Below are positions 1 to 64,000 of a stretch of DNA of 64,000 nucleotides, one piece after another. The notes beneath the pieces were generated by a model. That model worked only from the letters and a program-made list of their open reading frames with translations, was not told where the DNA came from and ran no database searches. The position numbers and the translations under genes were made by a program. Within the stretch, counting starts at the first letter, position 1; every line of letters starts with the position of its first letter. Origin of the DNA: Styela clava. Lineage: Eukaryota > Chordata > Ascidiacea > Stolidobranchia > Styelidae. Location: assembly GCF_964204865.1 (NCBI RefSeq), contig NC_135258.1, positions 21,665,083-21,729,082 on the forward strand, read 5' to 3'.

Positions 1-551
1 TTTGAGATGTGCTTGTAACATTGACTCCGTTCAATTGCAATGCTGACACTCCGATTATTTTTAAAGATAAAACCTCCTGAAAAATCCCTAAATCTGCTGT
101 AAATTCTCATGGAGTAAAATTTATTTCAGTACAATAAAAATTGATGGATATACTTCGGATTAATTATCTCATATATCATCACAAACCGGGGAAAAATCGT
201 GTTTTCAACCTTGTTTAATGATAACACGAAAATTTTCTACGACAATTTTAAAGTAATGGATAAAAGGCAAATCCCACCCACAATTAACCGTGTTTCGATT
301 TTAGTGACGGTATGTTCCTAAACGGCGACCAAACATAATGTGCGCCGTAAGCATGCGAAATTTTGCGATTTTGCGACTAGAAAAGCGTTTTTAGACTGTC
401 GCGGGACTCAACAAAACTGATATTGTTTACGGTTTTATTTTCAGTATTTTATAATGCCGCTTTTCAATCAAATTTAGATCGCGGTTTTACTCCTTTCGTC
501 TTTAGAACCTCGCCACCGATGAACGTATAATAACTCACGAATTCACAATTC
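1..551. other. Gene-free AT-rich sequence
   Basis: No reading frame, splice-flanked exon or recognisable repeat was found here. It abuts the tandem repeat that starts near 552. Confidence 0.4.
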
Positions 552-903
552 GGTGCAAAGTACAAAAATAAAATAATTATCATGTTTATCGTGGCACAAA
601 TTTATGATTTAGAAAGAATAAAAACCGACGTAAGGGTATTTACGGCCTAAATAACACGCTGATGAAAACATGGCGATTTTAGCAGATGGCAATTGCACGC
701 TTTTTCAGTTTTCACATTTCCGTGCGGGTACAAAAATAAAATAATTATCATTGTTCCCGCGGCACAAATTTGTGATTTGAATGGAATAAACACCAATGTA
801 AAGGGCGTTCACGGCATAAATAATATGCCGCGTTGATAAAAAACGAACGGCGATTTTAGCAGAAGGCAATCGCACGTGTTATCGGCAACTTTTTCACTTT
901 TCA
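552..903. repeat. Two-copy tandem repeat, unit about 170 bp
   Basis: Two diverged direct copies lie head to tail, at about 552-720 and 721-903. Both contain acaaaaataaaataattatc, then a cggcacaaattt-like block, a run of aataaa, and end in ggcgattttagcag followed by ggcaat(t/c)gcacg. The copies differ by substitutions and small indels, so the duplication is not recent. No coding potential is visible. It could be a local duplication or the inside of an unidentified element. Confidence 0.7.
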
Positions 904-1076
904 GAAAATTCAAAAAAAGGGGGGGGGGGGTTCGTGACTGGCATATCAGAATTGTGATGTAACAATGAGCTCAAGACAGTTCTTCCCGTGAATGAAATTT
1001 TATATTTCATTATTTTTAAATACCAGAGTTTAGAAGCTAAATTGAAACATTGGGAAAGCTGAAAATTCGTCCTTCT

Positions 1077-1165
1077 CCTCTTAGATTGACGACCTTGTCG
1101 CGACCCATTTTTAAACCTTCCGCGACCCATGTTTGGGTCGCGACCCATACTTTAAGAACCACTGG
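1077..1165 (-). mobile_element. Terminal fragment of a hAT-type element
   Basis: On the minus strand this reads cagtggttcttaaagtatgg followed by repeated gggtcgcgaccc blocks. That matches the terminus of the element at 49830-50348, which begins cagcggttcccaaactatgg and then gggtcgcgaccc. Only one end is clear. The opposite terminus was not found, so this is a truncated copy. Confidence 0.55.
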
Positions 1166-2074
1166 ATTAGAAGTTAGAACGGTAAACTCTCGTTGTTTAT
1201 CAAATTTAAAGTAAGTGAATTCGCGATATTTCGATCACTTTTGGGTTTTCTCCGACTTGCGGCCGCGAGACCTCTTCAAAAGTTTTTGCGGTCATTCAAC
1301 CTTGAACCACTGTGAGGTAGACTACTAGGTACCAGTAAAATTTCAAACTACAGTTGTACTTGTATCCTTTGGTATTTCGATTTAGGTTGAGACTGAAGGC
1401 ATGAATCTTTATTGTCACACTCCCTCAGGATTAGAGCTCAACCGATATATCGTCCCGATATTGCGTGTTTGCCGATGTATCATATCGGCAGTGAACGGCC
1501 GATATTTATATCGGCTATAACAGGTAAAAGCTAAAAATGTTCGTAAAAGTTGTTTTATTTACTGTTGCTGGTTGTGATTATTTTTAATGGATAATACCCC
1601 TATGTGGTTTATTGTTTTTATAATTAAATTACACATGAGTTGGGAACCAAAGTCTTCAGTGCTTAGGGCAACAAAGGGGTTTAATCCGCCCCTGCCTAAT
1701 CTATCCAGCTAATTTCGAATGCCCCTCTCAACAGTCTATTTCAGGGGTTCTCAACCTTTTTTTCTGTCAAGTACCCCCCGACCAAATCTGATCGTAATTT
1801 AAGAAGTTCGTCAAAAATTATTTCCACAAAAACAACAGAATCGCCCTGTCCATGCATAATATGCTAAAAATATTCAAGACCATTTGACGTTTCCTCTGGT
1901 TACTCGGTCCAAACCATTTCCAGTTAATAATGATTAAACGATGTGCTGGTATATGACACGCAGGTAACAAAAACGTGGGAATCGATAGACATACGTTGTG
2001 CATAACTACGCGTATTATCTGTGACAAGCTGTAATTATATGAAACAAAGTTAAAACTTACATGTCGTCTACAAC
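1166..2074. other. Intergenic sequence with faint transposon ends
   Basis: No gene is seen. About 1432-1520 is rich in CGATATATCGG-like words (ccgatatatcg, atatcggc), a pattern common in hAT miniature elements. At 1742 the sequence caggggttctcaacc looks like another hAT terminus. Neither has a convincing partner end, so neither is called as an element. Confidence 0.35.
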
Positions 2075-2082
2075 AGTATAAC

Positions 2083-2557
2083 CAGTGGTGGGATTCAAAT
2101 TTTTTGTCAGTCGGTTCCATCACAAAAGTCATATTTTTTTAGCAAACAAACTGATTATTTTTAATTACTTCCTAATTGACATTTCAAAGTAATGGTTAAG
2201 TAAGCATCATCATGTCAAAATTAGCATCGAAATTTTTGATGATGTTGAGGATCGTTTATATTGCTGTATATATTATATACTCGTTGATAATGAACTTAAA
2301 AACCTGAAGGTGTATGATCTATTGAAAACACACTACAGTTATAAAACTTAACACAATGTATAACAGTTACGTGCGAACTTGATCAACTCACATTTTGAAA
2401 CAAACACGTGAGCTACTTGATCTCATAAATCAGTGTTTCAGATAAGATGAAAAAATCCATTGACAGTAACTAGTAATGCTAACCGGTTCGCTGATCTCAT
2501 AAAATTCAATGAGACGGTTCTATAGAACCGGTGCGAACCGGCTGAATCCCACCACTG
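2083..2557. mobile_element. Non-autonomous hAT element with perfect 8-bp target duplication
   Basis: The 475-bp element starts cagtggtgggattcaaa and ends, on the opposite strand, cagtggtgggattcagcc. The terminal inverted repeats are therefore identical for the first 15 bases. It is flanked on both sides by agtataac (2075-2082 and 2558-2565), an exact 8-bp target site duplication as expected for hAT transposition. It has no transposase frame. The subterminal ggttc/gaacc words are shared with widely dispersed hAT families of this terminal type. Confidence 0.85.
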
Positions 2558-2644
2558 AGTATAACTATAACCTATTGTTTTGTGGTACAAAATTGGCCTA
2601 TGTATCGTTTTTTTCTGAATTGTTCTTCGAAACTGTAACAATAA

Positions 2645-3082
2645 CAGAGGTTCTAAAATGGGGTGACGCGGCGCACTGGTGATTTGCTAAGTGCGCCTCA
2701 AAATTAACAGAATTGTGTTAAACATGATTGATTGAATATTTTACATGTTGTATTTATCATAAATGTTTTATTATTTCTTATTTTAAACGCTATACTTATG
2801 AATCAATACATTCATATATTTATTTGCTGAATCAAGTTTATCGAACGGGAGGGATTTTTATATTTCGAAGGAAAATCAGGCAGATATAAGGAAGAAGAGT
2901 TCCCCCGAAGCATTCATTCTTTAGGCCTATACATACTTACAAACTTTAAAAGGCATGAAGTACACAATAACGATCACGAAATTGAGTTTTATTTAAAAGC
3001 AGCAATTTTTTTTGTTCAAGTGCGCGCTGTTCTCTATCCTGATTATTTTTGCGCCTAGTTACAAAAAGTTTGGGAACCACTG
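2645..3082. mobile_element. Probable hAT-like miniature element
   Basis: It begins cagaggttctaaaatgg and ends aagtttgggaaccactg, whose reverse complement is cagtggttcccaaactt. The ends are imperfect inverted repeats of hAT type. The words gtgcgc and gcgcc occur near both ends. The flanking octamers do not match, so the boundaries or the integrity of the element are uncertain. Confidence 0.45.
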
Positions 3083-3087
3083 GGAAT

Positions 3088-3420
3088 TTCGTTTTAACTT
3101 CGTGCTCATATATTTGAGCACTGTTCTCTTGTGGGACACAAAATGGACATACAGATCGATTCGTTATTATGTTTTAGTTATTAAAATTCTTGTTCTTGTT
3201 TTTTTTTTCTTATGAAGTACTGGGCAAATTCCTTTGCAATTTTCAATTGTCAAAGATTGTATTTTTTGATGGAAAGCTATGACTTTTATTTATTTCCAAA
3301 ATTTTTGTGGGCTTTAAGGCATTCGTATTTTTGGTGCGATGACGTCACCAAAGGGAAAGGTGCGCATCTTGTGGCGTTTTCCCGTTAGCGATCTGGTGGT
3401 CAGGCGGTATCGGTAGTCTA
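3088..3420 (+). repeat. Dispersed repeat family A, copy 1
   Basis: This block holds, in order, a word like ggacacaaaatggacata, a T-rich stretch, a region like caattgctttgcaattttca, tatgacttttatttatttc, a purine-rich segment, ttcgtatttttggtg and a gtggcg box. The same order occurs at 18110-18430. It also occurs on the minus strand in the flanks of the hAT at 35157-37879 and at about 60690-60800. No coding capacity is evident. The class is not identified. Confidence 0.6.
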
Positions 3421-3744
3421 CCGTGTTCCCACGAAAATAAGACTGGGTCTTAGTTCAATTGTTCTCCGAAAAATAACACTAGGGTTCATTTTTGGGGGGT
3501 GTCTTATATTTTCCATTTTAAAAAGACAAAATTCCAACGTAGAAAATTACGAGATTTTCAAAGATACAAAATTTAAAAAACGTTACCATTCCCCTATAAA
3601 TAACAAGTTTTTATTTAAAATAACTGCGAAACATAGATTATCAAGCATTTAAAACGTGTAGGAGAGATTTCCTGTATCGACTAGGTCTGGCGTTATTGAC
3701 TAAGTCTTATTTTAAGGGGAGGACTTATTTTCTGGGAAACACGG
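3421..3744. mobile_element. MITE with 23-bp inverted repeats and TA duplication
   Basis: The left end is ccgtgttcccacgaaaataa and the right end, reverse-complemented, is ccgtgtttcccagaaaataa. The dinucleotide TA flanks both sides. A TA duplication points to a Tc1/mariner-like or PIF-like mobiliser. It sits directly against the end of repeat A, which may have been its target. A degraded relative may lie inside the element at 49830-50348, near 50153. Confidence 0.7.
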
Positions 3745-4387
3745 TACTGTTACAGATTTGATAAGCGTACTACATTTTGGCGTTCGTTTTCATATATTTG
3801 CGAATCGCTCTCTTGTTTTATTTGTCACGCTAGCAAAAAAACAAACCTTTGACAAACAAGTTATTTTAAAGTTTTGAATCTACGGATATATTTTCATATA
3901 ATAAAACTGGGTAGGAACACATGGGTAATAGATTATGGAAACTGATATACCAAAGAGCTATATGCAATTTTACGCAAAGCTAAAAATAAAAGCAGAGTAA
4001 CTGAAAATCGTGCGAAAAATCTGAAAATTCTTTTTCTCTTTTTTTTATTTCTTCTTCATATGGGTCATCATACAAAATCAAATATATTCCTCTCCCAATT
4101 AGGGCAATCCATGACATGGAAACAATGCTTCTTTTTATAAAGTATTAGCGTTAATTAAATAGTACTTCTATACATTTCTTTTCTTCTGGCAAAAATGCAA
4201 TCATGACAGGTTTTGTTGAAATGCTTTTCATTGATTTTATTTTTTCTTCAATTACCACATTCGGCTCTAATTTTATAAATAAAACAAGAATACCTAAGAA
4301 TTTGCTACGCGAACTGAAGTATTTTACCAAAATCTGTATGGTTCACATTTGCGCTGAAATAGCCATATTCTATCAAATTTTCATATA

Positions 4388-4491
4388 CTAGCACCCTTGA
4401 GTGACGCATACCATATAGGCACACGAACCGCAAATCCATCTCTTATACTTCGCCCATTCAAATGATATGGTCTCACTACTCAAAGGTGCTG
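4388..4491. repeat. Short palindromic element
   Basis: The left arm tagcacccttgagtgacg pairs with the right arm, reverse-complemented cagcacctttgagtagtg, and a further ccatat block pairs in the same register. The arms are about 30 bases of a 104-bp unit. This is a fold-back MITE or hairpin remnant without coding sequence. Confidence 0.5.
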
Positions 4492-4499
4492 TATTTGCG

Positions 4500-4851
4500 C
4501 CTAAATTTTGATTTCATTGTTATGTATATTTAGTGTTGTGTTTTCTCTATTTATATATATTGTCTTGTCTTATAAACTCCCCTGTATGAACAGTTTTGTA
4601 TACTCCATCCTTACCACTTTCACTACACCAACCGACCCATTGCCCCACCTTGCACAACTGTCTATATAAGGGACCATATTATACATTTAATTTTTTGTTT
4701 TATATTTGTCAAAAGCGGTGCATGCCGCACATTTGTGTTTTGGGCCAGCACCGTCTTGTGCATACATCCCGTCTTGAATAATATTAATAATTGTTTATGT
4801 ATCACTATTACGAGACGGATAAACATACATACATACATTAAATTTTCGTTC
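4500..4851 (+). mobile_element. Possible LINE 3' end
   Basis: The segment ends with tgtttatgtatcactattac, gagacggataaa and then (acat)n. That arrangement resembles the 3' untranslated tail of CR1- or RTE-like LINEs, which often end in short tandem repeats. No reverse transcriptase motif is present, so the assignment is by tail shape only. Confidence 0.3.
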
Positions 4852-6079
4852 AAAAGTTTCGTTTCTTAGTCAAAAGAGAGAGTGACCTGAAAAATGACAG
4901 ATCATAGAAAATTTTCTCGCGGACTCTGCACTTTCGCTAAACGATGGATTATTCTATTTTAAATTTCTTTAGATTTAGAAGGTTGTTAAGTAAAAATCCT
5001 CGCAAAAGTACGTAGGGGCAAAACAACTGGATTTGGAACTCGATAGATCTTTGAAAACAAACGTGCTCCTGGTTTTCAATGAAGTCTATACCTAAACATG
5101 GAAGAAAGACACAAAGTCCGGCATTTGTATTACATTATCAACGAATATTTTCGGATTTGCCTATCTTTTAGTTATGACTTTTGACCTAATATGTTGTGAT
5201 TGTAGGTTATAGGTATGAAGTTCGGCATTCATAACAACCACCTTGCCTTTTTGCTTTATTTATATAGAAGAGTGGCTATCGCATACGTCGATGTGTTGAA
5301 GGATATCACAGGTTTGATAAATTAGGCTTTGTAAATCCAGAAAAATGCCGCATTAAATATCATACTAACAATGAGTCTTGCTTTTGAAAAAAATACCCGA
5401 TAAACCATATCAATGTGAATACCTATTTTTGTATTCCACAAAAATGAAAAATTATGGCTAGGTGCTCTCCCTAATTTTGTGGGATTCCGTGAAAATTTTT
5501 TAAGTTTTGAATCCTGTGTGCGAAGTCCAGACTAGCTGGGACCATTAGAATAATATTTTGTAGGGCAATATTTACGTCTTGATTGTCGGTTATACCTTTC
5601 ATCTCACCTTCTCATTCAGCACTGTGCTTGAACATAACTTCGAGACGTTCGACCATTTGACGCGTATTGCTACGAACGAACGCGTTTATTTTGGCCAATA
5701 TGTTTCCGTAGTGCTCATTCATAAAGTATTTTAAAAGATATTTAACTGTATACAAGAAACCCAATCTCGAATTCGAATTTTTTTGCTATTTATAATAACA
5801 ATATTTTAAAAACTATAAAGCGTTCCGGTAATATGTTTTGCCAATAAACCATTGTCGGACCTTGGCTGCGAACATATGAAGAATAGCCCACTATTCTTCA
5901 ACAGCCTTGTAACCTTTACTTGGAACAACAAAGTGTATATTCGACATCACAACTGACAAATTATTCTGTATCGTTTGTGTACGTACGCACCATCAAATAC
6001 CTTACAGTTAGTATAAAGATATTTTCTCGCCTATCAAAACTCATTGATGAGGTACAGAGATCTATACCAAAGAAAAAAA
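4852..6079. other. Gene-free intergenic stretch
   Basis: Short reading frames only. No splice-flanked conserved peptide or repeat was recognised. Confidence 0.35.
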
Positions 6080-6329
6080 GGTACTCATGTAGTATGTGAA
6101 CCAAGATGGAGGACACCGGAACGTAGTATGTGTACCAGGTTAGGGTTAGGCCATAATTTAAGGTACGAATACTACGGGAGTCTCTTGGCTAGTCCCCGAA
6201 CTCGTAATAGAACTAAAATAAGGAAAAGTGAAATAAAATTATGTCCTAACCCTAACCTGGTACACTGTGTACCGTACACATACTACGTTCCAGTATTTGT
6301 CATCTTGGTGCACATACTACGGGAGCGCC
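6080..6329. mobile_element. Palindromic MITE, family M, copy 1
   Basis: Long imperfect inverted repeats of about 80 bases flank a short centre. Each arm carries gtagtatgtg, ccaagatg, ggaacgtagtatgtgtac, ccaggttagggttagg and acataatt-type words. The centre holds agtccccgaactcgtaatag. Other copies are at 27883-27997, 33028-33259 and, truncated, 63190-63285. The ttagggttagg words belong to the element and are not telomeric. A spurious 106-residue reading frame covers this copy. Confidence 0.75.
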
Positions 6330-6358
6330 GAAAAAAAAAACGTTTTGTGAGCCGAATA

Positions 6359-6628
6359 TTATAAAATTACGCAACATTCGTCTTCAGGCTGCTTTAATGC
6401 TGGAATAGTGCGTAATTGCAATCGGCTAGTTTTCTTCTTCCGGCAACACAGAAAGAAGACTCGAAGGGATGATCTGTTTGGTGATTCTGGACGAAAAACA
6501 ATGTCTACCGAATCTTGGTCACGGTTTATTGAGTCTGTTATTGGTAGTTCTTGATGTGGAGACTGCCTTCCGAGTAATTGTTCTTCGGGGGCATCACGTT
6601 TGAACGTATATCTGCCGCTTTTAACGCC
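6359..6628 (-). CDS. Distal alternative last exon of the CaaX gene (89 residues)
   Basis: The acceptor is tttttcacag just above 6628. The exon enters in phase 0, like the proximal one, and also opens Gly-Val. It ends DECCVIL and TAA. The sequence between differs: it is basic and contains an internal FFLCCRKKK patch, whose Cys pair next to lysines could be an additional palmitoylation or membrane-binding site. Splicing exon 4 to this exon skips the proximal one and gives a 578-residue product. The shared start, phase and last five residues suggest exon duplication followed by divergence. An alternative is independent convergence on a CaaX end. Confidence 0.75.
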   Translation of the reverse strand, partial: GVKSGRYTFKRDAPEEQLLGRQSPHQELPITDSINRDQDSVDIVFRPESPNRSSLRVFFLCCRKKKTSRLQLRTIPALKQPEDECCVIL

Positions 6629-9600
6629 CTGTGAAAAACAAACACACACCGGGACTAAAATTCTATCTTATGATTTGTGTGAAGTTTTTATATTAATTCC
6701 TTAAGCTTACCTTCATATTGCGATCTTCAACATGGACAACCTAACTTTTAGATATCGTATTTTGCCTGCAAATATGTTATCCTCGTCAAGTCCTGCTGAC
6801 TAGTATCTCTATACTACGCTGCTGTGCATCACGTCGTATTTCCTGTTTGTCTATGCGCCTGTTCAGTACAGTAAACCATTGTGCATGATAATATAATACC
6901 GTTATGATCGAAACAGATACCAGGAACTAATGAGGACCAACACGCGTTCTATACGGTAGTCTTCAAGCATATGCGAATGCGATATGTCCATGAGCATCAA
7001 ATGACTTTCAATTAAATGATATAATTTGAAATCCTAGATCAATTGAAACGGAACGCTTTCTCTGTTTTCTGCATGGTGAAAACTTTCTAATAAAGTGTGA
7101 CAAGAATTCACAACCATTCATTTTTTCAGACAGATGCGATGACTAGGTTTATTATACTCACGCATGAATAGAATCCATCTAAATGGTGATATACTAGAGC
7201 AATGATTAAGTCATTATTTCGTGAGTCTTAATGAGAATGAATTAACGGATTTCACTTTAGTACAAAACCATCGCTTTGCTTATCTGGTGTATCACAAAAA
7301 CGAAGCGCTCACATTCCGATTTTCGACTCTATGCTCTTCGACTGTGGAAATTATGACTCAAACATACCCTACTCTACGACGGTGCATCTGTTTAAGATTT
7401 AGTCACTAAATCAGAACACCATTACCCATTATTACATTCGAACAATTTGAAGACACAAATGAAAAACACCGTTGCTTTTATTTCACTTTAAAAACAAAAA
7501 CAGACAATGACTGAAGTTGTGTCGTGAAAAAAAAACGTTAATTTCATAAAATTCTGATAAGACAGACAAGAACAAGAAGTATCGATTTCTTATCACATGA
7601 CCAAAAATAATGGAAAAAGTATGTATAACGTGCGTTACTAAAAGTTGTAAAAAATCGAATCCCTTCATTACCATGTTGTCGAATCGCGAAACATGTTTGC
7701 TATTTTAAACACTAAAGCCATTGAAATCCGACAATAACTATTGATTAAAGGATAGATCACATTATTAAATCGAATTTTTAAATAATTTCAAATCGAAACA
7801 AATAGTTTTAAAAACAAAATTTTATTACATTTATATCCATGTAGTGGCTCCAATTCGGGGTTTGCAACCGACTGGGGTAAAATGTAGAACCGTTATCATG
7901 CCGTTAATCATGCCGTTTTATAGAATTAAATTCATTTTCAGTGGTAAAATGTGAAACTTTATACAAATAAATGAAAACGTCAATTGGTCATTTGATTAAT
8001 AACTAACTGCGTTGTCGCCTGTAAAAAGCGAGTAGACCAAACACGGGTATTCCATGAATTTGTTATTTGAAATTTGCATCGAACTAAATGTCATAGAAAC
8101 TGTCACAAATCGTAAAAATTACGAAAATTCTTCAGTGTTTCTTCGTCACAATAACACAATACCTAGCAACAGATAGACAAGCCAACGAGTTATTATCCAA
8201 CACTGTAAAGTATACATACTTTACATACATTTTGAGACGACCATCCAGTTAAACATTGTCAAATTGTTATATCATGTCAGTTATCTAAAAAAGAATGGAA
8301 ACACATTGGATCAAATGTGTTCAATATGCTAAGCGGAACTGATTTATTTTTTCATCAAAATCTTAGATGAAAATATCCATTTTTAAATAATTTGGCAATC
8401 TTTTATTGTTTAGAATATGATTTTAGTTGGTAAAACCTGGATATGATTTAGATTTTGACTAATAAAACGTTGGCATAGAAAAGGGTTTAGAGAACTAAAC
8501 AAACTGGTTTTCTGTTATGTATAAAACTGAATTCCTGCGCCATTTCTACGCGGAGAACCACACTACATTTAGTAATACTATTTAATAATCTTTTAGAAAA
8601 AAAAATGGTTTTATAAAATGACACAGCAGCCTTTTTTTGCTTTATCGGGTGCTTCAATTTCTTCTCTAGACTCCGGTGTAGATTTTGTAGGTGCTTCTTC
8701 TAAAGGCACTTCTGCCAATTCCACATCCGGTGTAATTGCAGAGCCTCCTCGAGGTGGTTTAGTATGACCGTCTTTTTTTTCCGCTTTGGGTACGTTTTCC
8801 GTATTAGATTTGTCTGGTTCATTTTTCTGCACATCTACGCCCTATAAAAAGGGTAAGCAAAACAAAAACAAATTATTCATATAAGAACGATAAATATAAT
8901 AAGATTGTAGAATAACTTACTGATTTTGAAAGTTGTTCACTTTCCTGTGGTCGTTGTTCGGATTCTTCTATTTTTTCTTTGTCATCCTCAACAGCTTTTT
9001 CCTGTTCTGTAGTTTTTTGAGGTTCGTCCGTTATTTCTTCATTTTGATTTTTTGTTGTTTCGGGATCATCCCCCTGAGCAGTTTCAATCTCTTTTATATC
9101 AATAATTTCAGGTTCAGCTTCTTGTTTTTCTCCTGTTTCTATATTTTGACTTGTTTTTTGCAATTGTGTTTCTGTATCCGTACTAGTCTCAGCAGCAACT
9201 TCTTTTCGGTCTTCTTCTTGGTCACTACTACTGCTGCTGCTACTACTTGAAGAAGACGAGCTACTTTTTCTCTTGTTTTCATCATTGAGTTCCTTGAAAA
9301 TGAAAACGATTGCGAAAATAAAAGCGAAATATCATTTCATAAAATGCAGTTTAAAAATGCGCCATTACATACATACATTCAGCCTTAAGCCAACCTTGAG
9401 TATTTCGTGAAAACGCATTTTACCTACCTCAGATTGTTCCGCCCTCTTTTCTTCGGTTTCTGTTTCCTGTTCTGTTGTTGCCGGCGGTGGTGGAAGCTCG
9501 GCTACTTCAACGTCCAGTGTCGTGTCTTCAACTATGCTTGGAGGGGATGGCATGTCGCTTTGTTCTAATACCTGCGTTTCTATTGGCGGGACGGTAGGAC

Positions 9601-12600
9601 ACGGTACCTCAGTTTTTTCGGGAGTTGACCTAGAATCTTCTTGTTCTAAAGATTGAGGTGGTGGGGGTAGATTCCCCTCTTGTTCTTCTATGGGATCCGT
9701 AAAAAGATTAGATTGATCCTCCGGAGGAGGAGGGCTAGGAAGTTCAATTTCTTCTGGTGGTACCGAAATTTCTTCGGGTGGCGGAGGAGACGGTAACTCA
9801 TCCCCTGGAGATATTAGAGCTTCATCGGGCAGAGGAAGAGATTCTGGTGGTAATTCAACATGATCAGGGTAGGGAATCGCGTTTTCGTCGACTGGTGAGG
9901 TTGAAGTAACGTCTTCCGGGGGAGGGGGTAATGGTGGTGAAACCATTTCGCGTGGTGGGATTTCGGAGTCTGTTTCTTCAGTACCTATATTTTGATTTAT
10001 TTCCATTTCTACTTTATTCGAAAGTTTCTCGACTTCTTCACTTTCATTATTATCTTCTTGCTCTGATTTTTCCGGTACCGCTTCCGGGGTTTTACAGTCT
10101 CCATTTTCTTCATCACCATCATTTTTGATTTGCGCGATTTCTGGGACTGCTTCATTATTTACGTCATCATTTGTTTGTTTTTCCGATTCGTCTTCACTCT
10201 CCGAAGATGACGACGAAGATGAAGAAGACTCTCTCGGCCCTTGTTTCACGGGATCCGGGATGGGATTTTCAACAGCAGTAGATTCGACGACTCCACTCTC
10301 TATTTCCTCTGGTTCGACTGAAGTATTATTTTGCTCGGCATTCATCTCTCCATTTTCGATTGGTTGTTGTTCATCATCTTCGGCCGCTAAGATCAAAAGA
10401 GGAAAAAGATTTAGAGAATAAGAAATACGAGCATAATTACAATGTATATGTTCTTCTAGTCATTTCACCTTCCTTGTTATGACTGTAATAATTTGTTTGA
10501 TGTAAAGATTTGTTAGAGCCACAGCATAAAAGGCGGTATTTGTGTCTTCAAAATGTTCAAAGACAACTAATTTTTTTAACAAAACTTTACCAGATGAAAG
10601 CTGAACAGAAAACGCTCGGTACTTTCATAACCCAATCGCTACGTTTAATAGGTAAATATTTTCGCACTGACTTACTTGATTGTGTGATAGACTCCATAAA
10701 ATATATCGTTTATATTTTCAAATTTAAATATATATGAATTTTTTGAAACAACAATATTCCAATGAGCACATAATAAATTACTACATAATTGATCAGTTGT
10801 TTATTCATGTGAAAATCAATATTTTCTCTGGCATTAATTCAGGTTGTTACGCATTTTTTTTATTTGCGATTATTAGTATTGGACTGAAAGAGCAACCTGA
10901 TTATTCCTTCCGTTATTGATTTGGTTTCTGCGGGATCAACTACTTATCCTTCTTCTATGATTTTGTGCAGGTGGATACGTATGTACATAATATGAATGCG
11001 ATCAAGATTGAAGATAACTATTTTGAGTTTTTGAGGAGTCTTGCCGCACACTAACACAAATATATTTCCATCCACGATCGGACCTTGGTCAGATGTAACG
11101 TTACAGAAGTATATTTGTGTTAGTTTGCAGCAAAAACTTTCAAATCACTTACAGTGATTGTTTTTGTTTCGTTTTCGTATTTATACCACGAGCGATATTG
11201 TATGAATCATTTTTATTCTGCAACGTGACAGTAAAGCAAAATGTTAATTTAATGTTGCATTTTCGATTTCAATCTACAAAAATACTTTTCATTGTTCCAT
11301 ATAACGAACTATTCAAAATAATTATATCGATTGTTACCCTACAAGGTGAACTCATCATTAGACTAGGAACATAAACGGGTTTCTGATGACCTATATCGAA
11401 AATCAATTCTAATTAACCGTAGTTTCACGTCCAATATCATTGGTTATATTATATCGACATTACCGTCGTATCTGAAAATGTGACGTTTTCAAAAGACGGT
11501 ATGTGTACCAATTATTAGATATCATAAAAGTTCAACTTCCATTATCAAGAGTCACATTCATACTATGGCATGCATTCTAGGCCCCTATAGAGCATATAAT
11601 ATGGGACCCTTAGCTATATGGATATTTTCCCGTTTACTTCTGTAACATTAGCGAATCAGCAGGTTGCCAACTGTGACCTAACAATTAAAACTTTCGCCGC
11701 CACTCAGATATGTTTTCTACATAGACAGACTTTGTAGTCATATTAGTTCGTTTACGCAGTTCTGTTAGAGATATGCCAATTTTCAGCTGTGTTTACAACT
11801 TTTCGATGTAAACCAAATAAATCATGGGCAATTTGTGAAGTATTAGTTTGTTACAATAAACAACAATTCGTACCGAAATGCTGTCAGTTGTCAATACTTG
11901 ACAACGGCAGGTGATCAAAAAAGCTGCCTGTGAACATGTGAACCAGTTTCTTGACACCAACTCACGAAAACACTCGTAAAATGAGCATAAAAGTTTTGAA
12001 ATGATAAAAAATAGGAACAATGTTTTCTGGGGTGGAGTGACGGATGAACACCACTTGTGCAAGCAATTGTAAAAGCAAAGGCACGTAAGTAGCGTAAGGT
12101 GATCCCTGGCGAACTGGGAATGATTCTTAACATATTGAGCAGTGTGAAGTTCTATTTTTTTTTTGTTCGCTACTTCAATTTAATTTGTTTTGGATTTTAA
12201 TGCAATTACCTGAAGAGTTTTCGGTTGTGACCAACTCCGCTTTTTCTGTTGATTCTTTTTGAATTTGCAATGTTATTTCATATGATGACAGAGGCCTCCC
12301 ACCTTCCTGCAAAGCAGAATGTACAAACAAATAATAAACACGATTGCGGTAAGAAGTTATGCAATAATATTTATATCGGTTGATTACAAACTAGAAAGAC
12401 GTCATTGAATAAAAGTCAATTGGCCTATTTTTAAATCTAGATAAAAATATTTCTATATCCTAGAATTAAAAATGATGAGGTGTTTTACAATTCTCACCAA
12501 ACAGATTATAAGCAAATTCCGGAATGCTTCCAGTCGTCTCAATATTTTACCATTACTTGGCGAGGAGTGGGAAATGTCGTTTAAAATTCAAATTTACGTT

Positions 12601-15226
12601 ACAAAATTTCAAATATTGTCTAGTCTAGTTTCTTACTTTTTAGGATATATATATGAGATTCCGTACCTCGATCACAAAGCCTATACACTATTAACCGAAC
12701 GATTTCGATCAGAAGGAGACAATCATAAACTACGTAATATTTAAGCGGTTACAGTAAATGTTGTTTTCAAACAAAACTGACTTCTGAATAAGGTACTTAA
12801 TTATCGGCTTAGATTACCATCACGACATCAATACATTCATTTTTTGTTTTCATCTTCATAATTCATGCATTGCAGCAAGGAATAAATTTCAACAAAACTA
12901 GCATTTCATTTTGCGGTCATAGACATGTTGGTGAAATGAAATATAGGACGGCACCGTAACCAAATGTACGACATTTACATCGTACGTTTGACTTCAAATG
13001 ATTTCAGGAACACCGATATTAAGCTATGAAATGTCAAAGACTACTCTTAGTTTCGGTCAAATTTATTAAAATGAGATATAAATAGTGTATACTACTAAGG
13101 CTGTAGCAACAGTCCCGTATTCATAGAATACATCATCTGAAGAGTGTTGATTGGTTATATGTATAAAATGCGAATGTACGACTAAAACCTTTTGTACTTG
13201 TTTAAATATTCAGGACAAACCCTAATCGTTCGATTTGCTAAAAAATTTAAATTACGAGTCTAGCAAGATATATTACTCCAGGACGCAGCATAAATTTCGG
13301 CCAAGATTATTTTATCCATACACTATTCATGAGCTTAGATTTTATCAATAACTCAAGCAATTTTGACCCATGTGAGCAATGTAAGTGCTATATAATATTG
13401 TTGCATGGTCATTAATAAATTATGTGTAATTGGAATTCATCAATGCACAATCTATATATTATAATGTGATCCAAAGTGACACGTTATGTGTTTTGTGACA
13501 CAGATATAAACTTGTTTTTATTTATCAGCAGTTTTATAATCCTGTGTCAAAATCCCATGACTTGGTTATCTATTATCACACGTTGCCGTCGTTTTAATAA
13601 CAACAAGCATACAAGTTTTGATGCAGGGATAATATTCTCGCATTGTACCGCATTCTCAGTGTTGAATAAATATTGCTACATCGGAATTACGTGAATGTTT
13701 GTGTCTCTGATTCACACAATGCCGACGTCAATTTCAATAGGCAACATGCTGATATAACATTAAACCCAAGCAATGCAATTTTATAAACGATATTTCGGAT
13801 AACCCGTGTACGAGTATGATCAATTATTAAACGGTAATATTATTCATGTTAGGTAAAATGAAAAATACTTGCTGTTTTTAGTAAGTTTGTTATTGATTTT
13901 ACGATGTATTGTTAGGATGAATAAAAACCTATGCCACCTGCAACTTCCTCTGTTATAAACAATAACAATGAAGAATATACATATATATATATATACTAAA
14001 ATGCAAAAACAACGAAGTAGATTACGTATTTGTTCTGAAGGCACATTTAGACGCACTACACTTTTCAATATACACCACTTTGTAGTTTTACTAGTTTACA
14101 ACTTTACGTGTCGTTGTTATCAACCTTTGCATTGAAGGGAACATTGCATTTTTGCAAGATTTAGTTGTTTCTAGAACCACATATTTACGTGAATACCATT
14201 GCAAACAATAGCATCTTGGTCAAATGTTTGTGTTGCAAAATCAATCACACTCGTTGGATTTAGTTCACAAACATAGCTCAGTAACTTCCTGGCCTCGTAT
14301 GACGTAATCTCCTGTCGCATTCATACATTGTGTCCATTGCACGTAGTATTAGATCATGCAGCTTTAACGTGTTTGCGTTTTAACATTTTCCATTTTGCGT
14401 TGGTACTTGTGAAACTTGCCAATAGGAGATTTCTAAGTAACTGTGACAGCCTTACTAGAACATGGGTGTGTGATGGAAAACAAAAATTAAACATTTTGTA
14501 TCAAATCATTAATTTTTCGTCACAACAAAAAGCATACAAAATTCATAGTCTTTCATAATGGAGTAAGTAGCCCTCTGAGATCTCATATTTTTCTCTCATT
14601 GAAGAATAGACGTCTCGATAGCCATATGCTCGATATCGGCCGCGAAACAATGACGCCATATGGAACTGGTGGATTTTGAATTGGAAAACTGTCTATTGGC
14701 ATAATCATCTGTCAACTGAACGATGTACCAAATTGTCTACCTAACTCGAATATATTTTGCAGTTTTTACAACTTGTGATAAAAGCCGAACAGTATCTTTT
14801 CGTGTTCAGCCTATCCTATAGGAACATGTCGCGGATAGTATTTGTAAATTACGACAATCTATTCTATTTTGATCTCTTATCGCTTATAAATTTATAGTGT
14901 TGATTTCGTTCTGCAGAAAGGATAATTTTTCGGCCTTTCGGCAATAAAATAATTCGGACGAGTAAAAAGTAGTTTCGATGTAATGAACTGCCACGGTATT
15001 GAGCATGTAGCTGTAGTCTCTACTTGATGCCACAAATTTTCAATTCATTGCGAACGGAACACGCGTGGCATTTTAACGAGTTTATTCAGCAATGTGATTT
15101 AATTGAATTAAGACAAATATTATTTTCAATATTTCATTTGATAACTGAAACATAAACCATGCTACCAAATTAAAAAAAGAAACTTACCGTTTTGGCTTGA
15201 AGATTCGAAACCGTTGGATCCTCCAT
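6359..15226 (-). CDS. Acidic CaaX-terminal protein, five-exon gene with two alternative last exons
   Basis: Coding exons, each bounded by GT and AG, are 15226-15188, 12306-12210, 10386-9428, 9292-8921, and then either 8841-8611 or 6628-6359. Phases are 0, 1, 0, 0, and every junction keeps the frame. The products are 565 or 578 residues. The start ATG at 15226 opens with MEDPTVSN. The protein is dominated by Glu, Asp, Ser, Gln and Pro, with no predicted globular domain, signal peptide or membrane segment. A nine-serine run lies at about residues 99-107, a proline-rich region with PPPP clusters at about 195-345, and a 14-serine run at about 375-388. Mixed serine codons argue for selection on the amino acids rather than triplet expansion. 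The C-terminus is CCVIL, a CaaX box whose final Leu favours geranylgeranylation, preceded by a Cys that could be palmitoylated. Membrane anchoring is inferred. Paralemmins share acidity and a Cys-Cys CaaX end, but I see no paralemmin coiled coil. The family remains unidentified. Confidence 0.8.
6629..8610. other. Sequence between the two alternative last exons
   Basis: Intronic or 3' untranslated depending on isoform. AT-rich; no further exon or element was recognised. Confidence 0.4.
8611..8841 (-). CDS. Proximal alternative last exon of the CaaX gene (76 residues)
   Basis: The acceptor is a pyrimidine-rich tract ending in tatag at 8842, and the exon opens in phase 0 with Gly-Val-Asp-Val. 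It encodes a hydrophilic Lys/Glu/Pro-rich tail and ends KKGCCVIL followed by TAA. The last six residues before the CaaX box carry lysines, a common companion of prenylated membrane anchors. An ATTAAA on the minus strand lies about 25 bases past the stop, at 8581-8586, and could serve as the polyadenylation signal of this isoform. Using this exon gives the 565-residue product. Confidence 0.8.
   Translation of the reverse strand, partial: GVDVQKNEPDKSNTENVPKAEKKDGHTKPPRGGSAITPDVELAEVPLEEAPTKSTPESREEIEAPDKAKKGCCVIL
10387..12209. other. Intron 2 of the CaaX gene
   Basis: AT-rich intron on the minus strand. Apart from the hairpin element at 11040-11135, nothing is recognised. Short reading frames here lack conserved motifs. 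Confidence 0.5.
11040..11135. repeat. Hairpin MITE
   Basis: The left arm ttgccgcacactaacacaaa and the right arm, reverse-complemented ttgctgcaaactaacacaaa, enclose about 50 bases. A half copy (gctgcacactaacacaaata) recurs at about 53309-53330. It is a small fold-back element within the intron. Confidence 0.65.
12307..15187. other. Intron 1 of the CaaX gene
   Basis: AT-rich intron of 2.9 kb with a short (AT)n run near 13980-13998. An extra unrecognised exon cannot be excluded, but none is needed for phase continuity. Confidence 0.45.
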
Positions 15227-17180
15227 CGTTGAAACGTATAATTCCGGCTTCAGGACAAACTAAACAATGTTTTCAAGTATGTCAAGGAGTTATGATACCA
15301 TTACATAAATCGCTACATTTAAAGTTGCTGGCATAATATGAGACAAGTAGAAGGTTTTATTTTTGTGCCATCTTCCCTTTGTCTATGGCTTGTCCGGCTA
15401 TGAATTCCTACAATTTGCATTATATCATATTTTCTGTTAGTGTCCACTTTCCTCAATTGGATAATGAAAATAATTTCACGTGGTAAAACTGAACAGAAGT
15501 CGACACATAAATAATATCTACAATACTATTCTGTATAATCATGCGACAGACACTTTCTTCACTTTTTGAAACGATGTCGTTTTATTGACATAGCAAACGT
15601 AATTATTGATTTTATTCATTCACGTAGGTTCTACATACTCAATATCGCATTTACATGCATATCGTATTAGATACATAAACCAATGTTCGGTCATGGTGAA
15701 AATTTGGAATCATTTCTATCAATCGGATGTTTCTAAATAACCATCTGCCTGTCAGTAAACACTCATATCTCGTTAGCTTGAATTACAACGGCGTCACGAA
15801 ATGTAGTGGTAATTGACGATGCATCCCTATTGAAAATGTTGCACGTCAGTAAAGTGCAGCAATCTCAACACCAATGCCCATCCTATTAATTGGTGCTCAT
15901 TTAAAACAATATTATATCTTTATTTAGTACATTTACATTGCTAAACTCTGAGTCGGTATGTATATTATTTAACCAATGACCAACAACTGAATAAAGCAAT
16001 AGTAAGCACATGCTCGTTGTCTGCGTTGGAAAACAAGAACGTCTACCAAACCTATTCCCAAGTCGTAAGTCCTGAAATTCGCATGCGACCACAAGCAGTT
16101 ATTTTTAAATCTAACTGCGCGGGAAACATAGCCTGTGATAATACGCCACTCGGGATTAAAACATTTCCGCCTAAATGGAACGCTGTGTAAAACACAAGCG
16201 CATGCTGGGCATGCCAGCAAAACCGAAACGACGACACCCCGACACGTAGTGTTTAACCGTATATTTACATCAACAGCCATTTGCTTATTTCAAAGAATAA
16301 TGATATTGATTTTAAGTCAAAGAAGCTACTTTTTGAATGATCGCTACACTGATTATACTGTTATGCAGCAGACCTTGAGATCGATATATAATTATGCAGA
16401 TATATTGTACGGCACTTATAATTATATATATATATGCATAGTGGAGTAATACTTGAATTGACAACGCAGGGAATTATGATATAGTTTTACGGTGTGATTT
16501 TTCGAATAGTTTACACACAATAACACGTAAAACAATGCAATAAATTTATCGTAGTACGACCCATGCTTCCAACTGTTAAGAAACCTTTAGCCATTGCAGC
16601 GATGCTTAAACTGCGCAAAGGCCTTAAATTTAAACGCGTTTGTGCTGGCAGCGTTCGAAATATATCAACATCGTCGCACAGAAAAAAAAATATTATACTT
16701 CTTGTGGGCGTTGTTTTTGCAATAATCGATATTTTATCATTGGATTGAGCTTACTTTACGCTGATATAGTTGCATATGTCAACCTTATAATTAAGATATT
16801 AAGAACTGAAAATTTGTATGCTGCTGAAGCGCCCTGTAGCGGATGATGATTTTTACACTTCGCATCGTTTCAAGATTTTCTACAAGATCTTTTCATGGTG
16901 GAAATTTTACTGTTAACATGAAACTTCAATGGGAACTTTCAACATGTCTAGATGACAGCTGGAAATAAATTACGTGACTGGAAGTTTGTCTCAAGCGGTG
17001 GTTTCGAACCTGGGTTCGGTGAAAGCCCTGGGTTCGATTGAGTTGTCGCGGGTGTCCGGCGATAATCCTATGAAATTTTTGATATGTTGGAGTTATTTAG
17101 CATGTAATACCGTACCGTAATTCCGCGACTTTAAAATCCAATTATACCATCTTTTTCAATAGTTGTGACGATTTCACCCT
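15227..17180. other. Upstream flank of the CaaX gene
   Basis: The 5' untranslated sequence of exon 1 continues upstream of 15226. The promoter position is not clear. A CpG-richer patch at 16070-16250 contains cgcatgcgac and gcgcatgc, which resemble NRF-1-type palindromes, and could be an upstream promoter. This is a guess. No coding exon was recognised. Confidence 0.25.
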
Positions 17181-17189
17181 ATTCAATAC

Positions 17190-17375
17190 AACTAAGGCAG
17201 AACTGGTGGATGCATGGCGATGTGCGTTAGGTACACTTAGGTGCACTTGTCATCGCAGCAACGATTACCTCGCGTAAGGTAATTATGTGCGACAGAATTA
17301 ATGGCCTTTTCGCCATCGCAGAGTGGATCACCCAGGTCGGTTGTGGCCTTGCACGTGAGATGCTAAACTGGTAAA
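17190..17375 (+). mobile_element. Degenerate tRNA-derived SINE copy
   Basis: The block ttatgtgcgacagaatta, cctttt(c)gccatcgcagagtgg and caggtcggttgtggcctt parallels the body of the SINE at 34407-34742 read on its own strand (ttatgtgcgagaggatt, cctcgccgtc, ctggtcggttacggctt). The tRNA-like head at about 17195-17250 is degraded. Old copy. Confidence 0.5.
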
Positions 17376-17379
17376 TTAA

Positions 17380-18105
17380 TTGTTTATGTATATATACTCA
17401 TGTTGTAAGTTCACTTGTAACCGGTCCTTATTTCTTCCTATCATGAAGTCGTCATGACAGTTTTACTGACACCAAAGGTAAATTTGACAAGCTATGAAAA
17501 GAGAGTCCGATTTAATACTAAAATCCTATATATATACATCATTCGATTACTCTTTTGCGACTCTTTTTCACAACAGTGTATTATATTACATACGGAAAAT
17601 GACGTTTGAAAATTCCAAACGACATAGAAATTTTATTACATTTTCATAATATTCTTATATATATTAAAACATCATTTTCTCCACACAATTCAAGTTCAGG
17701 CACTTATATATACAGACACATTCGAATATTTGCATGAGCGTATATAGAGCGTATGTTTGTCTATTCCAGCGGCAAAGATCTAGCCTGCTGTTATATCATG
17801 TTGTTATCATTTGTGTTGGCGTCAAACTATCAAATACAAGACTTAAGCAGCATATTTAACTGATTTAGATTAAAAACAGTATTATACAGCGTAGTTCCCA
17901 AAAAACGAGACCATTATTTACTTCTATGAAAATGAAGAAAATTATTTAATTTTGTCCATGCTTGAACTTCTGTTTGCGTATGTTTGTACCCAAAAGCGTC
18001 GGAAAATCCAGGACGTCTTGCACAAAAATTATGTTGTTTCTGGAATTTATTCCAAATGCTCTTCTCGACCTTGAGGAAAGAATTGCATTTTTCTCGCAAC
18101 ATTGT
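17380..18105. other. Gene-free stretch
   Basis: AT-rich. A 23-base word near 17960 (gcttgaacttctgtttgcgta) recurs inverted near 21437, so part of this is repeat-derived. No exon was seen. Confidence 0.35.
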
Positions 18106-18109
18106 CAAT

Positions 18110-18430
18110 CATTCTTCTTCGGGTATTTCTCTTTTTTGGACACGAAGTGGACATAACGATCGTTTCAATATTATGTTGTTGTTGTTGTTGTTCTTGTTCT
18201 TTGACACGTTTTTAAAAAGTCGCTTTTCTTTTCGAATTCTGGACCAATTGCTTTGAAATTTTCAGTAGTTGAAGATAAAATTTTTCTCCAGAAGGCTATT
18301 ACTTTTATTTATTTCAAAATTTCCTGTGGACTTCGAGAGATTCGTTTTTTGTGTTCAAAGAAGTGGTCAGAATAAAAAATAGTGACACCTTGTGGCGATT
18401 GCGCGAAGGCATATCAACTGAGAAGCGATC
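18110..18430 (+). repeat. Dispersed repeat family A, copy 2
   Basis: Same block order as 3088-3420: ggacacgaagtggacata, a T-rich stretch, caattgctttgaaatttt, tacttttatttatttc, gtggacttcgagagattcg, then a gtggcg box. Sequence identity is moderate. Confidence 0.6.
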
Positions 18431-18699
18431 GTAATTCTTGCTCCGCTAAGAGTTGTTTATGGGGAATCGAGATGTTTGGGGTTACCGGTACCCGCAATGC
18501 AGCAATGCAACGGTTTGCGATAACTTCTTAGCTAGTTGACTATTACTACAGCTTCGCTTGGTGACCATATATTTGTTGACTGCGGTATTTACTGTTATCA
18601 GTTGGTATTTCAAATTATTTCTCAATAAACTCGAAAGGTTTTTGAGGATAGGTCAAACTACCGGTACTGTTTCGCTCGGTGTTCAATCAATCAATCAAT

Positions 18700-18925
18700 G
18701 TTCACTTTCCATATATTTCAGTATTTGTAGACTGTGGTTCCCGTGTTAAGCGAAAGTGATACCGGTACCGGTACGATAGCTGGGAAAGCTATGACAGTCC
18801 CTGTGGCCTGTACGGCACGTACCGGTACCGTTTACAGGTTTACGTACCGTCTTACCGATACCGAAGTCCGTTACGGTACGTACCGGTACAGCTGTACAGG
18901 TACGATATGGGTAGACTAGTACAGT
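18700..18925. repeat. GGTAC-rich low-complexity palindromic tract
   Basis: Many overlapping ggtaccggtac, gtaccg and cggtac words occur, self-complementary throughout. They are followed by an inverted repeat, actagtacagtattactgta with ctag, at about 18913-18940. Isolated ggtaccgg words occur nearby at 18485 and 18660, and again at 27765. No coding meaning is likely. Confidence 0.6.
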
Positions 18926-19206
18926 ATTACTGTACTAGTTGCATTAATTATATTTGTTTAGAGTGTGTGCCTGCATTGAAATTAAGTTTTTGTAATGAGC
19001 CAGCATGTCTGCACAACCAGACAACTGCTATGTCTTTCTAATTTTTCGCTGTTTCGTTACATTTTTTTGGAAACAACATTTGCATAAATACGTATGGTAC
19101 CGTATGCAGAGGAAGAAACTTCACAAAAATTTCAACATGTGCAGCAGGTTAGCGTACATAAATCAGTAAATACAGAAATATGCAGAGGAAGAGACTTTAC
19201 AAAAAG

Positions 19207-19385
19207 GATAAGATTTACATAATTATCCCGATGAAGAGGAAAGCCTATAGAACGGCTTAACCATATTGCGAACCACAGCCTCTTGTCTGGTTACCGGTAA
19301 GGTACCATTCCAAGTCTGGTATGGCTGTATAGGATTAGTTAGTTATTTGTTTTTGGAAGCATGGATTTGATTAGTTTAAGTGGCC
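19207..19385 (-). mobile_element. Truncated SINE copy
   Basis: Read on the plus strand it has ggataagatttacataattatc, gaggaaagcc, acggctta, gcgaaccac and ccattccaagtc, in the same order as 34407-34560. The tRNA-derived head is missing. It lies between two copies of the USP-like tandem exon and was probably inserted into that array. Confidence 0.6.
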
Positions 19386-19449
19386 AGCATATCAAATGTC
19401 TAATAGTGAAATATATTTCATATTTTCGCTATTTTATCTTTTCCCTTCT

Positions 19450-19540
19450 TTCTTACAGTTTTGCTGGAAACAACAGATAGGCTAAGGAGAAAGCATTACA
19501 ACTTCTCCAATAATTTTCAACGAGATACACAGGTAAGTAA
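19450..19540 (+). pseudogene. Degenerate copy of the USP-like exon
   Basis: After cttacag comes ttttgctggaaacaacagat, then gaaagcattacaac, ctccaataattttcaac. This parallels the exon at 19686 (ttctgctgtaaacaacataa, gaagcattataac, tttccaatagtgttcaac). It ends at a consensus donor, caggtaagta. A weaker relative may lie at 19050-19150. Confidence 0.5.
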
Positions 19541-19578
19541 GTCTAAGTGACGCAGCATATCAAGTTCATTCCATTTAC

Positions 19579-20334
19579 ATGTTTACTACTACCATACCTG
19601 CATCTGCACATAAACTTATTCTATTTCACTTGTATGCCTGCAAATATGCCCTGTTCATGCTCATCTTTTTGCTTTTTTGTTACAGTTCTGCTGTAAACAA
19701 CATAAATATGCCAAGAAAGAAGCATTATAACCTTTCCAATAGTGTTCAACATGTTCTGAAATATGGTGGCCGAGGTCTTTCCAATACAAAGAATATTTGC
19801 TGGGTTAACAGTGTGTTACAAATATTGGTTCGGCTTCCACTTCATGTACAACATGATTTTCGCTTGTGCTCAATAACACAAGTATGTAATTTCTGCAAGC
19901 TGATATCTCTAAGACGTAGAATGCTATATTCACCAGCTAAAGCAACAAGACGTATTTCAGCATATGAATTTTCTCTGTTTGCTCACGATTTCCATGCTAG
20001 GCCATTTGAAATGTTTGATGCTGCTGAATTTCTGAGCATGATTTTATCTAAGATTACAGATGACCAAATTAGGTACCATAATGAAGTTGCTAATACCCTC
20101 CGTTCTATGTGCCTTTTCTCAGCATCCATTTTTGAACGGTGTTGCTGTGGTGAATATTCTCGTATCCTCAGTGCAATGACATTTAACATTTTCAATTTCA
20201 ATCAGGGAGAAAATTCCGAGGACATTTTAAATCATCAAGAAGAAATATGTCACAAATGCAATTCTCTTAAATGTGTTAATTATTCATATAGTACATTGCC
20301 TTCTTTTTTCATTTATTGCAATTTGCAGAGTTGA
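19579..20334 (+). pseudogene. USP-like (ubiquitin-specific protease) fragment
   Basis: The frame contains a USP Cys box, GGRGLSNTKNICWVNSVLQ, at about residues 63-81 with the presumed nucleophile Cys74. It also has DAAEFLSMIL at about 147-156, as in the USP fold, and Cys clusters at 188-190 and 224-227 that could be a zinc ribbon. Family knowledge: USPs hydrolyse isopeptide bonds of ubiquitin using Cys, His and Asp/Asn. The frame stops before any His box, and no continuation was found, so this is a truncated gene, a single exon or a decayed copy. A splice acceptor (ttttgttacag) lies at about 19686, and the likeliest native start is the Met of MPRKKHYNLSN (about 19708). The upstream residues are probably intronic read-through. 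Confidence 0.5.
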
Positions 20335-20829
20335 TCATTTAGCTCGTCAAGTGCAATATTTTTCATGCTATATGTGTGAGAGCTATTATTGACATATTCT
20401 AATAAGTGGGAGTGGAGAATGTACTAGCATTGTCAATGTCTGATATTTTTCATGGTTTGAATACAATGTCTTCAGTCTTATATTAAACTTTGAGTTATAA
20501 CACCGATGGTCCTTACCAATGAACAACTTCATAAAACATGCTGTTTTCGTGAGTCCGGTTTTGAATGATTGAGTTCATTTAAATTTATAGTGTAACATCA
20601 AAAACTGACTGATGTAAGTATCGCTGGATTTATTTCAAAGACACTTATGACAGATGAATTTTTCTGTTGGTAATCTGATCATATGTCAGCATCTGCACAA
20701 GTTTATAATGTTCTCCACTATTTTTATGAGTCAATGACGTAGGTATGTGCCAAATCATATCAAGTTTATTTACATGTTTACTCTTACTGCATTTGCAGTC
20801 AAATTAACTTATTCCATTTTTTTGTACGC

Positions 20830-21081
20830 TTGCACAGCTGCAATGTTTATGCTCATCTTTTAGCCTTTTTTCATTACAGTTCTGCGGTAAACAACATCAA
20901 TATGCTAATAAAGAAGCATTACAATCTTTCCAATAGTGTTCAACATGTTATGAAATATGGTGGTCGCGGTTTCATCAATGCAAAAAATATTTGCCGGTTT
21001 AACAGCGTGATGCAAGTATTGCAAATAGTTTTCGTGTCCATATATTTGAGCATTGCTCTCTTGTTATTTCTGCAATTGTAG
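20830..21081 (+). pseudogene. Second, truncated copy of the USP-like exon
   Basis: The segment from about 20875 repeats the acceptor tttcattacag and encodes KKHYNLSNSVQHVMKYGGRG, followed by a Cys box NAKNICRFNSVMQVLQ. Cys is retained, but the usual aromatic after it is Arg. After about residue 64 the sequence switches to repeat family A-like DNA (tccatatatttgagcattgc) and stops. It is a duplicated and broken exon 1.2 kb downstream of the first. Confidence 0.6.
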
Positions 21082-21641
21082 CTTCGAGTTCAACAATCGT
21101 TTGAGAACTGTCCTGATACAAAATTGACCTTCGGACATCCTACATATCAAAATCTGTCCGATATATAAGGTGCCCACTGGGTGTCATTGCTGACTTTTCT
21201 CTCGGAAAAGCAAGCGTCTGATTTGATGTATGGGGGGGTTGCCTCGTCATGCTGGAACTACTGCTGGTCACCTCTATCGATCCCTCAAGTCATGTCCAGA
21301 TTTTTCTCGGCACAACCACGTAATGTTCTGTATTCACCGTTTCAAATCTTTCATTTCCATGTCCTGACAGCAGAAGGTGCACTTCAGCAGAAAATTAAGT
21401 GAGTGGTTAAAAATTTTGCGAAACTTCTTAGAATAATTATACGCAAACAGAAGTTCAAGCACAAATAACATTAATAATTTTTTCGGAGATAATTAGGAAA
21501 TTTTTGGTTTCCGTTCTATAGATAACTCTGAATTTCGAGAAGCAAAAATACACCACTACCATTGGGTTTATATTTTCAAACCCATGTTCAGTCTTTCAGT
21601 GTTCAATCTCTTTGGCAACAGAATCAAATTGAAATATGTTC
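21082..21641. other. Gene-free flank of the LTR element
   Basis: No exon was recognised. A stretch near 21437-21460 is shared, inverted, with 17955-17980. Confidence 0.35.
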
Positions 21642-21646
21642 ACGTG

Positions 21647-21831
21647 TGTTGTGTATGTTAGTATTGTGACGTAATAATAGCGTCTGGGTCTACTCGACGC
21701 AGACGCGTAATAATGGGATTCGAGTTGGCTGTTTTTTACGTGATGGTACTGTTTTGCTGCTAAGATTAAAGACTATTCCATTCATACGAACAACGTGTCT
21801 ATTTGCCTCCAATATAATAAGGGACATGACA
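21647..21831 (+). repeat. 5' LTR
   Basis: 185 bp, TG...CA ends. Against the 3' LTR I count three substitutions (about 1.6%). Confidence 0.95.
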
Positions 21832-21850
21832 TGGTGTCAGAAGTAGGATC
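21832..21850 (+). promoter_or_regulatory. Primer binding site
   Basis: Directly after the 5' LTR lies tggtgtcagaagtaggatc, the position and TGG start expected for a tRNA 3' end primer site. The tRNA species was not determined. Confidence 0.75.
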
Positions 21851-21940
21851 TGGATTGTGAATAAGTCAAATTGAAAACGGTGTTAACGCTGCAAAAACTA
21901 CCAGTCAAAAGAAGCTTCAAAGCATTTGCGGAAAAGTGTC

Positions 21941-24900
21941 ATGGCGTCGATTCAAGTTGCGCCGCCAGAGCCATTGGATTTTTCCAAGCCGGAAGGATGG
22001 CAGCAATGGATTAAACGTTTCGACCGGTACGGAATTGCTTCCGAGTTGAATAAAAAAGACCCTGAATCCCAGGTGAACATGCTTATTTATTCGATGGGCG
22101 CGAAAGCCGAGGATATATTATCTTCTTGTAAACTGAGCGACGATGAGCTGAAAAGTTATGAGACTGTTATAAACAAGTTTCAAAATCATTTTGTAATTTG
22201 CCGAAACATAATTTTCGAGCGTGCGCAGTTCAACCTTCGTTGTCAGGGAGAAAATGAGTCGGTCGATTCATTTATTACCGCAGTCCACAGTATGGCGAAA
22301 TATTTGCAGTTTGGGGATTTGCACGATGACTTAATCCGTGACCGAATTGTAGTAGGAATTCGAGACGCAAAATTGTCGGAAAGGCTACAGTTAGACCCTG
22401 ATTTGACACTAGAAAAGGCGATTAAACAAGTTCGGCAAAGCGGCAAAGTAAAACGTCAGCAATCAATGTTGCGACAAGGTGATATTCTTCCCAAAAGTTC
22501 TGATTTTGTTGATTCCGTGAAATCTCACAGGAAATTTGGTAAGCACAAACACGGCTTGCAAAAGTCGCAAAGCAATAATTATCGATGCGGCAGGTGTGGT
22601 AAATCAGACAAACACAGTCGAGAAAAAAGTCCGGCGAAAAATGTGAAATGTTTCAAATGTTCTAAAATTGGACATTACGCTAGATGGTGCCATGGAGCCA
22701 CACATGTTGATCACGTCGTTAGGGATGTCGATTCTCCAGATTCAAATGTCGAAAAGCACGAAAATAAAGGATTTTTAGGGAATGTCGGTGAATCATCATC
22801 ACACAAGTGGATGGTAGATTTGTTTGTAAAGAATGTCAAAATAAATTTTAAAGTTGATACTGGCGCCGATGTTACGGTTATATCCGAAAATGATTTCAAA
22901 AAGATGAAAAACGTGAAATTGACCCCAAGTCACAGAAAATTATTCGGAGCTAATGGTAAATGCCTGGATGTAATTGGCAAGTTCAATGTAAAGCTGCAAC
23001 ACAAAAATCGTTCATGCGATGAACAGATATATGTTAGCAAGCATTTGAAATATCCGTTATTAGGTCGACCTGCGATCGAATCTCTTGCCATTGTTTATTT
23101 TGTTGGTGACGTCACGTCTGAGGATCAAAAATACAAAAAGAAATATCCAAAGCTATTCTCCAGATTAGGACAACTTGAGGGCGAATATAAAATTGAATTG
23201 CACGAAAATGCTGTTCCATTCGCAATAAACGTACCAAGACATGTACAGTTACCCCTTTTGTCAAAAGTTAAAAAGTTACTGTTGAAAATGGAACAAGACG
23301 GAGTGATTTCCCGCGTAAACGAGCCTACAGATTGGTGTGCAGGGATGGTGGTTGTACCAAAACCGGATGGTAGCGTTCGCATTTGTACAGATTTGACGCA
23401 TCTAAATAAAGCAGTCAAGCGTGAAAAACATCCGTTACCAGCATCCGAACAAACTTTGGGACAATTAAGTGGTTCGAAAGTGTTCAGTAAACTCGATGCA
23501 AAATCGGGATTTTGGCAAGTCAAGCTTGCAAAAGAGTCACGTTTATTGACCACATTTATGACTCCTATTGGATGTTTTTGTTATGAAAGATTCCGTTTGG
23601 AATCTCTAGTGCCCCTGAACACTTCCAGCGAAGGATGTGCGATATTTTAATAGGTCTTGACGGCGTAGTATGTTCAATGGACGATGTCTTGGTTCACGGA
23701 CGAAACCAAGAGGAACATGACAAAAGACTTGACGCTGTTTTGAAAAAGATAGCAAAAGCAGGTCTTACGTTAAACGACAAATGTCAGTTTTCCCGCCGAA
23801 AATTAAAGTTCCTTGGTTTTATGATAGATTCAGAAGGTGTTCACCCTGACCCTCAAAAGGTCATGGCTATTTCCAAAATGCCAGCTCCCACAAATGTTTC
23901 CGAACTGAGATCTTTTCTGGGAATGGTGAATCAATTGGGAAGATTCTCTAGAAACCTCGCTGACATATCGAAACCATTGCGTGACCTATTAAGTAAAAAA
24001 AATTCATGGATATGGGAACAACCTCAAATTGATTCGTTTCAGAGGGTGAAGCAAGAATGCTTGTCTAAGAAAGTTTTGTCGCTATACAACCCGAATAGTG
24101 CAACTATTGTATCAGCAGACGCAAGTTCTTACGGCTTAGGAGCCACCCTGAAACAGAAAAATTCTAAAGGACAATGGAAACCAGTGGCGTTTGCTTCGCG
24201 CGCTATGAACACCACAGAGCAGAAATATGCGCAAGTAGAAAAAGAGGCATTAGCAGTTACGTGGGCGTGTGAGCGTTTTCAAGACTTTCTCGTAGGAACG
24301 CATTTCATGATAAACACAGACCACAAACCACTAGTTGCTTTATTCGGCACGAAAAGCCTAGATGAGTTGCCTCCGCGAATCTAAAGATTTAGGATGAGAT
24401 TGATGCGGTTTTCCTTCGATATTTCTCACATCCCAGGAAAGCACTTGATAATAGCAGACACTTTGTCTCGTGCACCACTAGACGACATGCGAGAAGAAGA
24501 TATTCAGCTGAATGAAGACAGCGATATTTATGTTCGTTCTGTTATTGATGGGTTCCCAGCATCAGAAAAGCGCTTGCAGAAAATTCGTGTACATTTAAAT
24601 GAGGACATTGTCTGTAAAGAAATAATGACTTTTTGTATGCACGGATGGCCGGATGAATCCAGGCTTAATGACGTATTGTTGCCGTACTACCAAGTACGCG
24701 GTGATCTTACTGTAATTGACGGATTGTTGCTACGCGGAACCAGATTAGTAATTCCAGCATCGTTGCGACTTGATATTTTGGAGAAAATACATGAAGGACA
24801 TATGGGGATCGTAAAATGCCGACGTCGAGCAAGATCTTCAGTGTGGTGGCCTTACATGAACAAGCAAGTGGAAGAAGTTTGTAAGAGCTGTCCTTCTTGT

Positions 24901-25776
24901 TGTGAATTTTCACAAACCAAAACTCAACCATTAATTCCGAGTGAATATCCTGATAGAATAGACCACGGAAAAAGATTGCAACGGATTTATTTGAGTTGAA
25001 AGGTTCAAAATATTTGTTAGCTGTTGATTATTTCTCCAGATGGATCGAGATTGCATTGTTACAGGATACGACGTCGCTTACAGTAATCAATCATCTAAAG
25101 TCAATTTTCGCAAAGTATGGAATACCTGAAGTGATAATTTCTGACAATGGACCACAATACGCTTCGGGAGAATTTTCCAAATTTGCAGAATAATATGGAT
25201 TTGTCATATAACGTCAAGTCCTTGCTATGCTCAATGTAACGGAGAGGCGGACCGTGCAGGGCATTGCTGAATTATAGAAGTACAGCTTTGAAAAATGGTT
25301 ATTCTCCAAGTGAACTTCTCATGGGAAGAAAGTTGAGAACGAAGTTACCAGTTTATTCAAGTGAATTGATTCCAAAATGGCCTAACATGGATGAATTGCA
25401 AAATGAAGAGTTGGGCGATAAAATGAAACAAAAGATGCATTTTGATAAAAGGCACAGAGCTCAAAATATGGAAAAATTGCTGATTGGTGATCATGCATGG
25501 ATTAAAGATGGTCTTCAAAAAGAGCAAGGTGTTATAACTGGGTATGCTGATACACTACGTTCATTTATGATCCTAACACCGAGTGGTACGTTGAGACGTA
25601 ATCGTCGACATCTCAAGAAGGTTCCAGGAAGACCAACTTCGGACGAAGAAACAAAATCTTCCATCAAAACGGATGTACAGGTTGAACCGAACGAGCCTGT
25701 TCAAGAAAATACGGAGAAAGTGAACATTACAAGATCTGGACGAATTTCCAGACCGCCAGAAAAACTAAATTTGTAA
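21941..25776 (+). pseudogene. gag-pol polyprotein, broken
   Basis: Start ATG at 21941 (MASIQVAPPEPLDF). Gag comes first. A CCHC knuckle CFKCSKIGHYARWC lies at about 22648-22690, preceded by an incomplete CxxC box. The protease motif DTGA is near 22857. Reverse transcriptase starts near 23260, with its first Asp in SKLDAKSGFW and a SMDD box near 23675. RNase H covers about 24105-24370. The integrase HHCC finger lies at about 24780-24905, and the core shows VDYFSRW, SDNGPQY and NGEADRA. Lesions seen: a frameshift near 23605 in reverse transcriptase, an in-frame TAA at about 24382 after RNase H, a frameshift near 24970, a frameshift near 25190, and an apparent deletion near 25258 in the integrase. 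The C-terminal frame ends at 25776. It encoded the proteins of retrotransposition, and this copy is unlikely to be autonomous. Confidence 0.9.
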
Positions 25777-25880
25777 ATAATTATGAAGGCGGTCATATTG
25801 TGATAACATCGTTATTGTGCAAGTTTCTTTAAATTGTTTTATGTTCACTTTTTGATAATGTTTAGTAACATATCTTTCCA

Positions 25881-25891
25881 GTAAGGGGGGG
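25881..25891 (+). promoter_or_regulatory. Polypurine tract
   Basis: gtaaggggggg immediately precedes the 3' LTR and fits the plus-strand priming site of reverse transcription. Confidence 0.8.
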
Positions 25892-26076
25892 TGTTGTGTA
25901 TGTTAGTATTGTGACGTAATAATAGCGTCTGGGCCTACTCGACGCAGACGCGTAATAATGGGATTCGAGTTGGCTGTTGTTTACGTGATGGTACTGTTTT
26001 GCTGCTAAGATTAAAGACTATTCCATTCATACGAACAACGTGTCTATTTGCCTCCAATATAATAAGGGACACGACA
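25892..26076 (+). repeat. 3' LTR
   Basis: 185 bp, nearly identical to the 5' LTR, followed by the ACGTG target duplication. Confidence 0.95.
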
Positions 26077-26081
26077 ACGTG

Positions 26082-26265
26082 TGAGACCGGGTCAAAAGTT
26101 TTTTTTATCGCTTTTGCCAGCTCATTCTTGGTAGAGCGTGTATTTAGTGCAGTGGCCGCAATTTTACATAACAAGAGAGATTCTCTCGACAGTGTCAGAC
26201 AAGACTCGAAACTGTTTTTGACTGAAATGAAAACAGATATTATCAAGCTGGTGGTATTTCACTAG
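26082..26265 (+). pseudogene. hAT transposase C-terminal fragment
   Basis: The frame carries SSFLVERVFSAVAAIL, NKRDSLDS and LFLTEMKTDIIKLV. This is the pattern of the hAT dimerisation domain in the ZBED5/SCAND3-like group (Ser-Ser/Thr-x-Leu-x-Glu-x-x-Phe-Ser-Ala). Only the last 60 or so residues remain. The LTR retrotransposon sits directly upstream, so the missing N-terminal part was lost or displaced. No upstream continuation was found on the other side of the LTR element. Confidence 0.6.
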
Positions 26266-27882
26266 GCTCAATCTCCATATTATACTAATGATAAATAGAG
26301 AATAAAGTTGCTTTTTTGTCAGGGGCGTATGCTAGTAAAAAAGTTGTCCGAGGGGGCGCTGGTAGAAAAAAGGTCTATTCAGTATCCCGAGATTTTTTAT
26401 AGAAATGTAGAAAGACATGAAATGTTTTTTCAACACACTGAATTAAAACCAAATTTGTAGCGTGGTATTTTTGCAAGATGCCACAGTCGTAGGACTTCTC
26501 GTTTTTCACATACATAAGTGGTCACGAAACCTTATCTTGGATATTATACTTCTCTTGAATGCTTTTGTATTATTGTATTATCAACCATTTCAACTAAGAT
26601 AAAGCCTATTTCTGAAACTGCCTCGTGTTATTACCCAGTAATTTTCGTAACTGGCCATCTATGCGGGCATGCGTTTTCCATATTGTAAGGCTTAAAGAGT
26701 ATCTATTGCTTAATTTCCAAACGTGAAAGAATTGAATCACTCGATTTGACGCCGAATAGAGCAGAATACACAACGAAACAACACTGTATTACGAATAAAA
26801 GTTGTCGGTTTTTATACATGAGAAGTTTGGGGGTTATAGTGCAATAGTTGCATAATAGAGCAGATGTTCGGAGAGTTAGCAACAATTTAGAAAACATAAC
26901 CCGAAATATCTGGGATGTTTGAGGCAGAGAATAAATAGAAAAAAAAAATGGTTATGCATGAAACACATTCATAATATGTATTAGCCCACATATTGTGCAG
27001 CGCAGTCGGTTAGAATATTTGAAAAATTAGGACGGGGGGCATCTTTTTGTCGACGTGAAAAGAGTTAGAAGTTTAGACCAATAGTGAGACAATTTAATTC
27101 TTTTTAATTCCCTTAAATTCCGTCTTACAATCTTTGCAAGGCGAAAAAAAGATCACTCGAATATGACAGTCATAGTCTATGAAAGGACGTATTAGTTATT
27201 TATACAAGTAAAGCACGCACTCACGGCACGGGCAAGTGATTTTTCATTGGCGTGTTTGAGACACAGACGTTATAATTCATGGGAGATCATTGTGCCAAAC
27301 TTTATTAAAGCTTTTGAAATGCCCAAATCTTAGCTTCTCCATATCGATCGAATGTCCCTTCGGGCCACCCCGGGCCCGTTCGATTACCATTTTGTTCAAT
27401 GCTGTATCAACTACAACCTATCTAACTTCCTGCTGTCTGGAAAATAGGATTCAAATAGATATTTGTTGAATGGCATTGAAATGGGCCTGTGTTCATGAAA
27501 AGTCTCAATGCATTCCATGAAATATTTTTAATATAGACTTTAATGTTGCAATCGCTGATCACATGCACAAAATTACTTTATTCCACTGCAGAGCACGATA
27601 GATTGTACCCATCAATTACGGAGATACCACAAGTTATAGAAACGTTGAATCAACTATCGAAAACAGTCTTATTGGTACAGCGATTTAGAAGTAAAAATGA
27701 GCATTGCCTAAATGAGTGGACACGAAAGCCAAAACGAAGTAGCTCGAGTATCTAATCTTTACTGTACCGGTACGAAACCGTTTTCTTGCCGACTTGGACT
27801 GACCAGTGACCACTAGATCGCAACGATCGAGCACGCCAAACCACTACCAAGGTAGGAAATTTTCAATTTTGAAGACAATTTT
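26266..27882. other. Gene-free stretch
   Basis: caggggcgtatgctag at 26320 could be a hAT-like terminus without a partner. A 70-residue frame at 27543-27755 shows no family motif. No exon was supported. Confidence 0.3.
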
Positions 27883-27997
27883 GGGTACTCCTGAAGTATG
27901 CGCACCAAGATGGCGCATATCCTGAACCCTAACCTGGTACACAACCTGAGTTCAGGTTGTGCGCCATCTTGGTATAGTACCGCGCATGCAGGAACTC
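27883..27997. mobile_element. MITE family M, short copy
   Basis: Arms gggtactcctgaagtatg, caccaagatggcgca and the reverse match near 27960-27997 (gcgccatcttggta) surround ccctaacctggtac. It is an internally deleted copy of the family seen at 6080 and 33028. Confidence 0.7.
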
Positions 27998-27999
27998 AT

Positions 28000-28557
28000 T
28001 TCCACCTGTGATACATAGTTAAATTGGTCGCTCTCCATCGACGCTTACTTAATATTCGTTTTCTTTCAGCTATCTACATATTCACCTTCACACGCACAAC
28101 TTAAAAGCAACAATCAGATATATTAAAAAAGCAGTGAACATAAGAATACCAGAAAAGCCAACAGTTTGTTGTGTAGAAACAAGTACCGGAATGTAGAAAA
28201 TACTTAGAATATGGCACATAATTAAAAATTGAAGTAGAAAAAAATTTCATTTGGTAAAATACACTTGATAGGGCACAATCTAAAAGAACATAAATGAGAA
28301 ATCATATTTTTTTTTTCATAAAGTCTAGTACTCAATTAAGTGAAAAGAATACTGATGCCACAGTAATTAATTTGTTTTTATGGACTAATGTAGGATGGGG
28401 GTGGTGCACCAAACTAATGAGTGACATTAAAAGGGTGTATCAGTACAAAAACGTGCTATATTGTATTGAAGGCATGTATAACATTGAAAAATTCCATGAT
28501 TGTTAAAAAAGCCGCTGGCATAATATATATGAAAATAAATCTATAGTATAAGTTGAT
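28000..28557. other. 3' flank of TMEM169
   Basis: No clear polyadenylation signal or gene was recognised. Confidence 0.3.
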
Positions 28558-28558
28558 T

Positions 28559-28601
28559 CAAACACACCAACGAGTTTCAAACTCTAGTCTTGGTGTGTTT
28601 T
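28559..28601. repeat. Short perfect inverted repeat
   Basis: aaacacaccaa pairs exactly with ttggtgtgttt across a 19-base loop, about 65 bases past the TMEM169 stop. It could form a hairpin in the 3' untranslated region on the minus strand. The role is unknown. Confidence 0.5.
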
Positions 28602-28666
28602 CCAAACTATGCTATCAAGATCCGAATGGACGCATATACAAAGCGATGAAATAAGAAACATCTGTG

Positions 28667-31600
28667 CTACAATGCGCTTTCCATTCTATGCGATGCTGAG
28701 CCTCCAGCTGTAGGCAAGGAGTTCCTGTCTCGAGAGGCAGTGATTGATCCTCGAGAAGGTAAAAATGTTTCGCTATTTTGTTCGGTGTTTAGAGTCGCAC
28801 ACCTACCCTGATGCTGGCTTTGTCTCTGTCCATTTTCTGTGTCAGAAGTGTCAAACAGTTCGACAACAGTGTAAGGCGAACAGTCTTCGAGGTTTAATAT
28901 CCCACACAACCACCCACAAAATCCTTTCTCCAGACTCCCAACCTCATCCTTCCAATTTGTAAATGACCATCTGAATTATCAATGTTTATTAAAAGTGAGT
29001 CGAATATAAGTTATTGCAGATCTTTATTGTGAATTCTAATGCAAGCCTTTGTTAAGAGATTGTCTGATTAATGGCTTTTGAGAGCTAAATGATAAAAGTT
29101 AAGGGTGTAATTTGAGTACAATTCCCCTGAGGCAAAACATAATTGAAAATTAGAAAATCCAATGTAATGTACTATATATATTTAATATATATATATATAT
29201 ATATATCCATTCATCTGATTTGTTTAGCTTATATCAAGTCATAAAAAAGTACAAAGCAAGTTGGTATCTAATCTATGTGGAATAATAATGCATCTTATTT
29301 TGAGCGGGTCATATGATAAGTTAGCTACCAATTAGTTTAAAAAATACTCTTACAAAATGATATTCAAAATCAAAACTATATTGAATTTGTATCGAGTTGG
29401 AAAAACCTTTTACCTCTTTTAAAAGGGGTATACAACTAATCCTGTTCCCTTTATTATTTTCACTATTTAGAAAGCAAAGTACGTAATGCTTACCTTAATT
29501 GAACAAATGCAGCATATATGGAAATCCCCAGTGTTAAGAAGACGATTATAAGAGGAAAAGCAATTACCAGCAGAGGACATATAAATATTTTATGCCATAT
29601 TGTCCTTTCGTCATAGAAATGATTGAAAATATTTTGCCATGTGAGAGCACCAAAATAAAATGAAGCGAACATAGAAGCTATAAGTATAAAGGGGAAAGCC
29701 AATATTGAAAGCAATATAATGTGAGGACCTGAAATATAAATAGCCAAGAATTAATGAAATATAATCATAATTAAATTAAAAAAATTAAATTTTTAATTAC
29801 AGATTTAATAATATGTGTTTTATAAAACTATTTCATCAGAATACTTATAAAAAAAACGAGATGAAAGCAACCTCGCGGATTTAACAACACAAATTATATC
29901 TGAGTATGTCAGATTTATGTACCTATAACCTGTGTATATCTCATACCTTTATACAATTTGCTATTTAGTGAGGCAAAAAAATACTTGTGTTTGTGGCCAG
30001 TGAACAGTAACAAAGTAAACGAGAATAACGGTCAGAGACCGAAGACTTATCGATCGAAAGTTAGGGGATCCCCCAAAACAGAAACTGCGGTTCCGATTCG
30101 AAAAATTCTGCAAACCCGAACTGGATTGTTTTGAATAGTTTTCAGCCAATATCAAAAATGTAGGAAACAATAGCCAACTCCCCATGTCGTCGTCGAAATA
30201 TTACTCGAGGAAATACTTTTATGAAGAATTCTGCAAAATTTATCTGAACTGGATTGTTTCGAATAGTTTCCAGCCAATAGCCTATTTACCAATCCTATAT
30301 TTTGTGTCAAATACAACGGCGCTAACCCGGGTTGCGACGGCTATTCAAACACAGCCTAGCGATATTTTGGTGAGAAATCTGCAACCCCGAACCTGATAGA
30401 GGGATATGGACATTGCTTAAACTTTAGAGAGTAATTATAAGTAACGAGATACGATCTCGCGGCGTGTATCCTTCACTCTGACTCAATAGCGTGGAAAATT
30501 TCTCGAAGGAAACTTGCGCATCGCGACGACGTCAAAGTTACATGAGAGATATGGACAATGCTTAAAGATTAATCACGAGATACGATCTAGCGGTGTGTAT
30601 CCTTCGCTCTGACTCACTAGCGTGAAAACTTGCGCATCGGACACGCACACACACATTCAGCGCGTCTCGAAAATCTCTCGCTTTGTGAAAATCCAGATCT
30701 CTTCATCATTAATTAATCAATGACTCGCTAATTATACGACATAATTCAACCAAAATCAATAGGCTACTGGTCCGAGATATGATGAATGCACATGCAAAAT
30801 TTGGAGCAGATTCAACCACGCCTTCGTGAGATATCGCGTGCATCTAACAGACTGACAGACAAATACCTATCAACATACTTACCGATTAAAATCGATAAGT
30901 AATAATCTTCACTTTCGACTATTTACCGAATTAGGCCACAACTTCACCTCATAGCACCTTGACTCAAACAGACTAACCTTCTTGTAATCCACAACCACAG
31001 TCAGAGTCTTTACGCTCAGGCAGTGATGAAGGCATTGAATCAGGTGAATCAGGAACAGAATTATGTGACTGTTCATGAGCTGATGAGATTTCCAGAAGTT
31101 CTCGTTCTGTTAAATCTAGCCTGACATCTACTACTTGTCCTTTCTTTTTACCTTCAAGATAAAATGAAAATCATATTAATCGCAAAATTGTTCCAAGATC
31201 CATTGAATCTTTCAAAGATTTGTACTGTTACATGACTGATAACTGGGACTCATGGTTGGAACATTTGAATGAATAAAACACATTTTATGATGTATACGAG
31301 TATGACCTAATTTCTCACTCCAAGAATCAACCAATGGCAGTTCCGAAATAGGATCAAAGATTATTTTGGGAACACAAAATTAGAATGAAAAATAAGAATA
31401 TTTCCTACAAGACCTGGTGATATTGTCAAAAACAAAAAGAACGAAAATTTCCCCAAGTCATCAAATGTGAAAAAACTGTCAGACTATAAAGGTCAAGATT
31501 AAAGACAATCAGAAATGTTAATTGAAAATGTACTGGTAGCTAGTTAATGGACGTCTCACATAGGTGCAAAACATGGATGATGTAAATTGAATTATATGAT

Positions 31601-33821
31601 GTTGGAATTATATTATTCTTGACCATGACAGCAAATTTCTCTGTGGAAATGCCTGCTTTGAATGGTTTTCTTCGTTTTTGATCAATACCGGTAAATATAA
31701 TGTATACAACAAAATCCACCATCTGTAATGTTCATTCTGGCTGATTATTGTTGTGATCATGTTATTTCAACAACACAAAAGTACATGAATTTTCCTTTTC
31801 TAAATTTCAGGCTCTTTGTTTTTTCTGAAAAATTATAATGTATAGGGATAGGCTAGTTATTACTCTATTCACCTCTTGTTATTGTGCCTGTCATTGTTAC
31901 AGGTTGACTGTGTCCCTTAGCTCCCACTTTTCGCCAAGTACAAGTCCAATCATGCCAATGTTGATCTCCATCTCTGATATTTGGTTCAATTCCATTATTT
32001 CCAGGTTTTGGTCGTTTTCTTCCATCCAAAGTCATGCGAGCATAGTTGTTTGGGGCTTCATCTAAATAAATATTTAACCAAATTAATTTCCATTTTAACC
32101 CTTACATGGGCCATTCCAAGCAAAAGTTGAATTCCATCAATTTTTTAAAAAGTGTAGTGAAAGTAATTTTTTTTATTTTTGATATCAAAAGACATTGGAA
32201 TTTTATTGGACTGCATTCATTTCATCGAACAATTTAAAATTTCACCCAGGTTTTTATGGTTTATAAAAAAATGCCCGGAAATGTAGAAATTTTGGTATAA
32301 TTGACATATTTTGTGATGATTTCTGACACAAAGTGTTTGATTGTGTGGTACAGTTGTTTCATATGGAATTGACGCACTGGATTTAAGTTAATAAAGTTTG
32401 AATGTTTGCAGTGCTGTAGAACATTTCTTCACCCATTTAACGATTTATTACCAGAATTATAAGAGATGATAGATGCCGCTATTCCGAAGTGGAAAAATGT
32501 CCTGTAGTGTCACATACAATATGCACATTATTGGCATGGATTTACAGTGTTACATTAAGTAACTTGAGCAACACATAGAGGGGTAGTTCAGCTACTGCAC
32601 CAGAAAATATTATGGGCTCCTACTGTACCATCGCAAAAATTTACAGCACAGCACAACGTACTGTTTGTGCATGGTGGATTTGCCATCCTGTAGTGTCAAC
32701 CTATATTTTACTATATTTTTTTTATTCACTAAGTAAGGTTGGGTGTAACTTTTGTGCAATTTTTTACATATTCAATAAAGAAACTGATTGGACAATGAAA
32801 CAAAACATGTAGCTGAAAATGTGAAAATATATTGAATTTAACAACAAGCAAAATTTCTGGAATTGTCCTGTAGTGTCACTTGGAATAGCCCATATTTATA
32901 GAGATACCTTTGTATCAAGCAATCCACAAGTCGATATAAAATAAAGTAAAAGTTAACTGTTGATAGTGACAATCACATCCACTTAAATATGTTCAGTGAG
33001 TGGGGCATAAGCCTCAAGATATTTTTTGGGCACTCCCGAAGTATGTGATACCAAGATGGCAGAAACGGGAACGTAGTATGTGTACATGCAGACATGGTTA
33101 GGGTTAGGCGATAATTTTATTCCAATTTTCCTTATTCCAGTTCTACTACGAGTTCGAGGACTAGTGTATTTGTACCTAAAATTATGGCCTAACCCTCACC
33201 TGGTACACATACTACGTTCCGGTGTCTGCCATCTTGGTACACATACTTCGGGAGTTCCCGCATGTTTAAATTAGGGACAGAATTTATTTTAGTACAATTT
33301 TTTCTTCACCACTAGCCTAACATGAATCTCCAATAAATTCTGAAATTAGTGAGCATTGCTACATTCTGACATTGTGCTTTAATAAAATGGGTTGTCTATG
33401 AGTGAAGCTAATCAGCTACTGTACGGTAACTTTCCAACAAAAAATGCCTCGTTAGCACAGCATGTAACACAGACTTTGGGAGTAATATAAGTTTGTTTTT
33501 TAAATTTAATGGCATGAGGTCTGAAAATTTTGTTTGTAATTAAACAGCAACTGTTTATAATCTTCAGCGACATTAGACAATGTGGAAGAGAACATGTTAC
33601 ATCACATGCAAATACTGGTGTGCCAAACTGGACTATTTGTATTTGCGAGATTTAAAAATATGTAAATAAATTTTGTGACTTATTTCTTTCAATTGAACCA
33701 TACCTCTAATTCTGGAACCCACATTCTGTTGTGGTACATGCCCTTCCATTCTTGATAAACTAAGGAAGTCCGAATCAACTCCTCTATATTGATTCCGATC
33801 AATGCTTGATCCTCGCGACAT
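28667..33821 (-). CDS. TMEM169: Transmembrane protein 169 orthologue, five coding exons
   Basis: Exons are 33821-33704, 32061-31873, 31151-30978, 29728-29494 and 28970-28667. All have GT-AG borders, phases 1, 1, 1, 2, and the frame stays open for 339 residues. Human TMEM169 is about 300. Recognised conserved blocks, in order: MTGTITRGKKKGQVVDVRL at about residues 95-112, LTERELLEI, GPHIILL opening the first membrane helix (about 164-186), FYFGALTWQNIF, DERTIWHKIFICPLL, the second helix (about 209-235) ending YAAFVQL, LEKGFCGWLC and LEDCSPYTVVEL. Two helices with hydrophilic ends predict an integral membrane protein; its molecular function is not established. The ATG at 33821 has A at -3 and follows an in-frame stop upstream. 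The C-terminal tail after VVEL looks unconserved. Introns 1 and 3 hold mobile elements. Confidence 0.93.
29170..29207. repeat. AT microsatellite
   Basis: An (AT)n tract with one interruption, in intron 4 of TMEM169. Confidence 0.85.
30017..30910. repeat. Dispersed repeat family B, long copy
   Basis: The end words gacttatcgatcg (30044) and aatcgataagtaat (30892) are inverted relative to one another. The unit contains gggatcccccaaaacagaaa, a pair of tandem segments at about 30398-30530 and 30540-30650 (atccttc(a/g)ctctgactca), and a tail with gacagacaaatacctatca. A shorter, inverted copy lies at 50887-51190. It fills intron 3 of TMEM169. No reading frame is seen. A DNA-transposon origin is possible. 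Confidence 0.65.
32107..32892. mobile_element. Non-autonomous DNA element in TMEM169 intron 1
   Basis: The left end tgggccattccaag and the right end, reverse-complemented tgggctattccaag, differ at one base of 14. The word cctgtagtgtca occurs three times inside the right two-thirds (about 32502, 32688, 32866). No transposase frame is seen. Target duplication is unclear. Confidence 0.6.
33028..33259. mobile_element. MITE family M, copy 2
   Basis: Complete copy with arms gggcactcccgaagtatgtg and, at the right, cacatacttcgggagttccc. The inner ggttagggttagg and cctaaccct words are inverted. The centre, cgagttcgaggactag, is in the opposite orientation to the copy at 6080. It lies in intron 1 of TMEM169. 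Confidence 0.8.
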
Positions 33822-34406
33822 TCTTTTGTCGCACGGTACCGGTATCGCCAAACACTCCAACGGAGAACTAGCCTATCAATGTAATGAAGTTTCCCAGACC
33901 CTTGACCTCGGAAAAATTCTTTTCATACTTTACCATTGCAAAATTTTGAATGCTCATTTTGCGAGTATTTTGGACAGTTGACCCTTACGAAATAATAAAC
34001 ATGCTCAAAACCATTATTTTTAATAAAATACAACACCACGTACCGCTTACACAGTTTTACATCAACTGCCACTGCTCTACCTTTTAAAACAAAGGCACAA
34101 TCATCAGAATTATTATGCCTGTTCTAGTTTTTGACATGGTGGTCAATCCATAATTTTTAGTATTTATATGTCTGCTGTAATTTCATCAACCTTAATTTTA
34201 AGTGTATAAATTTTATTCATTCATTGCTTTCACATTATGTCTTAGTTCAGCTTATTATCCCTCTGCTACGCAGACAGATTCAAGTGACCCAGGTTGGCAG
34301 CGGCCACACCAACAGCCTTATGTGTACACGCCCAGCCACAGGCTTCAGGGATTTATAAGTCATTAAAAGTCATTCTAACTAATGGTTCACAGTATGGTCA
34401 TGTCAT
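33822..34406. promoter_or_regulatory. Presumed TMEM169 promoter region
   Basis: This is the sequence immediately upstream of the first coding exon on the minus strand. No TATA box or initiator stands out, so the call rests on position only. Confidence 0.25.
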
Positions 34407-34742
34407 TTAGGATAGGATTTACATATTTATCCCGGGGGAGAGGAAAGCCGATAAGACGGCTTATCCATATGGCGAACCACGGCCTCTCGTCCGGTTACCA
34501 TTCCAAGTCGGGTATGGGATTAGTTATATTGCTTGTTTGGGGAAGCATGGACTTGGTGGTGGAGGAAGCCGTAACCGACCAGCGGTTACGTGAACCACCC
34601 AAAGACGGCGAGGAGTCCAGCAATCCTCTCGCACATAACCATCCCTGCATGGGATTCGAACCTGCGAACCCACGCAGAGTAATTAGAGGTGTGGTGGCGA
34701 GCGTAACCCAACGCTTAGCCCGTTGAGCCACACCGCCGCGCC
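34407..34742 (-). mobile_element. tRNA-derived SINE, full-length
   Basis: On the minus strand the head holds an RNA polymerase III A box, tggctcaacggg (34730-34719), and a B box, ggttcgaatcc (34662-34652), 57 bases apart. A unique body follows, ending in taaatatgtaaatcctatcc. Spacing and flanking sequence exclude a functional tRNA gene, as there is no closing acceptor stem. Degraded relatives are at 17190-17375 and 19207-19385. Composite SINEs of this style are known in Ciona. Confidence 0.8.
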
Positions 34743-35156
34743 AAACAACTTTATCAGTTTTCTTTTTTATTTGTTTGAATTGCATATGATATATTTTGGC
34801 AAAGAATCACCATATTCGTTTACACGAGATCTCGATGTAAAACTGATGCAGGAGTATGCATATGCAGATAAATAAACCGACATAAATTGAAATCAAGCCA
34901 AGGATACATTTTACGGGGGTCGGAGGTCGGGGGAAGGTCCATATCAACGATTGTGCGTGGCACGCGACAAGATTATTTTAAAAAAAATTGGCACGTGTCC
35001 TCATTTGGTAAAAAAAAGGTATTCAATCTGCCACATTGGTCTATCGGTACCGTGCCACGGCTGGCATTAAAGACCAACTTCGCGAGTCAGGAATTTTTTT
35101 TAAATTTAATGACGCCATCACAAACAAAAAAACGAACCCCATGTAACCCACAGAAA
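34743..35156. repeat. Left flank of the hAT insertion, containing family A copy 3
   Basis: From about 35095 the sequence acaaacaaaaaaacgaaccc matches family A on the minus strand and continues beyond the hAT at 37888. The rest shows no gene. Confidence 0.45.
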
Positions 35157-37879
35157 CATAGGCGTAGCCAGGGGGGGGGGGCCAGAGGGGCCATGGCCCC
35201 CCCCAAATTTTCAAGAATTCCATTCCTAGTCCACCAGTTTTGTGGCATCTTGTCTCGTCACGCTTGTTGATTGTCATTGTTACGTCACAAAGACTTGACC
35301 GTTCGCTCTTATGAGCAGTATGGGAAAGACTGTTTTGCAGGCTTTCGGTCAGTTGCTCGGTCTTGATTTGTTCTCGCCGGATTTTTATTCGAAACGCTTG
35401 AATTTTGATGACCAAATTACTTCGATGGCTAAATTTAAACAGGCGAAATTAGATAGCTTTTTCCAGCGAAATAAAGACTCGCTTTCCGCAAATACATCAA
35501 TAAGCGCTTCTCAGGCTGTGGATGCACCGGTTACGTCAGTTACGTCTATCACTTCTATTCCCGAAGATGAACTAATAATCAACGAAGGGAAAACAAACGA
35601 TCTTGGATTTGTTCTTAAGAAACATACACAGCTTACCGATGCGGAGAGATACAGGCTTCTAACTTCGGATGGTCCGAAAAACGTGACGATTCTGGATACT
35701 GTTAGACAAAGTCGTCGTAAATTTCTCAAAAAATGGCTTGACGATAACAGATTTTGCAGTTGGTTAGTTTACACCCAACTCTCTGATGGGCGTGGTTTGT
35801 GTAAGATATGCATAGTCATGCAAGCACGTTTGAAGCATGGAACTCTCAGGGACACTGCCTTTGTTACAAGACCATGCATTGACTACAAAAAATTTATGAA
35901 AAAGGCTGTAGCACATCGAGACACAAATTACCACCGAGAATCAAATACAGCTGCGAAAAATTTTGTCAAAAGCATGGAAACTGGTCAAAATGTGCGTGCA
36001 AACATGGAGGCCCAATATGCTACGCAAACAAAAGAAAACAGACGAATAATGACTTCCATTGTCAAGACTGTCATGTTCTGTGCTTCGGGTAACATACCCT
36101 TGCGCGGACATTCCGGGGATAGTGGAAATTTTGTGAACCTTCTTCTATTTCGTATCGACGCAGGGGATGAAGATTTGAAATGGCATTTCGCTCGAATGGC
36201 CGGAAACGCTAAGTACACAAGCCCGATGATACAAAATGAAATTCTCAAGGTAGCAAGCGACATGATAGTGCAAGATATCGTTATGAAGGCTAATAAATCG
36301 TTTGTGTCCGTAATAGCCGACGAATCATGTGATATTTCTGGGAAAGAACAACTAAGCATCGTTTTTAGAAATGTGAAAGGTGGTGAAGTGTGCGAGCGCT
36401 TCACAGGATTAGTGGAAATGGATTCTGTTTCTGTCGAATCGATTTCCTCAAATATTTTGACCCACCTCTCTGGTATAGGAGTGGATTTGCAAAAACTTGT
36501 GGGGCAAGGCTATGATGGTGCAACGACAATGGCAGGTCACGTCAGCGGTGTGCAAAAACGCATTCGTGATAAATACCCGCGCGCAATATTTGTGCACTGC
36601 GCTTCTCATTGTTTGAATTTGGAAGCAATCATCAGAAGCACCTGTGATATCATTCGTGAGACTATTCGTTTTTTCAGGGAGAGCCCTAAAAGGCGCGCGG
36701 GTTTAGGAATTAACATCCCTTTGTTCTGCCCCACCAGATGGTCTGAGAAGTACAAGAGCATCCGAATCTTCAAATGCAACTTCAAACGAGTACTTGAGGC
36801 TCTTGATTCTTTGGCGAGAGATGCTAACAGTGAGACGCGGGCGAAGGCTTTTTCTCTGAAATCTGCTCTAGAAAAGTCGTCGGTTATCTACGCCGTATGT
36901 TTGATTGGTCGATATTCGGCACTAATGGAGCCACTAGCGCGCACTTCAGGCGGTCGGAGTCAGTGTGCCGTCAGTAAAGAACCTCACATCCTCTCTTCAG
37001 AGCGTTATCGCTGAAGAACGCAATGACTCTGAAATCGCATTGAATATTTACAAAGAAGCTTGTGAAATAGCTGGCTTGAAAGAGTTGACAATACCCAGAG
37101 TAGTCGAAGTACAAGTGTATCGCGACAATGTCTGTGCTGATTCAGCATCCCAGTATTTTAAACGTTCCGTATATCTCCCATACGTCGACGGCTTGAGCTG
37201 CTCTATTCGGGAACGCTTCATTGACAATCCATCATTTTTTTCATTGCTATCAATTCTTCCACCGAACAAACCAGTTCACGTGGATGAGGTAGAGCATCTG
37301 TATTTATTGGATAACCTCCAGAATGAAGTGAGACTGTGGAGAACTTCTTTAAGTTCGGACGTTAACGACGAATGTTTGGAGGGGCTTCTTCTGAGCGCTC
37401 GAGATTATCCAAGCGTGTACACCGCAATACAGATCGTTATGACGCTACTAGCAACCACCGTTGAGGCTGAGCGGTCTTTCTCCTGCATGAAACGGGTAAA
37501 GACATGGCTGCGCTCATCAATGACGTCCAATCGCCTTTCTGATTTGTGTGTGCTTCACTGTCACCGTGAAATGGTCACCGAGGAGAAAATTAATCGAGTT
37601 GTGTCAAGCATAGTTAGCGGGAAGCGAAGGATGGACTTTTAATCGGGGCGATGTATTTTACTTATTTAAATTGCGTTGTTAATATTTGTTGTTTCAAATA
37701 AAAAATTGTTTATTAATGGATTTTGTATTCACAAAAATCCAGCTGAGTAATTGAATCAGTTTGCTTGTTGACCAACTGTTGTTGTTTTGCGCTTGAAGAA
37801 CGGGTGTTTTAAACTCAATATAATTTCTAAAATTTTCAAATTTGGCCCCCCCCAAAATTTTGGGCTGGCTACGCCACTG
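35157..37879 (+). mobile_element. hAT DNA transposon with perfect 8-bp target duplication
   Basis: The 2,723-bp element is flanked by cacagaaa at 35149-35156 and 37880-37887, an exact match. Terminal inverted repeats: left cataggcgtagccag, right reverse-complemented cagtggcgtagccag. Subterminal runs of G (left) and C (right) lie just inside. It holds a single transposase gene with one visible frameshift. Insertion split a family A repeat whose two halves lie outside the duplications. Confidence 0.93.
35311..37642 (+). pseudogene. hAT transposase, ZMYM1-like group, one frameshift
   Basis: Two overlapping frames, 35311-37014 and 36965-37642, together cover a whole transposase. A TTF-type zinc-binding region (WLVYTQLSDGRGLCKIC, then His residues near HRDTNYH) precedes a DUF4371-like core with ADESCDISGKEQL (first Asp), GQGYDGATTMAG (second Asp), VHCASHCLNL (the hAT CxxH element) and PTRWSEKYKSI. 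The dimerisation domain VEAERSFSCMKRVK, ending in LCVLHC, is in the second frame. Met at 35311 or the later MAKFKQAKLDSFF could be the start. The frameshift lies near 36950. Without it the protein would be of normal length, so decay has barely begun. Confidence 0.85.
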
Positions 37880-37887
37880 CACAGAAA

Positions 37888-38090
37888 GTTTTAAAATGAA
37901 CAACAATTTAAACCTTTTAGAGGAAAATATAATCTTCAACTACTGAAAATTGAAGCAATTGGTCCAGTAATTTTAGTGATTTTTTCGCAAGAAGAATGAG
38001 AAGAATATTAACAACAAAGTCAACAATATAATAGGCTAACAAGCGATCCATATGTATCTTTCGTGCCGTGGTTCCCCATATGACTAAGCC
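37888..38090 (-). repeat. Family A copy 3, right part
   Basis: On the minus strand, ggaccaattgcttcaatttt and tccatatg-type words follow the same order as 18170-18280. It is separated from its left part by the hAT insertion. Confidence 0.5.
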
Positions 38091-40612
38091 ATCGTATCGG
38101 CCTTTCTCTCACCCAGGAAGAAAAGATAAATAAATATTGAAATATTTTGCAAAGCGGTGGCTCGCCAAATGGATGATCTGTTGAAAAACATCAAAATTAC
38201 TATCAATCATGGATTCCATACCCACCTGCAATGGGAATGGTTTGCATATTTTATGTGTATGGACATTTACACAAATCTGGAAAATCACGCATAAAATAAT
38301 CTTTCTTCCGGCACCACATACTGCTGAAGAAGTTCATTAAAATGACGCTGTCCAAGAAAAAATTTAGCAAACAGCATACCGATGAGCGCTTGCAAGCTCT
38401 AGACTTCGAGTTGCCAAAAATAACAAGTTTTTTTGGCCCATTGCGATAAACAGTTGCAAGCCCCTAAGTTAGATCAATATATAGGTATACATAATCTGAC
38501 CAAATGGCTGATTATTCAAATATTTCTAGACTGGGTAAGTGGAGCTTTTAATAAAAGCCTTTTATGTTACCCATCTTATATCTTGCGTGGCAAATAATAG
38601 TTCCTATGGGCACACAACCTATCAGTCTATATTTGATCACCAGGACTATCAGTGCAATTACATGTTACACACATTTCACATATTCACCAGGCTATTTATG
38701 AAGTGACCTTTGATAAACGTGATTCATGCCTGTCTGGTTTTCATGGCACATATATACATGCCTGATTCGCTAGCGCGGAAAATTAAAATGTGCGAAAAAT
38801 CGACAATTCAAACAGCCACTAATAGCTGAATAAACAGTGCTTGCAAATTCTAACAATATAAATTGACTGATTATAGAAAACATGCATCTCTTGGCTACCC
38901 ATGTGCATGCCAAAACCCAGACCGACTAACAACTAAATGAGTCTCGCTTGCTACTCAATTTGTAGCTTGGATTTCGCCACTTGCATTTGTATGTTGACCC
39001 TCGCACGACAAAATTTCCTTAACAAATTCAGGGAAATAGAAATTCTAATTTGCATAGCAGAATCACCGATTGCGCACAATTCTGCAATTACTCGTAGAAG
39101 GGGACATGAAATCCAGACTGAACTTGCGATAATCATTAAATATTTAACAAGAGCATGTTGATTCATAGGCGGATTAAATTTGGTTAGATGGCTGACTGTC
39201 TGCAACCATGATTTTTTTTACAATCAACATAAAACAACCAAACATGTAAACTTAAAAAACTTTTGCTGTGCAATATATAAGATATATATATCTAAAATTT
39301 AAAAAAAACTCTATTTCGCCATCTCATGGAGAAGTTAGCTGTGGTCGCAAGTAATGATGACCTGCAGCAATGACATTACGAATATATATCTAAAATTTTA
39401 TTTCGCAATACGAGTTTGGTTCAGCTTTTTTGGGTTGCTTGTTGTATGGTCTAAAATTTACTCGCTTTGTCAAAGAAAACTAACCCATCCCAAATATTTC
39501 GAAAAAACTTCCTGAAAGTATAAATTTCTGTGTGATAATGACCATATTTCGTTTGTAACAATATAAACATTTTTAAATGACACATCGCTTTTATTAAGTA
39601 TATTGTGCGGTAAATGTACTGCTATTTACTAGCAGATGATTATCAAAAGACAAGAATGAAATGCAAGAAGGTATCTGAAACAGATTCTAAACGAATATCT
39701 GATTTAGAGACTACACATATGGATGATTCAAGAAAAAGGTGTGCGTAAAATGGTTTATCTTTTGAAGGTGCTGAATGTAGGTGAAATTTTTTTTACATTT
39801 TTCCAACAGATCTGTTTTCCAAGATTTGTACTGCGCGGATCCCATAGGTGACTGTGAACTACTGCCAGTTCATAAAAGTACCAACAAGGGAAACATACGG
39901 TTAACAGAAGTGAGTAGCAGTCTAAGTCGAGTTTCCTGAGAATTATTTTTTTGGTATATACCAATGTTTTCTTCTAGTTTTATATGTATTCAAATCGTGA
40001 AATTTTTCAAATGGGATTTCATTATTTGGTGATCATCATTGATAGCTTGTATTCTCTACTGGATTTTATATTAATAAAACGTATCATGGTAGATACCAAG
40101 CACTCATTCGATACATGTATATTCACATACTTTATAATGCAATTACGGTTTCAGAAAGGCTGTCATGCCACAATCTGCAGATCTTCCAGTTTTGACAAGA
40201 GGAAGTAAGCTAAAAATGTTTTCAGTATGCATTAACAAGACAACACCTAATAATTTCACCATAGGTGCTTGAATGATAGCTGAATTATGATCAATTGTTT
40301 TCATCCTGTTCCCAGTGCATTTTCAGCGAATTTTATGTTCAATTTTTATTTAGTCTAAGATCATCATTGATGTGAACGGGTTTACAACTATCTTTAATAA
40401 TTTTTCAGCTTATTCGATGAAGATTCTATTGTCTCTTGTACTCTCATGCGACATATTTACCAAAACTGTTTCGAAAGTGTCTTAACCTAGAAGTCCTAGC
40501 TCGTGTAGCGCTTTAAATGTTAACTTGTGGATATCGCTCGTTGCAATTCCACCTAGGTTATAGCATTCTATTTCTGATCTTGGTTGACCTTCAAATTTTC
40601 TGCTTTTCTAGC

Positions 40613-40652
<40 letters not shown>

Positions 40653-41519
40653 TAATACATCACTAACAACTACACCTCAATGGCTATGGCTACCTACTAA
40701 CTATATAGTCAAATATATCCTATTTGAGTTTCGCGATTAGCAAACACGAACACTAATTGTGTGGTAAACTCTTCCATCCGATTGGATTCAGTCTGAATAG
40801 GACTGGCATTAGCCAGATTCGGAGAACCCGTGTCGAGGAACGGGTCGAATCTCTCAAATCAGTGACTGTTGAACTCCAAGATAGTATAGCCTGATTTAAT
40901 AGAACACAAATAAGTGGTTAGAGATCTTGGAAAACCCGACCCAATAAACAAGTCCTGCCACAAACTTAACGGAACCAAGCACCAGTGTTTGCTGATTGAG
41001 AGCTGAGTGACCCAGCTGTCGTCCGGTGTTATTCTCACAAAACAGTCGATACAATAATAATTGGATTATAATTAGAAACATAGCATTTGCTGAAAACAAT
41101 GAACGAGAACTAAATATTTCATACGGCAAAATAAGTCAATTTTGCAGTATTATAATATCAAAACTATGTACAATTCAAATCTACCAGCACTATACAGATT
41201 TTAAAAAAATATATAAGATTTAACAGCATATACATACCCAATGTTTTGACTCTCCGTGCAACACAATCAAACGAAGTATACTCTAAAGTAACTTCAATTC
41301 AACTTGTATGAATAATATATTGAAGCACCATTTACTGTGCTAATGTTACTGTAATACTACCCTAACCGCTGCGCTAAATTATATCTCAATCACAATTCAG
41401 AAGCCTAATTTCGAACCCAAATTGTAACTTGATAAAAAAAAAAATATGTGTTAAAACAAGGAAACAATATTCATCACATCACATTAATTGTCACCGTTCA
41501 ATATATTTCCCATCACCAT
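38091..41519. other. Gene-poor 3.4-kb stretch
   Basis: No splice-supported exon was found. A short frame at about 38341-38448 (SKKKFSKQHTDERLQALDF) resembles a transposase N-terminus but is too short to assign. The word atatatatctaaaattt is duplicated near 39283 and 39380. A long (TA)n run lies at 40613-40646. Confidence 0.35.
40613..40646. repeat. TA microsatellite
   Basis: Uninterrupted (TA)n, about 17 units. Confidence 0.9.
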
Positions 41520-41529
41520 TGTATTAATT

Positions 41530-42455
41530 CAGGTATTCTACCTGGACGAGACTGGACTCTTCTGGCGTTTGCTTCCGAACAAGACCATGAGTTTCAGGGG
41601 AAAACGGTGCACTGGAAGAAAAAAAAGCAAGCAAAAGATCACTCTTCTGGTGGGGGCAAATATGAGCGGCAGTGAGAAGTTCCCTCTTTTGGCGATCGAC
41701 AGTTCCCAGAAAACCTCGCGCCTTCGAGAACAAGGAGATTCCCGTTAAGTACAAGGCAAACTCGAAAGCATGGATGACGGCGAAGCATTTCGAAGAGGTG
41801 TTGCGTGAGTGGAACAGACGACTTGGCCAGTAGGGACACAGAGTGCTGCTCTGCCTTGATAACTTCTCTGGCCATCCAGAGATCCAACTGGAAAACATTA
41901 AACTGGTCTTCTTCCCACCCAACACGACAGCAAATTCTCAACCAATGGATCAGGGAATCATAGAGAACCTCAAGCGCCACTACAAGAAAATCCTGCTGCG
42001 TCGCCGTCTCGAGGCCAGGAACGAAGGAAAGTAGTTCGAGTTCACATTGCTCGACGCTTCATAACGTTTGCCGTGCTTGGGAGCAGGTCAGCGAGTCGAC
42101 GATCAGAAACTGCTTCCTGAAGGCCAAGTTTATCGAAGAGGAAATCCAATTTGAGCTTGATGATGTTGATCTGCTTGAGATCTGGGAAGCGCTGCCTGCC
42201 GAGGAAAAGATGCAAGAGAACGAGGAGATCGAGCTGTCTGACTTTCTTGAAGCTGATGAGCGCATCGAGACTGGTGGTTTTTTCACACTGGATGAGATTG
42301 CAGAGGAGATGTTGCGCAGCGAAGAGCCGCTTAAAAGCGTAGATGATGAGATACATGTTGAGGAGGAAATCGTTTCGTTTGAGGATGCCCAGCAGGCATG
42401 GCGCACTGTCCGAAAGTTCATGCAGCAGAGAAGCGGGAAGCCCAGTGTACTGTGA
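41530..42455 (+). pseudogene. Tigger/pogo-type transposase remnant
   Basis: The frame starts abruptly in the catalytic domain with LDETGLFWRLLPNKT (first Asp), then GRKKSKQKITLLVGAN. After a frameshift near 41740 it continues KANSKAWMTAKHFEEVL, LLCLDNFSGHP (second Asp) and QPMDQGIIENLKRHY (third Asp), the DDD triad of the Tc1/pogo superfamily. An acidic C-terminus runs to a TGA at 42453. The helix-turn-helix and CENP-B-like DNA-binding domains are absent upstream, so it is 5'-truncated, with further stops near 41832, 42034 and 42060. Confidence 0.85.
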
Positions 42456-42459
42456 TGCA

Positions 42460-42900
42460 AGCATGCGATCGGCTAGCTAGACGACGAGGTGCATGAAATC
42501 CGCAGAAAAAACATGTGTCAACTGACTCAGAGTCTCTGACACTCATTCCTCAGAGTTTTGTGCTTAGCTACAGTAGATAACTTGAGAGAACACATTACAA
42601 GCACATACATATACTTTTGCCGTTTCACTGCCTTTTAATCGTTTCGTTCGTAGCGTTTATTGTTTTGTTAAAACAGTAATACTGTACCTCATCCTCAATG
42701 TAGCATATTAGCGAGGGTAAGGGGTGGCATAGTAAATATATTTTATATTGAATTTAGTTGGTGACGATCAAAAGTGGTACAGTAGCGAGGGCGGCATATT
42801 AGCGAAGTGGCATAGTATCGAAGTTTGACTGGCTAATTTGAATGGTAAATTAATAGTTGTAGAAACCATTCGATGACCAGAAAGCGATTTGCGTCGGCCA
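42460..42900. other. Tigger 3' flank
   Basis: At 42700-42830 the word ggcatagtaxcga and variants (gcatattagcgag, gtacagtagcgag, ggcatagtatcga) recur four or five times. They may be the subterminal repeats of the Tigger element. No clean terminus was defined. Confidence 0.4.
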
Positions 42901-43003
42901 GGCACAAATTTCTTAGACAGTACTAGGTTGATATTCACCTACCATTTGTGGTGACTGATGAGTACGCTTTTTGTCACGCTTCCTGCATTTCAATCATATA
43001 ATG

Positions 43004-43900
43004 TCACACAATCTGTATATCATCCGTCAGCACCTTTTCCCACTCTCTGGATAGATCGTACATATCTGTCGAACCATGTTGATGTTTGACTACATAGATC
43101 CAATTTTTGAATTTCCGGTAGACAGTTCCAAGTATTAAAGATATATCGTTCTGGCTCTCATATCTGTTTTCTCTATTCAAGTTATATTTGAGTGTGATGG
43201 TTTCCAATTTAAGAACACTGTACATTTTTAGAATTGTCAAATTGTTTTCGCCTGCATAGGAGTTGTCGAAAATTGATTGCGGGGGAACGTTTAGTTTTTT
43301 TCCGCAGATTTTTTCCAGAGTAAGCCTAATTCCTTCGTGTATTTCCAGGTATTTTGGGTATTCAAGGAATAAGTGTTTTGTTGTGTCTTCCTGATTTGCA
43401 CAGAGTTTACAATTCAGCTTCATTTGACGATTATTTGCATCCCGACGAACAATTCCATATCGCCACTTTCTATGGCCAAACAAAAAGCCATCCACGGCTA
43501 CGAGGTAAGCACATTGACGTTCGATATTCGTGAAATGTTTTTTCAATGGGCGGTCCAAGAGATGTATAGAGTGCCAATCACGTGTTGGATGTAATTTTGG
43601 TGGTGGGTCATACGTTTTCAATTTGAATCTATCATATATGGACCTTAAAGTTGTAGTAGTCCATTCATCCGGTGTGAAATCTAATACATGAACAAGATTA
43701 ATTATATGCTGCCAGTGAAGGTTGACTTTTATTGAGTGGGGCATCGATTTGGAGTACAGAGATTTGTTCAGTGGAATTATTTTGGATCCCAGAGAAAAAA
43801 GAGCCTCATGGTGCCAGAATTCAGTCGGGGAAATTGGCGAACGTAGCTGATTGATTTTATGTACTAGGCAAGATTGTGCTTTCAACTTGACGTCGAGCAT
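43004..43900 (-). pseudogene. LINE ORF2 C-terminal part
   Basis: A 298-residue open frame downstream of the reverse transcriptase. It contains DWHSIHLLDRPLKKHF, a WRYGIVRRD segment and the CxxC...H knuckle CKLCANQEDTTKHLF, with Tyr where a Cys is often found. Its upstream neighbour at 44177-43857 (ILNRTKPRMLSRRGRIKV) is in another frame of the same gene. Confidence 0.75.
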
Positions 43901-45717
43901 AATAATGTCCCCGTTTGAAAGATGTTGTAGTAAAGTTTTCCTGGTCCGATTGGTGAATAAATGACATTGGCATACTGTGTACTCTAGCGCTGTAGATTAT
44001 CAGGGAAAGAGCAAGAGAATTTAATACTTTGATTCTGCCTCTCCGGGATAGCATTCTTGGTTTGGTTCGATTAAGGATTTGCCTAATTTTTGTGCATTTT
44101 ACTGTCCATGTAAATTTGGTAGACTCGCGGCCAAAGTAGACTGTGGTACATAAAATCTCTGTTTTTTCCGAATTCACTGTCTGTCCCGTAGTATCTATCT
44201 AGGTCTTTAAAAATGTGCTCTATTCATAAAGGGGAACGTGGTATTATAAACGTGGTATCATCAGCGTATTTCTCCAATTTCTCCTCCATCTTACCCAGCC
44301 CAACACCTTCTAAACGTTCATTTGCAATAACAAGTCTTGCAAGTGGTTCTGCGTTTAACGTATATATAGGAGCATGCTAAGGGGGCAGCCCTGCCTAATT
44401 CCACGCAAGATTTGAATGCCCTCCGTAAATGCGCCATTTACATCCAATATGCTAATAATGTTGGTATACATGACTTTGATCAGGTAGTTGTTTTATCGGG
44501 CACACCCACCGTTTCCAAGATGTTAAAGAGAAATTGGTGGTCGAGTGACTAGGGCTGCCAACCGTCCCGGAATGGCCGGGACAGTCCCGGAATTGGGTCT
44601 GGCGTCCCGTGTCCCGGGCTGGGTTTGTTGTCCCGGAATTTACTGACAACCAAGGCGTTCTGGAATAGAAGACCATGTAAGCTGGAAACGGATGTAATTC
44701 ACGCGAATGTTTTTTTTTTAATAAAAACGATTACATATATTTATGGGTTATTCAAATAGAAGTGGGTTGAAACCACATGGGTAGGACATGTTTCGTCAAC
44801 CGTGACTTCATTATGGAATAACAATCAAATAAGTTGAACAATTGCCAAATGGATATTAACATTATATACACCATATTGGGAGGTTTCTATGTGCGCAACT
44901 TGCTATATCAATTAAAAAAACGCGGCTAGTTTTAAAGCAGTTCTTTATCTGTACGTCGGTAAAAAGTAAGTAAAGAAAGAGGTTGAAAGTGAATGTTAAG
45001 ATAGGATTTAATTGATTAGTTTGTATAAATCAAATTGGTATTTAGCCTAACGCTAGTACTAGTAATAAGTTTCATATGAATAAGGAGGTAAAGTGAAAAT
45101 ATTTAGCTTTCCCTAAAGACCACATAGATAAGAAGCTTTGGAGAAAAGCTATAGAGGAAATACCACTAGTGGACTTTTTTACCTATAATATATTTGTAGC
45201 AACCAATATTTTACTGTAAATAATGTATTTAATTTTAAAATAAAACAGTGAAACTAAAAATAGTTTAAAATGGTAATTTTTTTAATTAGTACAGTAAGTT
45301 AGACAAAGCTTTAAAAAATCTAATCCAGTGAGATTTGTTGAGGAATTTATTCGTTAAAGTTGCGGTGTGTAGTATTTTTAAATAGAACAGTATTTTGTAT
45401 TTCTTGTTTTTAGTTGATAATGCCCTGTTAGTGTGAAGCTGTTATGGGGAGGCTTTCATTATTCAGTCAGTTCTCGGACTCGCATAGTCCTCTATTTTAG
45501 GACGCCTTGCTGACAGCTCTTTGTCTTAGCGAGAGTTCATCGATTACTATATTTTTGTCGATTACAAATTTAAAACCACAACTTATGACGGGAAGTTGAA
45601 AAAAAAATTCACTTGTGGAAAATAATCTTTAAATCACTATTGCAGTAACCGATTTATGTTTTCTTCTTGCGGGTGGTATAGAAGTTCTCCATTATTTTTT
45701 ATACAATTTATAATACC

Positions 45718-48700
45718 ATGTCATCTTCGCAAACCGGGTGCGTTGAGCAAAGTGATTCTGATGTAGAATGTAATCCGGAGGATACAGTGGCACAAAATCT
45801 GCCAAAGAAAAAGTCAAACTTTCTAAACGATATTGTGTTTTCCGTTCAGAATGGTTGAAAGAAGAAGGCATGTCATGGCTATCTAAAGTTGATGATTTCA
45901 CTGCAAACTGCGCATTCTGCCTGCCGACAGTTCTTTTCTGTTAAATATGACGTTAAATCCGCAGTTTCTAATCATGCTAAATCACAAAACCACACAAGGA
46001 CTATTTTGCAGAAAGAAAACAAAACTTTGTCTGCGTTTTTTGTTAAGACAGACAGTAAAAAAGAACAGCTTGTGATTTTGTCTGAACTGGTTTAAACTTA
46101 CCATGGCGTTATTCATTATCATAGTTTTGCCAGTCGAGACTGTGACAATAAACTACTCAAAAAACTGTGTCCTGACTCTGCAGTTGCTTCCAAGCTATCA
46201 TGCGGCACCACTAAGGTAGCCAGCTATGTTGAATGTGTTTTGGGGTCCAAAGCGCAAGAAATGTGCATTAAAAACATGCAAAATGTGTTCTTTTTCAGCA
46301 TTGGAACTGATGCATCAAATAAGGGCAATACGAAATTGTTCCCTATAGTTGTTCGATATTTTTCCAGAACCAGTGGTGTTGTCGATGGTCTGCTAGACAT
46401 CTACAATGATAGTAATGAATCTTCGGAAGCAATTGCTTATCGCACAAAGAATACTATCGAAAGAATTAACCTTAGCCTATCCTCAGTCTCGTCATACAGT
46501 GCCGATAATGCCTTAGTTAATTACGGTAAACATTCTTCAGTTTACCAGAAACCGAAATTAAATAATTCCTTCATTGTACAGGCGAATTGCAATGGCCATG
46601 TTCCCAACAACTTGGTGAAATACGCTTTGAAGGCTTTTGCCTTCGATGTGGAGTCATTCGTTATTAACCGCTTGAACCCGGCAAGCCGGTTTACCGGCTT
46701 GTTTGAGTACGCTCTGTGCCCCGGCAAGCCGGTTTACCGGCTTGTTTTTCGTGTCGGAGGGAATCAACTTTATGATCTCGTATCTCAAGAACCACAATGA
46801 GTATTTAAATAAATTTTATATTGCACGAAAGCTTGTTATTGGAACTAATTATATTGTGATGATCGGTGCTCTAATATACGATGTTTCAGTAAAATTGGCA
46901 ATTTGAAAGTGCGTATGAAATTATTGTATGATAACAAATATTTAATATAAAGAATTTCGACTTCTTGCCTAAATAGCCACATATTCAATCGGCAATATAT
47001 GTGGAGAATTTGAATAGCTTTTTATATACGTATCCAAAACGATTTTACGAAGAGCCATTCAAATTTTATGACCAAATATATTAGATTATCTGTAGATTTA
47101 ACAGCGACGCTGCGTCAAATTGATGTTCTCATTGAAGAGAGGCAACGTCTCGTCACGCACAACTTTACGCATATTACGCAAATGCAACTAAACGTGACGA
47201 TATCCGCAATAACGTTACGTAGAGATGTTATTATTTAAATGTCCGCAGGAAGTAATTAATTAACCCGATGCTACGCATTCAAAATTCGCACTCCGCTTTG
47301 ACTTTGACTGCCCGCTCAAGCCCCATTAAGTTGTGGTTACGTATACGCAATAAGGACAAGATTGTGATTTTATTAGCGGATAACGGAACAATAAAGACCA
47401 TGAAAAATGTATGAACATAAAAGACTGCTTGCTAAAAATTTTAAATTGAATATTGCACTTTGTTGTGCCCGGAACAATGAAGAACATGAAAATATTAGGC
47501 AGACTAAATCCAATATTGCACTTTGTTGTGCCAGTTATACCAATGGTTGTTGGTTTTGTTACCTATACATAGGTACTCATTACAGTATCTGTACTTATAT
47601 ACTGTCTCGCATCGTTTCAGCAACGCTTTGTCTTTAGCAGCTGGATTGGTTTTTTGGCAATAATGTAAATTTTGCTGCATACGACGCATCTATTATTAGA
47701 ACTGGCGTTTTGCGGTGAGGTATCTAGTTCTGGCGACGCATATGATCTTGGTGGAATAAGAGTTGCTCTTTCTGCATTATTAGTGCTCTCAGATATTATT
47801 CCAAGTACAAAGTACTTATTTTGGTTGATATTTGAACAAATACTCATGGGCGAATAAAACATTTTCCACGTGAAATTTTATATGACGATATTAACTTCAC
47901 TTCGCTATTACTGCACGCATTACTCGACGTCGGTACTTCAATCCATACAGGGTTAATATCATATCGAAACTCGGCGACCGATGTCCCGCTGAAAACGTCG
48001 TCGTGAAAGTTATCTTGCGCATTTTGCCACGCAATACGTTTCGAACGTACTTATCAACATCTTCATGACGGTAGTCACGTGATCGGCTTTTGCGTAGCTG
48101 TGTAATCAGTGCGTCATGGCCGCTTATCGATGTTGTTCACCCGACACAAAGATACACAATTAAATATTTAAATATAAAATCGGTTATATGGCAGCCACAA
48201 TAGTAATTCGAATATCAACAAAAACCTTATAAAAAACTCTTTATGAACATCAAATATTGGCAGTATATTTTGTACCAAACTAACAAAATTTCAAGCCAAA
48301 ACTCACATACATGCAGAAAAATGACTGTTAGATTAGGGTCAATTTTATTAATTTTGACAAAATGTATTTTAAAATGGAAAATACATTCTGAATGCACGAT
48401 AAAATTTCCTTTCGATTGAAATGTCTCATAACGTGCTTCCTATAATTGGTAAAAAGTTACAAGCGTGCCAAATAGCCAGTATTTAGACTTATTTTATTGT
48501 TCTACCAATACGGCGCCGCGAACCTTCAGGGTGAGCGAGTAACTTCGCTCAGAGCCGTCCGAGTTCAAAGAGTTAAGACTTACAATTCGTTTGCATCATC
48601 GGCAAAGAAATCTGAGGCTTTCAGAGACTTTCGTAATTTCGTCGATGGCTAAGTCTATATCTACTACCTGCTATTGATAGACTGTTATTGTGTTTGCTAG

Positions 48701-49489
48701 CGCTGATATCATATTTTATATCGCAAGGGGAAGACAATGTAGCTGAAATTATATGGACAGAGTTTTCTTGTGAAGAAAGCCTTAACACTCTGCCACATTG
48801 TATTTTGAATTTTGTACAAAATGTACTGAATATATTTGAAGAAGCCATTAAACGACTCGAATCAAATTCTACAACTGCCACAGTACTGCATGGAATAATG
48901 ATGAGTGTTGAGGAAAAGTTACAGCAGCGATATATTATGGAAGCAATGCTACAAAACTCATTAATTTTGTCGAAGTCAATTTTTCTGACAGGCAAAAATT
49001 TACGCAAGCATTTGACCCTTTTTTCAACGTAGTTTGTCATACGTACATAGATGGTATGATTATGAGCATTCGTTTTTCAAGGACATAGCCCCACTTGCTC
49101 TTGAAAATGACATTGAATGAACATGCTTGTTTTCACTCGTTGAACGCTTGGGCATAAGTCTCGACGTCGATAAATTGTATGAAGAACTGTGTGCACTGAG
49201 AAAGGTTCGCAGTGAACTTTTACGATCGACTTGTGACGTTTCAAACAGATGGGTGAAGTTCTTTGCCACTCAGCAGCCAGAAGATACACAACTGTTACGT
49301 CTTTTGTCATTTGTCCTGTCAATTCCAGTGTCAAACGCAAATTGTGAAAAAGTGTTCAGTATTATGAATGCGCTTTGGACCAATAGTAGAAACAAACTAA
49401 ACTCTAATCTTGTTAAAGCTGAACTGATGGTGAAATTGAATTTTCATATGTCATGCAATGAGTTTTACAAGTTTATCAGCAATGACTAA
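45718..49489 (+). pseudogene. hAT transposase of element A, interrupted and shifted
   Basis: An ATG at 45718 opens MSSSQTGCVEQS. The BED/TTF-like finger reads EWLKEEGMSWLSK, NCAFC, then in another frame FFSVKYDVKSAVSNHAKS. The core FSIGTDASNKGNTKLFPI and SYSADNALVNYGKHSSVY lies at about 46290-46545. A 1.9-kb insertion then splits it. It resumes YNSFASSAKKSEAFRDF (48577 on), LLALISYFISQG, VLHGIMMSVEEKLQQR, and ends with the dimerisation domain SIPVSNANCEKVFSIMN at 49317-49365. Stops and frameshifts occur near 45850, 45930, 46095 and 49030. Non-functional. Confidence 0.85.
46668..48572. mobile_element. piggyBac-type insertion with TTAA duplication
   Basis: The 1,905-bp element lies between TTAA at 46664-46667 and TTAA at 48573-48576. 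The left end is ccgcttgaacccggcaagc and the right end, reverse-complemented, is ctctttgaactcggacggc. Removing the element plus one TTAA rejoins the hAT frame as ESFVI-K-TYNSFASS. Just inside the left end the palindromic word ggcaagccggtttaccggct occurs twice. A second internal repeat, ttgcactttgttgtgcc, lies at 47454 and 47516. No transposase was recognised, so it is non-autonomous. Confidence 0.88.
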
Positions 49490-49646
49490 GATCTTCTTAA
49501 AGCGGCTAAATCCCAAGAAAAATACAAATTTAAATACCAGAAAGACTGATATTTTGCGTTTTTTTATTGTGAAATAATTGAATCTACTTAATACAACTTG
49601 TACAATTTTCTTGATTTTTTCGCTTTTATTCCCCAAAGACGGATGA

Positions 49647-49775
49647 CATCAAAAGCAACAGTGCGCGACTGATGATTGTGAAGCGTTATTTTCACAAACT
49701 CCAAATTATTTAGAGGCTTGGTGTTTGTGAAAATAACGCTTCACGCTCATCACTCGTGCACTGTTGCTTTTGATG
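49647..49775. repeat. Near-perfect 129-bp palindrome
   Basis: The arms are about 60 bases each. The left arm starts catcaaaagcaacagtgc, and the right arm read backwards starts identically, with about six mismatches overall, including the gtgaagcgttattttcacaa block. The spacer is under 12 bases. It is a fold-back MITE near the right end of hAT element A, and would form a strong hairpin in RNA or single-stranded DNA. Confidence 0.85.
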
Positions 49776-49829
49776 TAATTCGTGTTTCACAAGCTTCTGT
49801 CGCTCAAACTTTCAAACACCAAGTCTACC

Positions 49830-50348
49830 CAGCGGTTCCCAAACTATGGGTCGCGACCCACTGGTGGGTCGCAAAGGAATCTTAGTGGGTCGTGAAAAGA
49901 TGTAGAAAGCTTTGATTAATTACACTGGTTATTAGGATCGGTGGCGACTCGAACACGTAAATCTTCGAAAAAACAAAATAAATTGAATTTAAATTATAAT
50001 CTGTGAAAGTTTCATTTTTACGATCTTCTCAAAGGAACAAAAATGTGCTACACAAAGAATGACCTCAAAGGAACAAAAATGTGCTACACAAAGAATGACC
50101 ATGTGGCTTTTTTTACCCATAGCAGTTTTGTACACCGTACAGCACTTCTTACCGTGTTTCCCTGAAACTTAGACAGGATTTAGATTTTTTTTCTTTTGAG
50201 GAATACCACTATAGGTTTTTTTTGGAAAAGGTCTTTTGTGTTCATTTATCAGAAATAAAATTACATTGTAGAAAATCACGAGATGGGTCGCCATAAGCTG
50301 TGGTAATGAATAGTGGGTCGCAACTCTAAAAAAGTTTGGGAATCACTG
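49830..50348. mobile_element. hAT-like miniature element with gggtcgcgaccc subtermini
   Basis: The left end cagcggttcccaaact and the right end, reverse-complemented cagtgattcccaaact, match at 14 of 16 positions. Subterminal gggtcgcgaccc and gtgggtcgc words resemble the SPIN group of hAT elements. The flanking octamers are only partly similar. It contains a perfect 36-bp tandem duplication at 50028-50099. A relative with the same terminus is at 1077-1165. Confidence 0.7.
50028..50099. repeat. Perfect 36-bp tandem duplication
   Basis: The unit begins ctcaaaggaacaaaaatgtg and ends aaagaatgac. The two copies are identical, so the duplication is recent or is an assembly artefact. Confidence 0.9.
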
Positions 50349-50495
50349 GTCCATACATTAAAGGTATCCCGGAATGGCTTAACACAAAGTTGGCAACCTC
50401 ATGGTCGACCATGTCAAAGGCTTTAAGTTGGGGTACCGTCATGACAAATATCGAGAGGTTCTTTTCACGAGAATGACGTATCACAGTGTCTAGGT

Positions 50496-52142
50496 CAGCG
50501 TTTCCCAACCTTTTTTGGTCGCGGACTATTTTCTCACCGGCGAAAACCTTTGCGGACTCAAGGTGCGTTTATTGCAACGGTACTCTGTACAAGAGTAGCA
50601 ATAAAACCAAACACAACAGAAATTTAACGAATTTTAAAATCGGAAAATTTGCTGCAATTACGCGTTCGTTAAAAGAGCCGACTGTTTCGGTGTATAATGG
50701 ACTTTTTTGTCGTACAATATTCGATCCATGACAACGACGTGAATTTAAAATGTCGTTCTATTTTAATTCAATTGTGTTCATGGTAACTCGCGGTTGCGTC
50801 GACTTACGACTAGATGAAAGAATTACTTCTTTAAAATTCCACGGCCATCTGCGAACATAATAATGAGAGAATATATTGCCCGATTATTACTTATTGATCT
50901 CGACAACTATGTTGATAGGTATTTGTCTGTCTGTATGTTTGGCTGTTAGATGCACGCGGTATCTCACAAAAGCGAGGTTGAATCTGCTCCAAATTTTGCA
51001 TGTGCATTCATCATTTGATTTTGGATGAATTATGTCATCTAATTAGCGAGTTATTAATTAATTAGTGATGGGACACACGGTGTCGCTATGGAGTAAGAGC
51101 GGATGAATCGAAACCACAGTTTCTGTTTTGGGGATCCCCCAACTTTCGATCGATAAGTCTTCGGTCTCTGACCGATATTCTCGTATTCAGCTTTGATACA
51201 TATTTTTTGCGATCTTGTGATTTTGTTATCACCGCTAGAAAAAATCCTACTATATCTGCTTTAAATTTCCAGAATGTACAACTTAATTTAGTACTTCGTA
51301 CATATTCATCGCCTTGAAATTCTCGCGAACAACTTCTGAAGTAATCGTCGCGTATACGTCACTCGTTAAAAGAGCCGACTTTTCAATGAATTTTTCTGTT
51401 GCATAAAATATTCAATCCATATGTGTGATTCTTTTAATCTGCGGTTGTGTTGACGAAATAAGATCAATACTACTCAGAAAGTACCATGACAATGCGTGGT
51501 AAAGTGTCCGATTATATTTTGTTTAGATTAGTTTTTTTGTGGATTCGACAAATCGGAGCTGTTCGTACAACACTTACGGCGCTCCATTACTACTGTACGT
51601 ACCAATGTAGAGGCAGTAAAGCAAAGAATACAAAAGTAAATGCAGTGGTACGTATTCTACGGTAGCAACCGAAATTTTGCGATTTGCAATGTCCAAAAAA
51701 GCGTTTTTAATCGGTTGCGGTCGCCATTTACAGAAAAAAATTTATTCCACTTGCATTATTACGTATTATCTATCGAAGCCTGCACAGACTCGGAAATCCG
51801 CAAGTGAGTTGTGAAATCCAATCGTTTGATAAGCGACTTGCAAGTGACCTGTCGCGTCACGTGTTAACAACCACGTAAATTGCCATTACAATAGTTGAAT
51901 ATTCGAATATATGCCCAGCCCTACTCAGTAACCAGTAATTATTGACTCGATTAATGTCATGTAAATAAACTGGCTTTTTGTGTTTTATGTTTTATGTAAA
52001 TTCTAACGTAAATCGTAACTTGGCTGATGGTTAAGTTCCACAAAAACGTTTGCGGCCCGCAGTGAATTTCTGGCTCGTTGCGGACTCATTCAAACGCTCT
52101 GCGGACTCATTTGAGACCGCGGACTCGGGTTGGGAAACACTG
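50496..52142. mobile_element. hAT element B, non-autonomous, perfect 8-bp target duplication
   Basis: The ends are cagcgtttcccaacc and, reverse-complemented, cagtgtttcccaacc, one mismatch in 15. The target duplication gtctaggt is exact at 50488-50495 and 52143-52150. It sits in the LINE, whose frame resumes on either side. The 1,647-bp body has no transposase. The words cgttaaaagagccgact and attcratccat occur twice (about 50672 and 51364), flanking an inserted repeat B copy. Confidence 0.9.
50887..51190. repeat. Dispersed repeat family B, short inverted copy
   Basis: ttgataggtatttgtctgtc, ttagatgcacgcggtatctc, ctccaaattttgcatgtgca and ggggatcccccaactttcga occur in the reverse order and strand relative to 30017-30910. 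The middle portion of the long copy is absent. It lies within hAT element B. Confidence 0.75.
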
Positions 52143-52299
52143 GTCTAGGTTGTTGCGTATGTCTTGGATCGATTTTTGGGTCCTTGTGATAACACCATTC
52201 AGCACGTTTTTAAGGCGGGTTGATATAATTTTTGCCATGATCTTGTAGTCAACGTTTAAGTTTGCAATAGGTCGCCAATTTTTTAACATCGTTGAAAAT

Positions 52300-52782
52300 A
52301 ATTCCGGCCAAAGGCAAATTATTTACCATTTCGAACCTGTATCTAAAAAATATTTTTGAATCTGGTTTACATTTCATATTTGACTATGGGTCAACATCGT
52401 TGTAAATAGACTACACAACGGAAAAGTTGCTCTGTTTTACTTTTTTACACAAATTCTGATTACTTTTATGAGACATATTCTAATTAGTTTCTTATCATTC
52501 TTTCGAAACAAGCGTACAGACGACCTGAAAGTAACAAGCAATGTAGAACAACAAGTAAAATTTTGTCTTTAGATACAAGCAAAAACAGTATTACGAAATA
52601 TATATCAACCAGATTAAGTCGACATGGGCGGTTACTTTTATCTATCTAGAAAATTTCAGCAGACTAGCAATTCAGGTAGAAATAGCAGCATGGTACTATA
52701 ATTAAAAAGGTGCAATTTGTTCTGTATAAATGTTTAAATGTATATATAAATATATGTCATTCTTTTATCTTATTTTGTAAAG
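52300..52782. other. Gene-free stretch between the LINE and a putative exon
   Basis: AT-rich, with no recognised feature. A pyrimidine-rich tract at its end precedes the possible acceptor at 52781-52782. Confidence 0.35.
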
Positions 52783-52914
52783 TCAATCAACTTGTTGGAA
52801 CATCCTGAAATCTTGAATTTCGATCGAATTCCAAAATCGCTGAGAGCGTTTACAGCTCTGACAATGGTTGGAACATCTGGATTAGGAGTTGCAGTAAAAG
52901 CTCATATGATGTAA
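52783..52914 (+). CDS. Possible last exon of an unidentified plus-strand gene
   Basis: After a pyrimidine-rich acceptor (tcttattttgtaaag) an open phase of 43 residues ends in TAA. The peptide starts SINLLEHPEILNFDRIPKSL and continues RAFTALTMVGTSGLGVAVK before HMM. Its balanced composition and a short hydrophobic stretch near the end, like a C-terminal membrane anchor, look more like a host protein than transposon debris. I do not recognise the family. No upstream exon was found. The gene would have to reach across the transposon nest, or the exon is a relic. Confidence 0.35.
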   Translation, partial: SINLLEHPEILNFDRIPKSLRAFTALTMVGTSGLGVAVKAHMM

Positions 52915-53009
52915 CCACCTAAGAATAGCAAATTTGTTATATTGCTTTGATACAAGAAATGAATTTTTATTTCGTCTTTTGTTACTGTATCGTTTATTAT
53001 AAATAGTAA

Positions 53010-53261
53010 ATGTCAAAAAGCTATTTTGAAAAGTTAGTGTCAATTTTATCAGCTATATGTTTCATCGAAGCCATTCATACTGTAAAACAATACATTCAAT
53101 CAGGAAATCCGTATAGAATGAATGTTGGAAAAGCTTTTGACCACAACCATGGAACATATCGAGAACAACATAGGATATTACATGAATACGGCGATTCTGA
53201 AACCGGAACATTAAAAGATGTTTTTTTGCAGATTTATCTATCTGTAAATGAATTTTGCTAG
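53010..53261 (+). CDS. Unidentified 83-residue reading frame
   Basis: It reads MSKSYFEKLVSILSAI and later AFDHNHGTYREQHRILHEYG, ending LSVNEFC. The composition is plausible for a protein, with a hydrophobic N-terminal segment and a charged remainder, but no family is recognised and the ATG context is weak. It lies 96 bases beyond the putative exon at 52783-52914. It may be a small gene, an exon or chance. Confidence 0.2.
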   Translation: MSKSYFEKLVSILSAICFIEAIHTVKQYIQSGNPYRMNVGKAFDHNHGTYREQHRILHEYGDSETGTLKDVFLQIYLSVNEFC

Positions 53262-53435
53262 TTGAGTATCCAACTAACAATAAGACACTAAGTGATTTAA
53301 GGGCTTTGCTGCACACTAACACAAATATATTTATGTGCACTTCGTCTGAACTTGGTATGATAGTTCTTTATTCTTGCTACAGCATCCTTGCATTATATGC
53401 ATACGGATCCACCGGCACGCAAACATAGAAGAAGG

Positions 53436-56400
53436 CAGTGGCGGCGCGGCAATAGGGCCAACCGGGGCAATGCCCCGGTTGTTTTTTCGGTATAATAAAA
53501 AATATTCGAAAAATACCTCAATATCGGTTGCACAGACTGTCTACACTAGCCATATTCTCCCGACATGGTTCATTTTTCGCTCGCAAAGCCTTCGCCGAAC
53601 GTCGGCGGGGCGACGCCGATTTTGCCCCGGTTGCTCATTGTATATCGTATTCTCTCTTTTATCTTCCACTCGCCGCGTTTGTCTCGTTTGTTTTCTGTTT
53701 CTTTTACTAAATCATCGGGGCCGATCGGGGCTAGCCCCGAAATTATGACGACACAATGCCGACGTTTCTTACAACAACGTGTTGACATATTCACGCATTC
53801 CTTCTCGTTCGTTGGTTGCTTGAAGAGTTGATAGTTTCCTCGCCTTCGTTTTTGTCGCTTGTTTCGCTATTTGAATCAGTTAGAGACCTTTAGTCCATTT
53901 GCTTCGATTTTCCACATTCCTTTTGAGCTCCTCACTTCTTTCCGGCTTCGCATTTCTTAGCCTTAGACCTCATAATGAATAAGGTTGATGCACTACTTCG
54001 CACTCCGTTTTCGCAGCTGCCGCTGGAACAAAAATTAGAGGTACAACGTCTTGGGCCTTATCAACCAAAAAATTGTTCACTGGAACAATCCCATGCGGAG
54101 GAAAGCGTCGGCGTACATTCTGCGCAGAAACTTGGTAAAAAAAACACGAATGGTTGTGTTACAGCGAGGACAAAAATGCACTTTTTTGTTTTTATTGCCT
54201 ACTTTTTGCTACCGCCCGTGACTCACGTTGGTGTAAATTTGGTTTTAGAGATCTTAAACATCTTTCCGAGCGTGCCAGGGATCATCAATCTTCTATGGAG
54301 CATCTGGACAATGCAGTAAAATACCGAACATTCGGAAATGTTAATATCGCAGCACAGTTGGATGAAGGACGCGCGGTTTCTATTCGTCGGCACAACCAAA
54401 ACGTCGAGAAAAACCGCCATGTTCTCGGTCGATTGATAGATGTTTTGAAGTTCATTGGTTGTCACGAGCTGTCCCTCCGTGGGCACGATGAACGGGCTGG
54501 CTCTTCAAATAGAGGGGTATTTTTGGATATGGTGGAATACACCGCATCCCTAGATACAGTATTGAGAGATCATCTTGATGCCGCAACTGTTTCGAAAGGG
54601 ACATCTAAGGATATCCAAAATGATTTGCTCGACTCAATGTATAAAATTTATTTACAACATTTGGCTCTGGAAATTGAGAATTGCCAGTTCCTTTCGATTC
54701 AGTCTGACGAGAAAACTGACATCACGTGCGTTTCCCAACTGGCTGTGATTTTTCGGTTTGTGAAAGATGGTAAACCTACCGAGAGATTTCACAGCTTTGT
54801 ACCAATCGTTGATCGCACGGCTTGCGGGATATCGGCTGTACTGAAAGAAGTGTTACAGCCTTACAACGCGAAGTCAAAATTGATAGCTCAAACTTATGAC
54901 GGCGCGGCTGTCATGAGTGGGTCGAAACATGGTGTTCAAGTTTATATAAAAGAAGATTTTCCTCATGCGCATTTTTTACATTGTTATGCACACCAATTTA
55001 ACCTCGTTATTAAAAATATGTGTCTTGATACCCCTCTCGTCCGTATATTTTTTGCAAATGTTTCGGGGTTTTCTTTTTTTTTTCCGTTTCGCCGAAGCGC
55101 TCTGACCTCCTTCGCCAGATATGTAGCCGCCGTCTCCCAGCTTGTGCACCAACACGTTGGAACTTCCAATCACGCGTGGTGCAGGGCGTGTCCGAAATTA
55201 GGTCTGAGCTCATTGGGTGTTTCAATGGCATTCAGAGCTCTCCGGTTTGGGACGAACGCTCTGTGAGGGAGGCGGCAGGTCTAAAGCGTCTGCTAGAAGA
55301 TGGTGAGTTTTCATTTTTTCTCGTTTTTTTCTCCACAATATTCTATCACGTGGATGTATTATACGGCGCATTGCAGTCAAGGCTAATGGATAGAGCGTCT
55401 GTGCAGTCGTGTATTTCAGACTTCTGCGATGCTGTATCTCGTATCCGGGAAACAATAAAATACGACGACACATGGATTGCTTCTTTACGCCGCGGGCAAA
55501 CAACGCAGCGTTTGATTTTGTCTGTAAAGGAATGCCGTGACATTCTGGTGAATCAAATAGGCGATCGTCTGCGCACTGAACACCTTGCCGCGTTCTCTTT
55601 GATGAACCCCAAAAATTTTTCAAAATTTGCACGTCAATTTCCCATCTATTTGTTGGCTACTGTCTCCAAATTTTACCCCATGATAAACGTGGGTAAATTG
55701 GAAAATGAATTGCGATGTATATACACCAATCAAACTTTTTTGAACATCACATCAACTTGCGCGCTCTGTGAGTTCCTCATAGATAACACTCTAGTAACTA
55801 CCTTTGCGGCGTCTGCAAAATTTCTGGACATCATTTTGACGACGCCTATTTCTTCCGCCGACGCAGAGCGAACATTCAGCACGCTGAAGCGTATTAAAAC
55901 GTATCTCAGAAACACAATGAAGCAAGATAGACTAAATTCCTTGGCTGTTTTATCCATTCACAGAGACGTTATTTCTGGGATGCATGATTTTAATCAGCGC
56001 GTTATTGAGCATTTTTCTTCCAAGAAACCGCGGCGTGTTGCATATATGTTCAAGCAGTAGAAGTCTAGCAGCATATATATCTATGAGTGAGCGACGCATG
56101 TCCTTATCTTTGCATTATTTTTCCTTTCTTCATAGTGACGTTTTAAACCTTATTTTAGGTTTTGTCTGCTTTCCCGGAGTTTCTGTTAATATGTCATTGT
56201 ATTTATCTGGGTAAATATTGCCTTTCCTTTTGGAAGAGGTTTCAAAATAAACTATGTCTATATTTATTAATCCCTTGACTTGGACCGGTTTTAATAACAC
56301 TTTCTTATCGTTAAAAATTGGCGCTTTTGCCGATTGGTTGTTACCGATGGAATGGTTTTTATACTCATAAAATGATGGGAGAACTTACAGCGCTCATCCT

Positions 56401-56474
56401 GTCCCCGTAGATGGGGGTGACTTGGTCCCGCAGTAGCTTGCCCCGGTTGTCAAAATGACCACGCGCCGCCACTG
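53436..56474 (+). mobile_element. hAT element C with perfect 8-bp target duplication
   Basis: The ends are cagtggcggcgcggc and, reverse-complemented, cagtggcggcgcgtg, identical for 13 bases. The target duplication gaagaagg is exact (53428-53435 and 56475-56482). Subterminal ccggggcaatgccccgg words appear on the left and gccccgg on the right. It carries one transposase gene, now shifted in several places. Length 3,039 bp. Confidence 0.93.
53975..56060 (+). pseudogene. hAT transposase of element C, several frameshifts
   Basis: The first frame starts MNKVDALLRTPFSQLPLEQ. A slip in the A8 run near 54136 moves the frame to LCYSEDKNALFCFYC (TTF-type finger, 54154 on). Core motifs follow: SDEKTDITCVSQLAVIF (first Asp), AQTYDGAAVMSGSKHG (second Asp) and LHCYAHQFNLVI (CxxH). 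The region around the RW motif near 55175 is shifted again, and a third frame carries RSELIGCFNGIQ, VSRIRETIKYDD and the dimerisation domain SSADAERTFSTLKRIK, ending 56060. Same ZMYM1-like group as the element at 35157 but clearly a different family. Confidence 0.85.
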
Positions 56475-56482
56475 GAAGAAGG

Positions 56483-59400
56483 TCAAAATCATCAGCGCAA
56501 GTTAACAATATAACATGTAGGAATTTACACACACGCACTCTTCAATTACTAACTTACTAACTAATACCTTAACTTTTTCCTCACAGCTGATGTGAAAGAA
56601 GTAAGATTCATTGTCCGTTAAGTAAAATGTCTCGCCTTCGCGACTGTTCAGTCGATTTGATATACGTTAAACAAATGAAAATAATTTTTTTCCTTTAATT
56701 AGTTTAAATATGTTGCCTGCTCTTGGGACATTGACCAAAAGAAATTATACAACAAAATTATTTGGCTCTTATTTGTTGCACCAAATGAAATAAGATTTAT
56801 GACACAAGAGTCATATTAATATAAACACAAAATAGTATTATTTACGATCATATATTTGCTCATGTTTTGACTTTAATTCTTTCCATATTCTTTTCAAATA
56901 TAAGATTTTACCCAAAATCTAACCTTCGATAACCGCATTCCTGTTTAATTTTCCTGTGCGATTATAAACATAATTTCCTAAAGTGGAATAATAAAAATAT
57001 GATTAAAAATTTTTTGTTTTTGTTAATCTGCCTGACATATTATTACAGCTTTGGCATGTGTAAAATATAATTAAAAAAATAAATAAAGATAATTGAGATT
57101 AGCAAATCTTTTGGGAAAAGATTATTGTAGTTTCCATTGGGTTGAAGATATTTGGTTACTTCCACTTTGGCCCCTTTTTTTCTAAAATATGAATAGGGCA
57201 ATACTTTCTGTCATGTCTGCTTAATTTTAAGAATTTTTAAAAAAGTCGCCATGATTTAAAAATTTCTACATTCTGCCAAAGTTGTTATTTCAGTTGCAAT
57301 CATAAATAAACAATTTCAACCCTGTTTTAACATTTTCTATCAAAGATCCAAAGACCCAATCAAGAAATTTTTTGATCATTTCTACTGACGTAGTTCTCAT
57401 AAACACCTGCTGTAATATTTTCTTTGAATAATTCGTGAGGTCGATAAAACTTGTGCATAATGGAGTGAAATATAAATATATACCCGTTCACAAAGTATTT
57501 TGCGGTAAACTTGAATCCAGTTTTTGTAACTTCATGTTTAGAGCGGTTTTGCAATCCAAGTCACTCGTGATAGGATCTCCAGCGTCGAATGCAAGGTACC
57601 AATTTCTTAGTATCTGAGTGGAAAACAGAACAATGATCAAATATGTGAACGCGAAGGAATTGAGGCTGGTACGGAAAGAGCTTAGCTGAGCAGCAAGTTT
57701 GCTGGAAAGATGAGTGGACATTCCGATAAAATTATGAGGGAAGTAAATTAAAATAAACTGATCGTCTTCTAGCGGTGTCTTCGATCTTCAGATACGGAAG
57801 ATTGAAGTCGATAAGTCGAATAGTTTTAGAAAAATAACAAATATTTGTCTGATTTATTCTTATTACCTTATTCTTTGGATTGTCGTTCGGTTATAAAATT
57901 TCCATATAAAAACCATGAAATATTAAAATACTTTCAAAGTAATGTAATTACTATAACATACTTTATATTCCAATCAATCCGATTTTTGCTTTGGGGAACT
58001 TTACATACATTTTTCCCTGTGATTACCACAGATAGAACAGATAAATTCAATAAAAATAGTGCTCCCTTCATCTCGAAGTCAGCGGAATAAATGAGATTAA
58101 GTGCTGATACAAATGAAAACACCTGACAACTTCAAATGTTTCGGTTCGTGAACGAACATGGCATGAACGGGAATAATACGCACGGCTTGGGATGTTGCTT
58201 CGACATTTCTGCATTTTTAGAAAATATGGATCGGGTGATGAATGGGCTTTGTGATCCTTGTCTCCGATATTTAGGTCTTCAAGAAGTATTTATTTTATTC
58301 TGTGACCTTTTGATTAAACCACTAGACTTAGAAGGAAAGTCAGTTCAGCATCATTTAAGCGCTTTTTATTAGTATATATCACGATGTAATGCCCCAATAA
58401 CAATGAAAAAATATTGTTTACATCGCCGTGGAAGTATCGCTACAGTCGTAAGAGTATCACCAACTAGCTAAAATGAATGTCTTGCAATAAACGAAAAATC
58501 TGAAATTTCATTTTGCTATATAATTATGTTTTGCTTTTTATAATACGTTAAGTGAAGTAAATTATCGCTCCGTCTATTCGCTCTCAGTAATTTATTTACT
58601 TTGCTGTGAACCCCCTTTATTGCAATGTACTTAAATAACAATTAAATTTTTTATAGACTCTTTTCAAATCCCTGAGACATCTTCAACGAACCCAGGTATT
58701 AATCAACGACTCAGTATAAATTCAATTCAGTATTTAATCTAATTATTTGGATAAATTAAAATGATAATTCTTTTAACTATAATCTTATTGTCACTTGCAA
58801 AACCTCAAATGCGGAGTTCTCTCTATCCGTACTAATTCCAACGCATCTGCTTACATACGGCTATCATTAGGATGAGCTGATTTTTTCATACACGAGTAGT
58901 CGTGTCAAACCAATTGAACCGCCCTGCCTCAAATTACTTTCTTTCAATTAATAACAGAATCTTTGTATATTTATTAGCTTTCAAATACTTACAGACATAA
59001 AATTGGTAGTATTGAAAATATGCGAAAAAAATGACGCGCTACCGTGATTACGAACACTCCAAAAAAGCATGGATCATGCTTGAGTACGACGCAAAAGTAG
59101 CCATTATGGGTCCAGCAAATCGAGGTAACGCGGCAGCCTCGGTTTGTTTTAGCTTCGTCAGTCTGCTTATCAGATTTCGTTTGTCAATTTGTTTGGAGAT
59201 TTGTTACTGTTTCGCATTTTATTCGGGCAAGTTCAGTATTTTTCTTTTGCTATTTGCCTCGTGGAATAATACTGGTATCGTGCGATTTCGTGAAAGTTGC
59301 GATAGTTGTCTTTCTTATTATTCCGTATGAGCTATGCAACTTTGAAAGCTCATATCTCACTAACCCTATATTATGTTTAGACTAGTTTTGTATTGTTTGG

Positions 59401-59764
59401 GAGACAATCTAGGAAACTAATTATAATTATAAGATGAGGATAAAGTGTCGCGATTATCGCACACACATCGACAAAATTGAAAAGCATGAAATTTTTTTGA
59501 AAGGTCTTCGAATTAAATAACAAAAACTTCGATTTGTCCTTGTTTGAACCTAGACCTTTTTTCGTATGGTATCAGTAGATTTATTCAATGTTTTCCAATT
59601 CTTCACATGTTCGCTGCCCGAACTTGAGTTAAACAACGACTTTCCCTAATTACTTCGTTACGCAGAGACGTTTGGCAATTATGCTGCACCGTAGCAGTTC
59701 TGCGTTACTTATGAAAAATACATATCGCTTTCCCTTGCAAGTGGGAAACGTCATTAACCTAAAG
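56483..59764. other. Gene-poor 3.3-kb stretch with weak frames
   Basis: A 78-residue plus frame at 58136-58372 (MFRFVNEHGMNGNN..., with CDPCLRYLGLQEVFILFCDL) and a minus frame at 57554-57360 (HKFYRPHELFKENI) have protein-like composition but no recognised family, splice support or partner exons. Nothing else was supported. Confidence 0.25.
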
Positions 59765-60113
59765 CAGAGATCTCCAACATGGCCGGCGTCATGGTTGAGA
59801 TTTTTCCAGAAAAAATTAAATAGTACGATTTTAACTGAGTTTTATCGTGTTATTTAACATCAAGGGTCCGGTACGACAAACTGTGAAACGTAAAACAAAA
59901 ATTCCAACTGTTATTTCACTTCAACACGTTCATAGTTTATTCTAATATAATACAACACAATAATTGAGTTGTAAATTCAATCATTGACAAAATAAACAAG
60001 TTTCGGTCAGATCATTGAAGTGTGAATGTATTATTCATTAATTCTGCATATGTGCAGTTAAAGCAAAACTAGATTATTTTAAACTTTTTATAAAGAGGTA
60101 AATCCGCACGCAA

Positions 60114-61128
60114 TGTCCAAGAAGCGTAAATGTTCGGAAGAGCACAGAATATTTCAAGAGAAGTGGGAGGATCTGTATTTTGTATTAAATTATAATAACA
60201 AGGTTCAGGGTCTCATATGTTTTGCAATTATTGCTGTTCTGAAGGTATACAACGTTCGATGACATCACGACCCATTAAACAGGGGGAAAACACCATCTCT
60301 ATACTGAAACAATTCGTCACGTAAAGGCATCGCAATTAAAATTTTCACTGACGAAACTGAGATTTTTCTTTAGACATAAACAAACATTGTGAAGCTTCAG
60401 TGAAAGCAAGCTTCTCCATAAGTGAGACGATTGCGAAATAGTCGTGTTCTTTCGTTGAAGGAAGCTTTATTAAAGGTTTATGTTGAAGCAGCATTATTTT
60501 GTTTCAACAATTAAAGTTAACAAATCAGCCTTTCGCTCACGACTAAGGATGCCAAGTATGAGTACTTACAAGTATTCGATTCTTATCCGATTCCTAAATT
60601 TCCGATTCTCGATTCCGTATATCGCTTCTCGACATATTACCGAAAAAACATACCCATCCAAGCAATACCATATGAAATCAAGCAAGATTCTGGACGGACC
60701 AATCTGTCACAGGAGACAAAATCGCACAAAAAAAAAACGAATCCCTCAGAACCCACAAAAATTAAAAAATAAATAAACGTTAAAGCCTTCTAGCGTAATA
60801 TATATATATAGTGAAGTTTGCGGCGGCGTAGTAACTCAACATAGCAGTAAAGCAGTTTATACATATATGTGAAGGAATTGCCACAAAACGTTACACATTG
60901 TTTGCAATCCAAGTTCCAAACTTGAGAATCGATTCCGGTGCGTCGGAATCGATTCTAGTCGATTTCGCGAAGAATCGATTCTGTAATCGAATCCGGACTC
61001 GATTCCGCCATCCCTACTCACGACTAACGGACGAGCGTTTGCATGTTGTCTTAAGACTAGCAAACCAACGTAACATCGAGTCTCTCATCGCTACGAAACG
61101 GTGCCAAATATCCAGAACAAGTAAATGA
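60114..61128 (+). pseudogene. Transposase remnant, GTF2IRD2/ZBED-like
   Basis: The start is MSKKRKCSEEHRIFQEKWED followed by LYFVLNYNNKVQGLIC, the BED-like N-terminus typical of this hAT group. Degenerate matches to KASFSISETIAK and SFVEGSFIKGL follow, with stops near 60260 and 60310. After the inserted element the C-terminus reads RLTDERLHVVLRLANQRNIE and SLIATKRCQISRTSK, ending TGA at 61126-61128. All catalytic motifs are absent, so the deletion predates or accompanied spread as a non-autonomous form. Confidence 0.7.
60544..61016. mobile_element. hAT-type miniature element with perfect 8-bp target duplication
   Basis: The target duplication ctcacgac is exact at 60536-60543 and 61017-61024. 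The ends are taaggatgcc and, reverse-complemented, tagggatggc. The body has alternating gattcg/aatcgattc words at both sides (for example gaatcgattccg at 60928 and cgattcttatccgattcc at 60577), a family A-like block at about 60690-60800, and an (AT)n run. No transposase. Confidence 0.85.
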
Positions 61129-61292
61129 ATAGGTTTCATGTCTCGTTTTGTGTAAGATTTCAACAAATATATTCAGATTTTGTTTGTTATTTTTTGTGTA
61201 TCAATTTTGTACTTAATTTGTTGGTGTGTGGCCCGCGTCTTCGACAAATTTCAAAAAGTGGCCTGTGACGTATTTTAAATCGGAGACCCCCG

Positions 61293-63189
61293 ATCCAAAA
61301 CATACGTTTGAAGCAGATATTATTTGAACTCGTATCGTGATACCTGTTCACACCATTCCAAATGTTTAAAGCCTGCGTTTTGCATTAATCATTCCAGAAG
61401 CTGTTGAAATGTCCGAATTTTCTCGGGACAATTTTTCTTGATTTAACAAGCTGTTGCAACAGTTGCTCCAAAAATTATAGAATGTAAACGGTCTCATGGC
61501 TAGCTCATTGTGCGGCCTAATGAATTTCATCGAAGCGTACAAGTTGTACATTATAACGTACCAAATTTGAAGACCAGTCGCCGCGACTGGTGTTGCAGAA
61601 CTTATCAACTTATTGGCAGGATATTTCGATTCTTCTGCGTCGGAACATGGGAAAAATTTACTAAGTGATCTAGCGACGCCTTTCTGTCTTCCGCGTTCTC
61701 ATTGATAAAACTTAATTGTAATTTTAATGATATCCAACAGTGAAAAATTAGACTTCATGCTTCCGGCAGAACCCTATAAAGATGCGGCGTTCAAAGTTTT
61801 TGTTTCTGGCATTTTGTTCCGGTCCATAATCAGATACCAAACGTATACATCGTGGCCCTTGTTTTTTAGGAATTATTATCTATGTTTAATCAATCGTTAC
61901 TTAACTCTTCTTCGGTCCTAAACAAATGATAAAAATTGAGAGTTTTACCCAATATTTATGCCACCCATCCACAAAAGCAATCGTATTTTTGCGCAAAGTA
62001 GAAACTATATTTCGCGCCAATATTTATGCCTTTCATATTATATGCTCGCCAAGTTACTTTTATGACAGATAAAGTTGACTGCTTGAAATATAATTTCCCA
62101 TCTTGCCACAATGTCGCTTTTAAAATTTTGAAACGTTTCCAATATAAGATTAAATAAAAATAAAAAACAATATGTTAATAAAACTACAGCAAGAGCTTAA
62201 GTCAGATAGATAATATATATTATTTTATACACTCCAGATTATTAGATGTTCTTGTAACCTTGACATATACCGTTATCCTTCATTCCATGCATGTAGTATA
62301 TTTTTTTAATATATTTTGGTGATGTACACCGTGTTAAAAATTTTATCATGTACGAATAGTTACGAGTTTTTGTAGTGTAATTTCTATTGTAGTTCTGTCA
62401 GTTTGTTGAAAACAGTTATGTGCAATTAGCGATACTTACATCCGGAACTCTTTTAACAAAATGTTTATCTCTTCGTTTAATATATTTGGTCTTATTGGGT
62501 GTTGATTTATCGAGTTAAGTTGGATGACTTTAACCTTAACTTCGTATATGCTGGACATACCGCCTAGCCGAGTTATCTGAGAAACATCTGTGGAAAATTA
62601 ATTTTTCAGAAGAATGTTCATTCGTTTTGCCGCTGCGAATGTTTGGTCCGAAATATTGAGCATCGTTTTTTTTATTCAACTGTTTAACGACCGCAGGTTT
62701 CAATCACTTAGTTGGGTTCATACAGCGATAGAACTCTTGACCAAAAATGGCGGGTGTGACGTCACACAATCGCTTATAACGTTACCAATGGTTGTCCTCA
62801 CTTGTGTTATAGTCACTTTGTCTCCAACAAGCCCAGACTTGTCTTCTGAAGCGCAACGAAGCGCTAAATATTAAAGATAGAATGAGCGTGTACAATCTTA
62901 ACAACTTAAAATTTTGAAGCGGTTGGCTCAGCAGTTGGGTCAACCGAAGAATCCCCCCCAATTGAACGGAGGTGCGTGATTATATTCCGTAAGTGAGCTT
63001 GTTTTAAACTCAGATGAAAACACTCTCTATATGCTCTAAGAGGCAATCAAACCAACTTATGTAAAGTTATTTGACAATAAATTCGAATTGAGATTTTCTG
63101 TCGCTTTTCTACTTTAAAGGAATGAACTTTAGTCTATTCAATGAAGAACGCTCCAGATGTGTATGTACCAATATGAAGGGACTGAAACC
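61293..63189. other. Gene-free stretch
   Basis: No supported exon. An 86-residue frame at 62614-62874 shows no family motif. A perfect 14-base palindrome, gtgtgacgtcacac, is at 62754-62767. Confidence 0.35.
62754..62767. promoter_or_regulatory. Perfect CRE-type palindrome
   Basis: gtgtgacgtcacac contains the full TGACGTCA core bound by CREB/ATF factors. No adjacent gene was identified, so a regulatory role is only possible. Confidence 0.3.
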
Positions 63190-63285
63190 TACGTGCAGGG
63201 GTAATTCACTTGGCTAACACAGACAGTCCCCGAACTCGCAATAGAACTGAAATAATAATGAAAATCGGAATAAAATTACGTGTGC
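63190..63285. mobile_element. MITE family M, truncated copy
   Basis: Holds cagtccccgaactcgcaata, gaactgaaat and cggaataaaattac, matching the centre of the copies at 6080 and 33028. The arms with the ttaggg words are missing. Confidence 0.6.
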
Positions 63286-63546
63286 CCAACAAAGGGTATT
63301 ATATAACATTAATATGAAAGAACAGTTGCAACACTTAATTTAAGTATACCACATCTCCCGAAAGACGATGAATTGTTCACAAAAGCAGGCAGACATGTGC
63401 TATCAGATAATATATCAAATTTATAAACAGCCCCTCGATGGTTCTTAATTTGATCAAAATGTTCAGCATGCATTTTGTTAGCCCACAGGTTTTGAAGAAT
63501 ACCTTAGTTCAAAATAAATGAGCTGATGAATTGATTGTCTAACACA

Positions 63547-64000
63547 GGGGTGGGCAACCTTTAATACAGGAGTACCATATACAAATAACTGGGTGAAACC
63601 GCGGGCCGCAACTTTATTTAGCATAGGCTTTCTAGTAGTTGCAGGCACAAAAATGTAGGTTGTTGATCTTATGACATGCATTGTTTGCTTTCCACAATAT
63701 TGTTGTTGAGGCATTGTAATGTCATAGGCATAGATAATGAATTCGACACAGGTATAGGTTTTGCAACGCAATTTTTCCTTTTGTGCAGCATTTGGTCTAA
63801 CACGTCTCTGGCTGTTAAATGCGGTATTTCTACTTATTTTCATATTCATTTTCAGGGATGTTCTCATTGGTGTTTTATTCAACTACCATTTTATTATTAT
63901 TATTCAGGTGCATACTTCGATCACTGTTTATTAATAGTCCCACACTACATTTTATAACCCCAATTCTTCTTGTCATTATTGAATGTGCACCTTCTTTTTT
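63547..64000. mobile_element. Possible hAT terminus running to the window end
   Basis: caggggtgggcaacctttaa at 63547 is a typical hAT 5' terminus, with a ccgcgggccgc word 50 bases inside. The other end was not found in the window. Confidence 0.4.

What the first reader, a model, noticed from the sequence alone, without database searches (positions are those of the whole stretch)
6359..8841. Two alternative last exons that both encode an identical CCVIL lipidation end
Seen directly: both exons follow an AG acceptor, are read in phase 0 from the same upstream donor at 8921, begin Gly-Val, and stop right after CCVIL. Everything between differs: a hydrophilic Lys/Glu/Pro tail versus a basic tail with an extra CCRKKK patch. 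Known precedent: CDC42 switches between two terminal exons to change its lipid anchor. Inferred: the gene swaps the membrane-proximal linker while keeping the same prenyl/palmitoyl anchor, perhaps to change membrane compartment or partners by tissue.
Basis: partly seen in the sequence, partly recalled or inferred. Interest (0 to 1): 0.75.

Follow-up and report, generated by a model that had tools for sequence, protein, structure and literature searches.

The report
Two possible last exons, same lipid-anchor
A gene for an acidic, proline-rich protein appears to have two alternative final exons with different tails but the same predicted fatty membrane anchor at the very end, an arrangement already known from KRAS and CDC42; whether the second exon is really used needs RNA data.

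Summary
The sequence observation holds exactly. On the minus strand, donor 8921 (phase 0) can join in frame to 8841-8611 (76 aa) or 6628-6359 (89 aa). Both begin Gly-Val and end CCVIL-stop, the only two CCVIL-stop sites in the window's six frames, against 2.7e-4 expected on the minus strand of 1-8610. Three of five CCVIL codons differ silently and the middles are not alike, so this is no fresh copy. The distal exon looks coding, modestly.

The gene reconstructs as five exons, 565 or 578 aa: acidic, proline- and serine-rich, with no GTPase domain, Pfam family or relative found. Best reading: an old, diverged duplicate of the last exon, used alternatively, swapping the linker and adding an FFLCCRKKK patch while keeping the CVIL anchor. 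KRAS4A/4B is a closer analogue than CDC42.

Main rival: the strongest donor between the exons (6711, 8 of 9 consensus positions; 8921 has 6) follows ATG-AAG in phase with the distal exon, so that exon could end a 91-aa protein from its own start. No transcript data or relatives were available; splicing and the tunicate origin remain untested.

The parts
15188..15226 (-). E1, likely first coding exon (MEDPTVSNLQAKT), donor ACG|GTAAGT, phase 0; the frame is open upstream to 15259, so the true start is uncertain
   Evidence: inferred from splice sites and frame only
12210..12306 (-). E2 (EGGRPLSSYEITLQIQKES...), acceptor TTTGCAG, donor CAG|GTAATT, ends in phase 1
9428..10386 (-). E3, 959 nt, acidic, proline-rich (3 LPPPP and 2 LPSPP stretches) with a 9-Ser run; donor GAG|GTAGGT, phase 0
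8921..9292 (-). E4, 372 nt (124 codons, phase 0 at both ends), 14-Ser run, acidic; shared donor TCA|GTAAGT at 8921 (6 of 9 consensus positions)
8611..8841 (-). E5a, proximal last exon: GVDVQ...KKGCCVIL-stop, 76 aa, net charge -4; ATTAAA at 8586 and AATAAA at 8407 and 8348 downstream
6359..6628 (-). E5b, distal last exon: GVKSGRY...FFLCCRKKK...PEDECCVIL-stop, 89 aa, net charge +4; first AATAAA or ATTAAA downstream of the stop at 5690
6711..6716 (-). ATG-AAG directly before a strong donor (AAG|GTAAGC, 8 of 9 consensus positions), in phase 0 with E5b across an 82-nt intron: candidate own first exon of E5b (rival reading)
6080..6336 (.). Inverted-repeat (MITE-like) element starting 23 nt past the E5b stop; 79%-identical copy at 33022-33258

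Best explanation
One gene with two alternative last exons. The common part (E1-E4, 489 aa) is a very acidic, probably disordered, proline- and serine-rich protein. Splicing from 8921 to 8841 gives a 565-aa protein with an acidic-to-neutral linker before GCCVIL. Splicing from 8921 to 6628 skips that exon and its poly(A) signals and gives a 578-aa protein with a basic linker carrying a second cysteine pair (FFLCCRKKK) before ECCVIL. Both ends should be geranylgeranylated on the CVIL cysteine (Leu at the last place, recalled rule), with the adjacent cysteine open to palmitoylation. The distal form could add a second palmitoylation/polybasic contact about 25 residues upstream, holding the protein more firmly or at another membrane. 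E5b most likely arose by an old duplication of the last exon, of which only the first two codons and the lipidation signal stayed recognisable. Shown: reading frames, splice-site consensus, identical ends beyond chance. Inferred: use of either junction, common descent, lipidation, membrane choice.
For: Phase-0 compatibility with donor 8921 and consensus acceptors for both exons, with pyrimidine fractions of 0.83 and 0.72 against 0.72, 0.89 and 0.72 for E2, E3 and E4. CCVIL-stop twice only in six frames against 2.7e-4 expected on the minus strand of 1-8610. Three of five CCVIL codons and the Val codon at the start differ silently while the residues are kept; this excludes a fresh duplication, though the silence itself follows from having picked identical residues. 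Both begin GGC-GTN. E5b has a coding-like profile: GC by codon position 0.52/0.42/0.34, and 0 of 3000 nearby intron windows reach its codon score. Between the exons (8610-6668) the minus-strand frames of 50 aa or more are three, two overlapping at 7486-7704 and one running over the end of E5a, and by eye none looks like the front of a second long gene.
Against: No transcript evidence. The shared donor at 8921 is the weakest of the gene (6 of 9 consensus positions; E1 8, E2 8, E3 7), while the candidate donor at 6711 scores 8 and has an in-phase ATG. The middles of E5a and E5b show no similarity (local score 20, shuffle mean 26.0, 962 of 1000 shuffles at least as good), so common descent rests on the ends alone. 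E5b's true frame beats its other two forward frames only slightly in codon score (0.143 versus 0.125 and 0.077), the window control partly reflects its higher GC (0.43 versus 0.33), and the background codon table came from the same introns that supplied the control windows. The first AATAAA or ATTAAA past the E5b stop is 669 nt away, at 5690.
Confidence: 0.58

Rival explanations
1. E5b is the last exon of a transcript with its own start inside the gene: an internal promoter (or spliced-leader addition) before 6716 and an 82-nt intron give a 91-aa protein, MK-GVKSGRY...CCVIL, sharing only the lipid anchor with the long protein.
For: In 8610-6629 one donor reaches 8 of 9 consensus positions, at 6711, directly after ATG-AAG and in phase 0 with E5b; of the 6 donors with 7 or more it is the only one with an open in-frame ATG. 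In 2000 Markov sequences of the same make-up, 22 had such a donor plus ATG 50-200 nt before the acceptor. A plausible acceptor (CATATTTGCAG) lies 55 nt before that donor.
Against: The start is only two codons long and was picked after the fact; anywhere in the interval 250 of 2000 Markov sequences had such a pair. A short frame (MLKIAI-stop) overlaps the ATG. It does not by itself explain why E5b opens with Gly-Val in the same phase as E5a. No promoter evidence was sought.
Confidence: 0.24
2. E5b is a relic: a duplicated last exon that is no longer, or hardly, used.
For: No AATAAA or ATTAAA for 669 nt past the stop; a mobile-looking element lies 23 nt past the stop; no expression evidence.
Against: An 89-codon frame without a stop, an intact acceptor and an intact lipidation signal despite complete divergence of the middle.
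Confidence: 0.13
3. Chance: an unrelated open frame that happens to end in CCVIL.
For: The lack of similarity in the middle; 101 loose CaaX-like ends occur in the six frames.
Against: Expected count 2.7e-4 for CCVIL-stop alone, before asking for an acceptor, phase and an 89-codon frame.
Confidence: 0.02

Closest known systems
KRAS4A / KRAS4B alternative last exons
   Same: Two last exons used by mutually exclusive splicing after a phase-0 intron give different hypervariable linkers before a CaaX end (passages of PMC9882654); KRAS4A has palmitoylation that KRAS4B lacks (abstract opening of PMC4696201 in the listing); a second signal in the linker stabilises membrane binding (passages of PMC8479197).
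   Different: KRAS encodes a GTPase and its two CaaX boxes are not identical (recalled). Here no GTPase domain is found, the last five residues are identical, and both forms carry the adjacent cysteine.
CDC42 v1 / v2 terminal exons
   Same: Alternative terminal exons at a lipidated C-terminus (passages of PMC4745753).
   Different: CDC42 changes the anchor itself (CVLL versus CCIF) within the last 10 residues plus residue 163; here the anchor is kept and tails of 76 and 89 residues are exchanged.
Paralemmins (PALM1-3, PALMD)
   Same: Proteins that are not GTPases (recalled) with a prenylated and di-palmitoylated C-terminal cysteine cluster in PALM1-3; PALMD has an alternative last exon H (passages of PMC3405040).
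   Different: No paralemmin motif found in the window and no paralemmin family in the Pfam scan of the model; the PALMD exon H replaces the anchor by KKVI instead of keeping it. The paper reports no paralemmin hit in Ciona.

Membership tests
KRAS/CDC42-type alternative lipidated last exons | One upstream donor in frame with two terminal exons | tested here: met
   (sequence only)
KRAS/CDC42-type alternative lipidated last exons | Each terminal exon encodes a complete CaaX end with a different linker | tested here: met
KRAS/CDC42-type alternative lipidated last exons | Both transcripts are made | not testable with these tools
   no RNA data held
Ras superfamily | GTPase domain upstream of the tail | tested here: not met
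   Pfam scan of the 565-aa model at E up to 10 listed only IMUP (0.047, below its cut-off); all three minus-strand frames of 8500-22000, stops read as X, listed no GTPase and nothing above a cut-off
Paralemmin | Paralemmin motif KX[KR]XXR[ED]XWL[ML] (PMC3405040) | tested here: not met
   three relaxed patterns gave no match in six frames of 64 kb; a motif split by an intron would be missed
Paralemmin | C-terminal CaaX with neighbouring cysteine | tested here: met

The most novel reading that the evidence does not exclude
An undescribed, perhaps lineage-restricted, membrane-tethered acidic/LPPPP scaffold that uses tandemly duplicated last exons to exchange its whole membrane-proximal linker, adding a second acylated basic patch, under a constraint that kept the five-residue lipidation signal identical while the rest diverged completely: a KRAS4A/4B-like switch evolved independently outside GTPases.
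Probability: 0.38. Interest if true: 0.55.

Novelty: new member of a known kind. Interest (0 to 1): 0.38.

Why it matters
If both exons are used, the pair is a natural experiment on what the linker next to a lipid anchor does, with the body and the last five residues held constant. KRAS already offers something close, so the gain is a case outside GTPases, with an exactly identical anchor and a much longer exchanged stretch. It would suggest that this switch can arise independently in an unrelated scaffold.

Tried and rejected
Searched and found nothing: relatives of the 565-aa model among 5.8 billion proteins, 7992 candidates scored, none at E<=0.001; residues 490-578 of the 578-aa model, 20 candidates, none at E<=1; residues 1-60, 8 candidates, none at E<=1; Pfam on the 565-aa and 91-aa proteins and on the minus-strand frames with stops as X (one search repeated one frame, so the third frame was scanned); solved structures, best E 0.57 for the distal tail and 0.14 for an N-terminal piece, the latter an alignment of acidic/serine sequence to ARMC4 that weakened to 0.75 with another cut and is taken as composition. 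Rfam gathering scan of the window: 0 matches.

Considered and rejected: a small GTPase gene (no domain); a paralemmin (no motif), although the tail looks alike; a second full tandem gene copy (no such frame of 50 aa or more in 8610-6668; tblastn of E3, E4, E5a and E5b against the window found themselves plus one 23-residue hit of E 0.20; E1 and E2 were not queried); a coding 55-nt exon ending at 6711 (stops in the needed frames, read by eye). A 30-nt microexon before 6711 (VVHVEDRNMK) is formally possible but its acceptor lacks a pyrimidine tract; not pursued.

Structure prediction was not run: the common part is low-complexity and no alignment could be made.

For that the best reading went from 0.62 to 0.58, the rival from 0.20 to 0.24, and the novel case from 0.40 to 0.38.

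Full report
OBSERVATION. On the minus strand an exon ends at 8921 with a complete Ser codon followed by GTAAGT. The frame continues without phase shift at 8841 (after CTTTTTATAG) or at 6628 (after GTTTTTCACAG). Both start Gly-Val; one stops after GCCVIL (last base 8611), the other after ECCVIL (last base 6359). CCVIL-stop occurs at these two places only in the six frames of the window. A first-order Markov model of the minus strand of 1-8610 expects 2.7e-4 such strings there, and 0.004 in 64 kb on both strands. The identity is not chance.

THE GENE. The rest was reconstructed from splice sites and phase: E1 15226-15188, E2 12306-12210, E3 10386-9428, E4 9292-8921, giving 489 aa before the tail and 565 or 578 aa in all. 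The junctions are GT-AG and the joined frame is open. E1 is the least certain part, since its frame is open upstream to 15259. The common part has net charge -100, 60 prolines, 132 Asp/Glu, two long serine runs, three LPPPP and two LPSPP stretches and no Trp. LPPPP beside acidic residues recalls EVH1-binding sites (recalled, not tested). No Pfam family passes its cut-off, and three protein searches found no relative; that database draws on public genomes and metagenomes, and how well it covers the animal group in question was not tested. E4 is 372 nt with phase 0 at both ends, so E3 could also join either tail directly.

THE TWO TAILS. E5a: 76 aa, net -4. E5b: 89 aa, net +4, with FFLCCRKKK about 25 residues before the end. 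Between Gly-Val and CCVIL they are not alike: local score 20, shuffle mean 26.0, 962 of 1000 shuffles at least as high. The last 18 nt match at 15 positions and the three mismatches are silent; since identical residues were picked, their silence is expected, but it shows that the match is not a recent copy. A short T-rich stretch just past both stops is also alike (family D5), which is weak. E5b has a coding-like profile: GC by codon position 0.52/0.42/0.34, falling as in E3, E4 and E5a; 0 of 3000 windows of nearby introns reach its codon score. Against that, the true frame beats its other forward frames only slightly (0.143 versus 0.125 and 0.077), GC content contributes, the background table was made from the same introns, and the coding table was trained on eight open frames of the window, seven of them mobile-element-like by eye.

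HOW IT MAY WORK. CVIL should direct geranylgeranylation (recalled rule), with the neighbouring Cys open to palmitoylation, in both forms. The distal form would add a second acylatable pair beside basic residues, like the second signal described for Ras tails (PMC8479197, passages). Use of E5a would go with its poly(A) signals (ATTAAA 8586, AATAAA 8407 and 8348); skipping it lets transcription reach E5b, whose first AATAAA or ATTAAA past the stop is at 5690. The weak shared donor (6 of 9 consensus positions) would suit a regulated choice, but equally counts against the junction. Lipidation and choice are inferred.

THE RIVAL. In 8610-6629 six donors match 7 or more of 9 consensus positions and one matches 8: the one at 6711, which follows ATG-AAG and is in phase 0 with E5b across 82 nt. 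In Markov sequences of the same make-up such a pair lay 50-200 nt before the acceptor in 22 of 2000, and anywhere in the interval in 250 of 2000. A 91-aa protein from an internal start is therefore a serious possibility. I hold it less likely because E5b shares phase and first residues with E5a, which a duplicated last exon explains, but only transcript ends can decide. The two are not exclusive.

COMPARISON. KRAS is the nearest parallel in action: two last exons after a phase-0 intron with different linkers. A survey of 167 Ras-superfamily members, in a preprint, reports that of nine further genes with C-terminal alternative splicing only CDC42 behaves like KRAS (PMC9882654, passages). CDC42 alters the anchor itself (PMC4745753, passages). 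Paralemmins have a prenyl-palmitoyl end, and palmdelphin has an alternative last exon, but one that drops the anchor; their defining motif was not found here (PMC3405040, passages). Of six paper searches, four were aimed at lipidated alternative last exons or tunicate prenylation: 16 of 16 papers listed; 20 of 719; 15 of 153; 10 of 102. In these listings, of which I saw titles and abstract openings, no paper was on this gene or on identical CaaX ends from two last exons. That is a capped sample, not proof of absence.

LIMITS. No RNA, no related genome, no species name. The request to search the window's own genome did not complete (9 of 9 calls). The tunicate attribution was neither confirmed nor refuted.

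Noticed in passing
6080-6336, copy at 33022-33258: Inverted-repeat element (arms 6084-6135/6274-6325 and 6130-6159/6236-6265) starting 23 nt past the E5b stop, 79% identical to a second copy, with shorter pieces at 63225-63281 and 27925-27973, so probably mobile.
   Followed up: partly
8487-8699, minus strand: A second frame overlapping the end and 3' flank of E5a ends in CLVL-stop, a CaaX-like end; probably chance, since 101 loose CaaX-like ends occur in six frames.
   Followed up: no
21887-25773, plus strand: Series of long open frames that read like a gypsy-type retroelement by eye; not tested against a library.
   Followed up: no
35299-37639, 46096-46797, 49121-49486, 54139-56057, plus strand: Frames that look by eye like hAT-type transposases, split over several frames.
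   Followed up: no
19537-20331, plus strand: 265-aa open frame resembling by eye a ubiquitin-specific protease, with a partial similar frame at 20743-21078.
   Followed up: no
9428-10386 (E3), minus strand: Five LPxPP stretches, most followed by acidic residues, suggestive of EVH1/Ena-VASP or SH3 ligands (interpretation recalled).
   Followed up: no
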